DNA of 64,000 nucleotides from Kaistia terrae (lineage in GTDB: Bacteria; Pseudomonadota; Alphaproteobacteria; Rhizobiales; Kaistiaceae): the NCBI RefSeq assembly GCF_026344005.1, contig NZ_JAPKNH010000002.1:682001-746000 (forward strand), given 5' to 3'. The notes under the pieces were generated by a model that was given only the letters and a program-made list of their open reading frames with translations, was not told the DNA's origin and made no database searches. Position 1 is the first letter of the stretch. Every line of letters starts with the position of its first letter. Shown here in pieces: positions 1 through 64,000 of this stretch. The position numbers and the translations under genes are program-made.

Positions 1-1
1 G

Positions 2-355
2 GCGGCCGAACAGGACCAGGACCGCGTGCAGAACGAAGCCAAGACCTATGCCAACCGGATCATTCCCGGCGCGCGCGGTCAGGCCTCGCAGATCGAGGAA
101 GCCGCCAGCGCCTATCGCGACCAGATCGTCGCCGAAGCCAAGGGTCAGGCCGATCGTTTCGTGAAGGTCTACGAGTCCTACAAGGCGGCGCCCGCCGTGA
201 CGCGTGAGCGCCTTTATCTCGATACGCTTTCCGGTGTCTTCGCCGACATGGACAAGATCATCGTCGACGAAAAGGGAGGCGGAGTGGTGCCTTACATGCC
301 GTTGCCAGCATTGCAGGGCGCGCCGGCGGCCGCCAGGCAGGGAGGCACGCAGTGA
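2..355 (+). CDS. hflK: Protease modulator HflK, C-terminal part (5' end outside window)
   Basis: This is the last 117 residues of HflK, an SPFH-family inner-membrane protein that with HflC forms the large periplasmic HflKC assembly around the FtsH protease and modulates membrane-protein degradation. The visible part holds the alanine- and glutamine-rich coiled region typical of the HflK tail (QDRVQNEAKTYANRIIPGAR, then the RERLYLDTLSGVF stretch that precedes the C-terminus). The frame is open from base 2, so the start lies upstream. Its stop overlaps the GTG start of hflC by 4 bp, which together with the order hflK-hflC-DUF2065-degP indicates translational coupling in one operon. Confidence 0.93.
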   Translation, partial: AAEQDQDRVQNEAKTYANRIIPGARGQASQIEEAASAYRDQIVAEAKGQADRFVKVYESYKAAPAVTRERLYLDTLSGVFADMDKIIVDEKGGGVVPYMPLPALQGAPAAARQGGTQ

Positions 356-1371
356 TCAGCAAGATTTTCGGCGGGCTCGGCCTCGTCATCGTCATCATTC
401 TCGCCATCGTCGCCTATTCGGGCCTGTTCATCGTCAACCAGACCAACCAGGCGCTCGTCCTGCGCTTCGGTAATCCGGTTCGCGTCGCAACCGAGCCGGG
501 CATCTACGCCAAGATCCCGCTGATCGACAATGTCGTGATGCTGGACAAGCGTCTGCTCGATATCGAATCGCCGCCGATCGAAGTGATCGCCCGCGACCAG
601 AAGCGTCTCGTGATGGACGCGTTCGGCCGTTACAAGATCGTCGATCCGCTGCTGTTCTTCCAGGCAGCCGGCTCGGTCCAGGTCGCGGAATCGCGTCTGT
701 CCGTGATCCTGAACTCCGCCATTCGTGGCGCAGCCGGACAGATGGATTTTGCCAGCATCGTGCGGGAGGGCCGTGCGCCACTCATGGCCCAGATCACCGA
801 CCAGGTGAACCGTGAGGGCCGTGGCCTCGGCGTCGACGTCGTCGACGTTCGTATCCGTCGCGCCGATCTGCCGCCGGAGAACAGCCAGGCTGTCTACCAG
901 CGCATGCAGACGGAACGCCAGCGCGAAGCCACCGATATCCGCGCCCAGGGCGAGCAGGCGGCCAAGACCATCCGCGCGCAGGCCGACAGGCAGGCGACGG
1001 TCATCGTGGCCGAGGCCAACCAGCGGGCTGACGAGATCAAGGGTGATGGCGACGCCGAGACGAACCGCATCTTCGCGGCCGCCTTCGAGCAGGATCCGGA
1101 CTTCTTCTCGTTCTATCGCTCGATGCAGGCGTATCAGCAGGGCATGAAGGCGAACTCCACCCGTATGGTGATCTCGCCGACGTCGCCCTTCTTCCGCTAC
1201 CTGACCGATCCGAGCGGCAACGCTCTGCCGGTTCCGGAGCGCAATACGCCCGGCAAGCCGGCGCCTGTTGCAGAACCTGTCGCAGCCCCGGCATCGGCAG
1301 CGCCCGCTGCTCCGGCTGAAGCGACTCCGGTAGTTCCGGCTCCGGCTGAAGCGGCGCCTGCCGCGCCGTGA
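352..1371 (+). CDS. hflC: Protease modulator HflC
   Basis: HflC is the partner of HflK in the membrane complex that controls access of substrates to FtsH. The 339-residue protein starts with GTG overlapping the hflK stop. It has one N-terminal transmembrane segment (about residues 4-24), then an SPFH/band-7 domain (LVLRFGNPVR onward, to about residue 200) and the helical region with repeated EAxxIRAQGEQ-type motifs. The FFSFYRSMQAY motif near residue 260 is characteristic of HflC. Odd: the last 50 or so residues are an alanine/proline-rich tail that E. coli HflC lacks. It overlaps the next gene by 4 bp. Confidence 0.95.
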   Translation: MISKIFGGLGLVIVIILAIVAYSGLFIVNQTNQALVLRFGNPVRVATEPGIYAKIPLIDNVVMLDKRLLDIESPPIEVIARDQKRLVMDAFGRYKIVDPLLFFQAAGSVQVAESRLSVILNSAIRGAAGQMDFASIVREGRAPLMAQITDQVNREGRGLGVDVVDVRIRRADLPPENSQAVYQRMQTERQREATDIRAQGEQAAKTIRAQADRQATVIVAEANQRADEIKGDGDAETNRIFAAAFEQDPDFFSFYRSMQAYQQGMKANSTRMVISPTSPFFRYLTDPSGNALPVPERNTPGKPAPVAEPVAAPASAAPAAPAEATPVVPAPAEAAPAAP

Positions 1372-1553
1372 CCGATTTCGTCACCGCGCTAGGGTTGGTC
1401 CTCGTCATCGAGGGCGCGCTCTACGCGATGGCGCCGGCGGTTGCAAAAATCCTGATGCGGCAAGGAATTGCCGCATCAGACTCTCTGTTGCGGGGATGCG
1501 GCCTGGTTATGCTGGCCCTCGGCGTGGCCATTGTCTGGCTCGCGCGCAATTGA
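1368..1553 (+). CDS. DUF2065 family small membrane protein
   Basis: This 61-residue protein has two predicted membrane segments (residues about 5-25 and 42-59) and matches the DUF2065 (YjeT-like) family, whose function is unknown. The family commonly sits directly behind hflKC, as here. The GTG start overlaps the end of hflC by 4 bp, so it should be co-translated. Length and the LLRGCGLVMLALGVAIVW helix fit the family well. Confidence 0.85.
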   Translation: MTDFVTALGLVLVIEGALYAMAPAVAKILMRQGIAASDSLLRGCGLVMLALGVAIVWLARN

Positions 1554-1657
1554 CTCTCGGCGCGGATGCGCCGTGCGCTAAATGTATCAAAGTCGCCGAA
1601 ATGGTCGTGATCGAGCGTCGTGGCATGCTCGACGATGACGCCAGAGGAGAGATGCAG

Positions 1658-3148
1658 ATGGCCGCGGCCAGATTGAAATCCTATCGCTTGTGCCTCGCGG
1701 CCACGCTGGGCGCGTTCCTGACAGCCACAGCGCCGGCCATGATTGCGCCGGCCTGGTCTGCGCAGGGGCCCGATTCCATCGCGGATCTCGCCGAAGGGCT
1801 GGTCGATTCCGTCGTCAATATCTCGACGTCGCAGACGGTCGAGGGCGCGCGCGGAATTCCCGCGCCGCAGGCCCCCGAAGGCTCCCCCTTCCAGGAATTT
1901 TTCGACGAGTTCTTCAACAAGCAGAAGGACGGCGACACCAATGCGCCCCCGCGCAAGGTGCAGTCGCTCGGCTCGGGATTCGTCATTGATGCCTCGGGCA
2001 TCATCATCACCAACAACCACGTCATCGAGGGCGCCGACGAGATCATCGCCAACTTCAGCGATGGCTCGAAGCTGACCGCGACGCTGGTCGGCCGCGACGA
2101 GAAGACGGATATCGCCGTCCTGCAGGTAAAGCCGACAGCGGCCAAGCCGCTCAAGGCGCTGAAGTTCGGCGATTCGGAGAAGATGCGCGTCGGCGATTTC
2201 GTGATGGCGATCGGCAATCCGTTCGGCCTGGGCGGCACGGTCACTACCGGTATCGTCTCGGCGCGCAACCGCGACATCAATTCCGGTCCGTACGATAATT
2301 TCATCCAGACGGACGCCGCCATCAATCGCGGCAATTCCGGCGGCCCGCTGTTCAACCAGTTGGGCGAGATCATCGGCATCAACACGGCGATCATTTCGCC
2401 GTCTGGCGGCTCGATCGGCATCGGCTTTGCCATTCCCTCGGATGCGGCGGTGCATGTCGTCGACCAGATCCGCCAATATGGCGAGACCCGTCGCGGCTGG
2501 CTCGGCGTCCGCATCCAGCAGGTGACGGACGAGATCGCCGAGAGCCTCGGCATGGGCGCTGCCCGCGGCGCGCTGGTGGCCGGCGTGACCGAAAAGGGGC
2601 CGGCTGCCGAAGCGGGTATCGAGCCGGGCGACGTCGTCATCTCCTTCGATGGCAAGCCGATCCGCGAGATGCGCGACTTGCCGCGCCAGGTCGCGGATTC
2701 CGATATCGACAAGGTTGTCGATGTCGTCGTGATCCGGAAGGGCAAGGAAACGACGCTCAAGGTCAAGGTCGGTCGCCTGACCGAAGCGGCCGAGAAATCG
2801 GAAGAAAAGCAGAGTTCTGCTCCGGTCGAGCCGCCCAAGCCGGCGGTGACCGAGTTGCTCGGCCTTACCTTCTCCGAGCTGACGCCGGAACTGCGCAAGC
2901 AGTTTTCCATCGCGCCGGAAGTGAAGGGCGTCGTTGTGACGGCTGTCAGTGCGGGAAGTTCGGCCGGCGAGAAGGGCATCGCGATTGGCGAAGTCATCGT
3001 CGAGGTGTCGCAGGAACCCGTTTCGCTGCCTGCCGATATCGCCACGCGCATTGACGCGCTGAAGAAGGATGGTCGCCGGTCGGCGCTGTTCCTGATCGCC
3101 AACACAGCCGGCGAACTGCGCTTCGTGCCGTTGAAGCTGGACGAGTAG
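1658..3148 (+). CDS. DegP/HtrA-type periplasmic serine endoprotease (Do family)
   Basis: This is a 496-residue periplasmic protease that degrades or refolds damaged envelope proteins. An N-terminal signal segment (LAATLGAFLTATAPAMIAPA) is followed by a trypsin-like domain with the full triad, numbered from this start: His121 (NNHVIEG), Asp151 (EKTDIAVLQ) and Ser227 (GNSGGPLF). Two PDZ domains follow (about residues 280-370 and 400-490), the usual Do-family layout. I chose ATG 1658 because AGAGGAGA lies about 7 bases upstream; ATG 1652 is also possible, and the reading frame is open from 1496. It lies behind hflKC-DUF2065, with a gap of about 100 bp, so it may have its own promoter. Confidence 0.93.
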   Translation: MAAARLKSYRLCLAATLGAFLTATAPAMIAPAWSAQGPDSIADLAEGLVDSVVNISTSQTVEGARGIPAPQAPEGSPFQEFFDEFFNKQKDGDTNAPPRKVQSLGSGFVIDASGIIITNNHVIEGADEIIANFSDGSKLTATLVGRDEKTDIAVLQVKPTAAKPLKALKFGDSEKMRVGDFVMAIGNPFGLGGTVTTGIVSARNRDINSGPYDNFIQTDAAINRGNSGGPLFNQLGEIIGINTAIISPSGGSIGIGFAIPSDAAVHVVDQIRQYGETRRGWLGVRIQQVTDEIAESLGMGAARGALVAGVTEKGPAAEAGIEPGDVVISFDGKPIREMRDLPRQVADSDIDKVVDVVVIRKGKETTLKVKVGRLTEAAEKSEEKQSSAPVEPPKPAVTELLGLTFSELTPELRKQFSIAPEVKGVVVTAVSAGSSAGEKGIAIGEVIVEVSQEPVSLPADIATRIDALKKDGRRSALFLIANTAGELRFVPLKLDE

Positions 3149-3190
3149 GGGGCTTTCGGGCCCTCGCCGATTTCGACCGCGACCAGCGCA

Positions 3191-3342
3191 AGCAAGCCAG
3201 ACCCTCACCCAACCCTCTCCCGCAAGCGGGCGAGGGCTTTTAGGGCGCGTCCGGTTCGTCCATCGCGTGTGGCTGATGGGGACGGGGTGCGGCGAGCTCC
3301 CTCTACCGCTTGCGGGAGAGGGTTGGGGTGAGGGGCTTTCTT
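3191..3342. repeat. Palindromic dispersed repeat, family A copy 1
   Basis: Two inverted arms flank a unique centre. The left arm carries CCCTCACCCAACCCTCTCCC and then GCAAGCGGGCGAGGG; the right arm carries CCGCTTGCGGGAGAGGG and then TTGGGGTGAGGGGCTT. Related copies lie near 18.8, 29.5-29.8 and 47.8 kb. It fills the gap between the convergent degP and GNAT genes, where its hairpins could also act as transcription terminators. Confidence 0.85.
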
Positions 3343-3348
3343 GAAAGC

Positions 3349-3900
3349 CTATCGCCGCTCAAAATTCTCGCGCGAAATCCGATAAAGCACGTGCGGGCGC
3401 AGCGGGTTCCCCTCCGCGACGTTCGGATGGTCGAAGTCATCGGCCGCGTCGCGCGCCATGCCGAGACGCTGCATCAAGGCGGCCGAGCGGAGGTTGAGCT
3501 TGGCCGTGAAGGCGACAATTTCCGGAAAATCATGCTCGGCGAAGGCGCTGGCGATCACGGCTTCCGCCGCCTCGCGCGCATAGCCGAGGCTCCAGAACGG
3601 TCGGGCGAGACGCCAGCCTATCTCCACCGATGGTGCGAAATGCGCCTCCGGGAATACATCGAACAAGCCGGTCAGGCCGACAAACGCGCCGGTGGCGCGC
3701 TCTTCCAGCGCGTAATTGCCATAGCCGCGTGCGTCCCAATGCGCCTCGATGCGATCGATGAAGGCGTTCGCCTGATCCGGGGTGAGAAGCGCGGGAAAAA
3801 ACTCCATGACGGCCGGATCGGCGCTCATCGCGGCGAACGGCGCGCGATCCGCGTCGTTCCAGCGTCGAAGGCGGAGCCGGGCCGTCTGGATTGGCTTCAT
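3349..3900 (-). CDS. GNAT family N-acetyltransferase (RimJ/RimL type)
   Basis: This 183-residue protein has the RimJ/RimL-type N-terminus (TARLRLRRWNDADRAPFAAM), the acetyl-CoA binding region (EIGWRLARPFWSLGYAREAA, residues about 85-110) and the NLRSAALMQRLGM motif near the C-terminus. Members acetylate the N-terminal amine of ribosomal proteins, or small amines or antibiotics; the substrate here cannot be told from sequence. Its ATG overlaps the stop of serB by 4 bp (ATGA), so it is the second gene of a serB operon. Confidence 0.88.
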   Translation of the reverse strand: MKPIQTARLRLRRWNDADRAPFAAMSADPAVMEFFPALLTPDQANAFIDRIEAHWDARGYGNYALEERATGAFVGLTGLFDVFPEAHFAPSVEIGWRLARPFWSLGYAREAAEAVIASAFAEHDFPEIVAFTAKLNLRSAALMQRLGMARDAADDFDHPNVAEGNPLRPHVLYRISRENFERR

Positions 3901-4808
3901 CGGACGAATTCGCTCTTCCGGTAGCCCTGTGCGTAGAGCAGGGCGGTCAAATCGTTGTGGTCGATGCGGGCGGCCGCCTCGGCGGCGACCTTGGGCTTGG
4001 CATGGTAGGCGACGCCGAGACCGGCCGCGCGGATCATGGAGAGATCGTTGGCGCCGTCGCCGACGGCCAGCGTCTCATGCTTCGAAAGCGAGAAGCGGCG
4101 CGCCAGGTCCATCAGCGCCGACAACTTGGCTTCCTGGCCAAGGATCGGTTCCTCGACCGTGCCGGTCAACGCGCCGTCTTCGTGGTTCAAGATGTTGGCG
4201 CGATTCTCGTCGAAGCCGATCATCGCCGCGACAGGGCCGGTGAACAGCGTGAAGCCGCCCGAAACGAGGGCGGCATAAGCGCCGGCCGCCTTCATGGTCC
4301 GCACCAGTTCCGGTCCGCCCGGCATCAGCTTGATGCGCTCGGCCAGGACGGTGTCGACGACGGAAAGGGGAAGGCCCTTCAGCAGGCCGACGCGCTCGCG
4401 CAATGCCGGCTCGAAAGCGATCTCGCCGCGCATGGCGCGTTCGGTGATCGCCGCGACATAGGGCTTGAGGCCAGCCATATCGGCCAGTTCGTCGATGCAT
4501 TCCTGGCCGATCATGGTCGAATCCATGTCGGCGATCAGCAGCTTCTTGCGGCGGCCAACGATCGGCTGCGCCACCACATCGACCGGGCGGCCGTCGATCA
4601 TTTCGAGCAGGCTGTCGCGGATCGTGCCAAGGCCGTTTTCGCCGTCGGGGAGGGGGATGTCGCAGGCTTCGCCATCGGCGAGCCAATCCGGACGGCCGGC
4701 GCCCGGCAGGTTGACGGCTTCATCCACAACCTCGGAAAGCGATGCCGCATGTTCGGGCCGTGCTATGAACGTGGCGACATATTCGAACGGAGCGGTATCG
4801 GACGGCAT
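3897..4808 (-). CDS. serB: Phosphoserine phosphatase SerB
   Basis: SerB catalyses the last step of serine synthesis, phosphoserine to serine plus phosphate. The 303-residue protein has a regulatory N-terminal part (YVATFIARPEH...) and a HAD domain with motif I DMDSTMI (nucleophile and acid/base aspartates), motif II VSGGFT, and motif IV GDGANDLSM. The chosen ATG (4806-4808) overlaps the miaA start codon on the other strand: the two start codons share two bases. The frame is open to 4925, but the extra residues look non-coding and are absent from the family. The downstream GNAT gene overlaps its stop by 4 bp. Confidence 0.95.
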   Translation of the reverse strand: MPSDTAPFEYVATFIARPEHAASLSEVVDEAVNLPGAGRPDWLADGEACDIPLPDGENGLGTIRDSLLEMIDGRPVDVVAQPIVGRRKKLLIADMDSTMIGQECIDELADMAGLKPYVAAITERAMRGEIAFEPALRERVGLLKGLPLSVVDTVLAERIKLMPGGPELVRTMKAAGAYAALVSGGFTLFTGPVAAMIGFDENRANILNHEDGALTGTVEEPILGQEAKLSALMDLARRFSLSKHETLAVGDGANDLSMIRAAGLGVAYHAKPKVAAEAAARIDHNDLTALLYAQGYRKSEFVR

Positions 4809-5742
4809 GGGGAACCTGAATTTTGCGACGAGGAAACCTGCTGTCCTGATAGCCGGGCCGACCGCGAGCGGCAAGTCGGCCCTGGCGATCGAACTGGCGC
4901 GGCAACATAACGGCGTCATTATCAATGCCGATTCGATGCAGGTCTATCGCGAGCTGCGCATCCTCTCGGCTCGTCCCGACGCGGAGGAGGAGGCGCAGGC
5001 GCCGCACCGGCTTTACGGCCATGTTGGTGCGGAAGAGCGCTATTCGGTGGCGCGCTGGCGCGAGGACGCCAAGGCGGCGCTCGAAGCCGCATGGCGGGAC
5101 GAGCAACTGCCGATCGTCGTCGGCGGCACCGGCCTCTATTTCAAGGCGCTGACGGAAGGGCTTTCCAGCATTCCGCCGATCCCGGCCGAGCTGCGCGCCG
5201 CCGTCGAAGCGCGCGCCGATGCCGAGGGCGTGCCCTCGCTCCATGCCGCGTTAAAACAGCTCGATCCCGAAAGCGCTGCCCGGCTTGCGCCGCTTGACCG
5301 GACCCGCGTGGTTCGCGCGCTGGAGGTGGTCGAGGCGACCGGCCGCACCATCGGGGATTGGCAGCAGGAGACGGGCGCACCGCCGCTGGTCGAGGCAGAT
5401 GCAGTCCGCCGCATCGTGCTCGAACCGGAGCGGGCGGTGCTCTATGAGCGGATCGGCCGTCGTTTCGACGTCATGGTCGAGCGCGGCGGCATGGCCGAAG
5501 CCGAGGCGCTGATCGCGCTCGGGCTCAATCCGGCCTTGCCGGCGATGAAGGCGATCGGCATTCGCGAGTTCGGCGCGCACCTCGCCGGCGAACTCGCGCT
5601 CGACGAGGCGATCGAGCGGGCCAAGATGGAGACGCGCCGCTATGCCAAGCGGCAGGGCACCTGGTTCCGCAACCAGATGGCGGATTGGGAGCGCCTCGCA
5701 CCCGGCGCGACGCTCCCCGAGATCAACTGGCGATCTGCATGA
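4807..5742 (+). CDS. miaA: tRNA dimethylallyltransferase MiaA
   Basis: MiaA transfers a dimethylallyl group to N6 of A37 in tRNAs reading UNN codons. The 311-residue protein shows the P-loop IAGPTASGKSALA (residues about 15-27), the NADSMQVYRELRI motif, the VVGGTGLYFKAL motif and the KAIGIREF and RYAKRQGTWFRNQ motifs, all diagnostic of the family. I chose ATG 4807 because the P-loop follows at the usual distance; it leaves no 5' leader clear of serB, since serB starts at 4808 on the other strand. The 3' end overlaps the convergent alcohol dehydrogenase gene by 20 bp. Confidence 0.95.
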   Translation: MGNLNFATRKPAVLIAGPTASGKSALAIELARQHNGVIINADSMQVYRELRILSARPDAEEEAQAPHRLYGHVGAEERYSVARWREDAKAALEAAWRDEQLPIVVGGTGLYFKALTEGLSSIPPIPAELRAAVEARADAEGVPSLHAALKQLDPESAARLAPLDRTRVVRALEVVEATGRTIGDWQQETGAPPLVEADAVRRIVLEPERAVLYERIGRRFDVMVERGGMAEAEALIALGLNPALPAMKAIGIREFGAHLAGELALDEAIERAKMETRRYAKRQGTWFRNQMADWERLAPGATLPEINWRSA

Positions 5743-6751
5743 CGACGCGGCCGTCGATCTTGCCGGCTTTCATCTCGTCGAAGATGGCGTTGATGTTGTC
5801 GAGCTTGTCCCAGCTGTAATGCGGGGTGACGAGACCCTCGGCGGCGAATTCGAGTGATTCCGCCAGGTCCTGCCGCGTGCCGACGATCGAGCCGCGCACG
5901 GTGATGCGGTTCAACACGACGTCGAAGATCGGCATCGGGAACTCGCCCGGCGGCAGGCCGACCAGCGCCAGCGTGCCACGTCGGCGCACCATGCCGAGCG
6001 CCTGCGCGAAAGCGGGGCGCGAGACGGCGGTGACGAGCACGCCATGCGCGCCGCCATCGGTCGCCTTGCGGATCGCGGCGGTAGGATCGCCTTCCGAGGC
6101 ATTGACGGTGACCTCGGCGCCGAGCTCGCGGGCCAGCTTCAGCTTATCCTCGCTGATGTCGACGGCGGCGACATGCAGGCCCATCGCCTTGGCATATTGC
6201 ACGGCCATGTGGCCGAGGCCGCCGATACCCGAGATCACCACCCACTGGCCGGGCTTCGCCTCGGTCTCCTTCAGGCCCTTGTAGACGGTGACGCCGGCGC
6301 ACATGACCGGCGCCGCCGCGCCGAAATCGAGCTTCTTCGGGATGTGGCCGATATAATTGGGGTCGGCCAGAACATAGTCGGCATAGCCGCCATTGACGGA
6401 ATAGCCGGTGTTCTGCTGCTCGTTGCAAAGCGTCTCCCAGCCGAAGAAGCAATGCTCGCAATGACCGCACGCGGTGTAGAGCCACGGCACGCCGACGCGG
6501 TCGCCTTCCTTGACGCCCTTGACGTCGCGGCCGACGGCGGTGACGAAACCGGAGCCCTCATGGCCGGGGATGAAGGGCGGCTTCGGCTTCACCGGCCAGT
6601 CGCCATTGGCGGCGTGGAGATCGGTGTGGCAGACCCCGCACGCCTCGACTTTGACGAGGATGCGGTCATGCCGCATCTCGGGAACCGGAACATCCTCGAT
6701 AACAAGCGGCTGGCCGAACTGCCGGACTACGGCGGCCTTCATCGTCTTCAT
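5723..6751 (-). CDS. Zinc-dependent alcohol dehydrogenase (AdhP/AdhA type)
   Basis: A 342-residue medium-chain NAD-dependent alcohol dehydrogenase. Catalytic zinc ligands are visible in ACGVCHTDLHAANGDW and PGHEGSG; the structural zinc site has the CGHCEHCFFGWETLC cysteine set; the nucleotide fold has GIGGLGHMAVQYAKA. The sequence is of the bacterial ethanol-active AdhP kind, interconverting primary alcohols and aldehydes. ATG 6751 has an excellent ribosome site (AGGAGGT, 5 bases upstream), so the longer frame to 6850 is rejected. It is convergent with miaA with a 20-bp overlap. Confidence 0.93.
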   Translation of the reverse strand: MKTMKAAVVRQFGQPLVIEDVPVPEMRHDRILVKVEACGVCHTDLHAANGDWPVKPKPPFIPGHEGSGFVTAVGRDVKGVKEGDRVGVPWLYTACGHCEHCFFGWETLCNEQQNTGYSVNGGYADYVLADPNYIGHIPKKLDFGAAAPVMCAGVTVYKGLKETEAKPGQWVVISGIGGLGHMAVQYAKAMGLHVAAVDISEDKLKLARELGAEVTVNASEGDPTAAIRKATDGGAHGVLVTAVSRPAFAQALGMVRRRGTLALVGLPPGEFPMPIFDVVLNRITVRGSIVGTRQDLAESLEFAAEGLVTPHYSWDKLDNINAIFDEMKAGKIDGRVVMQIAS

Positions 6752-6938
6752 CACGACCTCCTGTGAGGGGCTTGTCGATATGTCATCCTGACGGCTTTTG
6801 TCCGGTCGAGCAAACCGCGCTTGCCCGGTGAAAGCCATGACTTCGATCAAATCGCGTCACGTTTGCATGCCATTGACGCCGTCCGTCGCGCGGGCTTTGC
6901 TGGTGATCAGCCCATGTCTCGCAAGGAGTGACGACATC

Positions 6939-7778
6939 ATGCGCCTGTCCGCCTCGCTCGCCCTCGTCGCCGCCCTTTCGTTACCCTTGCCCGCGTTCGC
7001 CGGGGAGAGCGTCGTGACGCTCGATGGCGGCGTCGCCGGCACGCTCAACCTGCCGGATGGCGCCACCAGCGCACCGGCCGTGCTCATGCTGCACGGCTTC
7101 GGCTCGTCGCGTGACGAAGTGGGCGGCCTTTATGCGCGGGAAGCGGCGGCGCTGGCCAAGGAAGGAATCGCGTCGCTCAGGATCGATTTTCGCGGTTTCG
7201 GCAAGAGCGACGGCGACACGGGCGCAACGACAATCGACGGCCAGCTCGAAGATGCCAAGGTAGCGGCGGCGTTCCTCGCCAAGCAGAAGGGCGTCGATCC
7301 GAAGCGCCTCGGCATTCTGGGCTTCTCGCTCGGCGGCGGGGTCGCCACGCTGGCGGCGGCGGGCGAAGGCGCGCCGTTCAAGTCGCTCGTCACCTGGTCC
7401 TCGGTCGGCGATTTCGCCAAGGACCTGAAAGGCTCGATCGGCGCAAAGGCCGTCGCCACGGCCGAGACGGAAGGCGTTGTCGGGCTCGATCTCGGCTGGC
7501 GCACCATCGTGCTGAAGAAGGGCTTCTTCGACAGCCTCGACGCGCACAAGATCGACACCGCTATCGCCGCCTATCCAGGTGCGTATCTCGCGATCGCCGG
7601 CTCGAAGGACTTTTCCGCCGCCTATCCCGAAGGCTTTGCCAAGCTTGCCAAGGGCTCGCCCAAGGAGGTCTGGATCGTGCCGGAAGGCGACCACATCTTC
7701 GGCACGCTCGGCGATGACCAGACCATGGCCGACAGCGTCGTCGCCAGGACGTCGGCCTGGTTCAAATCGACTCTCTGA
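6939..7778 (+). CDS. Exported alpha/beta hydrolase
   Basis: A 279-residue alpha/beta-hydrolase with a signal peptide (MRLSASLALVAALSLPLPAF, cleavage after AFA). The core shows the oxyanion motif LMLHGFGSSRDE, nucleophile elbow GFSLGGG, and a C-terminal histidine in EGDHIFGTL. It resembles prolyl-oligopeptidase-like or dienelactone-hydrolase-like esterases acting in the periplasm; the substrate is not evident. Start ATG 6939 has AAGGAG about 10 bases upstream; the longer open frame from 6798 is not needed. It is divergent from the alcohol dehydrogenase and followed after 150 bp by opgD. Confidence 0.85.
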   Translation: MRLSASLALVAALSLPLPAFAGESVVTLDGGVAGTLNLPDGATSAPAVLMLHGFGSSRDEVGGLYAREAAALAKEGIASLRIDFRGFGKSDGDTGATTIDGQLEDAKVAAAFLAKQKGVDPKRLGILGFSLGGGVATLAAAGEGAPFKSLVTWSSVGDFAKDLKGSIGAKAVATAETEGVVGLDLGWRTIVLKKGFFDSLDAHKIDTAIAAYPGAYLAIAGSKDFSAAYPEGFAKLAKGSPKEVWIVPEGDHIFGTLGDDQTMADSVVARTSAWFKSTL

Positions 7779-7928
7779 GTCGGCCCACCTGATTCCGCCT
7801 GAATCTGCTGAAACAATTGTGATCTGGCGTCGGATCGCTGCGCAACGCTACGGAAGCGTGCTATCCGACTGACGTCTGCGGTGCTCTTGCAGGAGCGCGC
7901 CGTATTCTTTTTTCTAATGAGAGCGGAC

Positions 7929-9536
7929 ATGGTTCAACCGACACGACGCGACGCGATGCTGACATTCCTGTCGGCCTATGCTGCAGTTTCCCTATCGGGT
8001 GCCGGCCTCGCCTCGGCGGCGGCTTCGGCCGAGACAGCCGGGCTCGTGCTGGCGCCGCCAGAGCCCTTCTCCTTCGATCGCATCAAGGCGCTCGCCGCCG
8101 ACAAGGCGAGCCGTCCCTTCGTCTCGGATCGGTCGCCGCATGGCGCCATCCTCGACAAGATCGACTATGACAATTTCCAGAGCATCGTCTTCCGCAAGGA
8201 TCACGCGCTGTGGGCCGACGGCAAGGGCGGCGACCCGATCCAGCTCTTCCATCTCGGCAAGTATTTCCAGGAGCCGGCTTCGGTCCACGTCGTCGATGAC
8301 GGCCAGTCGCGCGAGATCCTCTATCGCCGCGACGCCTTCGACATGCCGAAGGGCCATCCGGCGCTCGAGCTTCCCGACGATATCGGCTTCGCCGGATTCC
8401 GCATCGAAATGCCGTCGCAGACCAGCGACTGGCTCGCCTTCCTCGGCGCGTCCTATTTCCGCTCGTCCGGCTCGCAGGACCAGTACGGCCTCTCGGCGCG
8501 CGGCATCGCCATCAACACCGCCATGCCGGAGCCGGAAGAATTCCCGCGCTTCACCGGCTTCTGGCTGGAGCGCGTGCTCGGCCAGGACGGCCGCGTCATC
8601 GTCTATTGCCTGCTCGATGGCCCAAGCCTCGCCGGCGCCTACCGGATGGATTGCATCAAGGACCCCGTCACCAAGGCCGTGGTGATGGACATCGACTGCA
8701 AGCTCTTCCCGCGCCGGCAGATCGCCCGCCTCGGCGTCGCGCCGCTGACCTCGATGTACTGGTATTCCGAGACCATGCGCAGCCAGGCCATCGACTGGCG
8801 GCCGGAAGTGCATGACAGCGACGGCCTCGGCATGTGGACCGGTTCGGGCGAACGCATCTGGCGTCCGCTCAACAATCCGACCAGCGTCATGACCAACAGT
8901 TTTCAGGACGCCGATCCGCGCGGCTTCGGTTTGCTGCAGCGCGACCGCAACTTTGATCATTTCCAGGACGACGGCGTGTTTTACGACCGCCGCCCCAGCG
9001 TCTGGGTCGAGCCCAAGGGAGCCTGGGGCAAGGGCGCGGTCCAGCTGGTCGAAATCCCGACCGATCGCGAGATCGACGACAACATCGTGCTGTACTGGGT
9101 TCCCAACGAGCCGGTGCTCGCAGGCCGCCCGCTCGAATTCGGCTACAAGCTGCATTGGGACCGCGACGAGCCCACCCCGACCGATCTCGGCCGTGTCCAG
9201 TCGACCTTCCATGGCGTTGGCGGCATTCCCGGCCAACCTCGCCCGGACGGCGCGGTGCGCTTCACCGTCGATTTCACCGGCCCGAAGGTGGCCGAACTGA
9301 AGCGCGGCGACGGCAAGCCCGAAATCACCGTCTCGCGCGGTACGGTCACGCTGGCCGATGCCTATCCGGTGGTAGCCGGCGAAAAGGGCGTCTATCGCGT
9401 CTTCTTCGACCTGGTGTCGCAGGGTGACGAGCCGATCGACATGCGGATGTTCGTCCGCGACAAGGACGGCGCGGCCCTGACGGAAACCTGGCTCTACCAG
9501 TTCTTCCCGAAGCTGGGCCACGTCGCCAAGCTCTGA
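7929..9536 (+). CDS. opgD: Periplasmic glucan biosynthesis protein, OpgG/OpgD (MdoG) family
   Basis: A 535-residue member of the MdoG/OpgD family, which trims and shapes the backbone of osmoregulated periplasmic glucans. The N-terminus looks like a Tat signal (TRRDAMLTFLSAYAAVSL), which is the feature separating OpgD from the Sec-exported OpgG. Family regions include FSFDRIKALAADKA, YDNFQSIVFR, the LGMWTGSGERIWRPLNNP segment and a C-terminal beta-sandwich ending at LYQFFPKL. ATG 7929 is preferred; ATG 7917 and GTG 7881 are in frame, and an AGGAG at 7891 fits none of them well. No membrane glucosyltransferase (opgH) lies nearby. Confidence 0.88.
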   Translation: MVQPTRRDAMLTFLSAYAAVSLSGAGLASAAASAETAGLVLAPPEPFSFDRIKALAADKASRPFVSDRSPHGAILDKIDYDNFQSIVFRKDHALWADGKGGDPIQLFHLGKYFQEPASVHVVDDGQSREILYRRDAFDMPKGHPALELPDDIGFAGFRIEMPSQTSDWLAFLGASYFRSSGSQDQYGLSARGIAINTAMPEPEEFPRFTGFWLERVLGQDGRVIVYCLLDGPSLAGAYRMDCIKDPVTKAVVMDIDCKLFPRRQIARLGVAPLTSMYWYSETMRSQAIDWRPEVHDSDGLGMWTGSGERIWRPLNNPTSVMTNSFQDADPRGFGLLQRDRNFDHFQDDGVFYDRRPSVWVEPKGAWGKGAVQLVEIPTDREIDDNIVLYWVPNEPVLAGRPLEFGYKLHWDRDEPTPTDLGRVQSTFHGVGGIPGQPRPDGAVRFTVDFTGPKVAELKRGDGKPEITVSRGTVTLADAYPVVAGEKGVYRVFFDLVSQGDEPIDMRMFVRDKDGAALTETWLYQFFPKLGHVAKL

Positions 9537-9566
9537 TCGGTCTTGGGCAAAACTTTAGTCGACAAG

Positions 9567-9595
9567 GCCCGCCGGTCACTCCGGCGGGCTTTTTC
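9567..9595 (+). terminator. Intrinsic terminator after opgD
   Basis: A perfect 9-bp stem GCCCGCCGG/CCGGCGGGC with loop TCACT is followed by a T-run, about 30 bases after the opgD stop. Confidence 0.9.
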
Positions 9596-9656
9596 TTGTC
9601 GGCACAATCCTCGTCGTCCGCCTTGCGGGAATGACGGCGGAGGATGGGCGCTCTTC

Positions 9657-9788
9657 TCTTCACCTCTCCCTGAGGGAGAGGTCGGAGCGAAGCTCCGGGT
9701 GAGGGTTTAGGAAACCATCCGGTGAGGCCGTAAACCCTCACCCGCCGCACTTCGTGCGCCGACCTCTCCCTCAGGGAGAGGTGAAGAA
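9657..9788. repeat. Palindromic dispersed repeat, family B
   Basis: Near-perfect inverted arms begin CTTCACCTCTCCCTGAGGGA and end in its complement, each followed inward by GAGGTCGG, around a unique centre with inner arms GGGTGAGGGTTTA/TAAACCCTCACCC. Just upstream (about 9610-9640) lies a fragment (CCTTGCGGGAATGACGGCGG) of the family C repeat seen at 29.6 kb. A short related piece (CTCTCCCTGAGGGAGAG) recurs at 29.75 kb. Confidence 0.8.
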
Positions 9789-9818
9789 TGAAAGCATGCC
9801 ATCCCAAATCGCGCTAAA

Positions 9819-10445
9819 ATGGGCGCGAGGGCGAACATGCGTTGCTGCATTGGCCTCCTCCTGTTGCTTTTGGCGCGCGGCGCTTCGGCCGAGGAGGTGT
9901 CGCGCGTCTATCTGGAGGAGTTTCGCCTCGGGCACGACACGGAGCGTGTCGAAACGTGGCGCGAACTCGACCCAGAAAGGGCGGTTTCCGGTTGCCGGGC
10001 GCTGGGCTTTGATTGCAGCGACGAGCCCGATCCAGCCCGTGCGGCGACCCGCTTCATCAAGGTTCCAACGGTTTCCGGCCTCTATCGCGGCACCGCCCGC
10101 ATGCTGCGCCAGAGCGGCGGAAGCTATTACGCCGCCTTCGAAGCGCCGCCCGGCTTTCGGGTCTGCAAGGCTGGCATCGACATTGTCGGCGGCTTGATCA
10201 GCCCCGGCGCGATCTTTTCAGGCTCGATCCAGCGCGCCGGTGGCGATCGCCTCGGCGTCTATGCCGCCCTGTCGCGGGACGAAGGGGCGCCCGGCAGGAT
10301 CGCCTTCCGGCTGCTCGTCGCCACCGTGCCGAGGGAGAAATTCGATGCCGACTTCTGCTGGCCCGACGGCACCATCCTCTTTCTCTGCCTCGGCGAAAAG
10401 CGCTGCCAGGCGAGCCGATCCTATCCGGAGGCAGAGCTGCGGTAG
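9819..10445 (+). CDS. Exported protein of unknown function
   Basis: I do not recognise this 208-residue protein. It begins with a clear Sec signal (MRCCIGLLLLLLARGASA, cleaved before EEVSR); the real start may be ATG 9837 rather than 9819. The mature part has at least five cysteines (SGCRALGFDCSD, FRVCKAG, FDADFCWPD, LFLCLGEKRCQ), suggesting disulfides in the periplasm. Codon use resembles the neighbours, and the frame is chosen over an overlapping one (9754-10197) because of the signal peptide. It is flanked by repeats on both sides and appears to be transcribed alone. Confidence 0.7.
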   Translation: MGARANMRCCIGLLLLLLARGASAEEVSRVYLEEFRLGHDTERVETWRELDPERAVSGCRALGFDCSDEPDPARAATRFIKVPTVSGLYRGTARMLRQSGGSYYAAFEAPPGFRVCKAGIDIVGGLISPGAIFSGSIQRAGGDRLGVYAALSRDEGAPGRIAFRLLVATVPREKFDADFCWPDGTILFLCLGEKRCQASRSYPEAELR

Positions 10446-10480
10446 GCGCCGGACAAGCATGGCACTTTCTCGACCTCTCC

Positions 10481-10870
10481 CTGGGGAGACCTTTGCACAA
10501 CGCTGAAAGGCAGTTCTGCAGCACTCAACGTCCAACATCCTGAGGAGGCTTGCGCAGCAAGCCGTCTCGAAGGACGCCCCCCCTTGGGGCAGATGCCGAC
10601 GACACTACCACTCTGTGTGCTTCGAGACGGCCCTCCGGGCCTCCTCAGCATGTTGAGGATGTTGTCGCGCGTAGCTCTTCCTGAGGGAGACCTTTGCACA
10701 ATGCTGAAAGGCACTTCTGCAGAAACCCATTTTCAACATCCTGAGGAGGCTTTCGCAGAAAGCCGTCTCGAAGGACGCACGGCCTAAGGGCAAGTTTCTC
10801 TAGGGTTTGCATACCACTATGCGTCCAGACGGCCCTGCGCGCCTCCTCGGGATGTTGAGGGCGGGGTTCT
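10481..10870. repeat. Two tandem copies of a palindromic repeat (family D)
   Basis: Bases 10481-10577 and 10681-10779 are direct copies sharing GAGACCTTTGCACAA, CTGAAAGGCA, CAACATCCTGAGGAGGCT and GCCGTCTCGAAGGACGC. Each is followed by an inverted partner (CGAGACGGCCCTCCGGGCCT at about 10624 and AGACGGCCCTGCGCGCCTCC at about 10825, then ATGTTGAGG). The 10446-11164 gap otherwise holds no gene I can support; the remaining 290 bp before the EamA gene look unique and non-coding. Confidence 0.8.
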
Positions 10871-11164
10871 GCAAGAGGCTTCCCCGGACACAGGTTAGAA
10901 GCCAGCTGCCATCCAAATGAATCTCGCTATAGGGGCACGGAAGCCGCCATGCGGCAGCAAGGCGCAGCCATCGCGATCACTTCGTCATGGTGGCTTCGCA
11001 CGGTTCTGCTACATCGCATTCTGGCTGGCCAGACGGCCCGGACCTCCGCGATCGGAGGAGCTCTGCTTGCGATCACCTGGGAGGGGCGCGGGGAGGGCAA
11101 CCGGCAAAGTCGACCGCTGCCACCTTGACCTGCCCATAGAAATTATCTGCAAAAGGCCTCTCCC

Positions 11165-12133
11165 GTGCAGTCTGATCCGGTCCTCAAGGGCCTCCTCCTC
11201 GGCTTTGCCGCTTTCGCCGCCTTTGCCTTCTCCGACGCCAGCGTCAAAGTTCTCGCCGGGTCGCTGCCGCCCTACGAGATCGCCTTCATCGGCTCGCTGT
11301 TCGGCCTCGCCGCGATCCCCTTCCTGAAGAAGTCCACCGACCGCTGGGGCGACATCGTGCGCACGACGAACCGGCCGCTCTGGCTGGTGCGCTTCGTCGC
11401 CAACGGCTTCGCCTGCATCGGCAGCGTCACCGCCTTCAGCCATCTCTCCATGGCGGAAGCCTTTGCGCTGATCTTCCTGCTGCCGGCCTTCGTCACCATC
11501 ATGTCGGTGCTCTTCCTCAAGGAGAAGGTCGGCCTGAAGCGCTGGAGCGCCGTCGCCATCGGCTTCATCGGCGTGCTGATCGTGCTGCGCCCCGGTTTTC
11601 GCGAGCTCTCGATCGGTCATCTCGGCGCGGTAATCGGCGGCCTCGGCGGCGCCATCTCGATCGTCGTCTATCGCGCGGCCGGCCCGAGCGAGAAGAACAT
11701 CTCGCTCTATGGCGCCGGCGTGCTCGGCACGTTCTTCATCTGCGGTCTCGCGATGATCCCGTCCCTCGCGCTCCCGACGTGGACGCAGATGGGCTGGCTT
11801 GCCGGCTACGGCATTCTCTGCGCGGTCGGCAACATCCTCTTGATGATGGCGGCCTTCCGCGCCCCGGCGGCAATGATCGGCCCGACGCAATACAGCCAGA
11901 TGCTCTGGGCGATCTTGATCGACACCTTCGTGTTCCACATCCATCTCGAACTGCCGATGCTTCTGGGCATCATTCTCATCGTCGGCTCCGGCGTCTTGAC
12001 CCTCTGGCGCGAAAAGGCGCGAGGCACCCCGCTCCCGCACTCGGTCGCGGCGGACAGCCAGGCGGGGCTGGGAACTGCGGATGCCGGGGAAGGCGTGGCG
12101 GACTTCGAAGGGCGCTTGGTTCCGGCGGAGTAG
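11165..12133 (+). CDS. EamA/DMT-family permease
   Basis: A 322-residue inner-membrane protein with about ten hydrophobic helices in two EamA repeats, the layout of drug/metabolite transporters such as RhaT- or YdcZ-like exporters. The first repeat starts LLLGFAAFAAFAFSDASVKV; the second has the YSQMLWAILIDTFVFH segment near residue 245. Substrate is unknown. The start is GTG 11165, the first possible one; no strong ribosome site is visible. The last 45 residues form a polar cytoplasmic tail. Confidence 0.85.
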   Translation: MQSDPVLKGLLLGFAAFAAFAFSDASVKVLAGSLPPYEIAFIGSLFGLAAIPFLKKSTDRWGDIVRTTNRPLWLVRFVANGFACIGSVTAFSHLSMAEAFALIFLLPAFVTIMSVLFLKEKVGLKRWSAVAIGFIGVLIVLRPGFRELSIGHLGAVIGGLGGAISIVVYRAAGPSEKNISLYGAGVLGTFFICGLAMIPSLALPTWTQMGWLAGYGILCAVGNILLMMAAFRAPAAMIGPTQYSQMLWAILIDTFVFHIHLELPMLLGIILIVGSGVLTLWREKARGTPLPHSVAADSQAGLGTADAGEGVADFEGRLVPAE

Positions 12134-12294
12134 GGGCCGGATCGCTCATGACATACGAGACAGGCCTTCACCCACCCAACAGGCTGGAGGGGTAGAAGGC
12201 CGTCCTGCGAAAGTATCGGCGCCTGATGGAATGGATGTCGCGTTAATTTCATGAGTTATGTCAGCCTGATATTACTGCGCTACTTTCAATATCC

Positions 12295-12309
12295 GGTAAC
12301 GCGCTTACC
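12295..12309. promoter_or_regulatory. Candidate operator upstream of the small-protein pair
   Basis: Inverted repeat GGTAA-CGCGC-TTACC sits 36 bases upstream of the -10 box of the next gene, in an unusually AT-rich gap for this window. Its role as an operator is inferred from position only. Confidence 0.35.
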
Positions 12310-12344
12310 GCGATAAATTGATTATCCTCGCCATGCGTGCAAAC

Positions 12345-12350
12345 TATAAT
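12345..12350 (+). promoter_or_regulatory. Consensus -10 box of the small-protein pair
   Basis: A perfect TATAAT lies 33 bases before the ATG at 12383. TTATCC stands 17 bases upstream as a weak -35. A fully consensus -10 is unusual in this GC-rich genome and suggests strong housekeeping-sigma transcription. Confidence 0.6.
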
Positions 12351-12382
12351 CGTGCATCCATTTAATATTGGAGGGTGCAAGA

Positions 12383-12661
12383 ATGGCAGTACGTTCGATT
12401 GGTTGGGCAACTATTGCCGCCAATAGCAGTATGGACTGGTTCATTCACGGTTTCACAAACCGGGAATCGGTCGTTTACAGTCTCGTGGTCTTTCCGGGGT
12501 CGGGAAACGGGGTGCTGTACCCGAAGGGCGACGCCACACTCTACCAGGGCCGCTACGTCAAGCATGTCGACGGCACCTTCGCGCAGGTGGTGACGATCCG
12601 GAACAACGCGCCGTACAATACCTGCAACGTCAACCTGCTGGCGCAGGTCGAGTCATTCTGA
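12383..12661 (+). CDS. Small protein of unknown function, beta-rich
   Basis: I do not recognise this 92-residue protein. It has no signal peptide or membrane helix and looks all-beta, with many aromatic and Val/Tyr strands (SSMDWFIHGFTNRESVVYSL, then GRYVKHVDGTFAQVVTIRNN). The pattern of a W-F-GF turn, a strand pair, and a late VTIRN strand recalls small accessory beta-sandwich domains; that is an impression only. ATG 12383 has GGAGGG 8 bases upstream. It is followed after 28 bp by a second small gene with its own good ribosome site, so the two likely form one operon. Confidence 0.7.
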   Translation: MAVRSIGWATIAANSSMDWFIHGFTNRESVVYSLVVFPGSGNGVLYPKGDATLYQGRYVKHVDGTFAQVVTIRNNAPYNTCNVNLLAQVESF

Positions 12662-12689
12662 TCCCCACATCCATTTTCGGGAGGAATTC

Positions 12690-12893
12690 ATGGCAAAGGT
12701 AGATGCCTCGATCGTCCATGACGAGTTCGGCGAGATCCAGTCGGTGAGCTATTTCGAGAAGGGCGTGAAGGCCTTCGTGCTGACCGGCGCGCAACAGCGT
12801 GTGTTCGAGACCAAGCTCGATCAGGAGGGGGTCGAAAATCTGATCAGCTCCCAGCGCGTGGACGTTGCGAAGCAGGCGCTCAGCAAGAAGTAG
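12690..12893 (+). CDS. Small cytoplasmic protein of unknown function
   Basis: A 67-residue polar protein with no membrane segment (core VSYFEKGVKAFVLTGAQQRV; lysine-rich end ALSKK). ATG 12690 follows GGGAGGAATTC, a strong ribosome site. It lies 28 bp behind the preceding small gene in the same direction and probably shares its promoter. I know of no family for it. Confidence 0.65.
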   Translation: MAKVDASIVHDEFGEIQSVSYFEKGVKAFVLTGAQQRVFETKLDQEGVENLISSQRVDVAKQALSKK

Positions 12894-12916
12894 GCGAGAA
12901 ACGGGTCCAATTCGAG

Positions 12917-12950
12917 AGGGGCGGCTCGTCCGGCAGGATGGGCCGCTCCC
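12917..12950 (+). terminator. Possible terminator of the small-protein pair
   Basis: An imperfect hairpin (GGGGCGGCTCGTCC / GGATGGGCCGCTCC) follows the second gene by about 24 bases. The T-rich tract after it is weak and displaced (CCCCTAATTTTC). Confidence 0.45.
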
Positions 12951-13010
12951 GTATTCCCCTAATTTTCCGCAATCACAACACCCTCTTTGCGCAATTTTCT
13001 TCTCCGGGGG

Positions 13011-13016
13011 TTGACG
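13011..13016 (+). promoter_or_regulatory. Possible -35 box of the ilvB leader transcript
   Basis: TTGACG with a CATCTT at 17-base spacing (13034-13039) would start transcription a few bases before the leader ORF at 13069. The -10 match is weak. Confidence 0.4.
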
Positions 13017-13068
13017 GGCGGATCGCGCTGCGGCATCTTCCGGCGAATTCAAATCGAAGGGCCCGGAC

Positions 13069-13113
13069 ATGATCCGCCGCAACGTTATTGTACTTAGAGA
13101 GCGCACTGCCTGA
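13069..13113 (+). CDS. ilvB leader peptide (attenuation)
   Basis: A 14-codon ORF reads MIRRNVIVLRERTA, with isoleucine, valine, isoleucine, valine and leucine among its residues, including the block VIVL. It ends 118 bases before ilvB, between a plausible promoter and a hairpin followed by six T. This is the classical layout of ribosome-mediated attenuation for branched-chain amino acid genes: low charging of Val, Ile or Leu tRNA stalls the ribosome and allows read-through. It is too short for normal ORF callers. Confidence 0.8.
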   Translation: MIRRNVIVLRERTA

Positions 13114-13144
13114 TGGTCTAAAGCCGTCACGATAGGTAGTGCGC
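13101..13144 (+). promoter_or_regulatory. Alternative (pause/antiterminator) hairpin of the ilvB leader
   Basis: GCGCACTGCC (13101-13110, inside the end of the leader ORF) pairs with GGTAGTGCGC (13135-13144). A ribosome stalled on VIVL would affect this helix, so it is a candidate switching element. Confidence 0.55.
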
Positions 13145-13151
13145 GAAAATG

Positions 13152-13172
13152 GGCCCCGAGAGGGCCTTTTTT
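13152..13172 (+). terminator. Attenuator terminator before ilvB
   Basis: GGCCC-CGAGA-GGGCC followed directly by TTTTTT, preceded by an A-run, lies 60 bases before the ilvB start and 39 bases after the leader stop. Confidence 0.8.
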
Positions 13173-13231
13173 ATTGGCTTGATGGAACTGCAAGGCGGAC
13201 AGCTCAAATGGGTCCGCGACGGAGCGAAACG

Positions 13232-14998
13232 ATGACACGGCAGATGACCGGCGCAGAGATGGTCGTTCAGGCATTGATCGACCAGGGTGTGGAACACCTT
13301 TTCGGCTATCCCGGTGGCTCCGTGCTGCCGATCTATGACGAGCTGTTCCAGCAGGACAAGGTCCAGCACATCCTCGTCCGCCAGGAAGGCGGGGCAGGGC
13401 ATTCGGCCGAAGGCTATGCCCGCTCCACCGGCAAGGTCGGCGTCGTCCTCGTCACCTCCGGCCCCGGCGCCACCAACATGGTCACGCCCTTGGCCGATGC
13501 GCTGATGGATTCCATTCCCATGGTCTGCATCACCGGCCAGGTCGCCACCCATCTGATCGGCTCGGACGCTTTCCAGGAAGCGGACACCGTCGGCATCACG
13601 CGCCCCTGCACCAAGCACAATTGGCTGGTCAAGGACGTGAACGACCTCGCGCGCATCCTGCACGAAGCCTTCTATGTCGCGCGTTCGGGCCGTCCGGGTC
13701 CGGTCGTCGTCGATATTCCGAAGGACGTCCAGTTCGCCACCGGCACCTATCAGGGTCCGGCTCTCGTCGAGCACAAGACCTATCGTCCGCGCGTCGAGGG
13801 CGACCAGGCCGCGATCCTGGCTGCCGTCGAGATGATCGCCAAGGCGAAGAAGCCGCTGTTCTATACCGGCGGCGGCGTCATCAACTCCGGCCCCGAGGCT
13901 TCGGCCTTGCTGCGCGAACTGGCGCATCTGACCGGCTTCCCGGTCACGTCGACGTTGATGGGCCTCGGCGCATTCCCGGCGACCGACAAGCAGTGGCTCG
14001 GCATGCTCGGCATGCACGGCACCTATGAAGCCAACAACGCGATGCATGACTGCGACGTGATGATCAATGTCGGCGCGCGCTTCGACGACCGCATCACCGG
14101 CCGCCTCGATGCGTTCTCGCCCGGTTCGAAGAAGATCCATATCGACATCGATCCGTCCTCGATCAACAAGAACGTCCGCGTCGACATCGGCATTGTCGGC
14201 GACGTCGCGCATGTGCTGAAGGCGATGCTGGCCGCGTGGAAATCCGCCGGTCACAAGCCCGACAAGGCAGGCCTGAAGAGCTGGTGGAGCGAGATCGACG
14301 GCTGGCGCGCGCGCAACAGCCTCGGCTTCCGCCAGAACAGCGAGACGATCCTGCCGCAATACGCGATCCGCACGCTTTATGAGCGGACGCTGGGCAAGGA
14401 CGTCTACATCTCGACGGAAGTCGGCCAGCACCAGATGTGGGCGGCGCAGTATTTCGGCTTTGACGAGCCGAACCGCTGGATGACGTCGGGCGGCCTCGGC
14501 ACGATGGGCTATGGCCTGCCGGCGGCGATCGGCGCGCAGGCGGCGCATCGCGACGCGCTCTGCATCGACATTGCCGGTGACGCCTCGATCCTGATGAACA
14601 TTCAGGAGCTGTCGACGGCGATCCAGCATGAACTGCCGGTCAAGGTTTTCATTTTGAACAACCAGTACATGGGCATGGTGCGCCAGTGGCAGCAGCTGCT
14701 GCATGGCAACCGCCTGTCGCACTCGTACACGGACTCCTTGCCCGATTTCGTCAAGCTGGCGGAAGCTTATGGCGCGATCGGCATGCGCTGCGAAAAGGCG
14801 TCCGAGCTCGAAGGCGCGATCGATGCGATGATCGCAGCCCCGGGTCCGGTGCTGTTCGATTGCCGCGTCGCCAACCTCGCCAACTGCTTCCCGATGATCC
14901 CCTCGGGCAAGGCGCATAACGAGATGCTGCTGGCAGCGGACGCGACCGACGAAGTGATCGCCAACGCCATCGACGCGGCCGGCAAGGCGCTGGTCTAA
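13232..14998 (+). CDS. ilvB: Acetolactate synthase large (catalytic) subunit
   Basis: This 588-residue thiamine-diphosphate enzyme makes acetolactate or acetohydroxybutyrate, the first common step to valine, leucine and isoleucine. It shows the FGYPGGSVLPIYDEL start, catalytic glutamate in RQEGGAGHSAEGYAR, the FAD-binding middle domain, and the ThDP/metal motif IAGDASILMNIQE (residues about 448-460; GDAS rather than GDGS, which is usual for alphaproteobacteria). ATG 13232 has GGAG at 8-10 bases; upstream in-frame ATGs have no ribosome site. An attenuation leader precedes it and the regulatory subunit ilvN follows after 160 bp that hold a repeat. Confidence 0.96.
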   Translation: MTRQMTGAEMVVQALIDQGVEHLFGYPGGSVLPIYDELFQQDKVQHILVRQEGGAGHSAEGYARSTGKVGVVLVTSGPGATNMVTPLADALMDSIPMVCITGQVATHLIGSDAFQEADTVGITRPCTKHNWLVKDVNDLARILHEAFYVARSGRPGPVVVDIPKDVQFATGTYQGPALVEHKTYRPRVEGDQAAILAAVEMIAKAKKPLFYTGGGVINSGPEASALLRELAHLTGFPVTSTLMGLGAFPATDKQWLGMLGMHGTYEANNAMHDCDVMINVGARFDDRITGRLDAFSPGSKKIHIDIDPSSINKNVRVDIGIVGDVAHVLKAMLAAWKSAGHKPDKAGLKSWWSEIDGWRARNSLGFRQNSETILPQYAIRTLYERTLGKDVYISTEVGQHQMWAAQYFGFDEPNRWMTSGGLGTMGYGLPAAIGAQAAHRDALCIDIAGDASILMNIQELSTAIQHELPVKVFILNNQYMGMVRQWQQLLHGNRLSHSYTDSLPDFVKLAEAYGAIGMRCEKASELEGAIDAMIAAPGPVLFDCRVANLANCFPMIPSGKAHNEMLLAADATDEVIANAIDAAGKALV

Positions 14999-15018
14999 TC
15001 CTTCAATAAGCCAATCTT

Positions 15019-15117
15019 GGCGTCATCCCGGGCGAAGCGCAGCTGAGACCCGGGATCCATTCAGGCGGAGAACCGTCACGGCTGAATGGGTCCCCGCTTT
15101 CGCGGGGATGACGGCGA
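15019..15117. repeat. Palindromic repeat between ilvB and ilvN (family E)
   Basis: The element begins CGTCATCCCGGGCGAAGCGC, carries GACCCGGGATCCATTCAGGC, then an inverted half with GAATGGGTCCCCGC, and ends CGCGGGGATGACG. This pattern is common among Hyphomicrobiales intergenic repeats. It separates two genes that are expected to be co-transcribed. Confidence 0.75.
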
Positions 15118-15157
15118 GCCATTGTTTCAGGCGGATGCCGAATATTTGGAGAACAAC

Positions 15158-15697
15158 ATGCAGCCTGGATCCGTCTACGCGATCAAGGAAGGCAAGGATA
15201 AGACCGAGCAGCACACGCTATCGGTGCTTGTCGACAACGAGCCGGGCGTCCTAGCCCGCGTCATCGGCCTGTTTTCGGGGCGCGGCTACAACATCGAGAG
15301 CCTGACCGTCTCGGAGACCGAGCACGAGAAGCATCGCTCGCGCATCACCGTCGTGACGGCTGGCCCGCCGCAGGTGATCGAGCAGATCAAGGCGCAACTG
15401 GAGCGCATGGTGCCGGTGCACCGGGTCATCGATTTGACCGTCACCGGCAAGGCGATCGAGCGCGAACTGCTGCTGATCAAGGTGCGCGGCGCCGGCGACG
15501 ACCGGGTCGAGGCGCTGCGGCTTGCCGACGCCTTCCGCGCTCGCGTGATCGATGCAACGACCGAGAGCTTCGTGTTCGAGCTGACCGGCCGCACCGACAA
15601 GCTCGATCAGTTCATCCTGCTGATGCAGCCGATCGGCCTGGTCGAAGTCTCGCGCACCGGCGTCGCCGCCATCACGCGCGGCCCGGAAGCGACCTGA
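15158..15697 (+). CDS. ilvN: Acetolactate synthase small (regulatory) subunit
   Basis: The 179-residue regulatory subunit binds IlvB, raises its activity and gives valine feedback control. An ACT domain occupies residues about 24-100 (HTLSVLVDNEPGVLARVIGL, the GYNIESLTV motif), followed by the C-terminal ALS_ss domain (ELLLIKVRG, ESFVFELTG). ATG 15158 has GGAG 7 bases upstream; the frame is open upstream to 15086 only through the repeat. It follows ilvB and ends in a terminator. Confidence 0.95.
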   Translation: MQPGSVYAIKEGKDKTEQHTLSVLVDNEPGVLARVIGLFSGRGYNIESLTVSETEHEKHRSRITVVTAGPPQVIEQIKAQLERMVPVHRVIDLTVTGKAIERELLLIKVRGAGDDRVEALRLADAFRARVIDATTESFVFELTGRTDKLDQFILLMQPIGLVEVSRTGVAAITRGPEAT

Positions 15698-15726
15698 GGC
15701 TTTCAGGCATCGCCGAACCAAAGAGA

Positions 15727-15755
15727 GGCCGGATCGCAGGATTCGGCCTTTTTTG
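15727..15755 (+). terminator. Terminator after ilvN
   Basis: Stem GGCCGGATC / GGATTCGGCC with a short loop, then TTTTTTG, 30 bases after the ilvN stop. Confidence 0.85.
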
Positions 15756-15998
15756 TTGGCTGTCGCTCGGGCCGATGGCCTTGTCGCGGTCGGATCGGGT
15801 TGTTATCCTTCCGACTTCACGGGATTCACAGAGAAGGGGAAGCCGGTGCTCTATCATCGCTTCCACGACAGAACCCGAGGACCTGTCTTCGCCCCGCGCC
15901 TGATTCCGCGGGGCTGACCAGGGACCGCATTGCCGTCTCATCGTCAGCCTTTCCGGCACGGTTTGTCGTGCCAGCCTGTCTGATTCTATGAGATCCCA

Positions 15999-17513
15999 AT
16001 GTCCCTGCTCGCCATCAAAGACCTTTCGCTCACCCGCCACATCTGCCTTTTCAGCGGCCTCAGCGTCTCCATCGTCAAGGGAGACCGGCTGGGCCTGGTT
16101 GCCGCGAACGGACGCGGAAAATCCTCGCTCCTTCGTATCCTGGCGGGCGAGGAGGAGGCGACGTCGGGCGACGTGACGCGCGCACGAGGGCTTGTCACCG
16201 CCTTCGCCCCGCAGGACCCGCCCGAACACCTCCTGTCCCTGAGCTTCCATGCCGCCGTGCTCGATGCGCTCGCCCCTGAGGTCGCCGAAACGGAGAGCTG
16301 GCGGGTTGATGTTCTGCTCGATGATCTCGAGGTGGACGAGACCCTGCGGGGCTGCGCGGTTCGTGGCCTGTCCGGCGGCTGGCAGCGCACCATGCTGCTG
16401 GCGAGGGCGGCCGTGGTTGAGCCGGATCTGCTGCTGCTGGACGAACCGACCAACCATCTCGACCTTGGCCGGATCGGCGTTTTGCAGCGGTTTCTCGGCG
16501 CCCTGCCTCGCGACTGCGCCGTGGTCGCGGCGAGCCATGATCGCGCTTTTCTCGATGACGTGACGCATCGCACCTTGTTCCTGCGGCCGGAGGCCAGCGA
16601 AGACTTTGCGCTGGGCTATTCCCGCGCCCTCCAAAGCTTGGCCGAAAACGATGCGGCGCGTGATCGGCAATATGAGAACGACATGCGCAAGGTCCGGGCC
16701 CTGCGACAGCAATCGGCAAAGCTCAAGAACATCGGGATCAACAGCGGCTCCGACCTGCTGGTCGTCAAGACAAAGCAGCTTTCGGAGCGGGCCGACAAGC
16801 TGGAGGAACAGGCGCGGCCTGGACATCTGGAACGCTCGGCCGGCGCGATCCGCCTGACCAATAGCGGCACGCACGCCAAGGCGCTGGTGACGATCGATGA
16901 CGCGGCGATCGCGACACCCGACGGGCGGCCATTGTTCAAAACAGGGAGACTCTGGATCGAGAAGGGGGACCGGATAGCCTTGCTCGGCGCCAACGGAACC
17001 GGCAAGACGCGGCTGGTCGAAAGATTGCGAGCAGCCCTTGTCGGGGAGGATCGACATATCCGGGGCGCGGCGAGCCTCGAACTCGGCTATTCCGATCAGG
17101 CGCTATCCCAGCTGGATGCGTTTCCGACGCCTTGGGATGCGGTGAAGCAGCGTGGGGTCCTGACCGATCATCAGGCGCGGTCGCAACTCGCTGGAGCCGG
17201 GATCAGCATCGATGCCCAGGCGGCGCCGGTCGGCCGGCTTTCCGGCGGCCAGCGGGCAAGGCTTTCCATGCTGCTGCTGCGCCTGTCGCAGCCGAACTTC
17301 TATCTGCTGGATGAGCCGACGAACCACCTCGATATCGAGGGGCAGGATATGCTGGAAGGCGAACTGGCCGAGCACGGCGCCGCCTGCCTTTTCGTCAGCC
17401 ACGACCGGGCATTCGTCCAGGCCGTGGCGACGCGGATCTGGGTGATTTCCAACCGGCGGCTGGTCGAGATCGATGACCCGGCCGCCGTGTTCGAAAGTCT
17501 CTTGTCAGGCTGA
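15999..17513 (+). CDS. ABC-F family ATPase
   Basis: A 504-residue protein with two ABC ATPase domains and no membrane segments, the ABC-F layout of ribosome-associated translation factors and antibiotic-resistance proteins (EttA, Uup, Vga types). Domain 1: Walker A AANGRGKSS, signature LSGGW, Walker B LLLLDEPTNHLD. Domain 2: Walker A GANGTGKTR, signature LSGGQRARL, Walker B YLLDEPTNHLD. The linker (residues about 200-290) is charged and helical. Its exact role cannot be assigned. The start ATG has no strong ribosome site. It is convergent with the LLM oxidoreductase. Confidence 0.88.
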   Translation: MSLLAIKDLSLTRHICLFSGLSVSIVKGDRLGLVAANGRGKSSLLRILAGEEEATSGDVTRARGLVTAFAPQDPPEHLLSLSFHAAVLDALAPEVAETESWRVDVLLDDLEVDETLRGCAVRGLSGGWQRTMLLARAAVVEPDLLLLDEPTNHLDLGRIGVLQRFLGALPRDCAVVAASHDRAFLDDVTHRTLFLRPEASEDFALGYSRALQSLAENDAARDRQYENDMRKVRALRQQSAKLKNIGINSGSDLLVVKTKQLSERADKLEEQARPGHLERSAGAIRLTNSGTHAKALVTIDDAAIATPDGRPLFKTGRLWIEKGDRIALLGANGTGKTRLVERLRAALVGEDRHIRGAASLELGYSDQALSQLDAFPTPWDAVKQRGVLTDHQARSQLAGAGISIDAQAAPVGRLSGGQRARLSMLLLRLSQPNFYLLDEPTNHLDIEGQDMLEGELAEHGAACLFVSHDRAFVQAVATRIWVISNRRLVEIDDPAAVFESLLSG

Positions 17514-17519
17514 ACCTCA

Positions 17520-17559
17520 GAAAAAGTGCTTCGCCGTCTCCGCGAGTCGGTGAAGCACT
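17520..17559 (-). terminator. Terminator of the LLM oxidoreductase gene
   Basis: On the minus strand AGTGCTTC and GAAGCACT form a stem (further pairing inside) followed by TTTTTC, 12 bases past the stop at 17571. It also lies just after the ABC-F stop. Confidence 0.8.
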
Positions 17560-17570
17560 CCTGGTTCTGG

Positions 17571-18611
17571 CTAGACGAGCTCCACCGCCGTGCGCTTCCA
17601 GCCGATGGCGGGCGCGATGTGGTCGGCGATCGTTCGCAAGAGCTTGGCGTTGTATTCGACGCCGAGCTGGTTCGGCACGGTGAGGAGCAGCGTGTCCGCA
17701 TCGAGCACGGCCTGGTCCTTGGCCAGTTCCGCCGCGATCACGTCCGGCTCGCCGACATAGCTCTTGCCGAAGCGGGCGAGGCTGTTGTCGAGATAGCCGA
17801 CCTGATCCTGGTCGGATCCGTCGCGCGCGCCAAAATAGGCGCGATCCCTGTCATCGGTGATCGGCAGCACGCTGCGCGAAACCGAAACGCGGGGCTCATG
17901 CTTCCAGCCGGCTGCCGCCCAGGCCTCGCGATAGACGCGGATCTGCTCGGCCTGCAGCTCGCTGAACGGCACGCCGGTATCTTCCAGCAGCAGCGTCGAG
18001 CTCATCAAGTTCATGCCCTGCTCGGCGGTCCACTTGGCTGTTTTCCGCGTCGCGGCGCCCCACCAGATGCGCTCCGGCAGGCCCGGCGATTGCGGCTGGA
18101 TCGCCAGCCGGCCGCCGGTGCCGGATCTTCCCGTGGCGGCCTTGGCGACACCGGCTCCCCGGATCGCCAGCCGGAACATCTCCGTATGCACGCGCGCGAG
18201 TTCGGCGCCGGTCAGGTCGTCGCCGGAATCATAGCCGAACGCTTCCCAGCCGCGCTCGGCGGGCTCGGGCGAACCGCGGCTGATGCCGAGCTGCAACCGG
18301 CCATTGCCGATCAGATCGGTCGCGGCGGCTTCCTCGGCCATGTAGAGCGGGTTTTCGTAGCGCATGTCGACCACGGCGGTGCCGAACTCGATGCGCTTCG
18401 TACGCGCCGCGATGGCCGAAAGCAGCGGAAATTGTGCCGCTGCCTGGCGGGCGAAATGATGAACGCGGAAAAAGGCGCCGTCTATGCCGATCTCTTCCGC
18501 CGCCACGGCCAGGTCGATCGCCTGCAGCAGCGAATCCTGCGCCGTACGTGTTTGCGAGCCTGGGGCGGCCTGCCAATGGCCGAACGACAGGAAACCGATC
18601 TTCTTCTTCAC
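17571..18611 (-). CDS. LLM-class flavin-dependent oxidoreductase
   Basis: A 346-residue luciferase-like monooxygenase family protein. It begins KKKIGFLSFGHWQ, has EEIGIDGAFFRVHHFARQ (first beta-alpha units of the TIM barrel), LISRG-type LGISRGSPEPAERGW, and a C-terminal LLLTVPNQLG. The substrate is unknown; such enzymes use FMN or F420 with a separate reductase. The GTG at 18609-18611 is chosen because GGAGA lies 7-11 bases upstream; the ATG at 18653 has none. It is monocistronic. Confidence 0.85.
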   Translation of the reverse strand: MKKKIGFLSFGHWQAAPGSQTRTAQDSLLQAIDLAVAAEEIGIDGAFFRVHHFARQAAAQFPLLSAIAARTKRIEFGTAVVDMRYENPLYMAEEAAATDLIGNGRLQLGISRGSPEPAERGWEAFGYDSGDDLTGAELARVHTEMFRLAIRGAGVAKAATGRSGTGGRLAIQPQSPGLPERIWWGAATRKTAKWTAEQGMNLMSSTLLLEDTGVPFSELQAEQIRVYREAWAAAGWKHEPRVSVSRSVLPITDDRDRAYFGARDGSDQDQVGYLDNSLARFGKSYVGEPDVIAAELAKDQAVLDADTLLLTVPNQLGVEYNAKLLRTIADHIAPAIGWKRTAVELV

Positions 18612-18790
18612 GGGAAATCTCCACTCGAACAGCAACGCTGCCTCTGGCTGCACTGTACACGGATGCGGCTGGAGGTCGGTCGCCTGCGCCGCACCATTTG
18701 GCGGCGTCGAGTCTCATTGGGGTTTCTGTTGGGCCTCATCTGGTGGGTGCCGGGGCGGCGCGCAAGCCGGGCGAGGGGACGAGCTTTCAG

Positions 18791-18936
18791 AAGACCCTCA
18801 CTCCAACCCTCTCCCGCAAGCGGGAGAGGGAGTCCGCCGCCCCCCGTCTTCGCTCCGCGCCAGATTTTTTACCCAAACGCGCCGCCGAAAAAGCCCTCGC
18901 CCGCTTGCGGGAGAGGGTGGGGTGAGGGGCTTGCTT
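18791..18936. repeat. Palindromic dispersed repeat, family A copy 2
   Basis: Left arm AGACCCTCACTCCAACCCTC then TCCCGCAAGCGGGAGAGGG; right arm CCCTCGCCCGCTTGCGGGAG then AGGGTGGGGTGAGGGGCTT. Same family as 3.2, 29.5 and 47.8 kb. It occupies part of the gap between the LLM gene and the TetR gene; I see no gene in the rest of that gap. Confidence 0.85.
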
Positions 18937-19025
18937 GAACTTCGATCCTCAAGGGAATGGCACGGCGCCAAGCCCTGGCGGCGCGGCTGGTCGCCAGGCA
19001 GAGCACGCGGTTGACCGAGAGTCGC

Positions 19026-19052
19026 TTGACCGGAGCGAACCCATCCTATATC
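19026..19052 (+). promoter_or_regulatory. Promoter candidate for the TetR gene
   Basis: TTGACC (19026-19031) and TATATC (19047-19052) are spaced by 15 bases, a little short. A second TTGACC lies at 19011. The palindrome at 19064 falls just downstream of the expected start of transcription. Confidence 0.45.
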
Positions 19053-19063
19053 GAGCTGGAACC

Positions 19064-19077
19064 GTACCGTACGGTAC
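19064..19077. promoter_or_regulatory. Candidate TetR operator
   Basis: GTACCGTACGGTAC is a perfect 14-bp palindrome 86 bases before the chosen TetR start. TetR-family proteins commonly repress their own gene through such palindromes placed at the promoter. Confidence 0.65.
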
Positions 19078-19163
19078 ACCGCAGTGCGGCATTTTCGGCC
19101 GGTCCCAGGACTGCCGTTTGCCCGTTGCCTCGGTCCGCAAGAGTCTCATGGAGATCCAGTCGC

Positions 19164-20884
<1,721 letters not shown>

Positions 20885-20910
20885 GGCCAGATCGCCTTAC
20901 GAGACCGGAA

Positions 20911-20938
20911 GGAGCCGCCGCGAGGCGGCTCCTTTTTT
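20911..20938 (+). terminator. Terminator after ilvC
   Basis: Perfect 9-bp stem GGAGCCGCC/GGCGGCTCC with loop GCGA, then TTTTTTG, 26 bases after the stop. Confidence 0.92.
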
Positions 20939-20991
20939 GTTGTCCGCCTTGCCCGTGCTTTACCAACGCCGACACCGGCGAATGTCCCAAC

Positions 20992-21028
20992 AAAAAGCCC
21001 CGCGGGAGCGATCCCGCGGGGCTTTTTA
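20992..21028. terminator. Bidirectional terminator between ilvC and a BA14K gene
   Basis: AAAAAGCCCCGCGGGA-GCGA-TCCCGCGGGGCTTTTT: an 11-bp perfect GC stem flanked by A-run and T-run, so it can act in both directions; the minus-strand BA14K gene ends 19 bases away. Confidence 0.9.
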
Positions 21029-21046
21029 TGTTCGGTGCGCTGGCGC

Positions 21047-21412
21047 TTAGTACGAGCCGCGGCAGCGATATTCGTATCCGTCGCGACCGATGAAGGTATC
21101 GGTCTCGGGGCTGTAGCTGCGGTAGCGGTCGAGGCAATAGTCGACATGGGCGCGCCAGGCGGCGCCACGCGGCGGCGGGACCTCGTAGTCGTCGGCATAG
21201 ACGCGCGGCTGCGACGCGATGGCGCCGATGCCGAGGCCGAGCAGGGTGCCGGCGGCGAGGCCGCCGATGACGGCGCCGCTATTGTCCTGGTGATAGTGGC
21301 CATAGTAGCGCGGGCCGCCGTGCCAGCGGTCAGCCGAAGCCGTCGAGGCGGTTGCCGTTACGGCAAGAATGCCAAGGACGCCGGCGAGCGACGCGGTAAC
21401 GAAGCTTCTCAT
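21047..21412 (-). CDS. BA14K family exported protein
   Basis: A 121-residue protein with a signal peptide (ending TASTASA), a glycine/alanine membrane-like stretch (GAVIGGLAAGTLLGLGIGAI) and a C-terminal BA14K module (VDYCLDRYRSYSPETDTFIG, then RDGYEYRCRGSY). The family is named for a Brucella immunoreactive, lectin-like 14-kDa protein and is confined to Hyphomicrobiales and relatives. ATG 21412 has AGGAGG 8-13 bases upstream. A second copy lies at 24.6 kb. Confidence 0.88.
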   Translation of the reverse strand: MRSFVTASLAGVLGILAVTATASTASADRWHGGPRYYGHYHQDNSGAVIGGLAAGTLLGLGIGAIASQPRVYADDYEVPPPRGAAWRAHVDYCLDRYRSYSPETDTFIGRDGYEYRCRGSY

Positions 21413-21630
21413 GATGAAGCCTCCTGTTCGTGAAGCCTGAGATGGGCCGAATATCGGTATGCATCGGGGCAAAACTATGACTGACGCGCCTAAGTTTTCG
21501 GTCGTGGAACTACCTTGGGTAGTGGTGGTGTTGTTGAATTAACCAATTTTAAACCAAGAATAGACGGCTGCGTCATTTTGGCGCCTGATGGTGGGCAGTT
21601 GGCGTCCGCTCAGGCTAGGAAACCGGCGCG

Positions 21631-22371
21631 TCAGATGACGCCGCCATTTGCGCGCAGGACCTGGCCGTTCACCCAGCCGCTGTCGGGACCAGCGAGAAAC
21701 GCGACGACGGCAGCAATGTCGTCGGGCTGGCCGAGCCGGCGCATCGGGTTCATGCCGGCAATCGCGCGGATCTGCTCGTCGGTCTTGCCCTTGGTGAACA
21801 ATTCCGTCTCGACCGGCCCGGGCGCGACGGCGTTGACCGTGATCCGGCGCGGCCCCAGTTCCTTCGCCAGGATGTGGGTCATCGCTTCGACGGCGGCCTT
21901 GGTGGCGGCGTAGATGCCGTAGCCCGGCTGATAGAGGCCGACGACGCTGGATGAAAAATTGACGATGCGTCCGCCATCGCGAAGCCGCCTGGTCGCTTCG
22001 CGCATGCCTCGGAACGCGCCGCCAAGATTGATCGCGACCTGCGCCTCGAAGGCGGCATCATCGACGTCCGACAGGGCTCCGAGCGTCATGACGCCGGCAT
22101 TGTTGACGAGGATGTCCGCGCCGCCAAAGGCCGTCTCGGCCGCGTCGAACAGGGCGGCGACCCCGCCGGCGCTGGCGATGTCGGCCTGGACGGCGATGGC
22201 CGTTCCTCCGGCAGTCTCGATCGCCGCCACGACTTCGTCGGCGGATTTCCGGTTCGAGGCATAGTTTACGACGACGGCGATTCCGTCTGAGGCAAGGCGC
22301 TTTGCGATCGCGGCGCCGATGCCTTTCGAGGCTCCGGTGACGATCGCGACGCGTTGGGCTGGGGTGGTCAT
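21631..22371 (-). CDS. SDR family oxidoreductase
   Basis: A 246-residue short-chain dehydrogenase/reductase: nucleotide motif TGASKGIGAAI (residues about 12-22), NNAGV, catalytic Ser (VNFSSSVVG) and YxxxK (YGIYAATKAAVEA), and a closing GQVLRANGGVI. It is of the 3-ketoacyl-reductase-like class; substrate unknown. ATG 22371 has GGAG 7-10 bases upstream. It is divergent from a LysR gene 100 bp away, the standard arrangement for a LysR-controlled target. Confidence 0.9.
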   Translation of the reverse strand: MTTPAQRVAIVTGASKGIGAAIAKRLASDGIAVVVNYASNRKSADEVVAAIETAGGTAIAVQADIASAGGVAALFDAAETAFGGADILVNNAGVMTLGALSDVDDAAFEAQVAINLGGAFRGMREATRRLRDGGRIVNFSSSVVGLYQPGYGIYAATKAAVEAMTHILAKELGPRRITVNAVAPGPVETELFTKGKTDEQIRAIAGMNPMRRLGQPDDIAAVVAFLAGPDSGWVNGQVLRANGGVI

Positions 22372-22424
22372 GGCTTGGCTCCGGTTATGTTGAGCCAGAA
22401 ATAGAGTGTGGCTTATTCCAGAAC

Positions 22425-22451
22425 AATTCTTGGCAAATTGACATAAGAATT
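22425..22451. promoter_or_regulatory. Candidate LysR binding site between the SDR and LysR genes
   Basis: AATTCTT (22425-22431) and AAGAATT (22445-22451) form a 7-bp inverted repeat with a 13-base spacer in the 100-bp gap; TTGACA (22438-22443) overlaps it as a possible LysR-gene -35. Confidence 0.5.
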
Positions 22452-22471
22452 CGGCTGTGGTGAACAAAGTC

Positions 22472-23365
22472 ATGGACCGTCTGGATCGCATGCAACTGTT
22501 CGTCCGCGTCGTCGACCGCCGCAGCTTTTCCGCCGCGGCGGCGGATCTCGGCCTTGCCCGCTCGACGACGACGGAGGCGGTCAAGCAGCTGGAACGCAGC
22601 CTTGGCGTGCGCCTGCTGGAGCGGACGACCCGCCATGTCGCACCGACCCTCGACGGCCAGGCCTTCTACCAGCGCTGCCTCTCCATTCTTTCCGAGGTCG
22701 ATGACGCCGAAAATGCGTTTCGCAACGCCCAGCCGCGCGGCCTGCTGCGCGTCGATGCGCATCCCCTGCTGACGCAGACCTTCCTGCTGCCGAAGTTGCA
22801 GGAATTCATGCAGCGATACCCGCTGCTCGATTTGCAGATCGGGCAGGGCGACCGGCTGGTTGATCTCGTGCGCGAGGGCGTCGATTGCGTCATCCGCGCC
22901 GGCAACGCCGCCGAAAGCGGGCTGATCATGCGGCGGCTCGGCCTGATCCGCGAAGTCACCTGCGCCAGCCCCGCCTATCTGGAAAAACACGGCATGCCGC
23001 GTTCGCCCGACGAACTGGACGGGCATCTTGCCGTCGGCTTCGTCTCCTCGCGCACCGGGCAGACCATGCCGCTCGAATTCATGGTGCAGGGCGAGGTCCG
23101 GCTGGTGAACCTGCCGGGCCGCCTTTCGGTCAATAACTCCGACACGATGGCCGATCTCGCGCGGCGCGGCTTCGGCCTGATTCAGGCGCCGCGCTATCGC
23201 TTTCGCGACGACCTTGCCAGGGGAGCGCTGGTCGAAGTGCTGCCGGATTTCCCGCCGCCGCCGACCCCGCTCGCGGCGCTCTATCCGCAGAACCGGCAAT
23301 TGTCGCCGCGCCTGCGCGTCTTCCTCGACTGGATCGTGCCGATCTTCGCCGAAGCCGATCTGTAG
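22472..23365 (+). CDS. LysR family transcriptional regulator
   Basis: A 297-residue LysR regulator. The N-terminal winged HTH reads MDRLDRMQLFVRVVDRRSFS with LGLARSTTTEAVKQLERSLG; the effector domain runs from about residue 88. The subclass starting MDRLxxMxxFVxVV is common in Proteobacteria and usually controls the divergent gene, here the SDR. ATG 22472 is preferred to GTG 22457 on family fit. Confidence 0.9.
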   Translation: MDRLDRMQLFVRVVDRRSFSAAAADLGLARSTTTEAVKQLERSLGVRLLERTTRHVAPTLDGQAFYQRCLSILSEVDDAENAFRNAQPRGLLRVDAHPLLTQTFLLPKLQEFMQRYPLLDLQIGQGDRLVDLVREGVDCVIRAGNAAESGLIMRRLGLIREVTCASPAYLEKHGMPRSPDELDGHLAVGFVSSRTGQTMPLEFMVQGEVRLVNLPGRLSVNNSDTMADLARRGFGLIQAPRYRFRDDLARGALVEVLPDFPPPPTPLAALYPQNRQLSPRLRVFLDWIVPIFAEADL

Positions 23366-23461
23366 AAAAGTCGTGGATCGCGGCTGGCGCAACGTCAGCC
23401 AATGGCGCAGCCAGTCGAAACTGGCCTAGGCTGGCGGCAATCAGGAATGGGAGGAACTGTC

Positions 23462-24487
23462 TTGGCTGAGGGAATTATTCTGGTCGATCCGCTGCCGCGG
23501 ACGCTCGATCTGATCATGGAGCCGGATGTCCGTGCGCGGCTGGAGAAGCTGGGCCGCGTGGTGATCTCGGAAGATGCGCCGATGTCGGACGCGCAGATCG
23601 ACGAACTGCTGCCTGAAACGGTGCTGATCTTCGGCCAGACGGCGCTGCCGCGCGAGCGGCTCGACCGGGCGAAGAAGCTGAAGGCGGTCATCAATGTCGA
23701 GACCAACTTCCTGCCCAATATCGATTACCAGACCTGCCAGGAACGCAATATCTGGGTGCTGACGCCGGGCTCTGCCTTCGCAGCCCCGGTGGCGGAAGCC
23801 GCCCTTGGCATGGCGATCGATCTGGCGCGCGGTATCTCGGCCGCCGACCGCGCGTTTCGCGCCGTCACCGAGCAATATGGCCTTGCCGCCAATGCCGAGA
23901 CGTTCCGCTTCGCCGGCGCTTCGGTCGGCATCATCGGGCTCGGCGATCTCGGCAAGAATCTGCGCGAGCTGATCCGGCCGTTCAAGAATCCGGTCAAGGT
24001 GTTCGATCCCTGGCTGCCGGACGAGATCATCGAGCGGCATGATTGCCAGCCGGCCTCGCTCGACGACGTGCTTTCGACCAGCCAGGTGGTGTTCGTCTTC
24101 GCGACGGTGACGGGCGAGAATCAGGGATTTCTGGGTGCGCGCGAATTCGCGCTGATGAAGAAGGGCGCGGCCTTCCTGCTGATGAGCCGTGCGGCGGTGG
24201 TCGATTTCCCGGCCATGCTCGACGCGGTCCGTTCCGGCCATATCCGTGTTGCGACCGATGTGTTCCCGGAGGAGCCCGTGCCGGCTGATGATCCGGTGCG
24301 CCAGATGGAGGGCATCCTGCTCTCGGCGCACAGGACGGGCGGCACCGTCGACGCGCTGTTCTCGATCGGCCGGATGGCGGTTGCCGATGCCGAGCTGATC
24401 CTGCGCGGCCTGCCGCCGCAGCTTTGCCGCCGCGCCGATCCGGCGCTGGCGAGCCGGCTGCGTTCGAAGCCGGTCCGTGTGACGTAG
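23462..24487 (+). CDS. D-2-hydroxyacid dehydrogenase family protein
   Basis: A 341-residue NAD-dependent D-isomer-specific hydroxyacid dehydrogenase. It has the nucleotide motif GIIGLGDLGKNL, the catalytic arginine in LLMSRAAVVD, glutamate in DVFPEEPVP and histidine in LSAHRTGGT; the last departs from the usual PHIAG context. The substrate is not evident. TTG 23462 is chosen because GGGAGGA stands 6 bases upstream; ATG 23447 is the alternative. It is followed by a terminator-like hairpin. Confidence 0.85.
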   Translation: MAEGIILVDPLPRTLDLIMEPDVRARLEKLGRVVISEDAPMSDAQIDELLPETVLIFGQTALPRERLDRAKKLKAVINVETNFLPNIDYQTCQERNIWVLTPGSAFAAPVAEAALGMAIDLARGISAADRAFRAVTEQYGLAANAETFRFAGASVGIIGLGDLGKNLRELIRPFKNPVKVFDPWLPDEIIERHDCQPASLDDVLSTSQVVFVFATVTGENQGFLGAREFALMKKGAAFLLMSRAAVVDFPAMLDAVRSGHIRVATDVFPEEPVPADDPVRQMEGILLSAHRTGGTVDALFSIGRMAVADAELILRGLPPQLCRRADPALASRLRSKPVRVT

Positions 24488-24522
24488 ACAAAAAAGCCCG
24501 CCGTCGGATGCCGGCGGCGGGT
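24488..24522 (-). terminator. Terminator of the second BA14K gene
   Basis: On the minus strand CCCGCCGCCGG-CAT-CCGACGGCGGGC is followed by TTTTTTG. It lies about 100 bases past the BA14K stop and directly behind the hydroxyacid dehydrogenase. Confidence 0.75.
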
Positions 24523-24623
24523 GATTGTCTTCGTTGTCAAAATCTATTGGTCATGCAGAATTATTGGCCGAGCAATGGATTCTTTGCCTCTCCTTATGGA
24601 GAGTTTCTTCGCTTGAAATCGCT

Positions 24624-24992
24624 CTAGTACGAGCCGCGGCAGCGGTATTCGTTGCCGTCCCGACCGATAAAGGTGTCGCTGCGTTCGTCATAGGAGCGGT
24701 AGTTGTCGTAGCACCACTCCGTGTGAGCGCGCCAATTGGCGCGAACGACGCGGCGCGGCGGTGCGCGGTAGCCGTCGTCATAGACCGGGGCGGCGTAGCG
24801 CGGCGGGGCGACCTCGTAGCCATCGTCATAGCGCGGGGCGGCGAGCAGGGCGCCGACACCAAGGCCGACAACGGCGCCGGCTGCGGCGGCTGCGTTGCGG
24901 CCGTTCTCGGCCGAGGCGGTTTCGGCCGTGCCGATGATGGCGGTGATGCCGATCAGGGCGGCGAGAGCGGCGGTTGCGATCTTCTTCATCAT
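24624..24992 (-). CDS. BA14K family exported protein (second copy)
   Basis: A 122-residue paralogue of the 21.0-kb gene. A signal peptide (KKIATAALAALIGITAII...TASA) precedes an Ala/Gly stretch, a Pro/Tyr/Asp linker with repeated YDDGY units, and the BA14K module (TEWCYDNYRSYDERSDTFIG, RDGNEYRCRGSY). The final 15 residues are nearly identical to the first copy. ATG 24992 follows GGGAGA; the next codon is also ATG. Confidence 0.88.
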   Translation of the reverse strand: MMKKIATAALAALIGITAIIGTAETASAENGRNAAAAAGAVVGLGVGALLAAPRYDDGYEVAPPRYAAPVYDDGYRAPPRRVVRANWRAHTEWCYDNYRSYDERSDTFIGRDGNEYRCRGSY

Positions 24993-25159
24993 GCGATCTC
25001 CCATTGGGGGGCGGAGGGCCTGATCTCTAGGGGGGCCTAGCTGAATGCCCGCTGAATGATGAGAGAAGACAACAGGGCGCTTTCGGGCGCTATGAACGGC
25101 TTCACAGGAGCCGGGTCGCGTTGTCTCATGCTATGAGGAAGGATCTGTTGGATCGACGC

Positions 25160-26080
25160 ATGAGGCTGCCCTTGACCCGCCGTTTTGCCCTACTCGACGT
25201 CTTCGCCAAGTCGCCCCTCGAGGGCAACCAGCTCGCGGTCGTCCTCGATAGTGAAGGGCTGAGCGACGAGCGCATGCAGGCGATTACGCGCGAGTTCAAC
25301 CTGGCCGAGACGGTGTTCGTGCTGCCGCCGGAAAAACCGGGACATCGCGCCCATCTGCGTATTTTCTGCCCGGCCTACGAGATGCCTTTTGCCGGCCACC
25401 CGACCGTCGGCACCGCCGTGCTGCTGGCGCTCGAGACCTTTGGCGCGGAGGCCGCGGGTCAGGATGCCGTCTTCGTGGTCGAGGAAAAGGTTGGCGATAT
25501 CCGCTGCGTTGTCGCGCTGCACTCCGGCAAGGCCGGGCACGCCATTTTTGACGTGCCGAAGCAATCGGCAAGGGTGGATGCCGAGATCGACGATGCGGCG
25601 CTGGCTGCGATGCTGGGGCTGGAGCCATCGCAGCTTGGCTGCGAGAACCACCGCCCCTCGGTTTATTCGGCCGGTGTGCCCTACCTGCTGGTGCCGGTGC
25701 GCGATCTCGCTGCCATCACGCGCGCCCGGCCGGTGATCCAGAACTGGAAGAACGCTCTGCCGGAAGGCGTCGGCAGCGTCTATCTCTACACGCGCGAGAC
25801 GACAACCAACGATCACCAGTTCCATGCCCGCATGTTCTGGCTGGGCGAGGGGATCATCGAGGATCCGGCCACCGGTTCCGCCGCCGCGGCCTTTGCCGGG
25901 GCGATCGCCGCGTTCGATCAACTGCCGTCGGGAACGCACCGCTTCGTCATCGAGCAGGGCTTTGAAATGAAGCGGCCGAGCCTGATTTCGCTCGAGGTGG
26001 ATATCGAGAACCACACACTGCATGCCAGCCGCATCGGCGGCGACGCCGTACTGATCGCGCGCGGCACGCTGGATATCTAG
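25160..26080 (+). CDS. PhzF family isomerase/epimerase
   Basis: A 306-residue PhzF-fold protein, related to phenazine-biosynthesis isomerase and diaminopimelate epimerase. Diagnostic features are FALLDVFAKSPLEGNQLAVV, the catalytic glutamate in FNLAETVFV, the FCPAYEMPFAGHPTVGTAVL motif and EDPATGSAAAA. The start is uncertain: TTG 25148 has a close AGGAAGGA, ATG 25133 and TTG 25121 are also in frame; I use ATG 25160 because homologues begin just before the FALLDVF strand. Substrate unknown; no phenazine genes are nearby. Confidence 0.88.
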   Translation: MRLPLTRRFALLDVFAKSPLEGNQLAVVLDSEGLSDERMQAITREFNLAETVFVLPPEKPGHRAHLRIFCPAYEMPFAGHPTVGTAVLLALETFGAEAAGQDAVFVVEEKVGDIRCVVALHSGKAGHAIFDVPKQSARVDAEIDDAALAAMLGLEPSQLGCENHRPSVYSAGVPYLLVPVRDLAAITRARPVIQNWKNALPEGVGSVYLYTRETTTNDHQFHARMFWLGEGIIEDPATGSAAAAFAGAIAAFDQLPSGTHRFVIEQGFEMKRPSLISLEVDIENHTLHASRIGGDAVLIARGTLDI

Positions 26081-26119
26081 GGGGGGGCCTTGCTTGCTTT
26101 CCTGCCGCTCGGTGCACAC

Positions 26120-26255
26120 TCGGTCATCATCCTGAGGTGCCCGGCAAGGCCGGGCCTCGAAGGAGGGTCCAGGGAATGAAGACCGCAGGTCGAGGTGTTT
26201 CGCTGGACCCTCCTTCGAGGCTTCGCTGACGCGAAGCACCTCAGGATGATGATCG
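26120..26255. repeat. Palindromic dispersed repeat (family F)
   Basis: Left arm CATCATCCTGAGGTGCCCGG then GGCCTCGAAGGAGGGTCCAG; right arm CTGGACCCTCCTTCGAGGCT then GAAGCACCTCAGGATGATG. It lies in the 330-bp gap between the convergent PhzF and glycosyltransferase genes. The core CATCCTGAGG/CTCGAAGGA is shared with the family D unit at 10.5 kb. Confidence 0.85.
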
Positions 26256-26411
26256 AGGGATGCGGAAGCCTTTCTTCACCGCGTCCTGAACTCGGGGGTC
26301 GGTGAAGGCAATTGCGCAGTGCCGACGAAGCCGAGCTTCGTCCGAACCGGTGTCCACTACGATGTCAACGTAGTGCTCTCTGCCCCAGCCCAGTTCCCTC
26401 GACAGCTCTGA

Positions 26412-27491
26412 TCAGGCCCGCTCGCCGTCCAGCGTCAGGCCGAGCACGGTCGTGACGACATATTCCGCGCGGGCCCGGATCGAGTGGTGCTCCAGCGTGT
26501 AGGCGCGGGCGGCGACCGCCATGCCGGCGATGTGGTCGGGGTCCTGCAGCGCGCCGCGCACCGCCCGAGAAAGACCGCCCGGCTCGGGCGAATAGTAGAA
26601 ACAATGCTCGCCATTGCGGAACGGCTTGTGCTGGCAGATCGTCGGATAATTCATCACCGGCACGGTGCCGAGCTCGCTCGCCTCGTAATGGCGATAGCAG
26701 TCCCAGCCATAGCCCATAGGCGACCAGGCGAGCCGCGCCGAGGCCAGGCGATGGTAGAAGGTGGCGCGATCGAGCGGCCCGTCCGGCACGTCGATGATGT
26801 AGCCCTCGTTGCGCAGCGCCAGCAATTCCTCGATGCCTTCGCTGCGCACGGTGCTGTTGGGGTGCGTATCGCCGGCGAAGAACACGTCGGATGTCTTCAC
26901 GGTCGTCGGCTGGCCGGAGAGCCTGCCCGGATAGCCGAGATGAATTGGGCGTAGCTTGGCGATGCGGCGCTGCGAGCTTTTCTTCAGACGCCAGCGCCGG
27001 CCGGGCAGGTCCCAGTGGCTCGACTTGAAGAAAACCTGCCATTTGTCGGCGGTCAGCTCGCGCTTGAAATAGCTGTGGCAGCGGTCGATCAGGCGGAAAT
27101 TGTGCCGGCCCACGCCGAACGAATCATTGATGTCGATGACCGCCACCGGAACGTCGTGGAAGCGGTGCATCAGCCGGGTCGCGGCAATGGCGAACAACGC
27201 CTTTGGCGCACGGATGTGATAATCGCGCAGCGCCGTCAGCCAGGTGCGCGGATGCCAGGCCGGCAGGCTGGGTCCATCGACGACGACGAGATCGTAATCG
27301 CCGTCGCGCAGCTTGCGCATCGTGCGGAAAAAGGCGGTCGGGCCGAGCAGGGGCGCGTTCGAACCGCCCGGTTTGCGGCTGGACCAGAAGAAATCCGTCT
27401 GATCCGGCGCGGCGTTCTGGAACAGGCGCGTGTTGATATCGAGAATGCGCAGCCGGCTGCCGCCACTCGTCCTAGCTTCGTCGACGGTCAT
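26412..27491 (-). CDS. Glycosyltransferase-like protein (GT-B fold, CgeB-like)
   Basis: A 359-residue soluble protein. The C-terminal third has a GT-B-type donor site pattern (ASARLAWSPMGYGWDCYRHY, EASELGTVPVMNYP, then GEHCFYYSPEPGGLSRAVRG), close to the Glycos_transf_1-type domain of CgeB-like proteins. The N-terminal half (RILDINTRLFQNAAPDQTDF) resembles no family I can name. It may glycosylate a surface polysaccharide or protein; no polysaccharide cluster is next to it. It is divergent from the leuA leader region. Confidence 0.6.
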   Translation of the reverse strand: MTVDEARTSGGSRLRILDINTRLFQNAAPDQTDFFWSSRKPGGSNAPLLGPTAFFRTMRKLRDGDYDLVVVDGPSLPAWHPRTWLTALRDYHIRAPKALFAIAATRLMHRFHDVPVAVIDINDSFGVGRHNFRLIDRCHSYFKRELTADKWQVFFKSSHWDLPGRRWRLKKSSQRRIAKLRPIHLGYPGRLSGQPTTVKTSDVFFAGDTHPNSTVRSEGIEELLALRNEGYIIDVPDGPLDRATFYHRLASARLAWSPMGYGWDCYRHYEASELGTVPVMNYPTICQHKPFRNGEHCFYYSPEPGGLSRAVRGALQDPDHIAGMAVAARAYTLEHHSIRARAEYVVTTVLGLTLDGERA

Positions 27492-27735
27492 GGTCCGGCG
27501 TGATCCTCTGCTGCGCGTGGTCTATAGCAACCTGCCAAATCACCATGCAACAGAAACGGCAAAGGTCCGATTGTCGCCTTGCTTCGGGGTGGGGTCCTTT
27601 GCTATGGGTCTTGCAGTTTGGATCCCGGCGCGACGTCGCGCGGTCCGGCGGAATGTAAACGAGGGCGAGAGCGTGCAGCTCTTCACGATTCATGGTTCCG
27701 GTTTCCAGGTTGCGTCCAGCGCGACCGGCCGTGCC

Positions 27736-27777
27736 ATGTCCGCTCTTCGTGGTCTGCTTCTCCTTAGACGCCCCTGA
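27736..27777 (+). CDS. leuA leader peptide (attenuation)
   Basis: A 13-codon ORF reads MSALRGLLLLRRP, with five leucines including four in a row (CTG CTT CTC CTT). It ends 110 bases before leuA. This is the pattern of leucine-sensing attenuation leaders. It is too short for ordinary gene callers. I see no clear ribosome site beyond GACCGG. Confidence 0.75.
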   Translation: MSALRGLLLLRRP

Positions 27778-27812
27778 GCGTCGGCTGCCCTTGATGGGCG
27801 GGCACTCAGGGG
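27771..27812 (+). promoter_or_regulatory. Leader RNA hairpin of leuA
   Basis: CCCCTGAG, which overlaps the leader stop codon, pairs perfectly with CTCAGGGG (27805-27812); inside it TGCCC can pair with GGGCG or GGGCA. No T-run follows, so the terminating partner structure is not identified; this may be the pause or antiterminator helix. Confidence 0.5.
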
Positions 27813-27887
27813 AATGAAAGCGAAGACCTCCGCCATTCATGCCCTGATCGCCATGCGCGCGTCGGGCACCCGATAAGGAAGACCAAC

Positions 27888-29456
27888 ATGACCGCGAACA
27901 CCACCTCGTCCTCGTCCAAGGACCGGATCGTCATCTTCGACACGACCTTGCGCGACGGCGAGCAGTGCCCCGGCGCCTCGATGACGTTCGAAGAGAAGAT
28001 CGAAGTTGCCGAGTTGCTGGAAGACATGGGCGTCGACGTGATCGAAGCCGGTTTCCCGATCGCCAGCCAGGGCGATTTCGAAGCCGTGCACGAGATCGCC
28101 AAGCGCGCCGGTGACAACGTCACCATCGCCGGCCTCGCCCGCGCCATTTCCGGCGACATCATCCGGGCAGGCGAGGCGGTCCGCGTCGCCAAGCGTTCGC
28201 GCATCCACACCTTCGTCTCGACCTCGCCGATCCATCTGGCCCACCAGATGCGCAAGACCGAGGAGCAGGTGCTCGACATCATCACCGCCACGGTGACGCA
28301 GGCGCGCAACCTGGTCGAGGACGTCGAGTGGTCGGCAATGGACGCCACCCGCACGCCGATCGAATATCTGGTCCGTACCGTCGACGCCGCCATCAAGGCC
28401 GGCGCCACGACGATCAACCTGCCCGATACGGTCGGCTATGCCGTTCCGGAAGAATACGCGGCGATGTTCCGCGAGGTGATCGAGCGCGTTCCGAATTCCG
28501 ACAAGGCGATTTTCTCGACCCATTGCCATAACGACCTGGGCCTGGCTGTCGCCAACTCCCTGGCCGGTATCGCCGGCGGCGCGCGCCAGATCGAATGCAC
28601 GATCAACGGTCTCGGCGAGCGCGCCGGCAATGCGGCGCTGGAAGAGATCGTCATGGCGATCCGCACCCGTCGCGATGTCATGCCCTACGACACCAACATC
28701 GACGCTTCGATGCTGACCCGCGCCTCCAAGCTGGTCTCGAACGTTTCCGCCTTCCCGGTGCAGTACAACAAGGCGATCGTCGGCCGGAACGCTTTCGCGC
28801 ATGAGAGCGGCATCCACCAGGACGGCATGCTGAAGAACGCCGAGACCTACGAGATCATGACGCCGGAGAGCGTCGGCGTGAAGGCGACCTCGCTGGTGAT
28901 GGGCAAGCATTCCGGCCGCCACGCATTTCGCGAGAAGCTCAAGGATCTGGGCTTCGAGATCGGCGACAACGCCTTGGAAGACGCCTTCAAGCGCTTCAAG
29001 GATTTGGCTGACCGCAAGAAGCACGTCTATGACGAGGACATCGAGGCGCTGATCGGCGACGGCATGGCCGTCGCAGCCGAGGCAATCCGCCTGTTGTCCT
29101 TGACCGTCATCGCCGGCACCGGCGGTGCTGCCAAGGCGATCATCAGCCTCGACGTCGAAGGTGCGCATGTGACGAAGGAAGTCACCGGCAACGGTCCGGT
29201 CGACGCGATCTTCAACGCCGTCAAGGCGATCGTGCCGCATGAGGCGACGCTGTCGCTCTATCAGGTACACGCCGTCACCGAAGGCACCGATGCGCAGGCC
29301 GAGGTTTCGGTCCGGCTCGAGGAGGACGGCAAGTCGGTCACCGGCAAGGGAGCGGACCCGGATACGATGGTCGCCTCGGCCAAGGCGTATCTGTCGTCCT
29401 TGAACAAGCTGATGGTGAAGCGCCAGCGCCAGCACGCCCAGGCCGTCAACGCCTGA
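27888..29456 (+). CDS. leuA: 2-isopropylmalate synthase
   Basis: LeuA condenses acetyl-CoA with 2-ketoisovalerate, the committed step of leucine synthesis. The 522-residue enzyme has the [20 protein letters not shown] motif of the HMGL-like barrel, the metal-binding [16 protein letters not shown], the ALEEIVMA segment and a C-terminal LeuA dimer domain (residues about 395-510) that carries leucine feedback inhibition. AAGGAAG about 8 bases upstream supports ATG 27888. A leucine-rich leader peptide precedes it, so transcription is probably attenuated by leucine supply. Confidence 0.97.
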
Positions 29457-29480
29457 TCGGCTTTCTGCTTCTGAAATGCA

Positions 29481-29511
29481 AACGGCCGCGTCGATGACGC
29501 GGCCGTTTTTG
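29481..29511 (+). terminator. Terminator after leuA
   Basis: ACGGCCGCGTC / GACGCGGCCGT stem with a short loop and five T, 25 bases after the leuA stop. Confidence 0.9.
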
Positions 29512-29525
29512 TTTGGGGGGCGGAT

Positions 29526-29843
29526 GAAGGAGAGACCCAGACCCGACCCTCTCCCGCGCACCGGAGAAGGTGCGATTGCGCCAAACCCTCGCCGTCATTC
29601 CTGCGAAAGCAGGAATCCATGCAGCGGCGAGGCCCGCGGAGGACGGAAAAAACGAAGCAGCCGAGCCCCTTTAGCGGACGCTCACGCGTTCGAGAAAGGT
29701 GGATCCCTGCTTCCGCAGGGATGACGACCGAGGTGGTTCGTCTTTCCATCTCTCCCTGAGGGAGAGCGAAGAGACGTCTCAGCCAAGCTCTATCGAAAAG
29801 GCCCTCGCCCGCTTGCGGGAGAGGGTGGAGTGTGGGCAGGTCC
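29526..29843. repeat. Nested repeat mosaic (family A copy 3, with family C inside)
   Basis: Outer arms are diverged family A: GACCCGACCCTCTCCCGCGC at about 29541 and CCCTCGCCCGCTTGCGGGAG then AGGGTGGAGTG near 29807-29833. Between them is family C (29591-29732): GTCATTCCTGCGAAAGCAGG AATCCATGC, and the inverted end GGATCCCTGCTTCCGCAGGG ATGACG. A family B-like core (CTCTCCCTGAGGGAGAG) sits at about 29750. There is no gene in this 450-bp gap between leuA and the convergent phytase-like gene. Confidence 0.75.
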
Positions 29844-29853
29844 CCAAACGAGA

Positions 29854-29881
29854 ACGGCGTCCTGCTTTCACAGGACGCCGC
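29854..29881 (-). terminator. Possible terminator of the phytase-like gene
   Basis: Perfect 9-bp stem GGCGTCCTG/CAGGACGCC with a 6-base loop, 24 bases past the minus-strand stop; the T-tract that follows on that strand is broken (GTTCTCGTTT). Confidence 0.6.
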
Positions 29882-29902
29882 CATCGTCAGTCCGAATGCC
29901 GC

Positions 29903-32110
29903 TTACTTCGGCAGATCGAAATCCAGGCGGAGGAACTGCGTCTCGCCGGAATGATCGTCGACGCCGTCATTGTCGGTGATCGCGTAGCCGTTGCCGGCGA
30001 CGTCGAGGGCGAAGCTCTCGATCTTGTCGAGGACGTAGCCATTGGTCGCCTGCAGGGCCGGCAGCAGGTCGTGGAGGTCCTTCTTCACGACCTTGGGCAG
30101 GTCGCCGCCGAGCGGGGCAGGGGTGATGCCTTCCAGCGAGACGAAGGTCAGCTTCTTGATCTTCGCATCGCGGCCGATCTGGTTGTCGCGCTCGATGGCA
30201 ACGAGGCCACCGGGAACGGCGGTCAGTTCGGAAAGGCCAACCCAGCCCTTTTCAGCCTTGTCGAGCGGATAGAGCACGGCGGCCCATTCCTTCGAGGCCG
30301 GCTTGTAGGCGAGCAGCTTGGTGAAGCCCTTCGGATCGTCCTTCCACTCGCGCTGTACGGCGACCCAGACGGTCTCGTCGGCGCCGGTGCCGACAACCGT
30401 CACGCCCTCGAAGCCGAAGCGGGTGGCGTGGGCTGCCAGCGCTTCCGGCAGGGCGATCTCTTCCTGCACGACGCCCTTGGCGTCGACGCGGACGAGCGAG
30501 GACTGCGTCTTGTTCTTCTCGCGCTCGGGATTGCCTTCCGAGGCGAGCCAGAAGCCGCCATCGCTCGAAAGCGCGATGCCCTCGAGGTCGAGATTCTCGA
30601 CCGGCTTGCCATCCTTGGTGACGGTCATCTCGTCGGTGATGACGGCCGGCGTCTTCGTGGCATCGATCGTCAGGATGCGGCCGATCGACTGGGCGCTGTC
30701 GATCACGGCGTAGAGCTTGCCGGCTTCCTTGGCGTCGGCGACCGTGCCGGAAAGGGCGGCCCAGCCGATCGGCTTGCCGTTCTTGTCGGCCGAGACGATG
30801 GTCGGGTAGGCGGCCCGGGCGTTGGTGCGCTCATAGATCGTCACGACGGAGCCGATCAGGCCGTCCTCGCGAAGATCGTTTTCGGCTGCCGTGACGAACA
30901 GGTTGCGCTGGGGAATCGCGAGCAGGCCTTCCGGGCCGATGCCGCCCGGCAGCGCCTGAAGGAAGGTCGGGGCCTTGCCGGCGCCTTCGTCCTTGTAGAC
31001 GCCGACGAGGGAAGCGCGCTCGGAGCCGACGAAGATCAGCTTGTCCGAACCGAAGGTGCCGACTTCCGCGCCTTCCGGCTCGTTGCCCTTCTTGTTGCGC
31101 TTTTCCGGGTAATGGCCGAGGCGGACGGTTTCGTATTCGAGCGACGTGCCCGAGTCATATTCGAGCGTGCCGTCGACGTTGAAGATGGAAAAGCCGCGCG
31201 AGCCGCCCTTCCAGTCGCCCTCGTTCGAGGTGAAGAAGCGCGTCTCGTCGATCCACTGCACGCCGTCCGGCTCGCGGGGGACCTTCTCCATCTTGCCGGA
31301 AAGGTCGATCACGCCGTCCTTCTTCACGTCGATGCCGTCGAGATCGACGGTGCCGGCCGAGAAGTGCTTCACGATCTTGCCGGTGGCGAGGTCGGCGATG
31401 ACGAGGTGGTTGTTCTCCTGGAGCGTGAGAACGACCTGGTTCTTGTCGTTGATATCGACGAATTCCGGCTCGGGATCGGTCGGGGCGATCTCGGTGATGC
31501 CGGTGACGTCGATCACCGTCTTGGTGGCGCAATCGACCGAACCGTCAGCGCCGATGGCGAAGCTGGTCAAATTGCCGGCCGGCAGTTGCGGGATGGCGCC
31601 TTCGTTGATGTCCTCGTCGCGCTCGTTCTCGATCGCGATGGCGAGGAACTTGCCGTCCGGGCTCTTGGCGAGCGAATCCGGCTGGCCGGCGAGATCGCAG
31701 GTCGCCGTCACAGCCTTGGTGGCGAGATCGACGATGGCGAGATGGCCCGACGGCTCGGTCTTCGACTTGGAGGTGACGACGCCGACCAGGGCGAAGCCGT
31801 TGGCGACGACCGTCGAGGTCGGCTCGCCGCCGAGCGCCACCGTACCGGCGGGCTTCGGCGCCTTCGGGTCGGTGATGTCGATCAGGCCGATCCGCTTGCC
31901 GGGGCTGTCGGTGTAGACCAGCGTGTTGCCATCGGCGGTCGCCGTAATGATCTCGGCAACCGTGCTCTCCTTGGCGTCGGCATCCCCGGGCAGGTTGTCG
32001 ACGACATGGAAGGTCGCGATGCGGTTGAAGTTCTCGGCGGCATTCGAGGCAAGGGCGGTTCCGGCCAGGAGGGTGGCGGCCAGCGCGCTGCGCAGGATCG
32101 GCTTGAACAT
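29903..32110 (-). CDS. Exported esterase-like activity of phytase family protein
   Basis: A 735-residue exported protein. A signal peptide (MFKPILRSALAATLLAGTAL...NAA) is followed by a beta-propeller-like region (IIATADGNTLVYTDSPG-type repeats, LAIVDLATK, SPDGKFLAIAIENERDEDIN) and a C-terminal part matching the phytase-type esterase-like family (ENLDLEGIALSSDGGFWLAS, residues about 500-720, ending YAITDNDGVDDHSGETQFLR). Such proteins are thought to hydrolyse phosphoesters outside the cytoplasm. A good Pho box lies upstream, which fits a phosphate-scavenging role. ATG 32110 has GAGGA 5-9 bases upstream; the frame to 32167 is not needed. Confidence 0.8.
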   Translation of the reverse strand: MFKPILRSALAATLLAGTALASNAAENFNRIATFHVVDNLPGDADAKESTVAEIITATADGNTLVYTDSPGKRIGLIDITDPKAPKPAGTVALGGEPTSTVVANGFALVGVVTSKSKTEPSGHLAIVDLATKAVTATCDLAGQPDSLAKSPDGKFLAIAIENERDEDINEGAIPQLPAGNLTSFAIGADGSVDCATKTVIDVTGITEIAPTDPEPEFVDINDKNQVVLTLQENNHLVIADLATGKIVKHFSAGTVDLDGIDVKKDGVIDLSGKMEKVPREPDGVQWIDETRFFTSNEGDWKGGSRGFSIFNVDGTLEYDSGTSLEYETVRLGHYPEKRNKKGNEPEGAEVGTFGSDKLIFVGSERASLVGVYKDEGAGKAPTFLQALPGGIGPEGLLAIPQRNLFVTAAENDLREDGLIGSVVTIYERTNARAAYPTIVSADKNGKPIGWAALSGTVADAKEAGKLYAVIDSAQSIGRILTIDATKTPAVITDEMTVTKDGKPVENLDLEGIALSSDGGFWLASEGNPEREKNKTQSSLVRVDAKGVVQEEIALPEALAAHATRFGFEGVTVVGTGADETVWVAVQREWKDDPKGFTKLLAYKPASKEWAAVLYPLDKAEKGWVGLSELTAVPGGLVAIERDNQIGRDAKIKKLTFVSLEGITPAPLGGDLPKVVKKDLHDLLPALQATNGYVLDKIESFALDVAGNGYAITDNDGVDDHSGETQFLRLDFDLPK

Positions 32111-32181
32111 GGTTTCCTCAATCAATTCAGAGAGGTCCGTGGCAGAGTCGCCTTGGAGTGCCGGCAATAAATCGGCCGCGC

Positions 32182-32199
32182 ATGACGGGGGAATGACAG
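32182..32199 (-). promoter_or_regulatory. Pho box upstream of the phytase-like gene
   Basis: On the minus strand the site reads CTGTCATTCCCCCGTCAT: two PhoB half-sites CTGTCAT and CCGTCAT separated by 4 bases, in the coding direction. Ten bases further is TTTATT, a fair -10, and the ATG is 72 bases downstream. PhoB-dependent promoters have exactly this spacing, with the box replacing the -35. Confidence 0.75.
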
Positions 32200-32335
32200 T
32201 TTCGCTGGGCTTGTGGACAGGGTGGGGAAGATTTCCACAGCCGCGTGAAAGCGCGGCTGGACAGGTCCGGATCGCTTTGCTACATACCGCGTCGTTCCGG
32301 GCGTCGCAGCGAAGGCTACGAAGTCGAAACGGAAT

Positions 32336-32411
32336 GGGTGCATAGCTCAGTTGGTAGAGCAGCTGACTCTTAATCAGCTTGTCCTAGGTTCGATCCCTAG
32401 TGCACCCACCA
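32336..32411 (+). tRNA. tRNA-Lys (anticodon CTT)
   Basis: A 76-base cloverleaf with encoded CCA: acceptor GGGTGCA/TGCACCC, D-arm AGCTCAGTTGGTAGAGC, anticodon loop CTCTTAA within GCTGA/TCAGC, T-arm CTAGG-TTCGATC-CCTAG. It reads AAG codons. Confidence 0.97.
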
Positions 32412-32472
32412 AATTACGATACATTCGCCGGTTGCAGAGCCTTCTTGTTTTCGCTCTGTCGTTGCTGCGAAT

Positions 32473-32548
32473 GGGTGCATAGCTCAGTTGGTAGAGCGGC
32501 TGACTCTTAATCAGCTTGTCCCAGGTTCGATCCCTGGTGCACCCACCA
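32473..32548 (+). tRNA. tRNA-Lys (anticodon CTT), second copy
   Basis: A near-identical 76-base copy 61 bases downstream. It differs at one D-arm base (GAGCGG for GAGCAG) and by a compensated pair in the T-stem (CCAGG/CCTGG in place of CTAGG/CCTAG), so both fold properly. Probably co-transcribed with the first copy. Confidence 0.97.
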
Positions 32549-32614
32549 CTTTCGACAAGGCCGTCAATCTCCGATTGGCGGCCTTGTTCGTTTCAGGCTT
32601 TTTCATCCGATCCG

Positions 32615-32938
32615 TCAGGGCACGTCGTCGCTGAGCGCCGGGCCGCCTTCGCCTTCCATGCGGGCGATCTGCTTGACGTCGAGCCGGGTGAACTTCAGCC
32701 TTACGCCAGCGCCCAGTCCATCCCCCTCATGCACCAGCAGTGCGCCAAAGCGATCCAGCGCATTCGCGATCGCCTCGGCATCGCTGCGTGGCGTAACCGG
32801 CGTGCTGCCGCTCCGCTCCAGAAGCCGCAGGCGCTCGATATCGATCCCGGCGTCGATCGCCAGGTCGGCGAGGCTGATGCTGGTGAGCGCGCGGGCGGCG
32901 GCGATCATGCGGCCGGTCAGGAAGGCGGGTTCGGTCAT
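32615..32938 (-). CDS. Small XRE-like (helix-turn-helix) protein
   Basis: A 107-residue protein with an N-terminal XRE-type helix set (LTGRMIAAARALTSISLADL, AIDAGIDIERLRLLERSG; residues about 6-50), a helix with the AEAIANALDRFGALLVHEGD motif, then the GVRLKFTR strand common to short alphaproteobacterial XRE proteins. It likely binds DNA; the target is unknown. ATG 32938 has AAGGAGA 5 bases upstream. It faces away from a similar gene 157 bp upstream. Confidence 0.65.
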   Translation of the reverse strand: MTEPAFLTGRMIAAARALTSISLADLAIDAGIDIERLRLLERSGSTPVTPRSDAEAIANALDRFGALLVHEGDGLGAGVRLKFTRLDVKQIARMEGEGGPALSDDVP

Positions 32939-33095
32939 GCTGTCTCCTTGTCCACCCGGACATGATGGGGTGCAGGCGCGATGCCTGCAACCCTGCCGGG
33001 GCGCAGGGGACGTCGGGAGATTACCGCTGCAGATTGCCCTGCGGGCGGCCCGGTGGTCTACTGGCGGCGATGAAAACAGGAAATGGTGAACCGGC

Positions 33096-33380
33096 ATGAA
33101 TGTCGTTCAATGCAGGATGGCGCTGGCCGGCCTTGGCTGGAGCGTTGAGGATCTGGCCCGCGAGGCGGGCGTTCCGATTGACGCGCTGCTGCGTTTTGAT
33201 AGCGGCGAAGTCGTTCCGCCCGGGATCTACGCGGCTCTACGCGACACCCTGCAGGACGCCGGCATCATTTTCGAGGACGACGGTCAACTGGTCGAGGGCG
33301 GCCCCGGCGTGCGCCTGCATCGCAGCCACGTCGACGAGGGGAAGCGTCCGGAAGAACTGAGTTCGGCGAACGACGGCTAG
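33096..33380 (+). CDS. Small XRE-like (helix-turn-helix) protein, divergent paralogue
   Basis: A 94-residue protein with the same plan as its divergent neighbour: helices CRMALAGLGWSVEDLAREAG and VPIDALLRFDSGE, a ALRDTLQDAGIIFEDDGQLV helix-strand, and GPGVRLHRSH. The two appear to be distant paralogues. The ribosome site is weak (GGAAATGG at distance). The end overlaps the convergent hydroxylase-type gene by 4 bp. Confidence 0.65.
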   Translation: MNVVQCRMALAGLGWSVEDLAREAGVPIDALLRFDSGEVVPPGIYAALRDTLQDAGIIFEDDGQLVEGGPGVRLHRSHVDEGKRPEELSSANDG

Positions 33381-33940
33381 CGCGTCTTTGTTCCGCGCTC
33401 GGGCCCGGCTGGCAGCGCCGTGCGGAACACGTGATCCCAGAACAGCGTCGTGACGCCGTAATTGCCTTCGTCGGCGCTGTGATGATGCTGCGCGTGCCGG
33501 CGCTTCACCTTGTAGAGGTAGCTGTCGTGCGGCGGGTGCCAGTGATGCAGCACATGGTGGATGAAGCTGTAGCTGACATAGCCGGTCGTGATCCCCGCCG
33601 TGAAGCCGCTGGCGATGCCGAAGCCGTATAGATACCAGCTCGGCCAGAAAACGACGGCGGCGATGACGCAGAAGCTAAGCCAGATCGGTGTGCCGATCAG
33701 GGCGGTCGGCGAGGCGTGGTGCGTCTCGTGCAGATCGCGAAAATAGGGGACGTTGTGGAGAATGCCGCGATGGATCCAGTATTCGGCGAGAGTCCAAACG
33801 AACAGCCCGACGCCGAAAGCGCTGACCCAGATCAGCGGATTGATGTGGCCATGCCAAAGTATGGCTGCGAGGATCAACCCGGTCAGTGCGACGGGATAGA
33901 CGATAAAGTCGGAATAATACGTGACGGGTCGCAGTTGCAT
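33377..33940 (-). CDS. Fatty acid hydroxylase / sterol desaturase superfamily membrane protein
   Basis: A 187-residue integral membrane di-iron protein. Four histidine clusters fit the superfamily: HRGILH, HETHH, HHVLHH and HAQHHH, placed between about four hydrophobic helices. Members hydroxylate fatty acyl chains, sterols or carotenoids. The substrate cannot be told; lipid A or ornithine-lipid acyl chains are possible in this group. It is divergent from the protease gene at 34.1 kb. Confidence 0.82.
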   Translation of the reverse strand: MQLRPVTYYSDFIVYPVALTGLILAAILWHGHINPLIWVSAFGVGLFVWTLAEYWIHRGILHNVPYFRDLHETHHASPTALIGTPIWLSFCVIAAVVFWPSWYLYGFGIASGFTAGITTGYVSYSFIHHVLHHWHPPHDSYLYKVKRRHAQHHHSADEGNYGVTTLFWDHVFRTALPAGPERGTKTR

Positions 33941-34083
33941 CTAGACACCCTGGTCTGGCTGTAAGTCACGAAGAGCGTCACCCTGAATTGAGCCAGCTTA
34001 ACAGCTAGACAACAAGGGGGGACGGGCGGGTGCGACCAAATATGTTCGTGGAGCCCGTCGCGGACGTTGAGGCAGGTGACGGG

Positions 34084-35040
34084 ATGATGGCGGCATGCCA
34101 TGGTCTTCTCATGCGCACCCTCCTTTTCTGCCTTGCCCTGCTGCTTCCTGTAGCCGCCCACGCCATCGATTTTTCGCGGACGATCGACCTTTCAAGGACG
34201 ACGGACCTCGCGACGACGATGGGGCTGGCCGATGTCGATCGCCCGTCGCGAACGCCGCTTCTGCAGCGGGTGAACATCATCGACGGTACCGATGATCGCG
34301 ATTCGCTTTTGGCGATCGGGCGGTCGCTCGGCCTTTCGCGCGGCGAGATCTCGCGGATCCGCAGCGTATCGGGCTATGTCGGCTGCCTGTCGCCGTCGCC
34401 CTCAGTCGGTTCGGCGGCGTTGTTCCTGACCAACCAGCAGATCCTGACGGCGGCGCATGTCTTCTTCGAGCCATCGGGCAAGCGGCGCTGGAAATGCTTC
34501 TTCCGGCCGCAGAGCGTCGATGGCCCGATGATCGACCTGGTGGTCGATGACAGGACGCATTTCGGCTCGAAGAAGCCGAAGGCGGGATCGAACAATGACT
34601 ATGCGATCGTCCGGCTGGTCGAGCCGCTTTCGGGTGCGAAGCCATTCCCGGTCGCGCCCGACGTGCCGGTTCAGAACGGCGACAAGCTGATCGTCATCAC
34701 CGCGCATCCGGCCGAAATGGAGAAGGAAGTCGATCGCGACGTTCCGGTCGCGCAAGGCTGCGAGGTTCGGCGCGCCATCGACAAGTCGCGCTCGGCGGCG
34801 AAGACCTCTTTCTTCCGGACCGATTGTGACGCGACGGGCGCTTCGTCCGGCGGCATGAACCTCTCGCGCGTCAATGGCGAGCTGGTGTTTCGCGGCATCA
34901 CGATCACGACGGGGCCCTGGCGCGATCCACGCTACAAGGGCGCACCCTATAGTGAGAAGGGCGGCAGCGTCACGACGGCGCTCGGCACCGACGCTGCCAT
35001 CCTTGCGGCAGGCCGGGCGATGGCTGCCGGCGGATCCTGA
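34084..35040 (+). CDS. Exported trypsin-like (S1) serine protease
   Basis: A 318-residue protein with a signal peptide (MRTLLFCLALLLPVAAHA) and a trypsin-like domain: catalytic His in ILTAAHVFFEP, Asp in NNDYAIVRLVEP, Ser in CDATGASSGGMN. Behind the signal is a short imperfect repeat rich in Asp/Arg/Thr (DFSRTIDLSRTTDLATT). It would act in the periplasm or outside the cell. The start is uncertain between ATG 34084 (or 34087) and 34111; the last begins exactly at the signal peptide. It stands alone, with a divergent hydroxylase-type gene upstream. Confidence 0.78.
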   Translation: MMAACHGLLMRTLLFCLALLLPVAAHAIDFSRTIDLSRTTDLATTMGLADVDRPSRTPLLQRVNIIDGTDDRDSLLAIGRSLGLSRGEISRIRSVSGYVGCLSPSPSVGSAALFLTNQQILTAAHVFFEPSGKRRWKCFFRPQSVDGPMIDLVVDDRTHFGSKKPKAGSNNDYAIVRLVEPLSGAKPFPVAPDVPVQNGDKLIVITAHPAEMEKEVDRDVPVAQGCEVRRAIDKSRSAAKTSFFRTDCDATGASSGGMNLSRVNGELVFRGITITTGPWRDPRYKGAPYSEKGGSVTTALGTDAAILAAGRAMAAGGS

Positions 35041-35082
35041 CAGGATACCGCACGTATCGACAGCGTCCCGCAGCCGACAGGG

Positions 35083-35229
35083 TCAGCGGCCCCGCGCGCC
35101 GGAAATATAGAGATCGATCTGCGAGCGGCTGATGCCGACATCGGAAAGCATCCGGTCATCCATCGCCATCAGGATCCGGCGATCATGGCGACGGCGAAGC
35201 CAGCGCGGCAGGTTCAAGGCGTTTTTCAT
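35083..35229 (-). CDS. DUF1127 small protein
   Basis: A 48-residue arginine-rich protein translated from the minus strand: MKNALNLPRWLRRRHDRRIL, then MAMDDRMLSDVGISRSQIDL. The LxxMDDRMLxDxGISRxxI pattern defines DUF1127, a family of small alphaproteobacterial proteins; some members act in RNA binding or phosphate and carbon metabolism. ATG 35229 follows GGAGGAGATAACGCC, a strong ribosome site. It is below the usual length cutoff and easily missed. Confidence 0.88.
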   Translation of the reverse strand: MKNALNLPRWLRRRHDRRILMAMDDRMLSDVGISRSQIDLYISGARGR

Positions 35230-35358
35230 GGCGTTATCTCCTCCAGACAAGCCGCCCGTTTGCGGGCGCTGGAGGATTGATAGGCCTATGCCGTAACGGA
35301 AGCAGTGAACGCGGTCACGCCCGCGCCGCCGCCGCGCAGCATTCCGCGTTGGCCGCTG

Positions 35359-36603
35359 CTAGCCGAAATGAACGGCGGTCGTGCTGCTGCTCATTTCGCC
35401 CTCGTAGCGCGGCAGCAGGTAGATCACCGCGACTGCCGGCAGCGTGATGGCAGCGAAGGCGATGGCAAGCGCCGGCAGGCCATGCTGGATGAAGGGCGCG
35501 ACAAGCGCCGTGCCGATGGTCGGCAGCAGCGTGATCGCCAGCATCAGCGCGGCCGAGCCGCGGCCTTCGTCCGGCGCGGATGCGGCGAGCGACTTGACGA
35601 AGCCGACGCCGCCGCGAAGACCCAGGCCGCCCGAAACCGGCAGCATGATCAACAGCAGGATCACGAGGCTCGTTCCGCCGGAGAAGGCGAAGACCAGCAT
35701 CGCCAGCGCCGACGCGCCGACCGCCAGCGTGCCGATCGTCACCAGCCGCTCCGGGCCCCAGCGATGGACGAACAGCCCGGCAAGGTTCGACGTGACGACG
35801 AACATGGCGACTGTCAGGAGCTGGAACAGGACGAAGTTCCCAACCGTTCCGCCCATGGTCTCGACCATGATGTAGGGCGCGCTGAAGACGAAGGTGATCA
35901 GCCCGCCCAGGATCAGCGCGTGGCTGAGGGCATAGCGCAGATACGGCTTGTTGCGGAGGAGGGCGAGATAGCCGCCGCGCGTCTGCCCGGCTTCCATCTT
36001 CTGGTTGGCGGGCAGCAGCGACGGCTTGATGAAGATGACCGCCGAGACGAGCGCGCCGAGAACCGCCGGCACGATGAAAGACGCCTGCCAGCCGGAGATA
36101 TGCAGCAGCCAGGCGCCGATCAGCGGCGCGAGGCCCGGAACCAGCGACTGGATGCTGCCGATGACCGAGATGGCGCGCACGGCGCCGGTATCGCTGAACA
36201 GGCGGCGCAGCATCGGCGCGGGCAGCACGGCTGCGCCGGCCGAGGTTGCCCCCTGCACGACGCGAATGGCGTTCAGCGTCCAGATATCCGTCGCAAAGGC
36301 TGCCAGGGCGGAGACGATGGCATAGGCCAGCAGCGACCAGGCAAGCAGCATGCGCGCGTCGAACCGGTGGGCGATGCTGCCAAACAGGATCAGGCCGATG
36401 CTGGAGCCGCCCATATAGGTCGCCAGCACATATTGCGCCGCCTGCGGATCGCCGCCGAGCAGCGAGGGAAGTGTCGGGATCGCGGGCAGAACCAGATCGA
36501 TCGAAACCATCGTCGAAAGGGTGGCGATGACGACGACGAGGCAAGCCAACATGCGCTCGCGGGACGTCCGGGTTTCGTCCGTATGGGAATCAGCTTGGTT
36601 CAT
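35359..36603 (-). CDS. MFS multidrug efflux transporter, Bcr/CflA type
   Basis: A 414-residue inner-membrane antiporter with 12 predicted helices. Family marks are LVVVIATLSTMVSIDLVLPA (helix 1 with acidic residue), GSIAHRFDARMLL (loop 2-3 motif) and the AIRVVQGATSAGAAVL helix. Proteins of this group export drugs such as bicyclomycin, or small peptides, using the proton gradient. ATG 36603 or 36615 is possible. No regulator is adjacent. Confidence 0.88.
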   Translation of the reverse strand: MNQADSHTDETRTSRERMLACLVVVIATLSTMVSIDLVLPAIPTLPSLLGGDPQAAQYVLATYMGGSSIGLILFGSIAHRFDARMLLAWSLLAYAIVSALAAFATDIWTLNAIRVVQGATSAGAAVLPAPMLRRLFSDTGAVRAISVIGSIQSLVPGLAPLIGAWLLHISGWQASFIVPAVLGALVSAVIFIKPSLLPANQKMEAGQTRGGYLALLRNKPYLRYALSHALILGGLITFVFSAPYIMVETMGGTVGNFVLFQLLTVAMFVVTSNLAGLFVHRWGPERLVTIGTLAVGASALAMLVFAFSGGTSLVILLLIMLPVSGGLGLRGGVGFVKSLAASAPDEGRGSAALMLAITLLPTIGTALVAPFIQHGLPALAIAFAAITLPAVAVIYLLPRYEGEMSSSTTAVHFG

Positions 36604-36708
36604 GACGCAATCCAACAGAAGGGATGCGTCTGCTACAGCAACCGACGGCCGGACGATAGTGTTGGCGCGCTACGGTCGCCGGTCACGAATTGGCCGGCGG
36701 CATGTAAA

Positions 36709-36738
36709 AACGGCCTCCGCTGGGGAGGCCGCTTTTGG
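36709..36738 (-). terminator. Terminator of the DUF3309 gene
   Basis: On the minus strand GCGGCCTCC-CCAGC-GGAGGCCG is followed by TTTTTAC, about 30 bases past the stop. Confidence 0.85.
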
Positions 36739-36768
36739 AACATCATGCGAATTCGAGGGGGCTGCGCG

Positions 36769-36921
36769 TTAGAGGCGCCCCATCAGGAGCAGGACCAGCA
36801 GGATGATCAGGATCAGGCCGAGACCACCGCTGGGGTAATAGCCCCAGCTGCGGCTGTGCGGCCAACTGGGCAGCGCGCCGATCAGCAGGATCACGATGAT
36901 GATCAGAAGAATTGTGCTCAT
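36769..36921 (-). CDS. DUF3309 small membrane protein
   Basis: A 50-residue protein with two hydrophobic helices around a PSWPHSRSWGYYPSGGLG turn, the DUF3309 signature. Function unknown; such genes are frequent and often stress-induced in Hyphomicrobiales. ATG 36921 has GGGAG 6 bases upstream, whereas the ATG at 36954 has no support. Confidence 0.85.
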   Translation of the reverse strand: MSTILLIIIVILLIGALPSWPHSRSWGYYPSGGLGLILIILLVLLLMGRL

Positions 36922-37031
36922 GTCAGCTCCCGAAATTGCCTCATGAAGATCCAACGCGAAGCACGCATTCCGGTTCCCTCAAATAGAGGCATCCAGTTGT
37001 ATCCAGTGCCTTTTCTGTCTGAGGCTATGTC

Positions 37032-38273
37032 TCAGGGGCGACCGTCGAGATGGCGGGCGCGGCGCAGGTCCGGGAAGAATCGTGCCCACAGCGCAGCGAT
37101 CGCCACCGTGCCGGCGCCGCCGATCACCACGGCGGTGACGGCGCCGAACACGGCAGCCGACATGCCGGCCCGGAACTCGCCGAGTTCGTTGGACGCGCCG
37201 ACAAACACCATGTTGACGGCGTTGACGCGACCGCGCACCGCGTCCGGGGTCCAGAGCTGGATCAGGGTCTCGCGGATGTAGACGCTGATCATGTCGCTGG
37301 CCCCCATCAGGACGAGCGCGATGACCGAGACCCAGACCAGCGTCGACAGGCCGAAGACGATGGTGGTGAGGCCGAACACCGTGACGAAGCCGAACAGCAG
37401 CAAACCCGCATGGTTGCGGATGGGATGGAAGGCGAGCCATGCCGCCACCGTCAGCGCGCCGACGGCGGGCGCCGCGCGCAGCAGCCCGAGGCCCCATGGG
37501 CCGACTTCCAGGATATCGCGCGCGAAGATCGGCATCAGCGCGGTGGCGCCGCCGAGCAGCACCGCGAACAGGTCGAGCGAGATCGCGCCGAGCACGATCT
37601 TTTCCTTCCAGACATAACGGAAGCCGGCGATCACCGTTTCCCAGCTCGCCTTGTCGCCGAGGATCTTTTGGGCCGGCTTCGGCACCATCAGGATGAGAAC
37701 TGCGCCGAGCAGCATCATCGCGAGTGCGACGCCGTAGGGCGCCTCGGGCGCAACGCCGTAGAGCAGGCCGCCCGCGACCGGGCCGACGATCGTGGCGATC
37801 TGCCAGGCGGAGGAATTCCAGGCGATGGCGCTGGCGAGGTCCTTCGTCGGCACCAGGTTCGGCGCCAGCGATTGCGACGCAGGCCCCATGAAGGCGCGGA
37901 CGACGCCGAAGAAAGCCAGGATGACGAAGACGATCCAGACCGCTTCGCTGCCGGAGATCGTGAAAACCAGCAGCGCCAGCACGGCGATTGCCTCGCCGGC
38001 GAGGCACAGCGCCATGATCATGCGGCGGTTGAAGCGGTCGGCGACCGAGCCCGTCACCAGAACGAGCAGCAGCGCCGGCAGGAACTGGACGAGGCCGATC
38101 AGGCCGAGATCGAACGGATTGCGGGTCAGGTCATAGACCTGCCAGCCAACCGAGACGCTGACGATATTGACGGCGAACGTCGCGCACAGGCGGGCCAGCC
38201 AATAGTACAGAAAGCCACGATGCTGGAACGCGCCGAAGCTCTTGCGTCGGTGCTCGGCCTTGGATTCGGACAT
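37032..38273 (-). CDS. MFS transporter (EntS-like)
   Basis: A 413-residue, 12-helix major facilitator. The opening FGAFQHRGFLYYWLARLCAT, the GSVADRFNRRMIMALCLAGE loop motif and FMGPASQSLAPNLV match the EntS/MFS_3 group, whose best-known member exports enterobactin. No siderophore genes are nearby, so the substrate is open. The ribosome site is weak. It is next to, but probably separate from, the DUF3309 gene. Confidence 0.85.
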   Translation of the reverse strand: MSESKAEHRRKSFGAFQHRGFLYYWLARLCATFAVNIVSVSVGWQVYDLTRNPFDLGLIGLVQFLPALLLVLVTGSVADRFNRRMIMALCLAGEAIAVLALLVFTISGSEAVWIVFVILAFFGVVRAFMGPASQSLAPNLVPTKDLASAIAWNSSAWQIATIVGPVAGGLLYGVAPEAPYGVALAMMLLGAVLILMVPKPAQKILGDKASWETVIAGFRYVWKEKIVLGAISLDLFAVLLGGATALMPIFARDILEVGPWGLGLLRAAPAVGALTVAAWLAFHPIRNHAGLLLFGFVTVFGLTTIVFGLSTLVWVSVIALVLMGASDMISVYIRETLIQLWTPDAVRGRVNAVNMVFVGASNELGEFRAGMSAAVFGAVTAVVIGGAGTVAIAALWARFFPDLRRARHLDGRP

Positions 38274-38430
38274 GCAGGCAGTTCCAGAAACGGGGGGACG
38301 GCCGGAAAGCCATTCCGGCGCAAACGAGGCGCTTCCTGTCTAGTCCTGCTCTCCCGCGACGACAACGGCTTGTGTCGCCCGAGCGCAATGTCGTGGCGCA
38401 CGTGACCTTCCGGCCACAATGTCGCGGCCA

Positions 38431-38468
38431 AAAGAAAAGGGCGCAGCCTTGGCCGCGCCCTTTCAAAA
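38431..38468 (-). terminator. Terminator of the GPR-like gene
   Basis: On the minus strand GGGCGCGGCC-AAG-GCTGCGCCC is followed by TTTTCTTTT, 20 bases past the stop of the giant gene. Confidence 0.85.
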
Positions 38469-38487
38469 GTCCCGCTATCGGACCGGA

Positions 38488-41400
38488 TCAGTCGAAGCGG
38501 CCGCTTGCGTGGGCGAGCATCGTGTAGACCTTGCCGGTATCGGAGACGAGGTAGGCGTTGCTGGCTGCCGGATCCTGGCCGCTGCGCTTCACTTCCTTCA
38601 GCAGGCGCTCGAAATCGCCGACATAGCGATCAACCGCTGCCTTGAAATCTGCCTCACCCTGATACTTGCGACGGATCTCGTCGAAGGTCTGCTGGCCCGC
38701 CAGCGTGTAGAGACGGCGGGTGAACACGTTCTTCTCGCCGCGGTGATGACGCTCCCACAGCTCAGCCGCCGCGCGCGGGTCAATCGCCCGGGCAATGTCC
38801 GTCGAGAGGTTGCCGAGCGACGCGCCTTCCGTGGCAGCCGGAGCCGCCGTCTCGCGACGTTCGACCGGCGTTGCGCTGTGGTCTTCGTCGCGCGAGGCGC
38901 GGCGCAGCAGATCCGAGACCCAGCCGCGCGGCTCGGCCTGATCGGCTGCCGGCGCCGGCTTGGCTTCGGCGCGGGCCGGAGCCTGGCGTGCCGGAGCGGG
39001 GGCCTGAACCACCGGACGAGCGGCCTCGACGACCTGCGCCGGGCGAGCCGGGGCAGGGCGCTGGGCTACCGGAGCTGCGACGCGGACCGGCTCGGGGGCT
39101 GCCTGGCGAACGGCCTGGGCTGCGACCGGCTGCGACCGGGCGAAGGCAGGCGCTGCTTCGGCAACGCGACCGCGCGGCGCCGGGTGCGGCGTGCCGGGGA
39201 CCGAGACGTCGAGCGACTTGCCATGCTTGCCGACGATGTCCGAAAGCTCGGAGAGAGCCTTCAGCTGGTCGGTCACGACACGGCGCATGGCATCGGCGCT
39301 TTCGCGCGTCTCAGCCGGGAGCTCGAGGACGCCACGCTTCAGTTCGGTGCGGGTGACTTCGAGGTCCTGCTGCATCTCCTTGGCGGCAGAACGCATCTCG
39401 TCGGTCGCGGCCGAGAACTGCTTGGTCGCCTGGGCGACAACGGTCGCCATGTCGTCCATCAGCGCGCGGTTGGCTTCGCGGACCACATTGGCGGCCTTGA
39501 GGCTTTCGCTGCTTGCGGTCGCCTGCATGCCTTCGAGGTTTTCGAGCACGCCCTTGGCGGCGCTCTCGCTCGAACGGGCGAGCATCTTGGCGACTTCGGC
39601 TGCGCGTTCCTCGGCATCCTTCAGCGAGGTGCTGACGGTTTCCGTGAAGGTGCGCATCATGCCGTCCAGCTCGGTGGAGCGGGCGGACAGGCTCTGGGCG
39701 AGCTGGTCGAGGGCGACGCGGCGCTCCTCGATCGAGCCTTCGATCTCGCTATTGGCCGAGGTCAGGGTGCGGGCTGCGAGGCTGAGCGAGCGGCCCTGGT
39801 CCTCGAAGCGGCCCGCAATGGCGCCGACATTCTCCAGCACGTCCTTCGATACGTCGCGCAGCATCTCGACCTGCGAAGCGAGCAGGGTCGAAGAGTTCTG
39901 CGTGCCGCCGATGGCTTGCTCGATCGCCTGGGCGAATTCGCCGGTCCGAGTCGCGAGACCCGTCTCGATCTGGTTCAGGTTTTCGGTCGTGCGGGTCAGC
40001 AGCGCGTTGAGCATCTCGTTCGACTGCGCCAGGCGGTCGACGATGCCCGCCACGTCGGTGCGAAGCCGCTCATTGGTGGAGCCGAAGCTGCGCGACACGG
40101 TCTCGCCGCTGTCGAGCAGGGCGCGGGCAGCCTCGTCGGTGCGCGAAAGCACCATCGAGACGATCTCGGAGCCCTTCGACGACAGCAGATCGACGATGGT
40201 GTCGCCGGCGTTGGCGACGCTGCTGGTCAGGTCGGTGCCGCGCTGGTCGATGGCCGCGACGAGGCGGTTGCCTTCGCCGTCGAGCAGGTTGGCCAGTTCG
40301 GCGCTGCGGGTTTCGAGAACTGCGTTGAAGGCGCGCGTCCGCTCTTCGAGAGCGTTCGCCGTGTTCATCGCACGACCGCCGAGGCTCTGCTCGACTTCGA
40401 GGGAAACCCGCGAAATCTGCTCGGCTGCTTCAGCGGAAACCCGCGACAGATGGCCGGCTGCGTCGGCGCTCGACGTCGACAGCAGTTCGACGGTGGACGA
40501 GGCGACCTGGTTCAGGGCCTCGGACGCCTGGTTGGCCGAACGTGTGACGGTTTCGGAAACGTTGAGTGCCGAACGGGCGAGGTTCCGCGAGGCGTCGTCC
40601 AGCGACTGGGTCAGGGCCTGGCTTGCATCGGTCGCGGACTGCGTGAAGAGCAGCGAGGCGTCGGCTGCCGACTGGGTCAGGTTCTGCGAGGCATCGCTCG
40701 CCGAGGCACGCAGTGCGCCGCTGGTCTCGTTCGAGGCGGCGACAAGCTGCTCGGTCGCCTGTGAAAGCGAGCCGACGATCTGTTCGGCGGCACGGACCGA
40801 TTCACGGCCGAGCGTCGAGCTGATGTCGCTGAGGCGGGTCGAGAGGATGTTATCCATCTGGACTGCGCGGGCGTCAAAGTTGCTTGTTGCCTCGACGGCC
40901 CGTTCGCCCAGCGTGTCGTTGATCGACTGCCAGCGCTCGGAAAGCATGTCCGAGAGCGCCTGCGTCCGGTCGGAGAGACGGTTGGTCACGTCCGACAGGC
41001 GGTCGTCGATGATCGTGCTGATCTCAGCCTGACCGTTCGAGAATGCCTCGGCGATGTGGCGCGTGCGCTCGATCAGGGTCTGGTTGATCTGCATCGAGCG
41101 GGCGTCGAGCGCTTCGTCGATACGCCGGGTGTTGCTGTCGAGGGTCTCCGCGACGGCGCCGATCTTGGCTTCGATCGCGTCGCCGAAACCTTCGAGGCGG
41201 TCGGCCAGCGTCGTGTCCATCAGATTGGCGCGGTCGGCAAAGCGGGTCACCAGTTCCGGACCACGGACCTCGATGATGTCGCGCAGCGCCGCGAAGCGCT
41301 CGTCCAGGCCGGTTGCGATGGCCAGGCCGCGATCGTTGATCAGATCGCCGAAGCGGCCCGACGTGTCGACGATCCGGTCGTGAACCGACAAGGCGCGGTT

Positions 41401-44400
41401 TTCGATTTCACCGGCAAGGTCGGCGCCCGAAACCAGGATGCGCTCATGCACGGCGTTGGCACGGCCCTCGATCTCGCTGGCGAGGCTGGCGCCCGAGGCG
41501 GCGATGCGCTCATGCGCCTGGGTCGCCTGGTTCTCGATTTCGCCGACGATATGCGAGCCCGAGGTGACGATGCGCTCATGCACGGCATTGGCGCGGCCTT
41601 CGATCTCGTTGGCGAGGTCGGAGCCGGACGTCAGGATGCGGTCATGCGCGGTGCGCGCCTGGCTGGCGATCTCTTCCGACAAGGCGGAGCCGGACTGCGA
41701 GATCTGCTGATGCGCGAGCAGGGCGTGGCTGGCGATCTGTTCAACGAGGGTCGAGCCCGAGCTGAGGATCTCCTCATGGGCGGCGCGTGCCTGGCTGGTC
41801 AGTTCGCCAATCAGCGTGTTGCCGGAGGACAGGAACTGGCTATGCGAGCTGAGGGCCTGGCTGGCGATCTGGTCCGCGAGGCCGGCGCCCGATTCGACGA
41901 TCTGTTCATGCACGAGACCCGCTTGGCCGGCGATGTCGCCGATCAGGGCCGATCCGGCGGCGACGAGACGATCGTGCACGACGCCGGTGCGGTTCTCGAT
42001 CTGGTCGATCAGGTCCGAGCCGGCGGCGATCACGCGCTGATGCACGGTCGAAGCGCGGTTCTCGATCTCGTCGGCGAGCTCGGTTCCGGATGCGACGATG
42101 GACTGGCGCGCGGTCTCGGCGCGGCTGGCGATCTCGTTGGACAGTTCGGTGCCCGAGTCGACGATACGCCGATGCACATTGGCGCCGCGGGTCTCGATCT
42201 CGTTGGCGATCTCGCTGCCCGAGGTGAGGATGCGCTTGTGCAGGGTGTCGGCGCGATTGGCGAACTCGTCGGCGAGGTCCGTGCCCGAGCTGACGATGCG
42301 CTGCTGCGCATCGAGGCCACGGCGCTCGATTTCGCCAGAGATGTCGGTGCCGGACGCGATGATGCTCTGGTGAACGGCGTCGGCGCGATCGGTGATGTCC
42401 TGCGCCAGTTCGGTGCCGGAGGTGAGGATGCGCTCATGCACGGCCTGAGCGCGGCTCTCGATCTCGTCTGCCAGTTCGGTGCCCGAAGCGACGATGCGCT
42501 TGTGAACGGCTTCGGCGCGGCTTTCGATGTCGCCGGCCAGATTGACGCCGGACGACAGGATGCGTGCATGCGCGGCCTGCGCCTGGGTCTCGATTTCACC
42601 GACCAGGTTGCTGCCCGAGGTCAGGATGCGCTCATGGGCGGCGTCGGCGCGGCGTTCGATCTCGTTGGCGAGGTCGGTGCCCGAGGCGACGATGCGCTGA
42701 TGCACGGCGCCGGCACGGCTTTCGATTTCGCTGGCGAGATCACTGCCGGACGACAGGAACTGCTGGTGGGTGCTATCGGCGCGATTGGCGATCTCATCGG
42801 CAAAACGGGTGCCCGAAGCGACGATGCGATCGTGGATGTCGGTGCCGCGGCTCTCGATCGTCGAGGCGATCTCGTTGCCGGAATGCAGGATGCGCTGATG
42901 CACGGCCGAACCGCGCGTCTCGATCGCATCGGCCAGCTGCTGGCTCGATTCGATGATCAGGTCGTAAACGGCGGTGCCACGGCTCTCCATGGTGTCGGAG
43001 ATCTGCTTGCCGGATTCGACGATCCGCTCATGCAATAGGCCGGCGCGCGAGGCGATCGTCTCGGAAATCTCGTTGCCCGAGGCGATGATCGTCTCGTTGA
43101 CCTTGAGGCCGCGGACGGCGATCGCCTTGGCGACTTCGCCGCCGACGGTGGCGAGGCGCTCGGTCAGCTCTGCCGAACGGGCGTCGAAGGTTTCGTTCAC
43201 GGCGTTGGAGGCGCCGTCGATGGTGTCGCGCAGCGAGGCGGTGCGGGACTCGATCAGCGTGGCCATGATGTCGCCGGCGGCGGTCAGCCGGTCGGCCAGT
43301 CCGCTGCCGTCGATGGCAATCGCGTCCTGGATCCGGTCGCCGGTCAGCGCCAGACGGTCGGCGAGGTCGCCGCCGCGTGCCGAGATGGTGTCGGCGATGC
43401 GGTTGCCGGTCTCGTCCAGCTTCTCGTTGATCTCCTGGCCGCGCAGGGCAAGGTCGACGATCAGGCTGTCGGCATTGGACTTCAGGGCGGCGTTCACTTC
43501 CCGCGTATGCAGCGAAATCGTCTCGGCGACCTGGTTGCCGGTGACGGAGATCGAACGGGTCATGTCGGCGGTGCGGCGGTCGAGGCCTTCGGTCAGCTCT
43601 TCCGTCACGCGGGCCAGGGTCTCGTTGACCTCGCGGCCACGCTCGGCAACCGTTTCGGCCATGGCGCGGCCGGTGGTCTCGAGCGTCTCGTTGATGTCGG
43701 CGCTGCGCGACAGCAGCACGTCCGTCACTTCGCCGCTGGTGCGCGAGAAGGATTCGGTCACGTCGGTCGCAGCACTGGTCAGGCGGCTGACCAGGTCATC
43801 GCCGCGCACCGACAGCTTGTTGATCATGTCATCGCCGGCGGCGCCAAGCGCCTGGGTGATGTTTTCGCCGCGCCCGGCCAGGGCCTGGGTGATGCGGTCG
43901 CCGGAGCCGATGATGTTGGAGGCGATCTGGTCGCTGGCTTCGCCAAGATCCTTCGACAGCGATTCCTGCGCCGAAACGATCGATGAACGGACGCGCTCGG
44001 AGTTGATGACGATCGCCTCGCGCTGGTTGGCGAGATCGTCGATCAGGCCGCGCATGCGGACTTCATTATCGGAATAGGAGCGTTCGAGCGCCGCGACTTC
44101 GTTGTGGACGAGAAGCTCAAGCTCGCTGGCGCGGGCAAGCGCCCGCTCGATGCCGTCGCCCATGGCGGCGACTTCGCGGCGGATGGCCTGGCTGACCGTC
44201 ACGACCGCTTCGGAAGCAGCGTCCTCGGGCTCGGACAGGCGAGCGGCGACGTCGGAGATCGAGCGCGCAGCGATGCGCATTTCCTGCGCGCGGGCAACCA
44301 TGATGGCGATGCCCCAGACGATGCCGACCGGCAGCACGAGGGCAAGCGCGAGGTTGGTGAACTGGGCCGTGCCGACAGCGCTATCGCCCGAGAACAGGCT

Positions 44401-44856
44401 GATATCGGCTGACGTCACATAGGCTGCGATGGCGCCAATCCAGGCGACCGAAAGCAGCGCGGCGACGGGATAGATCATGCGCGACGGACGGCGGGCCGGC
44501 AGCGAGGCGCCGCCGACGCGACGGTCGTCATTGGCGGGCATGCGGCTGTTGCGGCCGGACTGGCGGCCGCGCGGCGAGGCGCTGGATTCTTCGGTACGCG
44601 TGGGAGCGGGCAGGGCGCGGTTCGCCGGCGATGCTGGCGCATCGACCTTGCGGGGCGCATCGGCCCGACGCGGCGCGTCACCCTTGCGGGGCGCTTCCTG
44701 AAGCCGGGGCGGCTCTAGCCGTCGATCTCGCGGGACACCGCCTGCGGGTGGCCGTGGATTGGCCGCCGCGGGAGCGTCGAAATCGATCCGGAGCGCCTCC
44801 TCAACGGCGGTGAGCGCTGCATCCGCCGGGTCCTTGGACTTCGGGGTATTCGCCAT
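38488..44856 (-). CDS. gpr: Growth-pole-ring-like giant coiled-coil membrane protein (GPR/RgsE type)
   Basis: A 2122-residue protein. A polar Pro/Arg-rich cytoplasmic head (residues 1-125) precedes two membrane segments (about 127-149 and 165-187), then about 1700 residues of helical repeats. From about residue 600 to 1150 it is built of some 25 copies of a 22-residue unit of the form ESRAxAVHxRIVASGTxLAx, as in apolipoprotein-type amphipathic helices. The last 95 residues (ELWERHHRGEKNVFTRRLYT, then YVGDFERLLKEV) are a conserved globular domain. Length, topology and repeats match Agrobacterium GPR and Sinorhizobium RgsE, which form a ring at the growing pole. A perfect CtrA site lies 253 bp upstream. 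It is monocistronic. Confidence 0.85.
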   Translation of the reverse strand: MANTPKSKDPADAALTAVEEALRIDFDAPAAANPRPPAGGVPRDRRLEPPRLQEAPRKGDAPRRADAPRKVDAPASPANRALPAPTRTEESSASPRGRQSGRNSRMPANDDRRVGGASLPARRPSRMIYPVAALLSVAWIGAIAAYVTSADISLFSGDSAVGTAQFTNLALALVLPVGIVWGIAIMVARAQEMRIAARSISDVAARLSEPEDAASEAVVTVSQAIRREVAAMGDGIERALARASELELLVHNEVAALERSYSDNEVRMRGLIDDLANQREAIVINSERVRSSIVSAQESLSKDLGEASDQIASNIIGSGDRITQALAGRGENITQALGAAGDDMINKLSVRGDDLVSRLTSAATDVTESFSRTSGEVTDVLLSRSADINETLETTGRAMAETVAERGREVNETLARVTEELTEGLDRRTADMTRSISVTGNQVAETISLHTREVNAALKSNADSLIVDLALRGQEINEKLDETGNRIADTISARGGDLADRLALTGDRIQDAIAIDGSGLADRLTAAGDIMATLIESRTASLRDTIDGASNAVNETFDARSAELTERLATVGGEVAKAIAVRGLKVNETIIASGNEISETIASRAGLLHERIVESGKQISDTMESRGTAVYDLIIESSQQLADAIETRGSAVHQRILHSGNEIASTIESRGTDIHDRIVASGTRFADEIANRADSTHQQFLSSGSDLASEIESRAGAVHQRIVASGTDLANEIERRADAAHERILTSGSNLVGEIETQAQAAHARILSSGVNLAGDIESRAEAVHKRIVASGTELADEIESRAQAVHERILTSGTELAQDITDRADAVHQSIIASGTDISGEIERRGLDAQQRIVSSGTDLADEFANRADTLHKRILTSGSEIANEIETRGANVHRRIVDSGTELSNEIASRAETARQSIVASGTELADEIENRASTVHQRVIAAGSDLIDQIENRTGVVHDRLVAAGSALIGDIAGQAGLVHEQIVESGAGLADQIASQALSSHSQFLSSGNTLIGELTSQARAAHEEILSSGSTLVEQIASHALLAHQQISQSGSALSEEIASQARTAHDRILTSGSDLANEIEGRANAVHERIVTSGSHIVGEIENQATQAHERIAASGASLASEIEGRANAVHERILVSGADLAGEIENRALSVHDRIVDTSGRFGDLINDRGLAIATGLDERFAALRDIIEVRGPELVTRFADRANLMDTTLADRLEGFGDAIEAKIGAVAETLDSNTRRIDEALDARSMQINQTLIERTRHIAEAFSNGQAEISTIIDDRLSDVTNRLSDRTQALSDMLSERWQSINDTLGERAVEATSNFDARAVQMDNILSTRLSDISSTLGRESVRAAEQIVGSLSQATEQLVAASNETSGALRASASDASQNLTQSAADASLLFTQSATDASQALTQSLDDASRNLARSALNVSETVTRSANQASEALNQVASSTVELLSTSSADAAGHLSRVSAEAAEQISRVSLEVEQSLGGRAMNTANALEERTRAFNAVLETRSAELANLLDGEGNRLVAAIDQRGTDLTSSVANAGDTIVDLLSSKGSEIVSMVLSRTDEAARALLDSGETVSRSFGSTNERLRTDVAGIVDRLAQSNEMLNALLTRTTENLNQIETGLATRTGEFAQAIEQAIGGTQNSSTLLASQVEMLRDVSKDVLENVGAIAGRFEDQGRSLSLAARTLTSANSEIEGSIEERRVALDQLAQSLSARSTELDGMMRTFTETVSTSLKDAEERAAEVAKMLARSSESAAKGVLENLEGMQATASSESLKAANVVREANRALMDDMATVVAQATKQFSAATDEMRSAAKEMQQDLEVTRTELKRGVLELPAETRESADAMRRVVTDQLKALSELSDIVGKHGKSLDVSVPGTPHPAPRGRVAEAAPAFARSQPVAAQAVRQAAPEPVRVAAPVAQRPAPARPAQVVEAARPVVQAPAPARQAPARAEAKPAPAADQAEPRGWVSDLLRRASRDEDHSATPVERRETAAPAATEGASLGNLSTDIARAIDPRAAAELWERHHRGEKNVFTRRLYTLAGQQTFDEIRRKYQGEADFKAAVDRYVGDFERLLKEVKRSGQDPAASNAYLVSDTGKVYTMLAHASGRFD
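41400..43060 (-). repeat. 66-bp coding tandem repeats within the GPR-like gene
   Basis: About 25 diverged tandem 66-bp units encode the 22-residue helical repeats. Recurrent DNA words on the plus strand are GATGCGCTCATGC, CGGCGCGGCTTTCGAT and CAGTTCGGTGCCCGA. The in-register divergence shows protein-level selection rather than recent DNA amplification. Confidence 0.8.
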
Positions 44857-45108
44857 TTTTTAGCCTCGCGTCCGTACTCGATACTCTGTCGGCCGCTTCG
44901 GCGGGAACCCGCCAAAAGCACAAGGATGCTTCCAGGATACAGCTAGCGCTTGGTACATGCGCGAAGATTGCCACAACCCGTAGATCAGCTCGTCCCCCGG
45001 ATAGCCATACACGCCATTCCGATCGGCCGTCACACCCTTGCCCGTGAGATCACTTTTGGCACATTAGGCACAGGGGTACAAGAAAGCACGCCTTTCGGCC
45101 GCAATTTA

Positions 45109-45123
45109 TTAACAAGGTATTAA
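45109..45123. promoter_or_regulatory. CtrA binding site candidate (full consensus)
   Basis: TTAACAAGGTATTAA matches the CtrA consensus TTAA-N7-TTAA exactly. It lies 253 bp upstream of the GPR-like gene and 504 bp upstream of the ferredoxin gene, in an otherwise featureless 770-bp gap (44857-45626) in which I find no gene. Confidence 0.65.
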
Positions 45124-45567
45124 GGCGGGCTTCCCTGCTAGCGCGAGCCGGGCTGAAAGGGCCTTTACCGTCATTCATGAGATCGTGGTGGACGGCCGGT
45201 ACAATTTGCGGCGAGCCTGATGCAGGTCGGTGGATTTGATCCCGTTGCTGCGCCTCCTGATGTATGTCTCGATCAATCCTGAACGTGCACAGGCCGGCCC
45301 TGCCGGCGGACTATACATCAAGGTCGATCCATCCAGGTGCTGATTTGCTTTGGATGCGCGGTGGCGAGTCGCTATCAACGTTTGTCAGGCCGTGCGCCGA
45401 TGTGGAAATTCTGATGCGCGGGGGTTGCAGGTCGCCGTTCAGGGTGGCCCCGGATTTGTTAACCATGGCGAACGAATTACCCTCCGCGGCGGGGAACCTT
45501 CCGTGAAACCGAGGTCGAGACGAGCCCGTATATACAATCGGTCGCGGCGGTTGCCCTCGCTCGGCCC

Positions 45568-45597
45568 TTGGCACGTCCGAGGCATATCGCCTATAGG
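45568..45597 (+). promoter_or_regulatory. Promoter candidate for the ferredoxin gene
   Basis: TTGGCA (45568-45573) and TATAGG (45592-45597), 18 bases apart, end 29 bases before the ferredoxin ATG. Confidence 0.45.
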
Positions 45598-45626
45598 GGG
45601 CAGTCTTTTGCAGCGTTTCGGATCCC

Positions 45627-45947
45627 ATGGCCAAGATCACTTATATTGCCTTCGATGGCACGCCCTTCGAGATTGAAGCCCGCGACGGCTCGACCGTGAT
45701 GGAAAATGCCGTGCGCAACGCCGTGCCGGGCATCGAGGCGGAGTGCGGCGGCGCCTGCGCCTGCGCCACCTGCCACGTCTATGTCGACGACGCATGGGTC
45801 GCGATCACCGGTGAGCCGGAAGCGATGGAAGAGGACATGCTAGACTTTGCGCAGGACGTGCAGCCGAACTCGCGGCTTTCCTGCCAGATCCGCGTCAAGC
45901 CCGAGCTGGATGGCCTGATCGTCCGCATCCCGGAGCGCCAGGGCTGA
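45627..45947 (+). CDS. [2Fe-2S] ferredoxin (adrenodoxin/FdxB type)
   Basis: A 106-residue electron carrier. The cluster ligands are visible as [15 protein letters not shown] plus a distal cysteine in RLSCQIRV, the adrenodoxin-type spacing used by ferredoxins that serve P450s or Fe-S assembly. The next gene, 120 bp downstream on the same strand, encodes a ferredoxin-NADP reductase, so the two could form one electron-transfer chain. Start ATG 45627 is the only sensible one. Confidence 0.92.
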
Positions 45948-46018
45948 ACCGTTCCGTCCTGCGTCAGAGGATGGTTTTGCTCGCAAGGGGCATTTGCGCG
46001 GAACTTTGATGCTTTGCA

Positions 46019-47102
<1,084 letters not shown>

Positions 47103-47218
47103 TCCGGCGCACCGCGCCGCGCGGGCTATACCCGTGCTAAAGAATCCCCCGGCGCGCCGCGCCGGGCCGGAACCCCAGCCGCCATGGGCCGTTTACCCTA
47201 TGGTCGAAGCCGGAGCCG

Positions 47219-47734
47219 ATGATGCAGTTCACCACGCATGACTTCGCCGATGCCGGCGACATTCCCAACAATCCGGACTTGCCGCTGATCCTCTACCGGG
47301 CAGCTCTGGTCGAGGATGGCACGGACCGCGCCTCGGCGTTTGAGCGTCTGTTCACGTCGCATGGCTGGGGCGGGTCGTGGCGCAACGGCATGTATCCGTT
47401 CGATCACTATCATTCGACCGCGCATGAGGTTCTCGGCATCGCGTCGGGAACCGTGACGGTTCAACTCGGCGGCGACGCCGGCCTGCCGGTGGACCTGGTG
47501 GCCGGAGACGCCGTATTGATCCCGGCCGGTGTCGGGCACAGACGGATTGCCTCCAGCTCGGATCTGATCGTCGTCGGAGCGTATCCGATGGGCCAGCGCT
47601 GGGATCTGGTTCGCGCCGATGATGTCGTCGACGCCGGCGCAGTCCGAACCCGGATCCGCGCCGTCACCCTGCCTGCCGAGGACCCGCTCGCCGGATCGAA
47701 GGGGCCGCTCGCGAAGCATTGGACGACAGGCTGA
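47219..47734 (+). CDS. Cupin domain protein, YjlB-like
   Basis: A 171-residue cupin. It shows IPNNPDLPLILYR, GWGGSWRNGMYPFDHYHSTA, HEVLGIASGTVTVQLGG and AGDAVLIPAGVGHRRI, the typical order of the YjlB family; His residues in FDHYHSTAHE and GHRR would bind a metal. Its role is unknown. It follows the ferredoxin reductase by 115 bp and has GGAG upstream of ATG 47219. Confidence 0.82.
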   Translation: MMQFTTHDFADAGDIPNNPDLPLILYRAALVEDGTDRASAFERLFTSHGWGGSWRNGMYPFDHYHSTAHEVLGIASGTVTVQLGGDAGLPVDLVAGDAVLIPAGVGHRRIASSSDLIVVGAYPMGQRWDLVRADDVVDAGAVRTRIRAVTLPAEDPLAGSKGPLAKHWTTG

Positions 47735-47756
47735 CCGAGCCGGCTTGTGGGATCCA

Positions 47757-47896
47757 GAAGACCCTCACCCCGGCCCTCTCCCGCAAGCGGGCGAGGGGGC
47801 TCGCCTGCGCCCTTTCGACAATCAATATTGATGAGTGATCCGGCCTCGAAAAGCCCTCGCCCGCTCGCGGGAGAGGGTTGGGTGAGGGGCTTGCTT
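47757..47896. repeat. Palindromic dispersed repeat, family A copy 4
   Basis: Left arm AAGACCCTCACCCCGGCCCT then CTCCCGCAAGCGGGCGAGGG; right arm AAGCCCTCGCCCGCTCGCGG then GAGAGGGTTGGGTGAGGGGC. It lies between the convergent cupin and ycjF genes. Confidence 0.85.
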
Positions 47897-47916
47897 TCTA
47901 ACCGGCTCGCCTGCCG

Positions 47917-48936
47917 TCACTCCGGCCTCTTGCCCGCCTTGCCGCCGATCTTCGTCAGCTCGGCGATGAAGTCCGCCATCGCCGGCGGCTTCTCCGCGAT
48001 GAAGGGCAAGGGGCGGCAGACGTCGATGGCGGCGATGCCGACGCGCGCCGTGAGAATGCCGTTGATTACGCCTTCGCCGAGCCGCGCCGACAGTCGGGCC
48101 GCGATGCCGTGGCCGAGGATCTGCTGGACCAGCGAGTCGCCCGCCGCCATGCCGCCGGTAACGGCGAGATGAGCGATGACGGTGCGCGCCAGCCGCAGGA
48201 AGCCGAGCGTGCCGGGCCTGCCGCCATAGAGCTGGCCGAGCTGGCGGATCAGGCGAAGCGCCGTCACCAGTACGAACAAGAGATCGACCAGCGCGCGGGG
48301 CGAGATTGCCGTCACCAGCGTGACCCGCTTGGCAGCCGACAGCACCAGGGTCTGCGCGGCGATATCGAGCGGGCGCAGCAGTTCATGCTCCGAGAGGCCG
48401 ATCAGGTCGCGTCCGTCGATGATCTCGGCCGCGTGCCGCTCCAACGCCGCGCGGCCATGTGCCGTGTCCGGCCGCTCGCCATAGAGCGCCGTCAGGTCGC
48501 GCACCGAGGCGCGGGCGGCAACGCGGTCGTCGCGGCGGGCGGCGTCGTCGGCCGCCTCGCGGATCGACGTGATGCGACGAAGTCGGAGCAGTCCGCCGAT
48601 CTCGCGCGTGGCAAGCGCGATCAGCGCGACCAGGCCGACTGACGCGACCGCGACCGCGAACCAGCCGAGCCATTCGGCCCGCTGGAACAGGTCGCGGATC
48701 AACTGGTCGACGGCAAGGCCAATGCCCAGCGACAGCAGGATGCCGAGAGCCGAGACGAGGATGTTGGCCCAGCGCGGCCCGCGCCGAGGTTTTGGCACGG
48801 GGACGGGGAGGTCGAACTCTTCCGGTTCGGCGATCACCATCGGCCGGTCGCCGGGGCGATGGGCGATGTCCGGGTCGTCGACGACACGGATGCTGTCGAG
48901 GCGGAAGGCGGTTGGCTTGCGCGGGGTATCGCTCAT
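47917..48936 (-). CDS. ycjF: YcjF family (TIGR01620/DUF697) membrane protein
   Basis: A 339-residue inner-membrane protein with two N-terminal helices (ANILVSALGILLSLGIGLAV and WFAVAVASVGLVALIALA) and a DUF697 region with further hydrophobic helices (residues about 210-300). The family is unassigned biochemically but is nearly always paired with ycjX, as here. Its start overlaps the ycjX stop by 4 bp. Confidence 0.88.
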   Translation of the reverse strand: MSDTPRKPTAFRLDSIRVVDDPDIAHRPGDRPMVIAEPEEFDLPVPVPKPRRGPRWANILVSALGILLSLGIGLAVDQLIRDLFQRAEWLGWFAVAVASVGLVALIALATREIGGLLRLRRITSIREAADDAARRDDRVAARASVRDLTALYGERPDTAHGRAALERHAAEIIDGRDLIGLSEHELLRPLDIAAQTLVLSAAKRVTLVTAISPRALVDLLFVLVTALRLIRQLGQLYGGRPGTLGFLRLARTVIAHLAVTGGMAAGDSLVQQILGHGIAARLSARLGEGVINGILTARVGIAAIDVCRPLPFIAEKPPAMADFIAELTKIGGKAGKRPE

Positions 48937-50396
48937 GACAACCGGTCTCCGATCAGGAATTCCAGCGCGCGGTCAAGCCGGATATGCGGCAGCGACAGGG
49001 TGATGCCCTCGGCCGTCCGTTCCAGCGCCGGCGGGCGGAAGCGCACGAATCGTAGCTCTGTCGGGCTCAGCTCAGAAGTTGAGTCAGGTCCTTGCAGGAC
49101 TGAATCAGGATTGTTCGGCAAGTCGCCGGGAAAGAACGCGATTTCGCTTTTGCCGTCGAAGGTCTCGCCATCGATCGTCTCGCCGGCAAGCGGCGTTCCG
49201 ATGATCGACGGCAACTTCTGCGAGTCCTGTACGACGACGCCTTCGCGCGTGGCGCGGACGGAGGCGAGCGCCGCCACCTCGACGCGTGCACCCGCCGCCG
49301 AAGCCCGCTCGATCGCCGGCGCCAGCAGCCGCGAGAGAATGGCTTCCAGGCGATCGTGGTCGGCGTGGTGCAGATGGTCGGCCTTGGTCGCGCCGATCAG
49401 GATGCGGTCGATGCGTCGCGTCATCAGCCCGCCCAGCCACGAGCCGGAGCCGGGGCGGTAGCAGCCGAGGATCTCGGTCAGCGCGGCGCCGAGATCCGCG
49501 ACAGCCGCGGGGCCGGCGTTCAGCGCGTTGAGCGCATCGACCAGCACGATCTGCCGGTCGAGCCGGGCGAAGTGATCGCGGAAGAACGGCTTTACCACCA
49601 CCGACTTATACGCCTCGTAGCGCCGCGCCATCATCCGGCCGAGCGAGCCGGCAGGGGCGTTTACAGCGGTGTCGGGCAGGGGGGAGAAGGTCAGGGCAGG
49701 CGACCCCTCGAGATCGCCCGGCATGAGAAAGCGACCGGGCGGCAAGGTCGACATGGCGTTCTCGTCGGCCCGGCATGCGCGCAGATAATCGGTGAAGAGC
49801 GCCGCCAGTTCGCGCGCCACCGCCTCGTCCTCGGGCGCAGTGGGATCGATGGTTTCGAGCCGCGCCAGCCACGGCGCGGCCGCGATCCGCCGCGCAGGGC
49901 CGCGCGCCATCTCGACAGCCTCGCGCGACCAGGTGTCAAAATCCTTGGCGAGCAGCGGCAGGTCGAGCAGCCATTCGCCGGGGTAGTCGACAATGTCGAG
50001 GTTCAGCTTGCCCGGCCCGAAGCGCTGCTTGAAATAGGACGCCGATTCATAGGCGATGGTGAGCCGGAGCTCGCTGATCCGATAGGTCGAATCCGGCCAG
50101 GTTCGCTGGTCGACGAGGGCGCGGACATGATCCTCGTAATCGAAGCGGGGCACGTCGTCGTCGGGCTGCGGCTCCAGCCTGGCGCCGGTGACGCGACCGG
50201 TCGAATAGGAGCGGAACAGCGGAAGCCGGCCGCCATGGACGAGATTATGCACCAGCGCCGTGATGAAAACCGTCTTGCCGGCCCTCGCCAGCCCGGTGAC
50301 GCCGAGGCGCACGGTCGGTGATACGAGATCCGCTGCGCGATCCCCCAGCGTGACAAGGGCGAGGCGCGCTTCGTCGGTCAGCGTGGTTAGCTTCAA
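48933..50396 (-). CDS. ycjX: YcjX family GTPase-like protein
   Basis: A 487-residue P-loop protein of the DUF463 family, seen as GVTGLARAGKTVFITALVHN near the N-terminus, with VDYPGEWLLDLPLLAKDFDTW (switch region) and LIGATKADHLHH (nucleotide base specificity). Some members are induced by stress. I chose TTG 50396 because AGGAACGGGA stands just upstream and residues before it look non-coding (arginine-rich); ATG 50462 is the alternative. Confidence 0.88.
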   Translation of the reverse strand: MKLTTLTDEARLALVTLGDRAADLVSPTVRLGVTGLARAGKTVFITALVHNLVHGGRLPLFRSYSTGRVTGARLEPQPDDDVPRFDYEDHVRALVDQRTWPDSTYRISELRLTIAYESASYFKQRFGPGKLNLDIVDYPGEWLLDLPLLAKDFDTWSREAVEMARGPARRIAAAPWLARLETIDPTAPEDEAVARELAALFTDYLRACRADENAMSTLPPGRFLMPGDLEGSPALTFSPLPDTAVNAPAGSLGRMMARRYEAYKSVVVKPFFRDHFARLDRQIVLVDALNALNAGPAAVADLGAALTEILGCYRPGSGSWLGGLMTRRIDRILIGATKADHLHHADHDRLEAILSRLLAPAIERASAAGARVEVAALASVRATREGVVVQDSQKLPSIIGTPLAGETIDGETFDGKSEIAFFPGDLPNNPDSVLQGPDSTSELSPTELRFVRFRPPALERTAEGITLSLPHIRLDRALEFLIGDRLS

Positions 50397-50491
50397 AGGT
50401 CCCGTTCCTGGCCGGCGGAGTGCGGCCGCATGGTGTGGCCGAAGAGCCGGCCGCGTCCCCATGTAGGCACGGCGGCGGGGCCGCAAAAGAT

Positions 50492-51037
50492 CTATTCGTC
50501 GTCGGCGATCGGGTCGGAGCCGACGAGCTCCAGCTCTCGCGGACGGAAGAAGGCGACGATCCGGCCTGTCCTGGGGCGCAACTCCGACCATTTGTGGATG
50601 TCGAAATCGATGACGGCGAGGCCGCCGGTCGGAAACTTGTCGGAGATCTCCTCGCGCAACGCCGGATTGCCGCTGCCGATCAGTTCGATGGCCGTGTCCT
50701 GCATCGTCGGGTTATGGCCGATCAGCATGAGATGGCGGGAACTGCCGCCAAGCGCGCCGATCGTGTCGATATAGGCGTCGGCGCCGACCTCGTAGAGGCC
50801 GCGCAGGATCCGGATATCGAGATCCGTCCCGATCATCGGCATCAGCCCCATCAGCGTTTCGCGGGTGCGGCGGGCGGCGGAGCAGAGGATACGGTCGGGC
50901 GCCAGCCTGTGGGCGGCGAGATGCTCGCCGATCATCGTCGCGGCGCGTCGCCCGCGCGGCGCCAGCGGCCGGTCGAAATCGGCGAGACCGGCGACATCCC
51001 AGGCGGATTTGGCGTGGCGGAGCAGAAGGAGGCGCAT
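50492..51037 (-). CDS. SixA-type histidine phosphatase
   Basis: A 181-residue phosphohistidine phosphatase of the RHG superfamily: LLLLRHAKSAWD (catalytic RHG-like motif with His8), ADFDRPLAPRGRRAA, and IGHNPTMQD (second catalytic His). SixA removes phosphate from the HPt domain of E. coli ArcB or from the nitrogen PTS; the partner here is unknown. Confidence 0.88.
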   Translation of the reverse strand: MRLLLLRHAKSAWDVAGLADFDRPLAPRGRRAATMIGEHLAAHRLAPDRILCSAARRTRETLMGLMPMIGTDLDIRILRGLYEVGADAYIDTIGALGGSSRHLMLIGHNPTMQDTAIELIGSGNPALREEISDKFPTGGLAVIDFDIHKWSELRPRTGRIVAFFRPRELELVGSDPIADDE

Positions 51038-51200
51038 GGTTATCGATTCTATCCTGTTCCGGCGCGATTTTGTTCCCTTGATCCAGGGGCCGATGCGCTA
51101 TCGGACGGATAGGCTGACATGGCTTGGGCGCGAACTCAATCGGGGATGCGGCACAGACTGAGGGGCTGGAAAGCGGTCGTCGGCCGGCTGGATTACCGCC

Positions 51201-51680
51201 TCAGCCGGTATTGCCGTAGCGCGGGTTGGGCCGCACTTCGCCATCGGCTCGGGCGGGGCGGCGAGGAACGTGCCGGTTGTCGATGACGGCTCGCAACGCG
51301 CTGTCGGAGACGGCGCGCGCGGTCGCGAGTGCGGCCAGGTTGATCTGCAGGACGGAGCGGAATTCTTCATGACGCAGGCGCAGGCGGGCAACCTGGCCGG
51401 GATCGAGGTCTTCCAGGCTCTGCCCGATAGCGCCGAGAACGGCGAGCTCGTCCATGTAGCGCTTGGCATAGTGGCTTTTGCGCGCGCCAAGCTCGGTGGC
51501 GGCGAATGTCATGCCGTCGCGCAGAAGGGCGGCTTCGGCTTCGATCAGTTGCAGCAGCGCATCCATCGTCGCTTCGATCCCCGAAAGGGCGCTGTTCGCG
51601 TCCCGATGGTCATCTGGTGGGAGCGATGACGCGGGCTCTGCCGACGTCGTGCGGGCGTGCTGGGAACGGGCTTCTCTCAC
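51201..51680 (-). CDS. FlgN-like helical protein
   Basis: A 159-residue protein of two long helices (ATMDALLQLIEAEAALLRDG, FAATELGARKSHYAKRYMDE, and a second pair) that resembles FlgN-type flagellar export chaperones. The match is weak. A FliO-like gene 0.9 kb away adds slight support. I take GTG 51680 with AGGGAAG 6 bases upstream; the ATG at 51770 has no ribosome site and yields an arginine-rich start. It is divergent from dksA. Confidence 0.45.
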   Translation of the reverse strand: MREARSQHARTTSAEPASSLPPDDHRDANSALSGIEATMDALLQLIEAEAALLRDGMTFAATELGARKSHYAKRYMDELAVLGAIGQSLEDLDPGQVARLRLRHEEFRSVLQINLAALATARAVSDSALRAVIDNRHVPRRPARADGEVRPNPRYGNTG

Positions 51681-51785
51681 GGACGTCTTCCCTGGTCGAA
51701 CGCGCCTGATGCGGATCGGTCGCGTGCAAACCGGGATTCGGTCCCGGCGGCATCCGGCCGCAAAGGGCATTCAAACTCGGTATGA

Positions 51786-51800
51786 TTAACGAAGTTTTAC
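51786..51800. promoter_or_regulatory. Near-consensus CtrA site
   Basis: TTAACGAAGTTTTAC matches TTAA-N7-TTAA in seven of eight positions, in the gap between the FlgN-like gene and dksA. Confidence 0.35.
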
Positions 51801-51876
51801 CTGACGTTGCGTGAATGCCACGGTCCTTTTGGTGTCTCTTTGCGCTCATTCCTGTTGCCAGGGAATAGGTGGCTTA

Positions 51877-51899
51877 TTGAAATACGATTGTATTTTCAA
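51877..51899. promoter_or_regulatory. Inverted repeat upstream of dksA
   Basis: TTGAAATAC-GATT-GTATTTTCAA is an imperfect inverted repeat (one extra T) in the AT-rich dksA leader; unknown function. Confidence 0.3.
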
Positions 51900-52053
51900 A
51901 GCACTGGCGGAGATATTCTTTCTTCGCCGGGAGATAAAAGCGGGTGAAATCGGGATATCTTCGGGTCCCTCATAATCACGCATGCGGCCTGTTGTCCTTA
52001 GGGTGTCGCATCGCTATATTCCGCGCCGAAATGCCACCGACAAGGGGTCATTC

Positions 52054-52470
52054 ATGACGCTAGATACCCTTGAAGCGTATCGGCCTTCGGAAGCCGAGCC
52101 CTTCATGAACGAGCGGCAACGGGAGTACTTCAAAAAGAAGCTCCTCGCCTGGAAAGACGATATTCTCCGGGAGTCCCGGGAAACCCTTCAACATTTGCAG
52201 GATGAAAACGTCAATCATCCGGATCTGGCAGACCGTGCGTCGTCGGAGACAGATCGTGCGATCGAACTCCGGGCCCGCGATCGTCAGCGCAAGCTGATCT
52301 CCAAGATCGACGCGGCGCTGCAGCGGATCGACGACGGTAGCTATGGCTACTGCGAGGAAACGGGCGAACCGATCAGCCTCATGCGTCTCGACGCCCGGCC
52401 AATCGCCACGCTGTCGATCGAGGCGCAAGAGCGTCACGAGCGGCGTGAGCGGGTGTATCGCGACGAATAG
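52054..52470 (+). CDS. dksA: RNA polymerase-binding transcription factor DksA
   Basis: DksA binds the secondary channel of RNA polymerase and works with ppGpp in the stringent response. The 138-residue protein has the coiled-coil domain with the FKKKLLAWKDDILRESRETL start, DRASSETDRAIELRARDRQR (conserved D-x-x-x-E tip region) and the C-terminal finger region. Only one cysteine of the zinc finger remains (GYCEETGEPISLMRL), as in many alphaproteobacteria, so zinc is not expected. ATG 52054 gives the family length; the frame opens at 51982. Confidence 0.94.
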   Translation: MTLDTLEAYRPSEAEPFMNERQREYFKKKLLAWKDDILRESRETLQHLQDENVNHPDLADRASSETDRAIELRARDRQRKLISKIDAALQRIDDGSYGYCEETGEPISLMRLDARPIATLSIEAQERHERRERVYRDE

Positions 52471-52495
52471 GACTATCGTCTTCGAGCGAATTGAG

Positions 52496-52531
52496 AAGGG
52501 CGCGAAACCATCGGTTTCGCGCCCTTTTTTC
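52496..52531 (+). terminator. Terminator after dksA
   Basis: GGGCGCGAAACC-ATC-GGTTTCGCGCCC, a 12-bp perfect stem, followed by TTTTTT. Confidence 0.95.
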
Positions 52532-52578
52532 ATGTGCGTTCTGTGTGTGAGGCGCCGGCCTTGTGGCCGGCGGCCCCG

Positions 52579-53919
52579 TCAGCTCTTGCGCGAGTTCGAG
52601 ATCTCGCCGAGCAGGCGCGCCATTTCCTTTTCCAGATCACCGACCGAAGAGGACGACTCGGAATCGGAGGGATCGTGCGGCGGGAGCGGAGCCTCGATGA
52701 AGTCCTCTGCAATCGCGACCGGGGCGTCTTCCGGCTGGGGCGATTCGACCGCCGGGGCGTGCGACCGCGGCGCTGCGCCGAACAGATGCGCGTCCTCGGT
52801 GCTGGTCGTTTCCGGTCCCAGGTCGAAGATCGGCTCGAAGCGCGCCAGGCGGTCTGCCTCGTCGTCCAATCCGGCAAACGGATCCGCTTCGGCTGCTACG
52901 GGAGGCGCTGGCGGGACGATCGGGCGGCGCGGCGAGACACGGGCAGGGTCAATCGGCGCTGTCGGGGCTACCGGCGTCTGCTGCGAACCGAGCAGCGGGC
53001 GGGGGTCATAAGGGCGAGGGCGCTGGCCGGTCGGTCGGCCCTCGATAGGCTCCATCGGACCCTGCTGTGTCGTCGGGCGCGGCACGGGAGCCGATTCCGG
53101 CGGGATCTCGGCGGTGGTGGGCGTGTGGCGCGGACGATTGCCGGAAAGGAAGCTGGGGAAGCCACGACCGGTGCGCGGCTCGGGCGCCGGGCGTTCCGGA
53201 GCAACAGGCGGGGCCGGACGCTTCGAGGCCGGCTCGAAGCTGGCTTCCGGCTCGACATCGGCCGCGAACGACGTGTCCGAGGCGCGTTCTTCGAATGCCT
53301 CGACCTCTTCGACCTCTTCGACCTGCGGCGTCGCACGGCGAGCTTGCGATTCCACTGGAGCTGAAGCCGCGATCGGCAGCGCCTCGGCAACCGGCGTCAT
53401 CTCGGAACGGCGTGGCTCCGGCTGGCGGGTGGCGATGGGTTCGACCGGCGCGGCGGGGATGCTGCGGCCACTCTGCGACGTGGAACGGGCCTGGATCGGT
53501 TCCGGGCGAGCCGGCGCGGGCTCCGGCCGGGGCGGCTCGGGGCGCTGCGCCTCAGCACGCGGCTCGTCCTGGCGCAGGGGCTCCTGGCGGATCGCCTCCA
53601 GGCGTCGGGTCTGCTGCTGGGCGCGCTGGATGCCGGGTTCGACGACGACGTCGCTCGGGCCACCGATCAGGATCAGGTGTTCGACATTATCGCGCCGAAC
53701 CAGGATGAGGCGGCGGCGCTGGTCGAGCGGCAGCGCGTCCAGGACGGCCAGGCGAGGCTGGCGTCCGCGCGCCGGTCCGGCGCCGAGGCTGCCATTGGTG
53801 AACATGCGGATCAGCCAGAAGACCAGAAGGATGACCAGGAGAACCACGACGAGCGTGATCACGAACTGGGCAATGGTCGCGCCTGTGTCGCCGAACATTG
53901 GCGCCAGATAATCGTGCAT
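52579..53919 (-). CDS. FliO-like membrane protein with long Pro/Arg-rich tail
   Basis: A 446-residue protein. One N-terminal membrane helix (IAQFVITLVVVLLVILLVFW, about residues 15-40) is followed by GRQPRLAVLDALPLDQRRRL and ILVRRDNVEHLILIGGPSDV, the FliO core. FliO helps assemble the flagellar type III export gate. The remaining 330 residues are low-complexity, rich in Pro, Arg, Glu and Ala, and are unlike short enterobacterial FliO. It sits between dksA and cckA, with no other confident flagellar gene in the window. Confidence 0.65.
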   Translation of the reverse strand: MHDYLAPMFGDTGATIAQFVITLVVVLLVILLVFWLIRMFTNGSLGAGPARGRQPRLAVLDALPLDQRRRLILVRRDNVEHLILIGGPSDVVVEPGIQRAQQQTRRLEAIRQEPLRQDEPRAEAQRPEPPRPEPAPARPEPIQARSTSQSGRSIPAAPVEPIATRQPEPRRSEMTPVAEALPIAASAPVESQARRATPQVEEVEEVEAFEERASDTSFAADVEPEASFEPASKRPAPPVAPERPAPEPRTGRGFPSFLSGNRPRHTPTTAEIPPESAPVPRPTTQQGPMEPIEGRPTGQRPRPYDPRPLLGSQQTPVAPTAPIDPARVSPRRPIVPPAPPVAAEADPFAGLDDEADRLARFEPIFDLGPETTSTEDAHLFGAAPRSHAPAVESPQPEDAPVAIAEDFIEAPLPPHDPSDSESSSSVGDLEKEMARLLGEISNSRKS

Positions 53920-54096
53920 CTTACTCTCCCGACTTCCGAATCCGGTTCTGCCCGCATTCAGGCAACGAAACGGTTCGAGCCCGGCACCATCCGGCGCCTG
54001 CTAGCTCGATTCCCTGCTTATTCGACGTTTTTCAGACGTGCGCTAGGCCTTGGAGAGCCTCGCGACGTCCGTGCCCCCATCAATCCATTGGGGACA

Positions 54097-54111
54097 TTAA
54101 GAATTCATTGA
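54097..54111. promoter_or_regulatory. Near-consensus CtrA site between fliO-like gene and cckA
   Basis: TTAAGAATTCATTGA matches TTAA-N7-TTAA in seven of eight positions. It lies in a 533-bp gap (53920-54452) in which I find no gene. Confidence 0.35.
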
Positions 54112-54452
54112 CCATGACCGTGGCAGAATCCAGTGGATTCGCATGGCTATGAGCCGACAAACCGGCATTCTCTTCGGAAAAGTGGCCTTGTCGGGGCGCG
54201 GTCGGCGCTATGCGGTTGATGATTCTTCACGCTGCGCAGGCGGACGGAGCGTCGCCCGGACGGGACAGCGTGCCTCAGACGGCCGATTTCCGCAGGCCTG
54301 CGTTGAATTAAGCCGCGATCCTCCGCATTCTCCCTGCTAGAAGCGAGCAGCGATTCTTCGCGATCAACAGGCGTTCGCCAGAACTTAACGAACAGGATGG
54401 GGCAGACCGGGGTGCAAGGGTTCATGCCGCACATGTCGAGCCGCGCAACGGC

Positions 54453-56996
54453 ATGACCGACGACAGTAACCAGAAACCGCACCGCCGTGCGCTGGTCGAT
54501 CGGTCGGATCGTCCCGGTGGCATCGGGCTGTTGCTCGTGCTTGCCTGCTGCCTTGTCGGCGCGGCGCTTGCCTTTGCCCTGTTGCCGCCCGAGGCGGCCG
54601 AACCGTTCATCTTCGCGCTGCTCGGCCTTCTTGCCGTGGTCGGCGTCTTCACGCTGTTTGCCGCCGCCGTCGGGCTGATGCGCTTTAGCGGCAAGTCCCC
54701 GCGTGACGATCTCGGTCGCGGCTTCATCGACACGATGGCCGAAGGCCTGATCATTACGGATCGCGACAGCCGCATCCTCTATGCCAATGCCGCCTATGCC
54801 GATCTCGTGGGCGCAGACGAAAGCAAGGACGTCCGTGTCGTCGAGCGGGTCTTTTCCGGCGACCAGGCCGCCAGCGAGGCGATCTATCGTCTGTCGCAGT
54901 CGATCCGCGAGGGACGCCCGGCGGTCGAGGAAGTGCGGATGCCGAGCCCCTTGGCCGGTCCCGCCTCCGGTTCGCCGCGCTGGTATCGAATTCGCGTCCG
55001 GCCGGTCAAGGCAGCGCCGGATGACAGCCGCCTCCTGACCGCCTGGCAGGTTGCCGACGTCACGCACGATCGCGCCCAGCAGGAAACCGTCTTCCAGGAT
55101 CTGCAGCATGCGATCGATTATCTCGACCATGCGCCGGCCGGCTTCTTCTCGGCCGAACCCGATGGCCGGATCGTCTATCTCAATGCAACGCTCGCCGACT
55201 GGCTCGGAATCGACCTGACCCATTTCAAGGCGGGCGTCCTGACGCTCGGCGATATCGTGCGCGGCGACGGCGCGGCGCTGCTTTCGGTCGGTCGCGAGAA
55301 TTCGGGCGAGGCGCGGACGGAGACGATCGATCTCGATCTCGTCAAGCAGAACGGCCAGAGCCTTCCCGTCCGCCTGCTGCACCGTGTGCCCTTCGCCGGC
55401 GACGGCGCGCCGGGCGCGACGCGCACCATCGTGCTCAATCGTGGTCCCGGCGAGGAAACGTCGGAAGCGCTGCGGGCAGCCGAGGTGCGCTTTACCCGCT
55501 TCTTCAACCACACGCCGTTCGCCATCGCCTCGATCGACAAGTCGGGCCGCATCGGCCGTACCAATGCGCCGTTCGCGCGCATGTTCGGGCCGATCAAGTC
55601 GGATGGCGGCAACCGCGCCCGGCTGATCGACGTGATCGCCGAGACCGAGCGCCCGGCGCTGGAAGTGGCGCTGGAAAGCGCTGCCGGCGGTCGCAGCGAG
55701 ATATTGCCCGTCGACACCACCCTTCTCGGCCATGGCGAGCGCAGCGTGCGCTTCTACGTCACCGCCATCGACGAGGACGCCAACGACCGCGAGATCGCCA
55801 CCGTCTATGCGCTGGAGACGACCGAGCAGCGGGCGCTGGAGCTGCAATTCGCGCAGAGCCAGAAGATGCAGGCGATCGGCCAGCTCGCCGGCGGTGTCGC
55901 GCATGATTTCAACAACGTCCTGACGGCGATCATCGGCTTCTCCGATCTTCTGCTCGCCAACCATCGGCCGAGCGATCCGTCCTTCCAGGACATCATGAAC
56001 ATCAAGCAGAATGCCAATCGCGCGGCGGGGCTCGTGCGCCAGCTGCTGGCCTTCTCGCGCCGTCAGACGCTGCGCCCGCAGGTTTTGGCGATGGGCGATG
56101 TTCTCTCCGATCTCTCGATCCTGCTGGAGCGTCTGCTTGGCGAAAAGGTCAAGCTGTCGCTGGTGCATGGCCGCGACGTCTGGCCGATCAAGGCAGACCT
56201 CAATCAGTTCGAGCAGGTCGTCATCAACCTTGCCGTCAATGCGCGCGACGCGATGCCGAAGGGCGGCACGCTGACGATTCGCACGCGCAACGTGACGCCG
56301 GAAGAGGTGGCGGAGTTCACCTACAAGCCGCTGCCGCCGGCCGACTACGTGCTGATCGAAGTGACGGATACCGGCACCGGAATTCCGCCCGAAGTGCAGT
56401 CGAAGATTTTTGAGCCGTTCTTCTCGACCAAGGATGTCGGCAAGGGCACCGGCCTCGGCCTGTCGACCGTCTATGGCATCGTCAAGCAGACCGGCGCGCA
56501 TATCTTCTTCGACAGCGAGACGGATGTCGGCACGACCTTCCGCATCTTCGTGCCGCGTCATGTGCCGGCGATTTCGGCCAAGCCCGAAGTGGTTGCCGAG
56601 AAGGCGCCGGAGATCGCTGATCTCACCGGTAGCGCCAGCATCCTGCTGGTCGAGGACGAGGAAGCCGTGCGCGCCTTCGCCGCCCGCGCGCTCGCGTCTC
56701 GCGGCTATACGGTGCATGAGGCTGCTTCTGGCCTAGAGGCGCTGGAAATCATGCGCGAGACCGGCGGGACGATCGATCTCGTCGTCTCCGACGTGGTCAT
56801 GCCGGAACTCGATGGGCCTTCCCTGCTGCGGGAACTCCGCAAGGAACGACCGGGGTTGAAGATCATCTTCGTCTCCGGCTATGCCGAGGACGCTTTCGCC
56901 AAGAACCTGCCGGATGGCGAGACCTTCAACTTCCTGCCAAAGCCGTTCTCGCTCAAGCAGTTGGCGACCGCCGTGAAGGAAACGCTCGGCGAGTAA
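54453..56996 (+). CDS. cckA: Cell-cycle hybrid histidine kinase CckA
   Basis: CckA phosphorylates ChpT, and through it CtrA, to drive the alphaproteobacterial cell cycle. The 847-residue protein has two membrane helices (about 23-45 and 51-75), PAS domains at about 93-205, 222-325 and 345-455, a HisKA domain with His484 in [14 protein letters not shown], an ATPase domain ([35 protein letters not shown]) and a C-terminal receiver with Asp780 ([12 protein letters not shown]). Order and motifs match CckA of Caulobacter and Brucella. ATG 54453 is the first plausible start. Confidence 0.94.
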
Positions 56997-57159
56997 CGCC
57001 GGGCTAAGGCGGCTCGCCGTACGCTCGTCTTCCGTTCCTGTTTTGGCCAAAGCCGGCCGGCGTTTCACGCCTTCCGGCTCGCAACGCTGCCGCAGGCGAC
57101 GGTGCTTGCCAAGCCGACGTCGGCTGCGGAGAATGGCGGTCCGATTTTAATTTGGAATA

Positions 57160-58449
57160 ATGTTCATGAACGATCGATCCGCGTCCACCGTCGAGGCTGC
57201 GACACAAGCCTTGCCTTTCCGGATCGATCCGGTCACCCGGCGCGCCTCGATCGACGCCAAGGATCCGGCTTTCTTCCAGGATCCCTATCCGGTGTTCGAG
57301 GCGATCCGCGCTGTCTCGCCGGTGTTCTTCTGGGAAGAGCAGGGCGTCTGGTGCTTCCTGTCCGCCGAGGACGTCAACGCCCTCTATCGCGACCGCCGCT
57401 TTGGCCGTGAGATCCTGCATGTGGCGACGCGCGAAGAGCTCGGCATTCCGGAGATCCCCGCGCATCTGAAGCCGTTCTACGATGTCGACGGCCTGTCGAT
57501 GCTGGAACGCGAGCCGCCCGTTCACACCCGTCTTCGCACCCTGGTCAATCGCGCCTTCGTCTCGCGCCAGATCGAGCGGCTGCGGCCGCGCATCGAGGCG
57601 CTCTGCAACGAGTTGATCGACGACTTTGCCGCCAAGGGCGAGGTCGACCTGATCGAAGCCTATGCGACGCCGATCCCGATCACGGTGATCGCCGAGATCC
57701 TCGGCGTGCCGGTCGAGCGTGCGCCGGACCTTCTGTCCTGGTCGCATGCGATGGTCGGCATGTACCAGCTTGGCCGCACCCGCGAGATGGAAGACGCCGC
57801 CGTCGCCGCGACGCTCGCCTTTTCCGCTTTCCTGAAGGGCTATGTCCAGGAGCGGCGCGGCCAGCCGGGCGATGATCTGATCAGCCAGTTGATCGCCGCT
57901 GAAGAGAAGGGCGAGAAGCTCTCCGAAGATGAACTGATCACCACCTGCATCCTGCTGCTCAATGCCGGGCACGAGGCGACGGTTCACGCGCTCGGCAATG
58001 GCGTGCGCGCGATCCTGCGCTCCGGCGTCGATCCGGCAACGCTGTTCGAAACGCCCGAATCGACGGTTGCAACGGTGGAGGAGTGCCTGCGCTACGACCC
58101 GCCGCTGCACATGTTCATGCGCTACGCGCTGGAGGACCTGGAGTTTGGCGGCATTCCGCTGAAAAAGGGCCAGCAGGTGGGCCTGCTCCTCGGCGCCGCC
58201 AATCGCGACCCGAACCGCTATGTCTCGGCCGATCGCTTCGATGCGACGCGAGAACTGAAGCCGCATGTCTCGTTCGGCCTCGGCATTCATTTCTGCATCG
58301 GCGCGCCGCTAGCGCGGCTCGAAATGCAGGTCGCCATGCCGATCCTGTTCGATCGCTTGAAGGGTTTGCGCTTCGCTACCGCGCCAAGCTATCGCGACAA
58401 CTATCATTTCCACGGCCTCAACGGCCTGCAACTCGCATGGGACGTCTGA
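57160..58449 (+). CDS. Cytochrome P450
   Basis: A 429-residue soluble bacterial P450. It has the I-helix LLLNAGHEATVHALGNG, the ExxR motif in EECLRYDPPLHMF, and the heme ligand Cys379 in FGLGIHFCIGAPLARLEMQ. It needs two electrons from a ferredoxin/reductase pair; a suitable pair is encoded 11 kb away. The substrate is unknown. ATG 57160 or 57166 is possible. Its stop overlaps the next gene (TGATG), pointing to an operon with the exported protein and the methyltransferase. Confidence 0.92.
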   Translation: MFMNDRSASTVEAATQALPFRIDPVTRRASIDAKDPAFFQDPYPVFEAIRAVSPVFFWEEQGVWCFLSAEDVNALYRDRRFGREILHVATREELGIPEIPAHLKPFYDVDGLSMLEREPPVHTRLRTLVNRAFVSRQIERLRPRIEALCNELIDDFAAKGEVDLIEAYATPIPITVIAEILGVPVERAPDLLSWSHAMVGMYQLGRTREMEDAAVAATLAFSAFLKGYVQERRGQPGDDLISQLIAAEEKGEKLSEDELITTCILLLNAGHEATVHALGNGVRAILRSGVDPATLFETPESTVATVEECLRYDPPLHMFMRYALEDLEFGGIPLKKGQQVGLLLGAANRDPNRYVSADRFDATRELKPHVSFGLGIHFCIGAPLARLEMQVAMPILFDRLKGLRFATAPSYRDNYHFHGLNGLQLAWDV

Positions 58450-58832
58450 TGCGGAACGCCATTGCAGCGACAGGGCTTTCGGCTGGGCTGATGCTTGCGG
58501 CGGTGCTGCCCGCAAGCGCGCAGACGGTGATCGACGGTTCGGCTACCGGCCTCGATCCGGCGCTGGTCCAATCGATCGAGACCTTGGTGACACGCGATTT
58601 CAAAACGCCGGCCGAGGCGCGATTCAAGAGCTTGCGTCTTTCAAAGGCCCGCAATGCTCATGGCTATTGCGGCGAGGTCGCCGTCAACGACAAGGCCAGC
58701 TTCGTGCCGTTCCACGCCATCATCGAGCCGGAGGGCAAGCCTTCGCTGTTGCTCTTGTCGGAACATGGCGGATCCGTCGAGGACAGAGAAACCGCGACAA
58801 GGCTGCTTACCAATTTCGGCTGCGTGGAGTAA
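58449..58832 (+). CDS. Small exported protein with GYCGEV motif
   Basis: A 127-residue exported protein of unknown function: signal peptide MRNAIAATGLSAGLMLAAVL (cleavage after ASA), then a mature domain with KTPAEARFKSLRLSKA, the motif HGYCGEVAVNDKASF and a closing NFGCVE. The two cysteines could pair. Similar KxPxxxxF...YCGEVN domains are common in Hyphomicrobiales hypothetical exported proteins. ATG 58449 overlaps the P450 stop; ATG 58437 is a weaker alternative. Confidence 0.72.
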   Translation: MRNAIAATGLSAGLMLAAVLPASAQTVIDGSATGLDPALVQSIETLVTRDFKTPAEARFKSLRLSKARNAHGYCGEVAVNDKASFVPFHAIIEPEGKPSLLLLSEHGGSVEDRETATRLLTNFGCVE

Positions 58833-58841
58833 AACGCAACC

Positions 58842-59708
58842 ATGATTGAAGGTCAGCCAAGCGCCACAGCCTTTCGCGTCGCCATGCGTCGCGCGGCCCA
58901 TCAACTCCTCGACAAGCCCTTGATTTTCGAGGATCCGCTCGCTCTCACCATCGTCGGGGGCGATCGCGGATCTGTCCTGGCGCGAGACGAACTCTCCCGC
59001 GCCGATTCGCCGGGCGGCGAGACGATTCGCGCTTTTCTCGCCGCGCGAAGCCGCTTCGCCGAAGACAGGCTGGCCGCTGCCGTCGCGCGCGGCGTCCGCC
59101 ATATCGTCGTGCTTGGCGCCGGGCTCGAGACCTTTGCCTATCGCAATCGCTTCGCCGACCAGGGTGTCGTTGTTTTCGAAGTCGATCACCCCGCGACCCA
59201 GGCCTGGAAGCGCGAGCGCCTTGCCGCGACGGGCATAGCGGTTCCGGAAAGCGTGCGTTTCGTGCCGGTCGACTTCACCGTCGATCGCCTCGACGAGAAG
59301 CTGGTCGCAGCCGGGCTCGATCCGTCCATCCCGGCCTTTTTCTCTTGGCTCGGCGTCGCGCCCTACCTGACCGAAGCAGCGATCTTCTCGACCCTTGGCA
59401 TCATTGCCGCGCGCAGCGGCGGCGGCGAAGTCGTCTTCGACTATGCCGAGATCCCCGACAAGCTGAGCCTGTTGCAGCGTCTGGCCTTCACCACCCTGGC
59501 CGGTCGTACGGCCAGCCTCGGTGAGCCTTTCGTCACGTTCTTCAAGCCGGACGACCTCGCGGGGCGGTTGGTCGATCTCGGCTTCTCGTCGATCGAGGAT
59601 CGGACCGGACCGGCGCTTGGCGAAATTTACGTAGGCGCGCCGTCCGCGCTCGACCGAGCGGAAGTCGGCCACGTCGTGGCGGCGATCAAGGCGCCCGCTA
59701 TCGGCTGA
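58842..59708 (+). CDS. Class I SAM-dependent methyltransferase (leucine carboxyl methyltransferase family)
   Basis: A 288-residue member of the LCM/TIGR00027 methyltransferase family: RAAHQLLDKPLIFEDPLAL, AARSRFAEDRLAAAVARGVR, the SAM-binding VVLGAGLETFAYR, EVDHPATQAWKRERL and AFFSWLGVAPYLTEAAI. Methyl acceptor unknown. It starts 9 bases after the exported-protein gene and is likely the last gene of the P450 operon. It is convergent with the VWA gene 10 bp away. Confidence 0.87.
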   Translation: MIEGQPSATAFRVAMRRAAHQLLDKPLIFEDPLALTIVGGDRGSVLARDELSRADSPGGETIRAFLAARSRFAEDRLAAAVARGVRHIVVLGAGLETFAYRNRFADQGVVVFEVDHPATQAWKRERLAATGIAVPESVRFVPVDFTVDRLDEKLVAAGLDPSIPAFFSWLGVAPYLTEAAIFSTLGIIAARSGGGEVVFDYAEIPDKLSLLQRLAFTTLAGRTASLGEPFVTFFKPDDLAGRLVDLGFSSIEDRTGPALGEIYVGAPSALDRAEVGHVVAAIKAPAIG

Positions 59709-59718
59709 ACCGCCGGCG

Positions 59719-60534
59719 TCAGCGATTGAGTGGCCCTGGCTGCAGGGCCGCCACTTCGTTCGACCCTCGGATCTCGCGCAGCAGTTTGCGCCGGATCGCA
59801 GCGCCAAACTCCTCAATTGCCGGTACGGGCTCGACGAACGAGCCCGTACCGCCAATCACGGCGCGGCTGAAATAGTCGATTAGGTAGTGCGGCGGCAGTG
59901 GCATGCCGACGGCGTCGGCTACGCCCTCCAGCAGCGGCTTGTAGGTGATGGGCAACCCGTTGATGGTGATGCCCTGCGCGACGAGCGCATCGCGGATCAA
60001 CGCCGGGTCGGGGCCGCTATTGTTGATGCCGTCGCCGGAGATGTCGATCACCCTGCGCTGGCTGGTGTGACCGTTGTCGTGGAACAGCGAGGCGGCGTGG
60101 CGCATCGCGTCCCCGATCGAGGTCCCCATCGGCAGCCGGCCCGGAATGCGGACGTCCAGCCTGTCGGCAAGCGCCTCGGCGCTGGCCGCGTCGGAGACGA
60201 CACTCCATTCCAGGATGACGTTCTGGCGCGATGTGCCGGCCCATTCCGTAAAGGTGACGGCGATGCGCCGATTGGGTCCGCTCAGGATCGCCCGCAGAAT
60301 GTCCGCATCCCGAAAAGCGGCGGCGAATCCGTCGCGCTGCAGGAGCCTTTCCTCGCGATCCATCGATGTCGATACATCAAGAGCAATCACTAATTCGAGA
60401 TCAACGGGGATGTCCGACCCCGCGTTGGTTTTATTTTCGGCGCTCGCTTCCGCGAATGCCAAGGAAGCCAAAGTTATTATCGACAGTCTTAAGCATTGTG
60501 ACCAAAATACATTTCCTCGAAATTCGAGAAGCAT
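59719..60534 (-). CDS. DUF1194 exported VWA-like protein
   Basis: A 271-residue exported protein: signal peptide (LRLSIITLASLAFAEASA), then a von Willebrand A-type domain with the metal site DVSTSMDREE, GTSIGDAMRHA, and DISGDGINNSGPDPALIRDA, the DUF1194 pattern. Function unknown, probably periplasmic or surface binding. ATG 60534 follows GGGGATCC; the frame continues to 60891 without support. A long perfect hairpin lies inside the coding region. It is divergent from a winged-helix regulator 121 bp away. Confidence 0.82.
   Translation of the reverse strand: MLLEFRGNVFWSQCLRLSIITLASLAFAEASAENKTNAGSDIPVDLELVIALDVSTSMDREERLLQRDGFAAAFRDADILRAILSGPNRRIAVTFTEWAGTSRQNVILEWSVVSDAASAEALADRLDVRIPGRLPMGTSIGDAMRHAASLFHDNGHTSQRRVIDISGDGINNSGPDPALIRDALVAQGITINGLPITYKPLLEGVADAVGMPLPPHYLIDYFSRAVIGGTGSFVEPVPAIEEFGAAIRRKLLREIRGSNEVAALQPGPLNR
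59816..59856. repeat. Long inverted repeat inside the DUF1194 gene
   Basis: CGGTACGGGCTCG (59821-59833) and CGAGCCCGTACCG (59839-59851) pair perfectly over 13 bp around ACGAA; after one mismatch the stem continues for 4 more pairs (ATTG/CAAT). It encodes the ordinary residues GTGSFVEPVP. Confidence 0.9.
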
Positions 60535-60617
60535 GGTGGATCCCCTAGCCTTTAATTCTACTCGCGACAAAAACACCCCGAAAGGAGGCCATGCGCCGCC
60601 CTCGACGCTACGGAAGG

Positions 60618-60634
60618 ATTGTTGCATCATTGTT
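60618..60634 (+). promoter_or_regulatory. Candidate binding site of the winged-helix regulator
   Basis: Two direct ATTGTT repeats (60618-60623 and 60629-60634) are 11 bp apart, the spacing typical for OmpR/PhoB-type winged helices binding in tandem. The site is 21 bases before the regulator's ATG, in the divergent gap. Confidence 0.5.
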
Positions 60635-60655
60635 TGATCCAACGAGGAGAGGGCG

Positions 60656-62248
60656 ATGCAAGGAGGCGTGCGATACGGCGAGTTGACCTTTGACCCGTCG
60701 TTCCTGTTTGCGCGCCATGGCGCGGAAGACGAGTTGAAGTTCACGCGCTCCGAGCGGGCTCTGCTTTTGGCCTTTACGCGCCATCCGCGCATGGTGATGA
60801 CGCGAAACCAGCTACTGGACGCGATCGCCGGCACGGGCTCGGACACTACCGACCGCAGCATCGATTTTCTGATCAATCGCCTGCGCGCCAAGCTTCGTGA
60901 TCCCGCGCGCGCGCCGGCGCTGATCGCGACGCAGTATGGCGAGGGCTATGTCTGGATCGCCGATCCGGTTCGCTCCGATGCGCTGATCGACGCCTTCCTG
61001 ATCATTGGTCCCGTCTCCGGGCTGGATCGATTGGAATCCAAAACCATGGCGCGCCGCTTCCTGAGTTCCCTGCAGGAGGATCTCGACCGCCGCACCGGCG
61101 TCGGCCGGACGATCGCCCTCGCGGAGACGTGGCGGCTCGGGGCAGGGACGGGAGCGCCGGCCGCCGGCGTTCAGTTTTCTCTCGATGTCAGCTTCTACGG
61201 CGCGGGCGAGCGGCTGCATGTCGCGGCGGTGTTGCGCGATGGCCCCAGCCGCCAGATCCTGGCCGCATACAGGCTTTCGCTCGACACGCCGGATGCGGCG
61301 CGCGTCGAATCGGATGTGCTGGCCGGGCGCCTCCAGGCCGCGATCTGGCATCAGCTGACCCTGGGCTCGCTGTCGCGGGCTGCCCCCACGGATCTGCCGC
61401 TCGAGTTGCGGATGCACGATGCGGCGCGGATGCTGGCGCGCAGCGACGATAGCTGGATTGCGATGGGCGAGCAGCTGGCCGAGGCGCGCGCCAAGCAGCC
61501 GGACGATCCGGCCACCAGCCTGATGTGGGGTCTCTATCTGCATTCGAGACTGCTTTTGGGCGCCGCCAGCGCGCATCTGACGCCGGAGGCTCGGACCGGC
61601 CTCCAGGACGAGATCGAGACAATCGTCTTCCAGGTGCTGCCCGATATCGCCGAAAACCCGATCCTGATGCTGGCCGCCGCCAAGCTGCTGCTCTTCACAG
61701 GCCGAGGTCATGAGGTTCTGGCGGAGCAACTGGCCGAGCAGGCGTTTGCCGCCAGCACCGCCTTTGCCGCCGCCTTCGCCATTCTGGGCCAGATCCGGCT
61801 CGCGGCCGGTGCTGCCGAGCAGGCGGTCGACCTCTACGACCATGGCCTGGAGCTCGCGGAAGCGGGGTCGCAGTTCGAGGTCTATCTGTTGGTTTTGCGC
61901 TCAGCGGCGCAACTGGCAGCCGGGGATCGCGACGGAATGGAAGCGACCTGCGAGCGGCTCTACCGCATCCAGCCCGGGGCTCGCCTGCAGATGGCGCTGG
62001 TCACGGCGCGGCCGGACGCGACCTTGCCGCCCGAAGCGCTGCTGATCCACGCCCCGCTCGACTTCGCCCGGGCGCAGAGCCTCGTCATGTATTTCTATTA
62101 CGTCTTTGCGCGGCTCTATCGTCGTCAGGAGCATCGCGAAAACCTGCTGCGCGGCGTGATCGCCCAGATGGTCCGACGCTTCGGCCCGACTGTTGTCGAC
62201 GAAGAGGTTTGGCGAGCCGTGCCAGGGCTGGTGCCACCGACGGGGTAG
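60656..62248 (+). CDS. OmpR-type winged-helix regulator with TPR-like C-terminal region
   Basis: A 530-residue protein. Residues about 8-100 form an OmpR/CadC-type winged helix (LKFTRSERALLLAFTRHPRM, TDRSIDFLINRLRAKLRDPA, TQYGEGYVWIADP). No receiver domain and no membrane helix are present. Residues about 240-480 are helical and TPR-like (QLAEARAKQPDDPATSLMWG, AEQAFAASTAFAAAFAILGQ), recalling CadC-like or SARP-like one-component regulators. AGGAGAGGGCG precedes ATG 60656. Target unknown; the divergent DUF1194 gene is the obvious candidate. Confidence 0.8.
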   Translation: MQGGVRYGELTFDPSFLFARHGAEDELKFTRSERALLLAFTRHPRMVMTRNQLLDAIAGTGSDTTDRSIDFLINRLRAKLRDPARAPALIATQYGEGYVWIADPVRSDALIDAFLIIGPVSGLDRLESKTMARRFLSSLQEDLDRRTGVGRTIALAETWRLGAGTGAPAAGVQFSLDVSFYGAGERLHVAAVLRDGPSRQILAAYRLSLDTPDAARVESDVLAGRLQAAIWHQLTLGSLSRAAPTDLPLELRMHDAARMLARSDDSWIAMGEQLAEARAKQPDDPATSLMWGLYLHSRLLLGAASAHLTPEARTGLQDEIETIVFQVLPDIAENPILMLAAAKLLLFTGRGHEVLAEQLAEQAFAASTAFAAAFAILGQIRLAAGAAEQAVDLYDHGLELAEAGSQFEVYLLVLRSAAQLAAGDRDGMEATCERLYRIQPGARLQMALVTARPDATLPPEALLIHAPLDFARAQSLVMYFYYVFARLYRRQEHRENLLRGVIAQMVRRFGPTVVDEEVWRAVPGLVPPTG

Positions 62249-62355
62249 GGCGCGGCTGATTGTTCGCCGACGCGAAGACAGCTTGGCCGCAGAAACTCGT
62301 CCTGCGGCCCATCCCCGAAATATCCGGCCCCGGAATTTCCGAGGCCAGATCGGCC

Positions 62356-63267
62356 CTAGACCAGCGCTGCCGCGATTTCGGCGGCGAGCTTGGCGTTGTT
62401 CTTCACCAGCGCGATGTTGGTGACGAGGCTGCGGCCGGCAGTCAGTTCCAGCATGCGGCCGAGCACATAGGGCGTTACATGCTTGGCGCGGATGCCGTCG
62501 CGGTCGGCGTCGGCGATTGCCGTGTCGATGTAGCCGCGCATCTCTTCGGCCGGGATCTCGTCGGCAAGCGGCACCGGATTGGCGACCAGCATGCCGCCCT
62601 CGAGGCCCATCTCGGCGCGCTTGGCGATGAAGGCGGCGATGTCGCGCGCCGCGTCCAGGCGCAACGGCGTCGGCAGGCCGCTCTGGCGCGACCAGAAGGC
62701 CGGCAGTTCATCCTGGCCATAGGTGACGACCGGAACGCCCAGCGTCTCCAGCACTTCCAGCGTCTTCGGGATGTCGAGCAACGCCTTGGCGCCGGCGCAG
62801 ACAACCGTCACCGGCGTCTTGGGGAACTCGTAGAGATCGGCGGAAACGTCATAGGTCGTCTCGGCGCCGCGATGCACGCCGCCAATGCCGCCGGTTGCGA
62901 AGACGCTGACGCCGGCAAGATGCGCGGCGATCATCGTGGCGGCAACCGTGGTGGCGCCGGGGCGACCGGTCGACAGCGCGAAGGCGAGATCGGCGCGCGA
63001 AACCTTCATCACGTCCTTGAGGCCGGCGAGGCGTTCCAGCTCGTCCGCCGTCAGGCCGACGCGAATCTTGCCGTACATGATGGCAATGGTGGCCGGCACG
63101 GCGCCATTGGCCCGCACGATGTCCTCGACGGCGCGCGCCGTCGCGATGTTCTCGGGGTAGGGCATGCCGTGGGTGACGATCGTCGTTTCCAGCGCCACGA
63201 GGGGCTTGCCGTCAGCCTTGGCGGCCGCGACTTCTTCGGAAAAGAGGATGAGATCGTTGTCGGACAT
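62356..63267 (-). CDS. psuG: Pseudouridine-5'-phosphate glycosidase
   Basis: PsuG cleaves pseudouridine 5'-phosphate to uracil and ribose 5-phosphate, the second step of pseudouridine breakdown. The 303-residue protein has PLVALETTIVTHGMPYPEN, GGIGGVHRGAETTYDVSADL, VVCAGAKALLDIPKTLEVLE and NPVPLADEIP, all strongly conserved. The pseudouridine kinase gene psuK, which normally accompanies it, is not adjacent on either side. ATG 63267 gives the family length. Confidence 0.94.
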   Translation of the reverse strand: MSDNDLILFSEEVAAAKADGKPLVALETTIVTHGMPYPENIATARAVEDIVRANGAVPATIAIMYGKIRVGLTADELERLAGLKDVMKVSRADLAFALSTGRPGATTVAATMIAAHLAGVSVFATGGIGGVHRGAETTYDVSADLYEFPKTPVTVVCAGAKALLDIPKTLEVLETLGVPVVTYGQDELPAFWSRQSGLPTPLRLDAARDIAAFIAKRAEMGLEGGMLVANPVPLADEIPAEEMRGYIDTAIADADRDGIRAKHVTPYVLGRMLELTAGRSLVTNIALVKNNAKLAAEIAAALV

Positions 63268-63544
63268 CAGGTTGTGTCACCGTTCTGAGGGGGCGGGCCG
63301 TCGCCTGTGATGGCGAAGCATATCCGCGAAAAGGCGGACCATGGCCGATCGCCCCCGCTTTCGGCAAGCCCTCGATGGCGGGCGGGTGACATGCCTCGTC
63401 CACATGACAGTATGACGTTCGCGTATTCGCGTCCGTTTCAGCACATCATTGCCTTTTCTTCCGCCGCCGGAGCGGTTCATATCGATCTGCGAAAGTTCCA
63501 GCCGATGCGGCATCGCCGTCTCGGAGCAGCAAGAGGCATGAAGC

Positions 63545-64000
63545 ATGACGAAGACCGTTCTCATCACGGCCGCCAGCAAAGGCATTGGCGCGGGAATCGC
63601 CCGCCGCCTTGCCGCCGATGGCTATCGCGTCGGCCTGCTCGGTCGCTCTGAGGGCGTCGAGGCGCTGGCTGCGGAACTGGGCGGTTTTGCCGTTCGCGGC
63701 GATGTGACCCAGGCGGATGATCTTCAGGCGCTGGTCGAGCGTGCACGGTCGGAGACGGGCCGTATCGACGCCATCGTCGCCAATAGCGGCCATTCCGCGA
63801 AGAAGAAGCTGCTTGATCTCGACGATGAAGACTGGCGCGCGGCGCAGGACATGTTCCTGATGCCGACGGTTCGCCTGCTGCGGGCGGCGCGCGCCGATCT
63901 CGAAGCATCGAAGGGCTCGTTTGTTGCCATGTCGAGCTTTGCCGCCACCCGCGCCGATGGCGATTTTGCTTCGTCCTCCGTATTGCGGGCAGGTCTTTCC
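63545..64000 (+). CDS. SDR family oxidoreductase, N-terminal part (3' end outside window)
   Basis: The first 152 residues of a short-chain dehydrogenase/reductase: TVLITAASKGIGAGIARRLA (nucleotide-binding TGxxxGxG-type loop), the GDVTQADDL acidic site, IVANSGHSAKKKLLDL in place of the common NNAG, and VAMSSFAATRADGD with the catalytic serine. The YxxxK motif lies beyond the window. ATG 63545 has AGAGGC upstream. It is separate from psuG, which lies on the other strand. Confidence 0.85.
   Translation, partial: MTKTVLITAASKGIGAGIARRLAADGYRVGLLGRSEGVEALAAELGGFAVRGDVTQADDLQALVERARSETGRIDAIVANSGHSAKKKLLDLDDEDWRAAQDMFLMPTVRLLRAARADLEASKGSFVAMSSFAATRADGDFASSSVLRAGLS

Follow-up and report, generated by a model that had tools for sequence, protein, structure and literature searches.

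What is the long, repetitive protein encoded at this locus of Kaistia terrae, and by what steps does the length of such a protein change among relatives? The window, that is, the whole stretch of 64,000 nucleotides that we analysed, carries at 38488..44856 on the minus strand a single open reading frame that starts with ATG and encodes 2122 amino acids. A preliminary description had given this frame at the same place and length without its strand, and had assigned it to the GPR/RgsE family. How growth from a single pole works without MreB is an unsolved problem, and one of its most striking parts is GPR.

Family identity and parts of the protein

Judged from alignments, the gene is the single GPR/RgsE orthologue of Kaistia terrae, a known protein and not a new kind. 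The family assignment was to fall if the two ends proved unrelated to GPR/RgsE; in fact both align to RgsE and to a protein from an A. tumefaciens MAG. Against the 2089-aa CDS of S. meliloti, whose length equals that published for RgsE (PMC7327166), the C-terminal domain shows 57% identity over 157 aa (E 9e-53) and the N-region 40% over 296 aa (E 5e-44), and the corresponding values for the A. tumefaciens MAG protein are 52% over 199 aa at the C-terminus (7e-57) and 56% over 115 aa at the N-terminus. The C-terminal 199 aa are matched in 142 of the 150 sampled genomes of the order (128 of the 131 good ones) and in all 14 genomes of the genus; there is one match per genome in the order, including K. 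terrae's own, except for one genome with two. The upstream neighbour on the opposite strand (45627..45947, plus) encodes a 2Fe-2S ferredoxin (Fer2 3.9e-14), and a ferredoxin match is found at 152 of 160 homologous loci, at 148 of them upstream on the opposite strand. The window protein thus has the family's C-domain homology, its N-terminal transmembrane pair with the signature, its helical region recognised by PF01442, and a single-copy gene in a conserved place.

From the N-terminus, and all on the minus strand, the protein is divided as follows. Hydropathy predicts two transmembrane helices (residues 127-190; 44287..44478), a putative inner-membrane hairpin, and the single-chain AlphaFold model of the N-region (mean pLDDT 86.2) places helices there. 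Directly past the second one lies the signature conserved in the family (residues about 214-285; 44002..44217), seen in alignments of 80 and 79 sequences. Then comes the hendecad rod (residues 265-1597; 40066..44064), which contains one Pro and no Cys and has a net charge of -87. The following helices (residues 1598-1880; 39217..40065), seen in the model, are outside the 11/3 phase, as both phase and period change. A Pro/Ala-rich linker (residues 1881-2011; 38824..39216) is predicted to be mostly disordered, with pLDDT block means of 41-66, most of them 50 or below, and leads to a conserved C-terminal helical domain (residues 2012-2122; 38491..38823) with block means of 84-96 from residue 2017 on; the models are single chains of the two ends of the protein only. 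Pfam, searched with the C-terminal domain alone, gave nothing at E 0.01, and the C-region model found no clear fold match in the PDB (best Foldseek E 2.0; best VIA-align Z 4.4, a globin, with rmsd 5.7 over 84 residues). From the missing match the fold can be called neither new nor known, the more so since this model also contained long helices. An NCBIfam search with the whole protein gave no family, only a chance match at 0.17, an Rfam scan of 38000-46200 gave none at its gathering score, and promoter and terminator scans gave one promoter-like site, no terminator, and nothing usable.

Repeat array, hendecad register and the apolipoprotein label

The preliminary description had counted about 25 units of 22 residues at residues 600-1150 and had noticed them as 66-bp units in the DNA, and both observations hold with slightly wider limits. 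In 200-residue windows over residues 601-1200, a fraction of 0.37-0.56 of the residues is identical at lags of 22, 44 and 66, and the mean BLOSUM62 score at these lags is 1.7-2.7 against -0.16 to -0.25 for the mean of shuffled maxima. If residues 573-1166 (41359..43140) are written in rows of 22, 27 near-regular units appear in one register, most of them with a Ser-Gly end (Gly in the last column in 25 of 27, Ser in the preceding one in 24 of 27). Tandem Repeats Finder reports periods of 66, 132 and 198 bp within 41402-42906 with 66-75% matches. Unit-to-unit DNA identity is 0.60 on average and 0.88 for the best pair, and the longest exact repeat is 23 bp; therefore, the array is old.

The flanks of the array had been taken as irregular, which they are not: the repeat register runs on into them with no slip, and 58 consecutive rows of 22 residues, or 116 hendecads, follow one another without an indel (residues 309-1584; 40105..43932). 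Between residues 230 and 1650 hydrophobicity is best described by a period of 3.666 (=11/3) with an amplitude of 0.48; 200 shuffles, for which a coarser grid of periods was used, reach at most 0.11. The phase is near constant from about residue 265 to 1600, and the 22-residue units sit inside this larger, single 11-residue register; hendecad position 6 is I, L, F, V or M in all 116 units.

Is the name apolipoprotein-type, which had been attached to these repeats, more than a label? As a Pfam label it stands: PF01442 recognises the protein at 2.3e-55 in 12 stretches, and PF07464 (apolipophorin-III) barely attains its cut-off. The rod might then be an apolipoprotein-like amphipathic belt on or around lipid, its units being lipid-binding helices that sort polar lipid. 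An 11-residue periodicity occurs in lipid-binding helices as well. A lipid-associated belt of this kind was proposed for GPR, where deletion of apolipoprotein-like regions harms cell shape (PMC8262873). When residues 309-1012 were scored with PF01442 (cut-off 90), however, the real sequence gave 157.1 bits and one permutation within hendecad columns still 134.6, while the reversed sequence gave 68 and the fully shuffled one none. The 22.5 bits lost could be explained by 22-residue order. Since most of the score survives from 11-column composition, the label is weak evidence for lipid binding. The rod also has a narrow face of large hydrophobic residues besides its charge of -87, and none of its 120 windows passes a lipid-binding score; this composition argues against lipid binding, and we consider the belt quite improbable.

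Rod length and register among relatives

Between the two conserved ends, members of the family have 222 to 2039 residues. Comparison of the sequences shows that the rod keeps its 11-residue pattern and that its length changes mostly in 11-residue steps, with shifts of 4 residues. Among 78 pairs of 13 genus proteins (13 of the 14 genomes, one with a 1587-aa ORF being left out), 306 of 370 gaps within the rod have lengths divisible by 11, against 16 of 959 outside it. It is to be noted that gaps aligned inside a repeat are biased to multiples of that repeat, a bias from which anchor-to-anchor lengths are free. Taken mod 11, these lengths fall into classes 2 and 9, which are 4 apart, in 41 of 57 order proteins and for 31 of their 46 distinct lengths; in the Rhizobiaceae, two classes likewise 4 apart hold 33 of 59 distinct lengths and the remaining 26 are scattered over six more, kinship among proteins being ignored in all these counts. 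Anchors could not be measured in 26 of 83 order proteins (15 without the N motif, 5 without the C anchor, 6 gapped) and in 3 of 80 from the Rhizobiaceae. The order set was 80 of the 141 matching genomes other than G000, chosen for length and spread, plus genus additions; L070, with a 306-aa ORF, was excluded. That the number of units can change, as the preliminary description supposed, is seen here between species, each represented by one genome.

The period is 11/3 in 70 of 83 order proteins and in 73 of 79 named Rhizobiaceae. In the class outside the order, where 60 of 65 genomes were fetched and 3 of the 60 proteins were too short for period measurement, relatives have both conserved ends in common with the order proteins, and 36 of 57 rods have a period of 25/7 and none 11/3. 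A tree of the proteins covers 118 of 140 in which both ends were recognised, plus 3 named rows; of the 57 class proteins whose period was measured, it includes 35. Lineages also differ in sequence and position of their repeat units, and the 22-residue arrays seem to have arisen separately in different lineages.

It might be supposed that the array is a neutral by-product: GC-rich 66-bp repeats prone to slippage would drift in number, and any in-frame coiled coil would be tolerated. Codon sharing at lags of 44, 88 and 132 residues indeed exceeds that in within-array shuffles (0, 1 and 0 of 500 reach it), which may be a weak trace of block duplication; the excess fades under a stricter shuffle within unit columns (z 2.0, 1.4 and 2.1). 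Against neutrality, S. meliloti keeps an in-phase run of 1122 residues despite only 139 residues of repeat, and 11-residue steps that are not 22 are frequent among relatives. We regard this idea as quite improbable.

Is a long rod linked to the loss of MreB? K. terrae's own genome has no MreB match at E 1e-20. Among order genomes with GPR ORFs of at least 800 aa, none of 16 with MreB but 83 of 114 without it have an ORF of more than 1500 aa, a limit picked after the lengths were seen, with the longest MreB-bearing case at 1498 and with lengths that may be shortened by contig ends; not counted are 12 shorter ORFs, of which 2 come from genomes with MreB and 10 from genomes that lack it, nor one further genome with MreB that had no C-domain match. 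By families, the figures are 0 of 10 with MreB and 26 of 40 without. On a tree the long state changes only 4 times, and five independent pairs, in which length differs in none or one, lend no support. With so few changes and such pairs the test has no power, and we claim no correlated change. As far as our literature search reached, what is new at the family level is the stepwise spacing from 222 to 2039 residues, the split between 25/7 and 11/3, the Pfam shuffle result and, in the sampled genomes of the order, the finding of no long GPR together with MreB.

A probable scaffold at the growing pole and its known counterparts

How might these features work together? We think it quite probable that this GPR/RgsE orthologue is a membrane-tethered rod scaffold at the growing pole whose rod evolves stepwise. 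The hairpin would hold the protein in the inner membrane at that pole, and the rod would lie in the cytoplasm as a stiff, acidic, multi-stranded coiled coil, about 200 nm long if straight, as a helix rises 0.15 nm per residue. The signature and the C-terminal domain may recruit partners, so as to gather the polar machinery that builds wall and membrane. The rod would become longer or shorter mainly as units of 11 or 22 residues are gained or lost, a change that keeps the hydrophobic core in phase, and blocks of 66 or 132 bp would be duplicated in tandem and so create the visible 22-residue arrays separately by lineage.

Published work on relatives fits into this frame in part. GPR of A. tumefaciens has a ring and a shape phenotype; it localises to the growing pole as a ring of six foci and is needed for rod shape (PMC8262873), and RgsE of S. 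meliloti is polar and has a role in shape (PMC7327166). In A-IV-4, with 263 rod residues deleted, paired foci and rod cells persist with somewhat narrowed diameters; a GPR that lacks about 20 residues in A-IV-1 complements well, while shortening by about 20 in A-IV-4 has a severe effect relative to wild type (PMC8262873). Thus, the published deletions do not simply obey an in-phase rule. Paired foci are also made by a GPR that lacks the final 332 residues (PMC8262873), and the C-terminal domain is therefore dispensable for the ring.

Another idea is that the rod folds back into a compact bundle, so that the number of units would set the size of the bundle and not its reach. GPR foci were reported to be 50 nm, and folding was argued to be necessary (PMC8262873). 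The rod also contains many Gly residues (94 of 1333), which could act as joints. The 600 nm quoted there for 1,700 helical residues, however, implies some 0.35 nm for each of them; with the rise given above they would span 255 nm. In the same 2021 paper, the foci-forming fusion has GFP at the N-terminus and C-terminal GFP blocks paired foci, which means that the foci may show no more than the position of the anchored end. The rod has a single Pro and its register is unbroken for 1276 residues, so that no obvious hairpin turn is seen. We regard the bundle as unlikely, and keep to the extended scaffold.

Might the rod even be an evolvable molecular ruler? The same anchor and C-domain would be used across Alphaproteobacteria with a rod whose register depends on the lineage, chiefly 25 residues (7+7+11, 25/7) outside the order and pure hendecads (11/3) inside it. 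A period of 25/7 is expected to be left-handed, and one of 11/3 right-handed or straight. Lineages without MreB would have lengthened the hendecad rod in 11-residue steps to 200-300 nm, the lengthened rod would have taken charge of where the wall grows, and the number of units would set the distance of the machinery from the anchor, or the width of the ring. We regard this picture as unlikely. The preliminary description had proposed that the number of units could set ring or rod dimensions. Spacing does vary stepwise, but since, to our knowledge, ring size is known for no species but A. tumefaciens, this further step is a conjecture. Natural variants whose fixed ends are 222 to 2039 residues apart lend themselves to asking whether rod length sets ring size. 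Already now, the comparison yields a concrete rule for the rod, a core in phase and a length that changes mostly by 11-residue steps; it weakens the sequence argument for lipid binding by GPR and questions the length estimate used to argue that GPR must fold up.

Which known systems resemble this protein? By its published description, GPR (Atu1348, 2115 aa) likewise has two transmembrane helices, a PF01442 helical region, a Pro-rich stretch and a functional C terminus. The A. tumefaciens MAG protein (2120 aa), which stands in for C58 GPR, aligns with the window protein at both ends and has a similar distance between anchors (1319 against 1344), but its clear 22-residue repetition covers 430 residues against 765, and its rod slips once in register whereas that of the window protein does not. 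RgsE (SMc00190, 2089 aa) has the same ends, order of parts and hendecad rod, with an anchor distance shorter by 128 residues and, at an equal threshold, 139 residues of 22-residue repetition against 765. We know of no membrane hairpin or C-domain of the GPR type in the DivIVA/GpsB/FilP/Scy group. These proteins of Gram-positive growth and division are likewise coiled coils, and the word hendecad is used for them (PMC9858780). As an analogy only, the attachment organelle of Mycoplasma pneumoniae, from an unrelated organism and itself an unrelated organelle, offers a coiled-coil ruler in a polar structure of constant size (PMC8191905).

Gene identity and neighbourhood

The gpr/rgsE gene at 38488..44856 on the minus strand is a single open reading frame of 2122 amino acids with an ATG start, and it is the only full-length copy in the 5.59-Mb genome; two further matches fall within this gene itself, on its other strand. 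Long open frames also run antisense to it, at 38419-40764 (+) and 41056-43038 (+), of 781 and 660 aa, which probably arise from high GC and the 66-bp periodicity rather than being genes. The preliminary description had placed the protein with GPR, the growth pole ring protein of Agrobacterium tumefaciens, and RgsE, its Sinorhizobium meliloti counterpart. This placement holds: both ends can be aligned to an S. meliloti CDS of 2089 aa (40% over 296 aa in the N-terminal region, 57% over 157 aa in the C-terminal domain, or C-domain) and to a 2120-aa A. tumefaciens MAG protein (52% over 199 aa, 56% over 115 aa). The S. meliloti CDS matches the published length of RgsE (PMC7327166). The C-terminal 199 aa are matched in 142 of 150 Rhizobiales genomes (128/131 among good-quality ones) and in all 14 genomes of the genus Kaistia. 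The upstream neighbour of gpr, read from the other strand, is a 2Fe-2S ferredoxin gene (45627-45947, +), and after it comes a gene for an FAD/NAD(P) oxidoreductase (46068-47102, +). Ferredoxin matches are found at 12/12 gpr loci of the genus, 64/68 further loci of the order and 76/80 of Rhizobiaceae, and 148 of all 160 loci have the gene upstream and on the other strand, with a median spacing of 945 bases. Judged from the alignments of both ends, the occurrence across order and genus, and this neighbourhood, the gene is an orthologue of GPR/RgsE, an already known kind.

The S. meliloti orthologue (6193-12462 of the fetched locus L133) carries the annotation 'kinesin'. The SMc prefix of S. meliloti locus tags is presumably chromosomal. 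The 3.7-Mb record holding L133 is labelled plasmid pSymB, and the published rgsE locus tag is of the SMc type (PMC7327166); the record could be a chromosome under a wrong label.

Also upstream of gpr are a DUF697/YcjF-like gene (47917-48936, -) and a YcjX gene (48933-50591, -). YcjF matches occur in 10/12 fetched flanks of the genus, 6/68 of the further order and 0/80 of Rhizobiaceae, where flanks outside the genus may be too short; in S. meliloti Ak57, too, a YcjF family gene precedes rgsE by about 5.5 kb. Farther away are genes for a long protein carrying FliO as its N-terminal domain (52579-53919, -) and for a PAS-histidine kinase-receiver protein (54453-56996, +) that resembles CckA. MreB is not matched at E 1e-20 in this genome, and is matched in 19/150 genomes of the order versus 169/190 of the class Alphaproteobacteria. 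Among the sampled MreB-bearing genomes no GPR ORF exceeds 1500 aa, a comparison of few independent events in which a tree test has no power.

A rod of hendecads

By autocorrelation, an 11-residue periodicity runs from about residue 200 to 1650 with a strong 22-residue repeat at about 500-1300, while lags 11 and 22 are not on top in the first 200 or last 400 residues. Residues 309-1584 can be written as 58 rows of 22 in one register with zero indels, and the 22-residue repeat block of the preliminary description is present as 27 near-regular units at residues 573-1166. The best hydrophobic period over residues 230-1650 is 3.666 (amplitude 0.48, versus a maximum of 0.11 in 200 shuffles), and the phase hardly changes between about 265 and 1600. 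Hendecad position 6 is I, L, F, V or M in all 116 hendecads, position 2 is hydrophobic in 96%, and position 10 is G, A or S in 97/116; the rod has a net charge of -87, one Pro and no Cys.

The apolipoprotein model PF01442 matches the protein at 2.3e-55. On residues 309-1012 it gives 157.1 bits (cut-off 90), and one version permuted within hendecad columns keeps 134.6, so that the match appears mostly to report the 11-residue periodicity; the reversed segment gives 68.0 bits and the fully shuffled one no match. As a sign of apolipoprotein ancestry or lipid binding, the match is weak evidence.

Register among distant relatives

Distant homologues in Emcibacterales and Rhodospirillales have already been published (PMC7327166). 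A C-domain profile matches 68/190 genomes of the class, 65/187 outside the order. The 60 relatives fetched from outside the order (L246-L305) are 532 to 2491 aa long, and since the C-domain of the window protein has no match in Pfam, they could found a new family model for it. A TM segment is predicted within the first 500 residues in 58 of these 60 proteins, and an N-terminal signature profile is matched by 43 of the 60 (E < 1e-3), in four cases at a distance from the TM segment.

Among the 57 measurable outside rods the period is 25/7 in 36, 18/5 in 5 and other values in 16, with an autocorrelation peak at lag 25, and 11/3 is found in none, versus 70/83 proteins of the order and 73/79 of named Rhizobiaceae. 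All 140 tested rods (57 + 83) surpass their own 20 shuffles. Within the order there are 13 exceptions, 10 of them short (852-1202 aa); periods are 3.62-3.66 in 11 and 3.56-3.57 in 2. A quick tree needs 6 changes of the 11/3 state, versus 37.5 when shuffled. No mention of this register difference was found in the consulted portions of open-licence papers.

Rod length and the growth pole ring

From its anatomy, the window protein would be anchored in the inner membrane, with a stiff coiled-coil rod in the cytoplasm and a C-terminal docking domain hung on a flexible linker. A helix rises 0.15 nm per residue, and at this rise the 1333-residue rod would reach about 200 nm, while 1,700 helical residues come to 255 nm. 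In PMC8262873, 600 nm is quoted for 1,700 helical residues and folding is concluded to be necessary, and the foci-forming GPR fusion has GFP at the N terminus, the anchored end. Given the 255 nm and this position of GFP, an extended GPR rod could still be accommodated. According to the same source, GPR forms a 200-nm ring of six foci at the growth pole, cells without it lose rod shape, and full function needs internal regions and the C terminus. The agreement of rod length with the published ring diameter may be a coincidence. Since GPR lacking its last 332 residues still makes paired foci (PMC8262873), the C-domain would recruit partners instead of building the ring. As evidence for a ruler the published deletions are mixed: without the apolipoprotein-like region A-IV-4 (263 residues) paired foci are kept and cells somewhat narrowed, without A-IV-1 (346 residues) paired foci are abolished, and of the cuts that remove about 20 residues, which is no multiple of 11, A-IV-1cc alone is well tolerated and A-IV-4cc beside wild type is severe (PMC8262873).

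Among 13 genus proteins (78 pairs, whose shared ancestry makes the counts not independent), 306/370 gaps within the rod have a length divisible by 11, and 213 one divisible by 22; outside the rod 16/959 are divisible by 11. The distance from the N-terminal motif to the post-rod anchor, with the repeat left unaligned, could be measured in 57/83 proteins and spans 222 to 2039 residues. Modulo 11 it equals 2 in 28/57 and 9 in 13/57 (20 and 11 of 46 distinct lengths), and under the moduli 7-10, 12, 13, 15 and 18 no class has more than 12/57 proteins. The two classes differ by 4, a hendecad minus a heptad. In named Rhizobiaceae (77/80 loci measured) two classes, again 4 apart, take 33/59 distinct lengths, and the remaining 26 fall into six others.

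The visible 22-residue arrays vary in sequence and place by lineage, with unit-to-unit identity up to 92%. Only at even lags (44, 88, 132) are codons of the window array shared more than in an array-wide shuffle, and over a within-column shuffle the excess is weak (z 1.4-2.1); this pattern fits, but does not prove, an old duplication of 132-bp blocks. S. meliloti RgsE has little 22-residue repetition, yet it keeps an in-phase run of 1122 residues.
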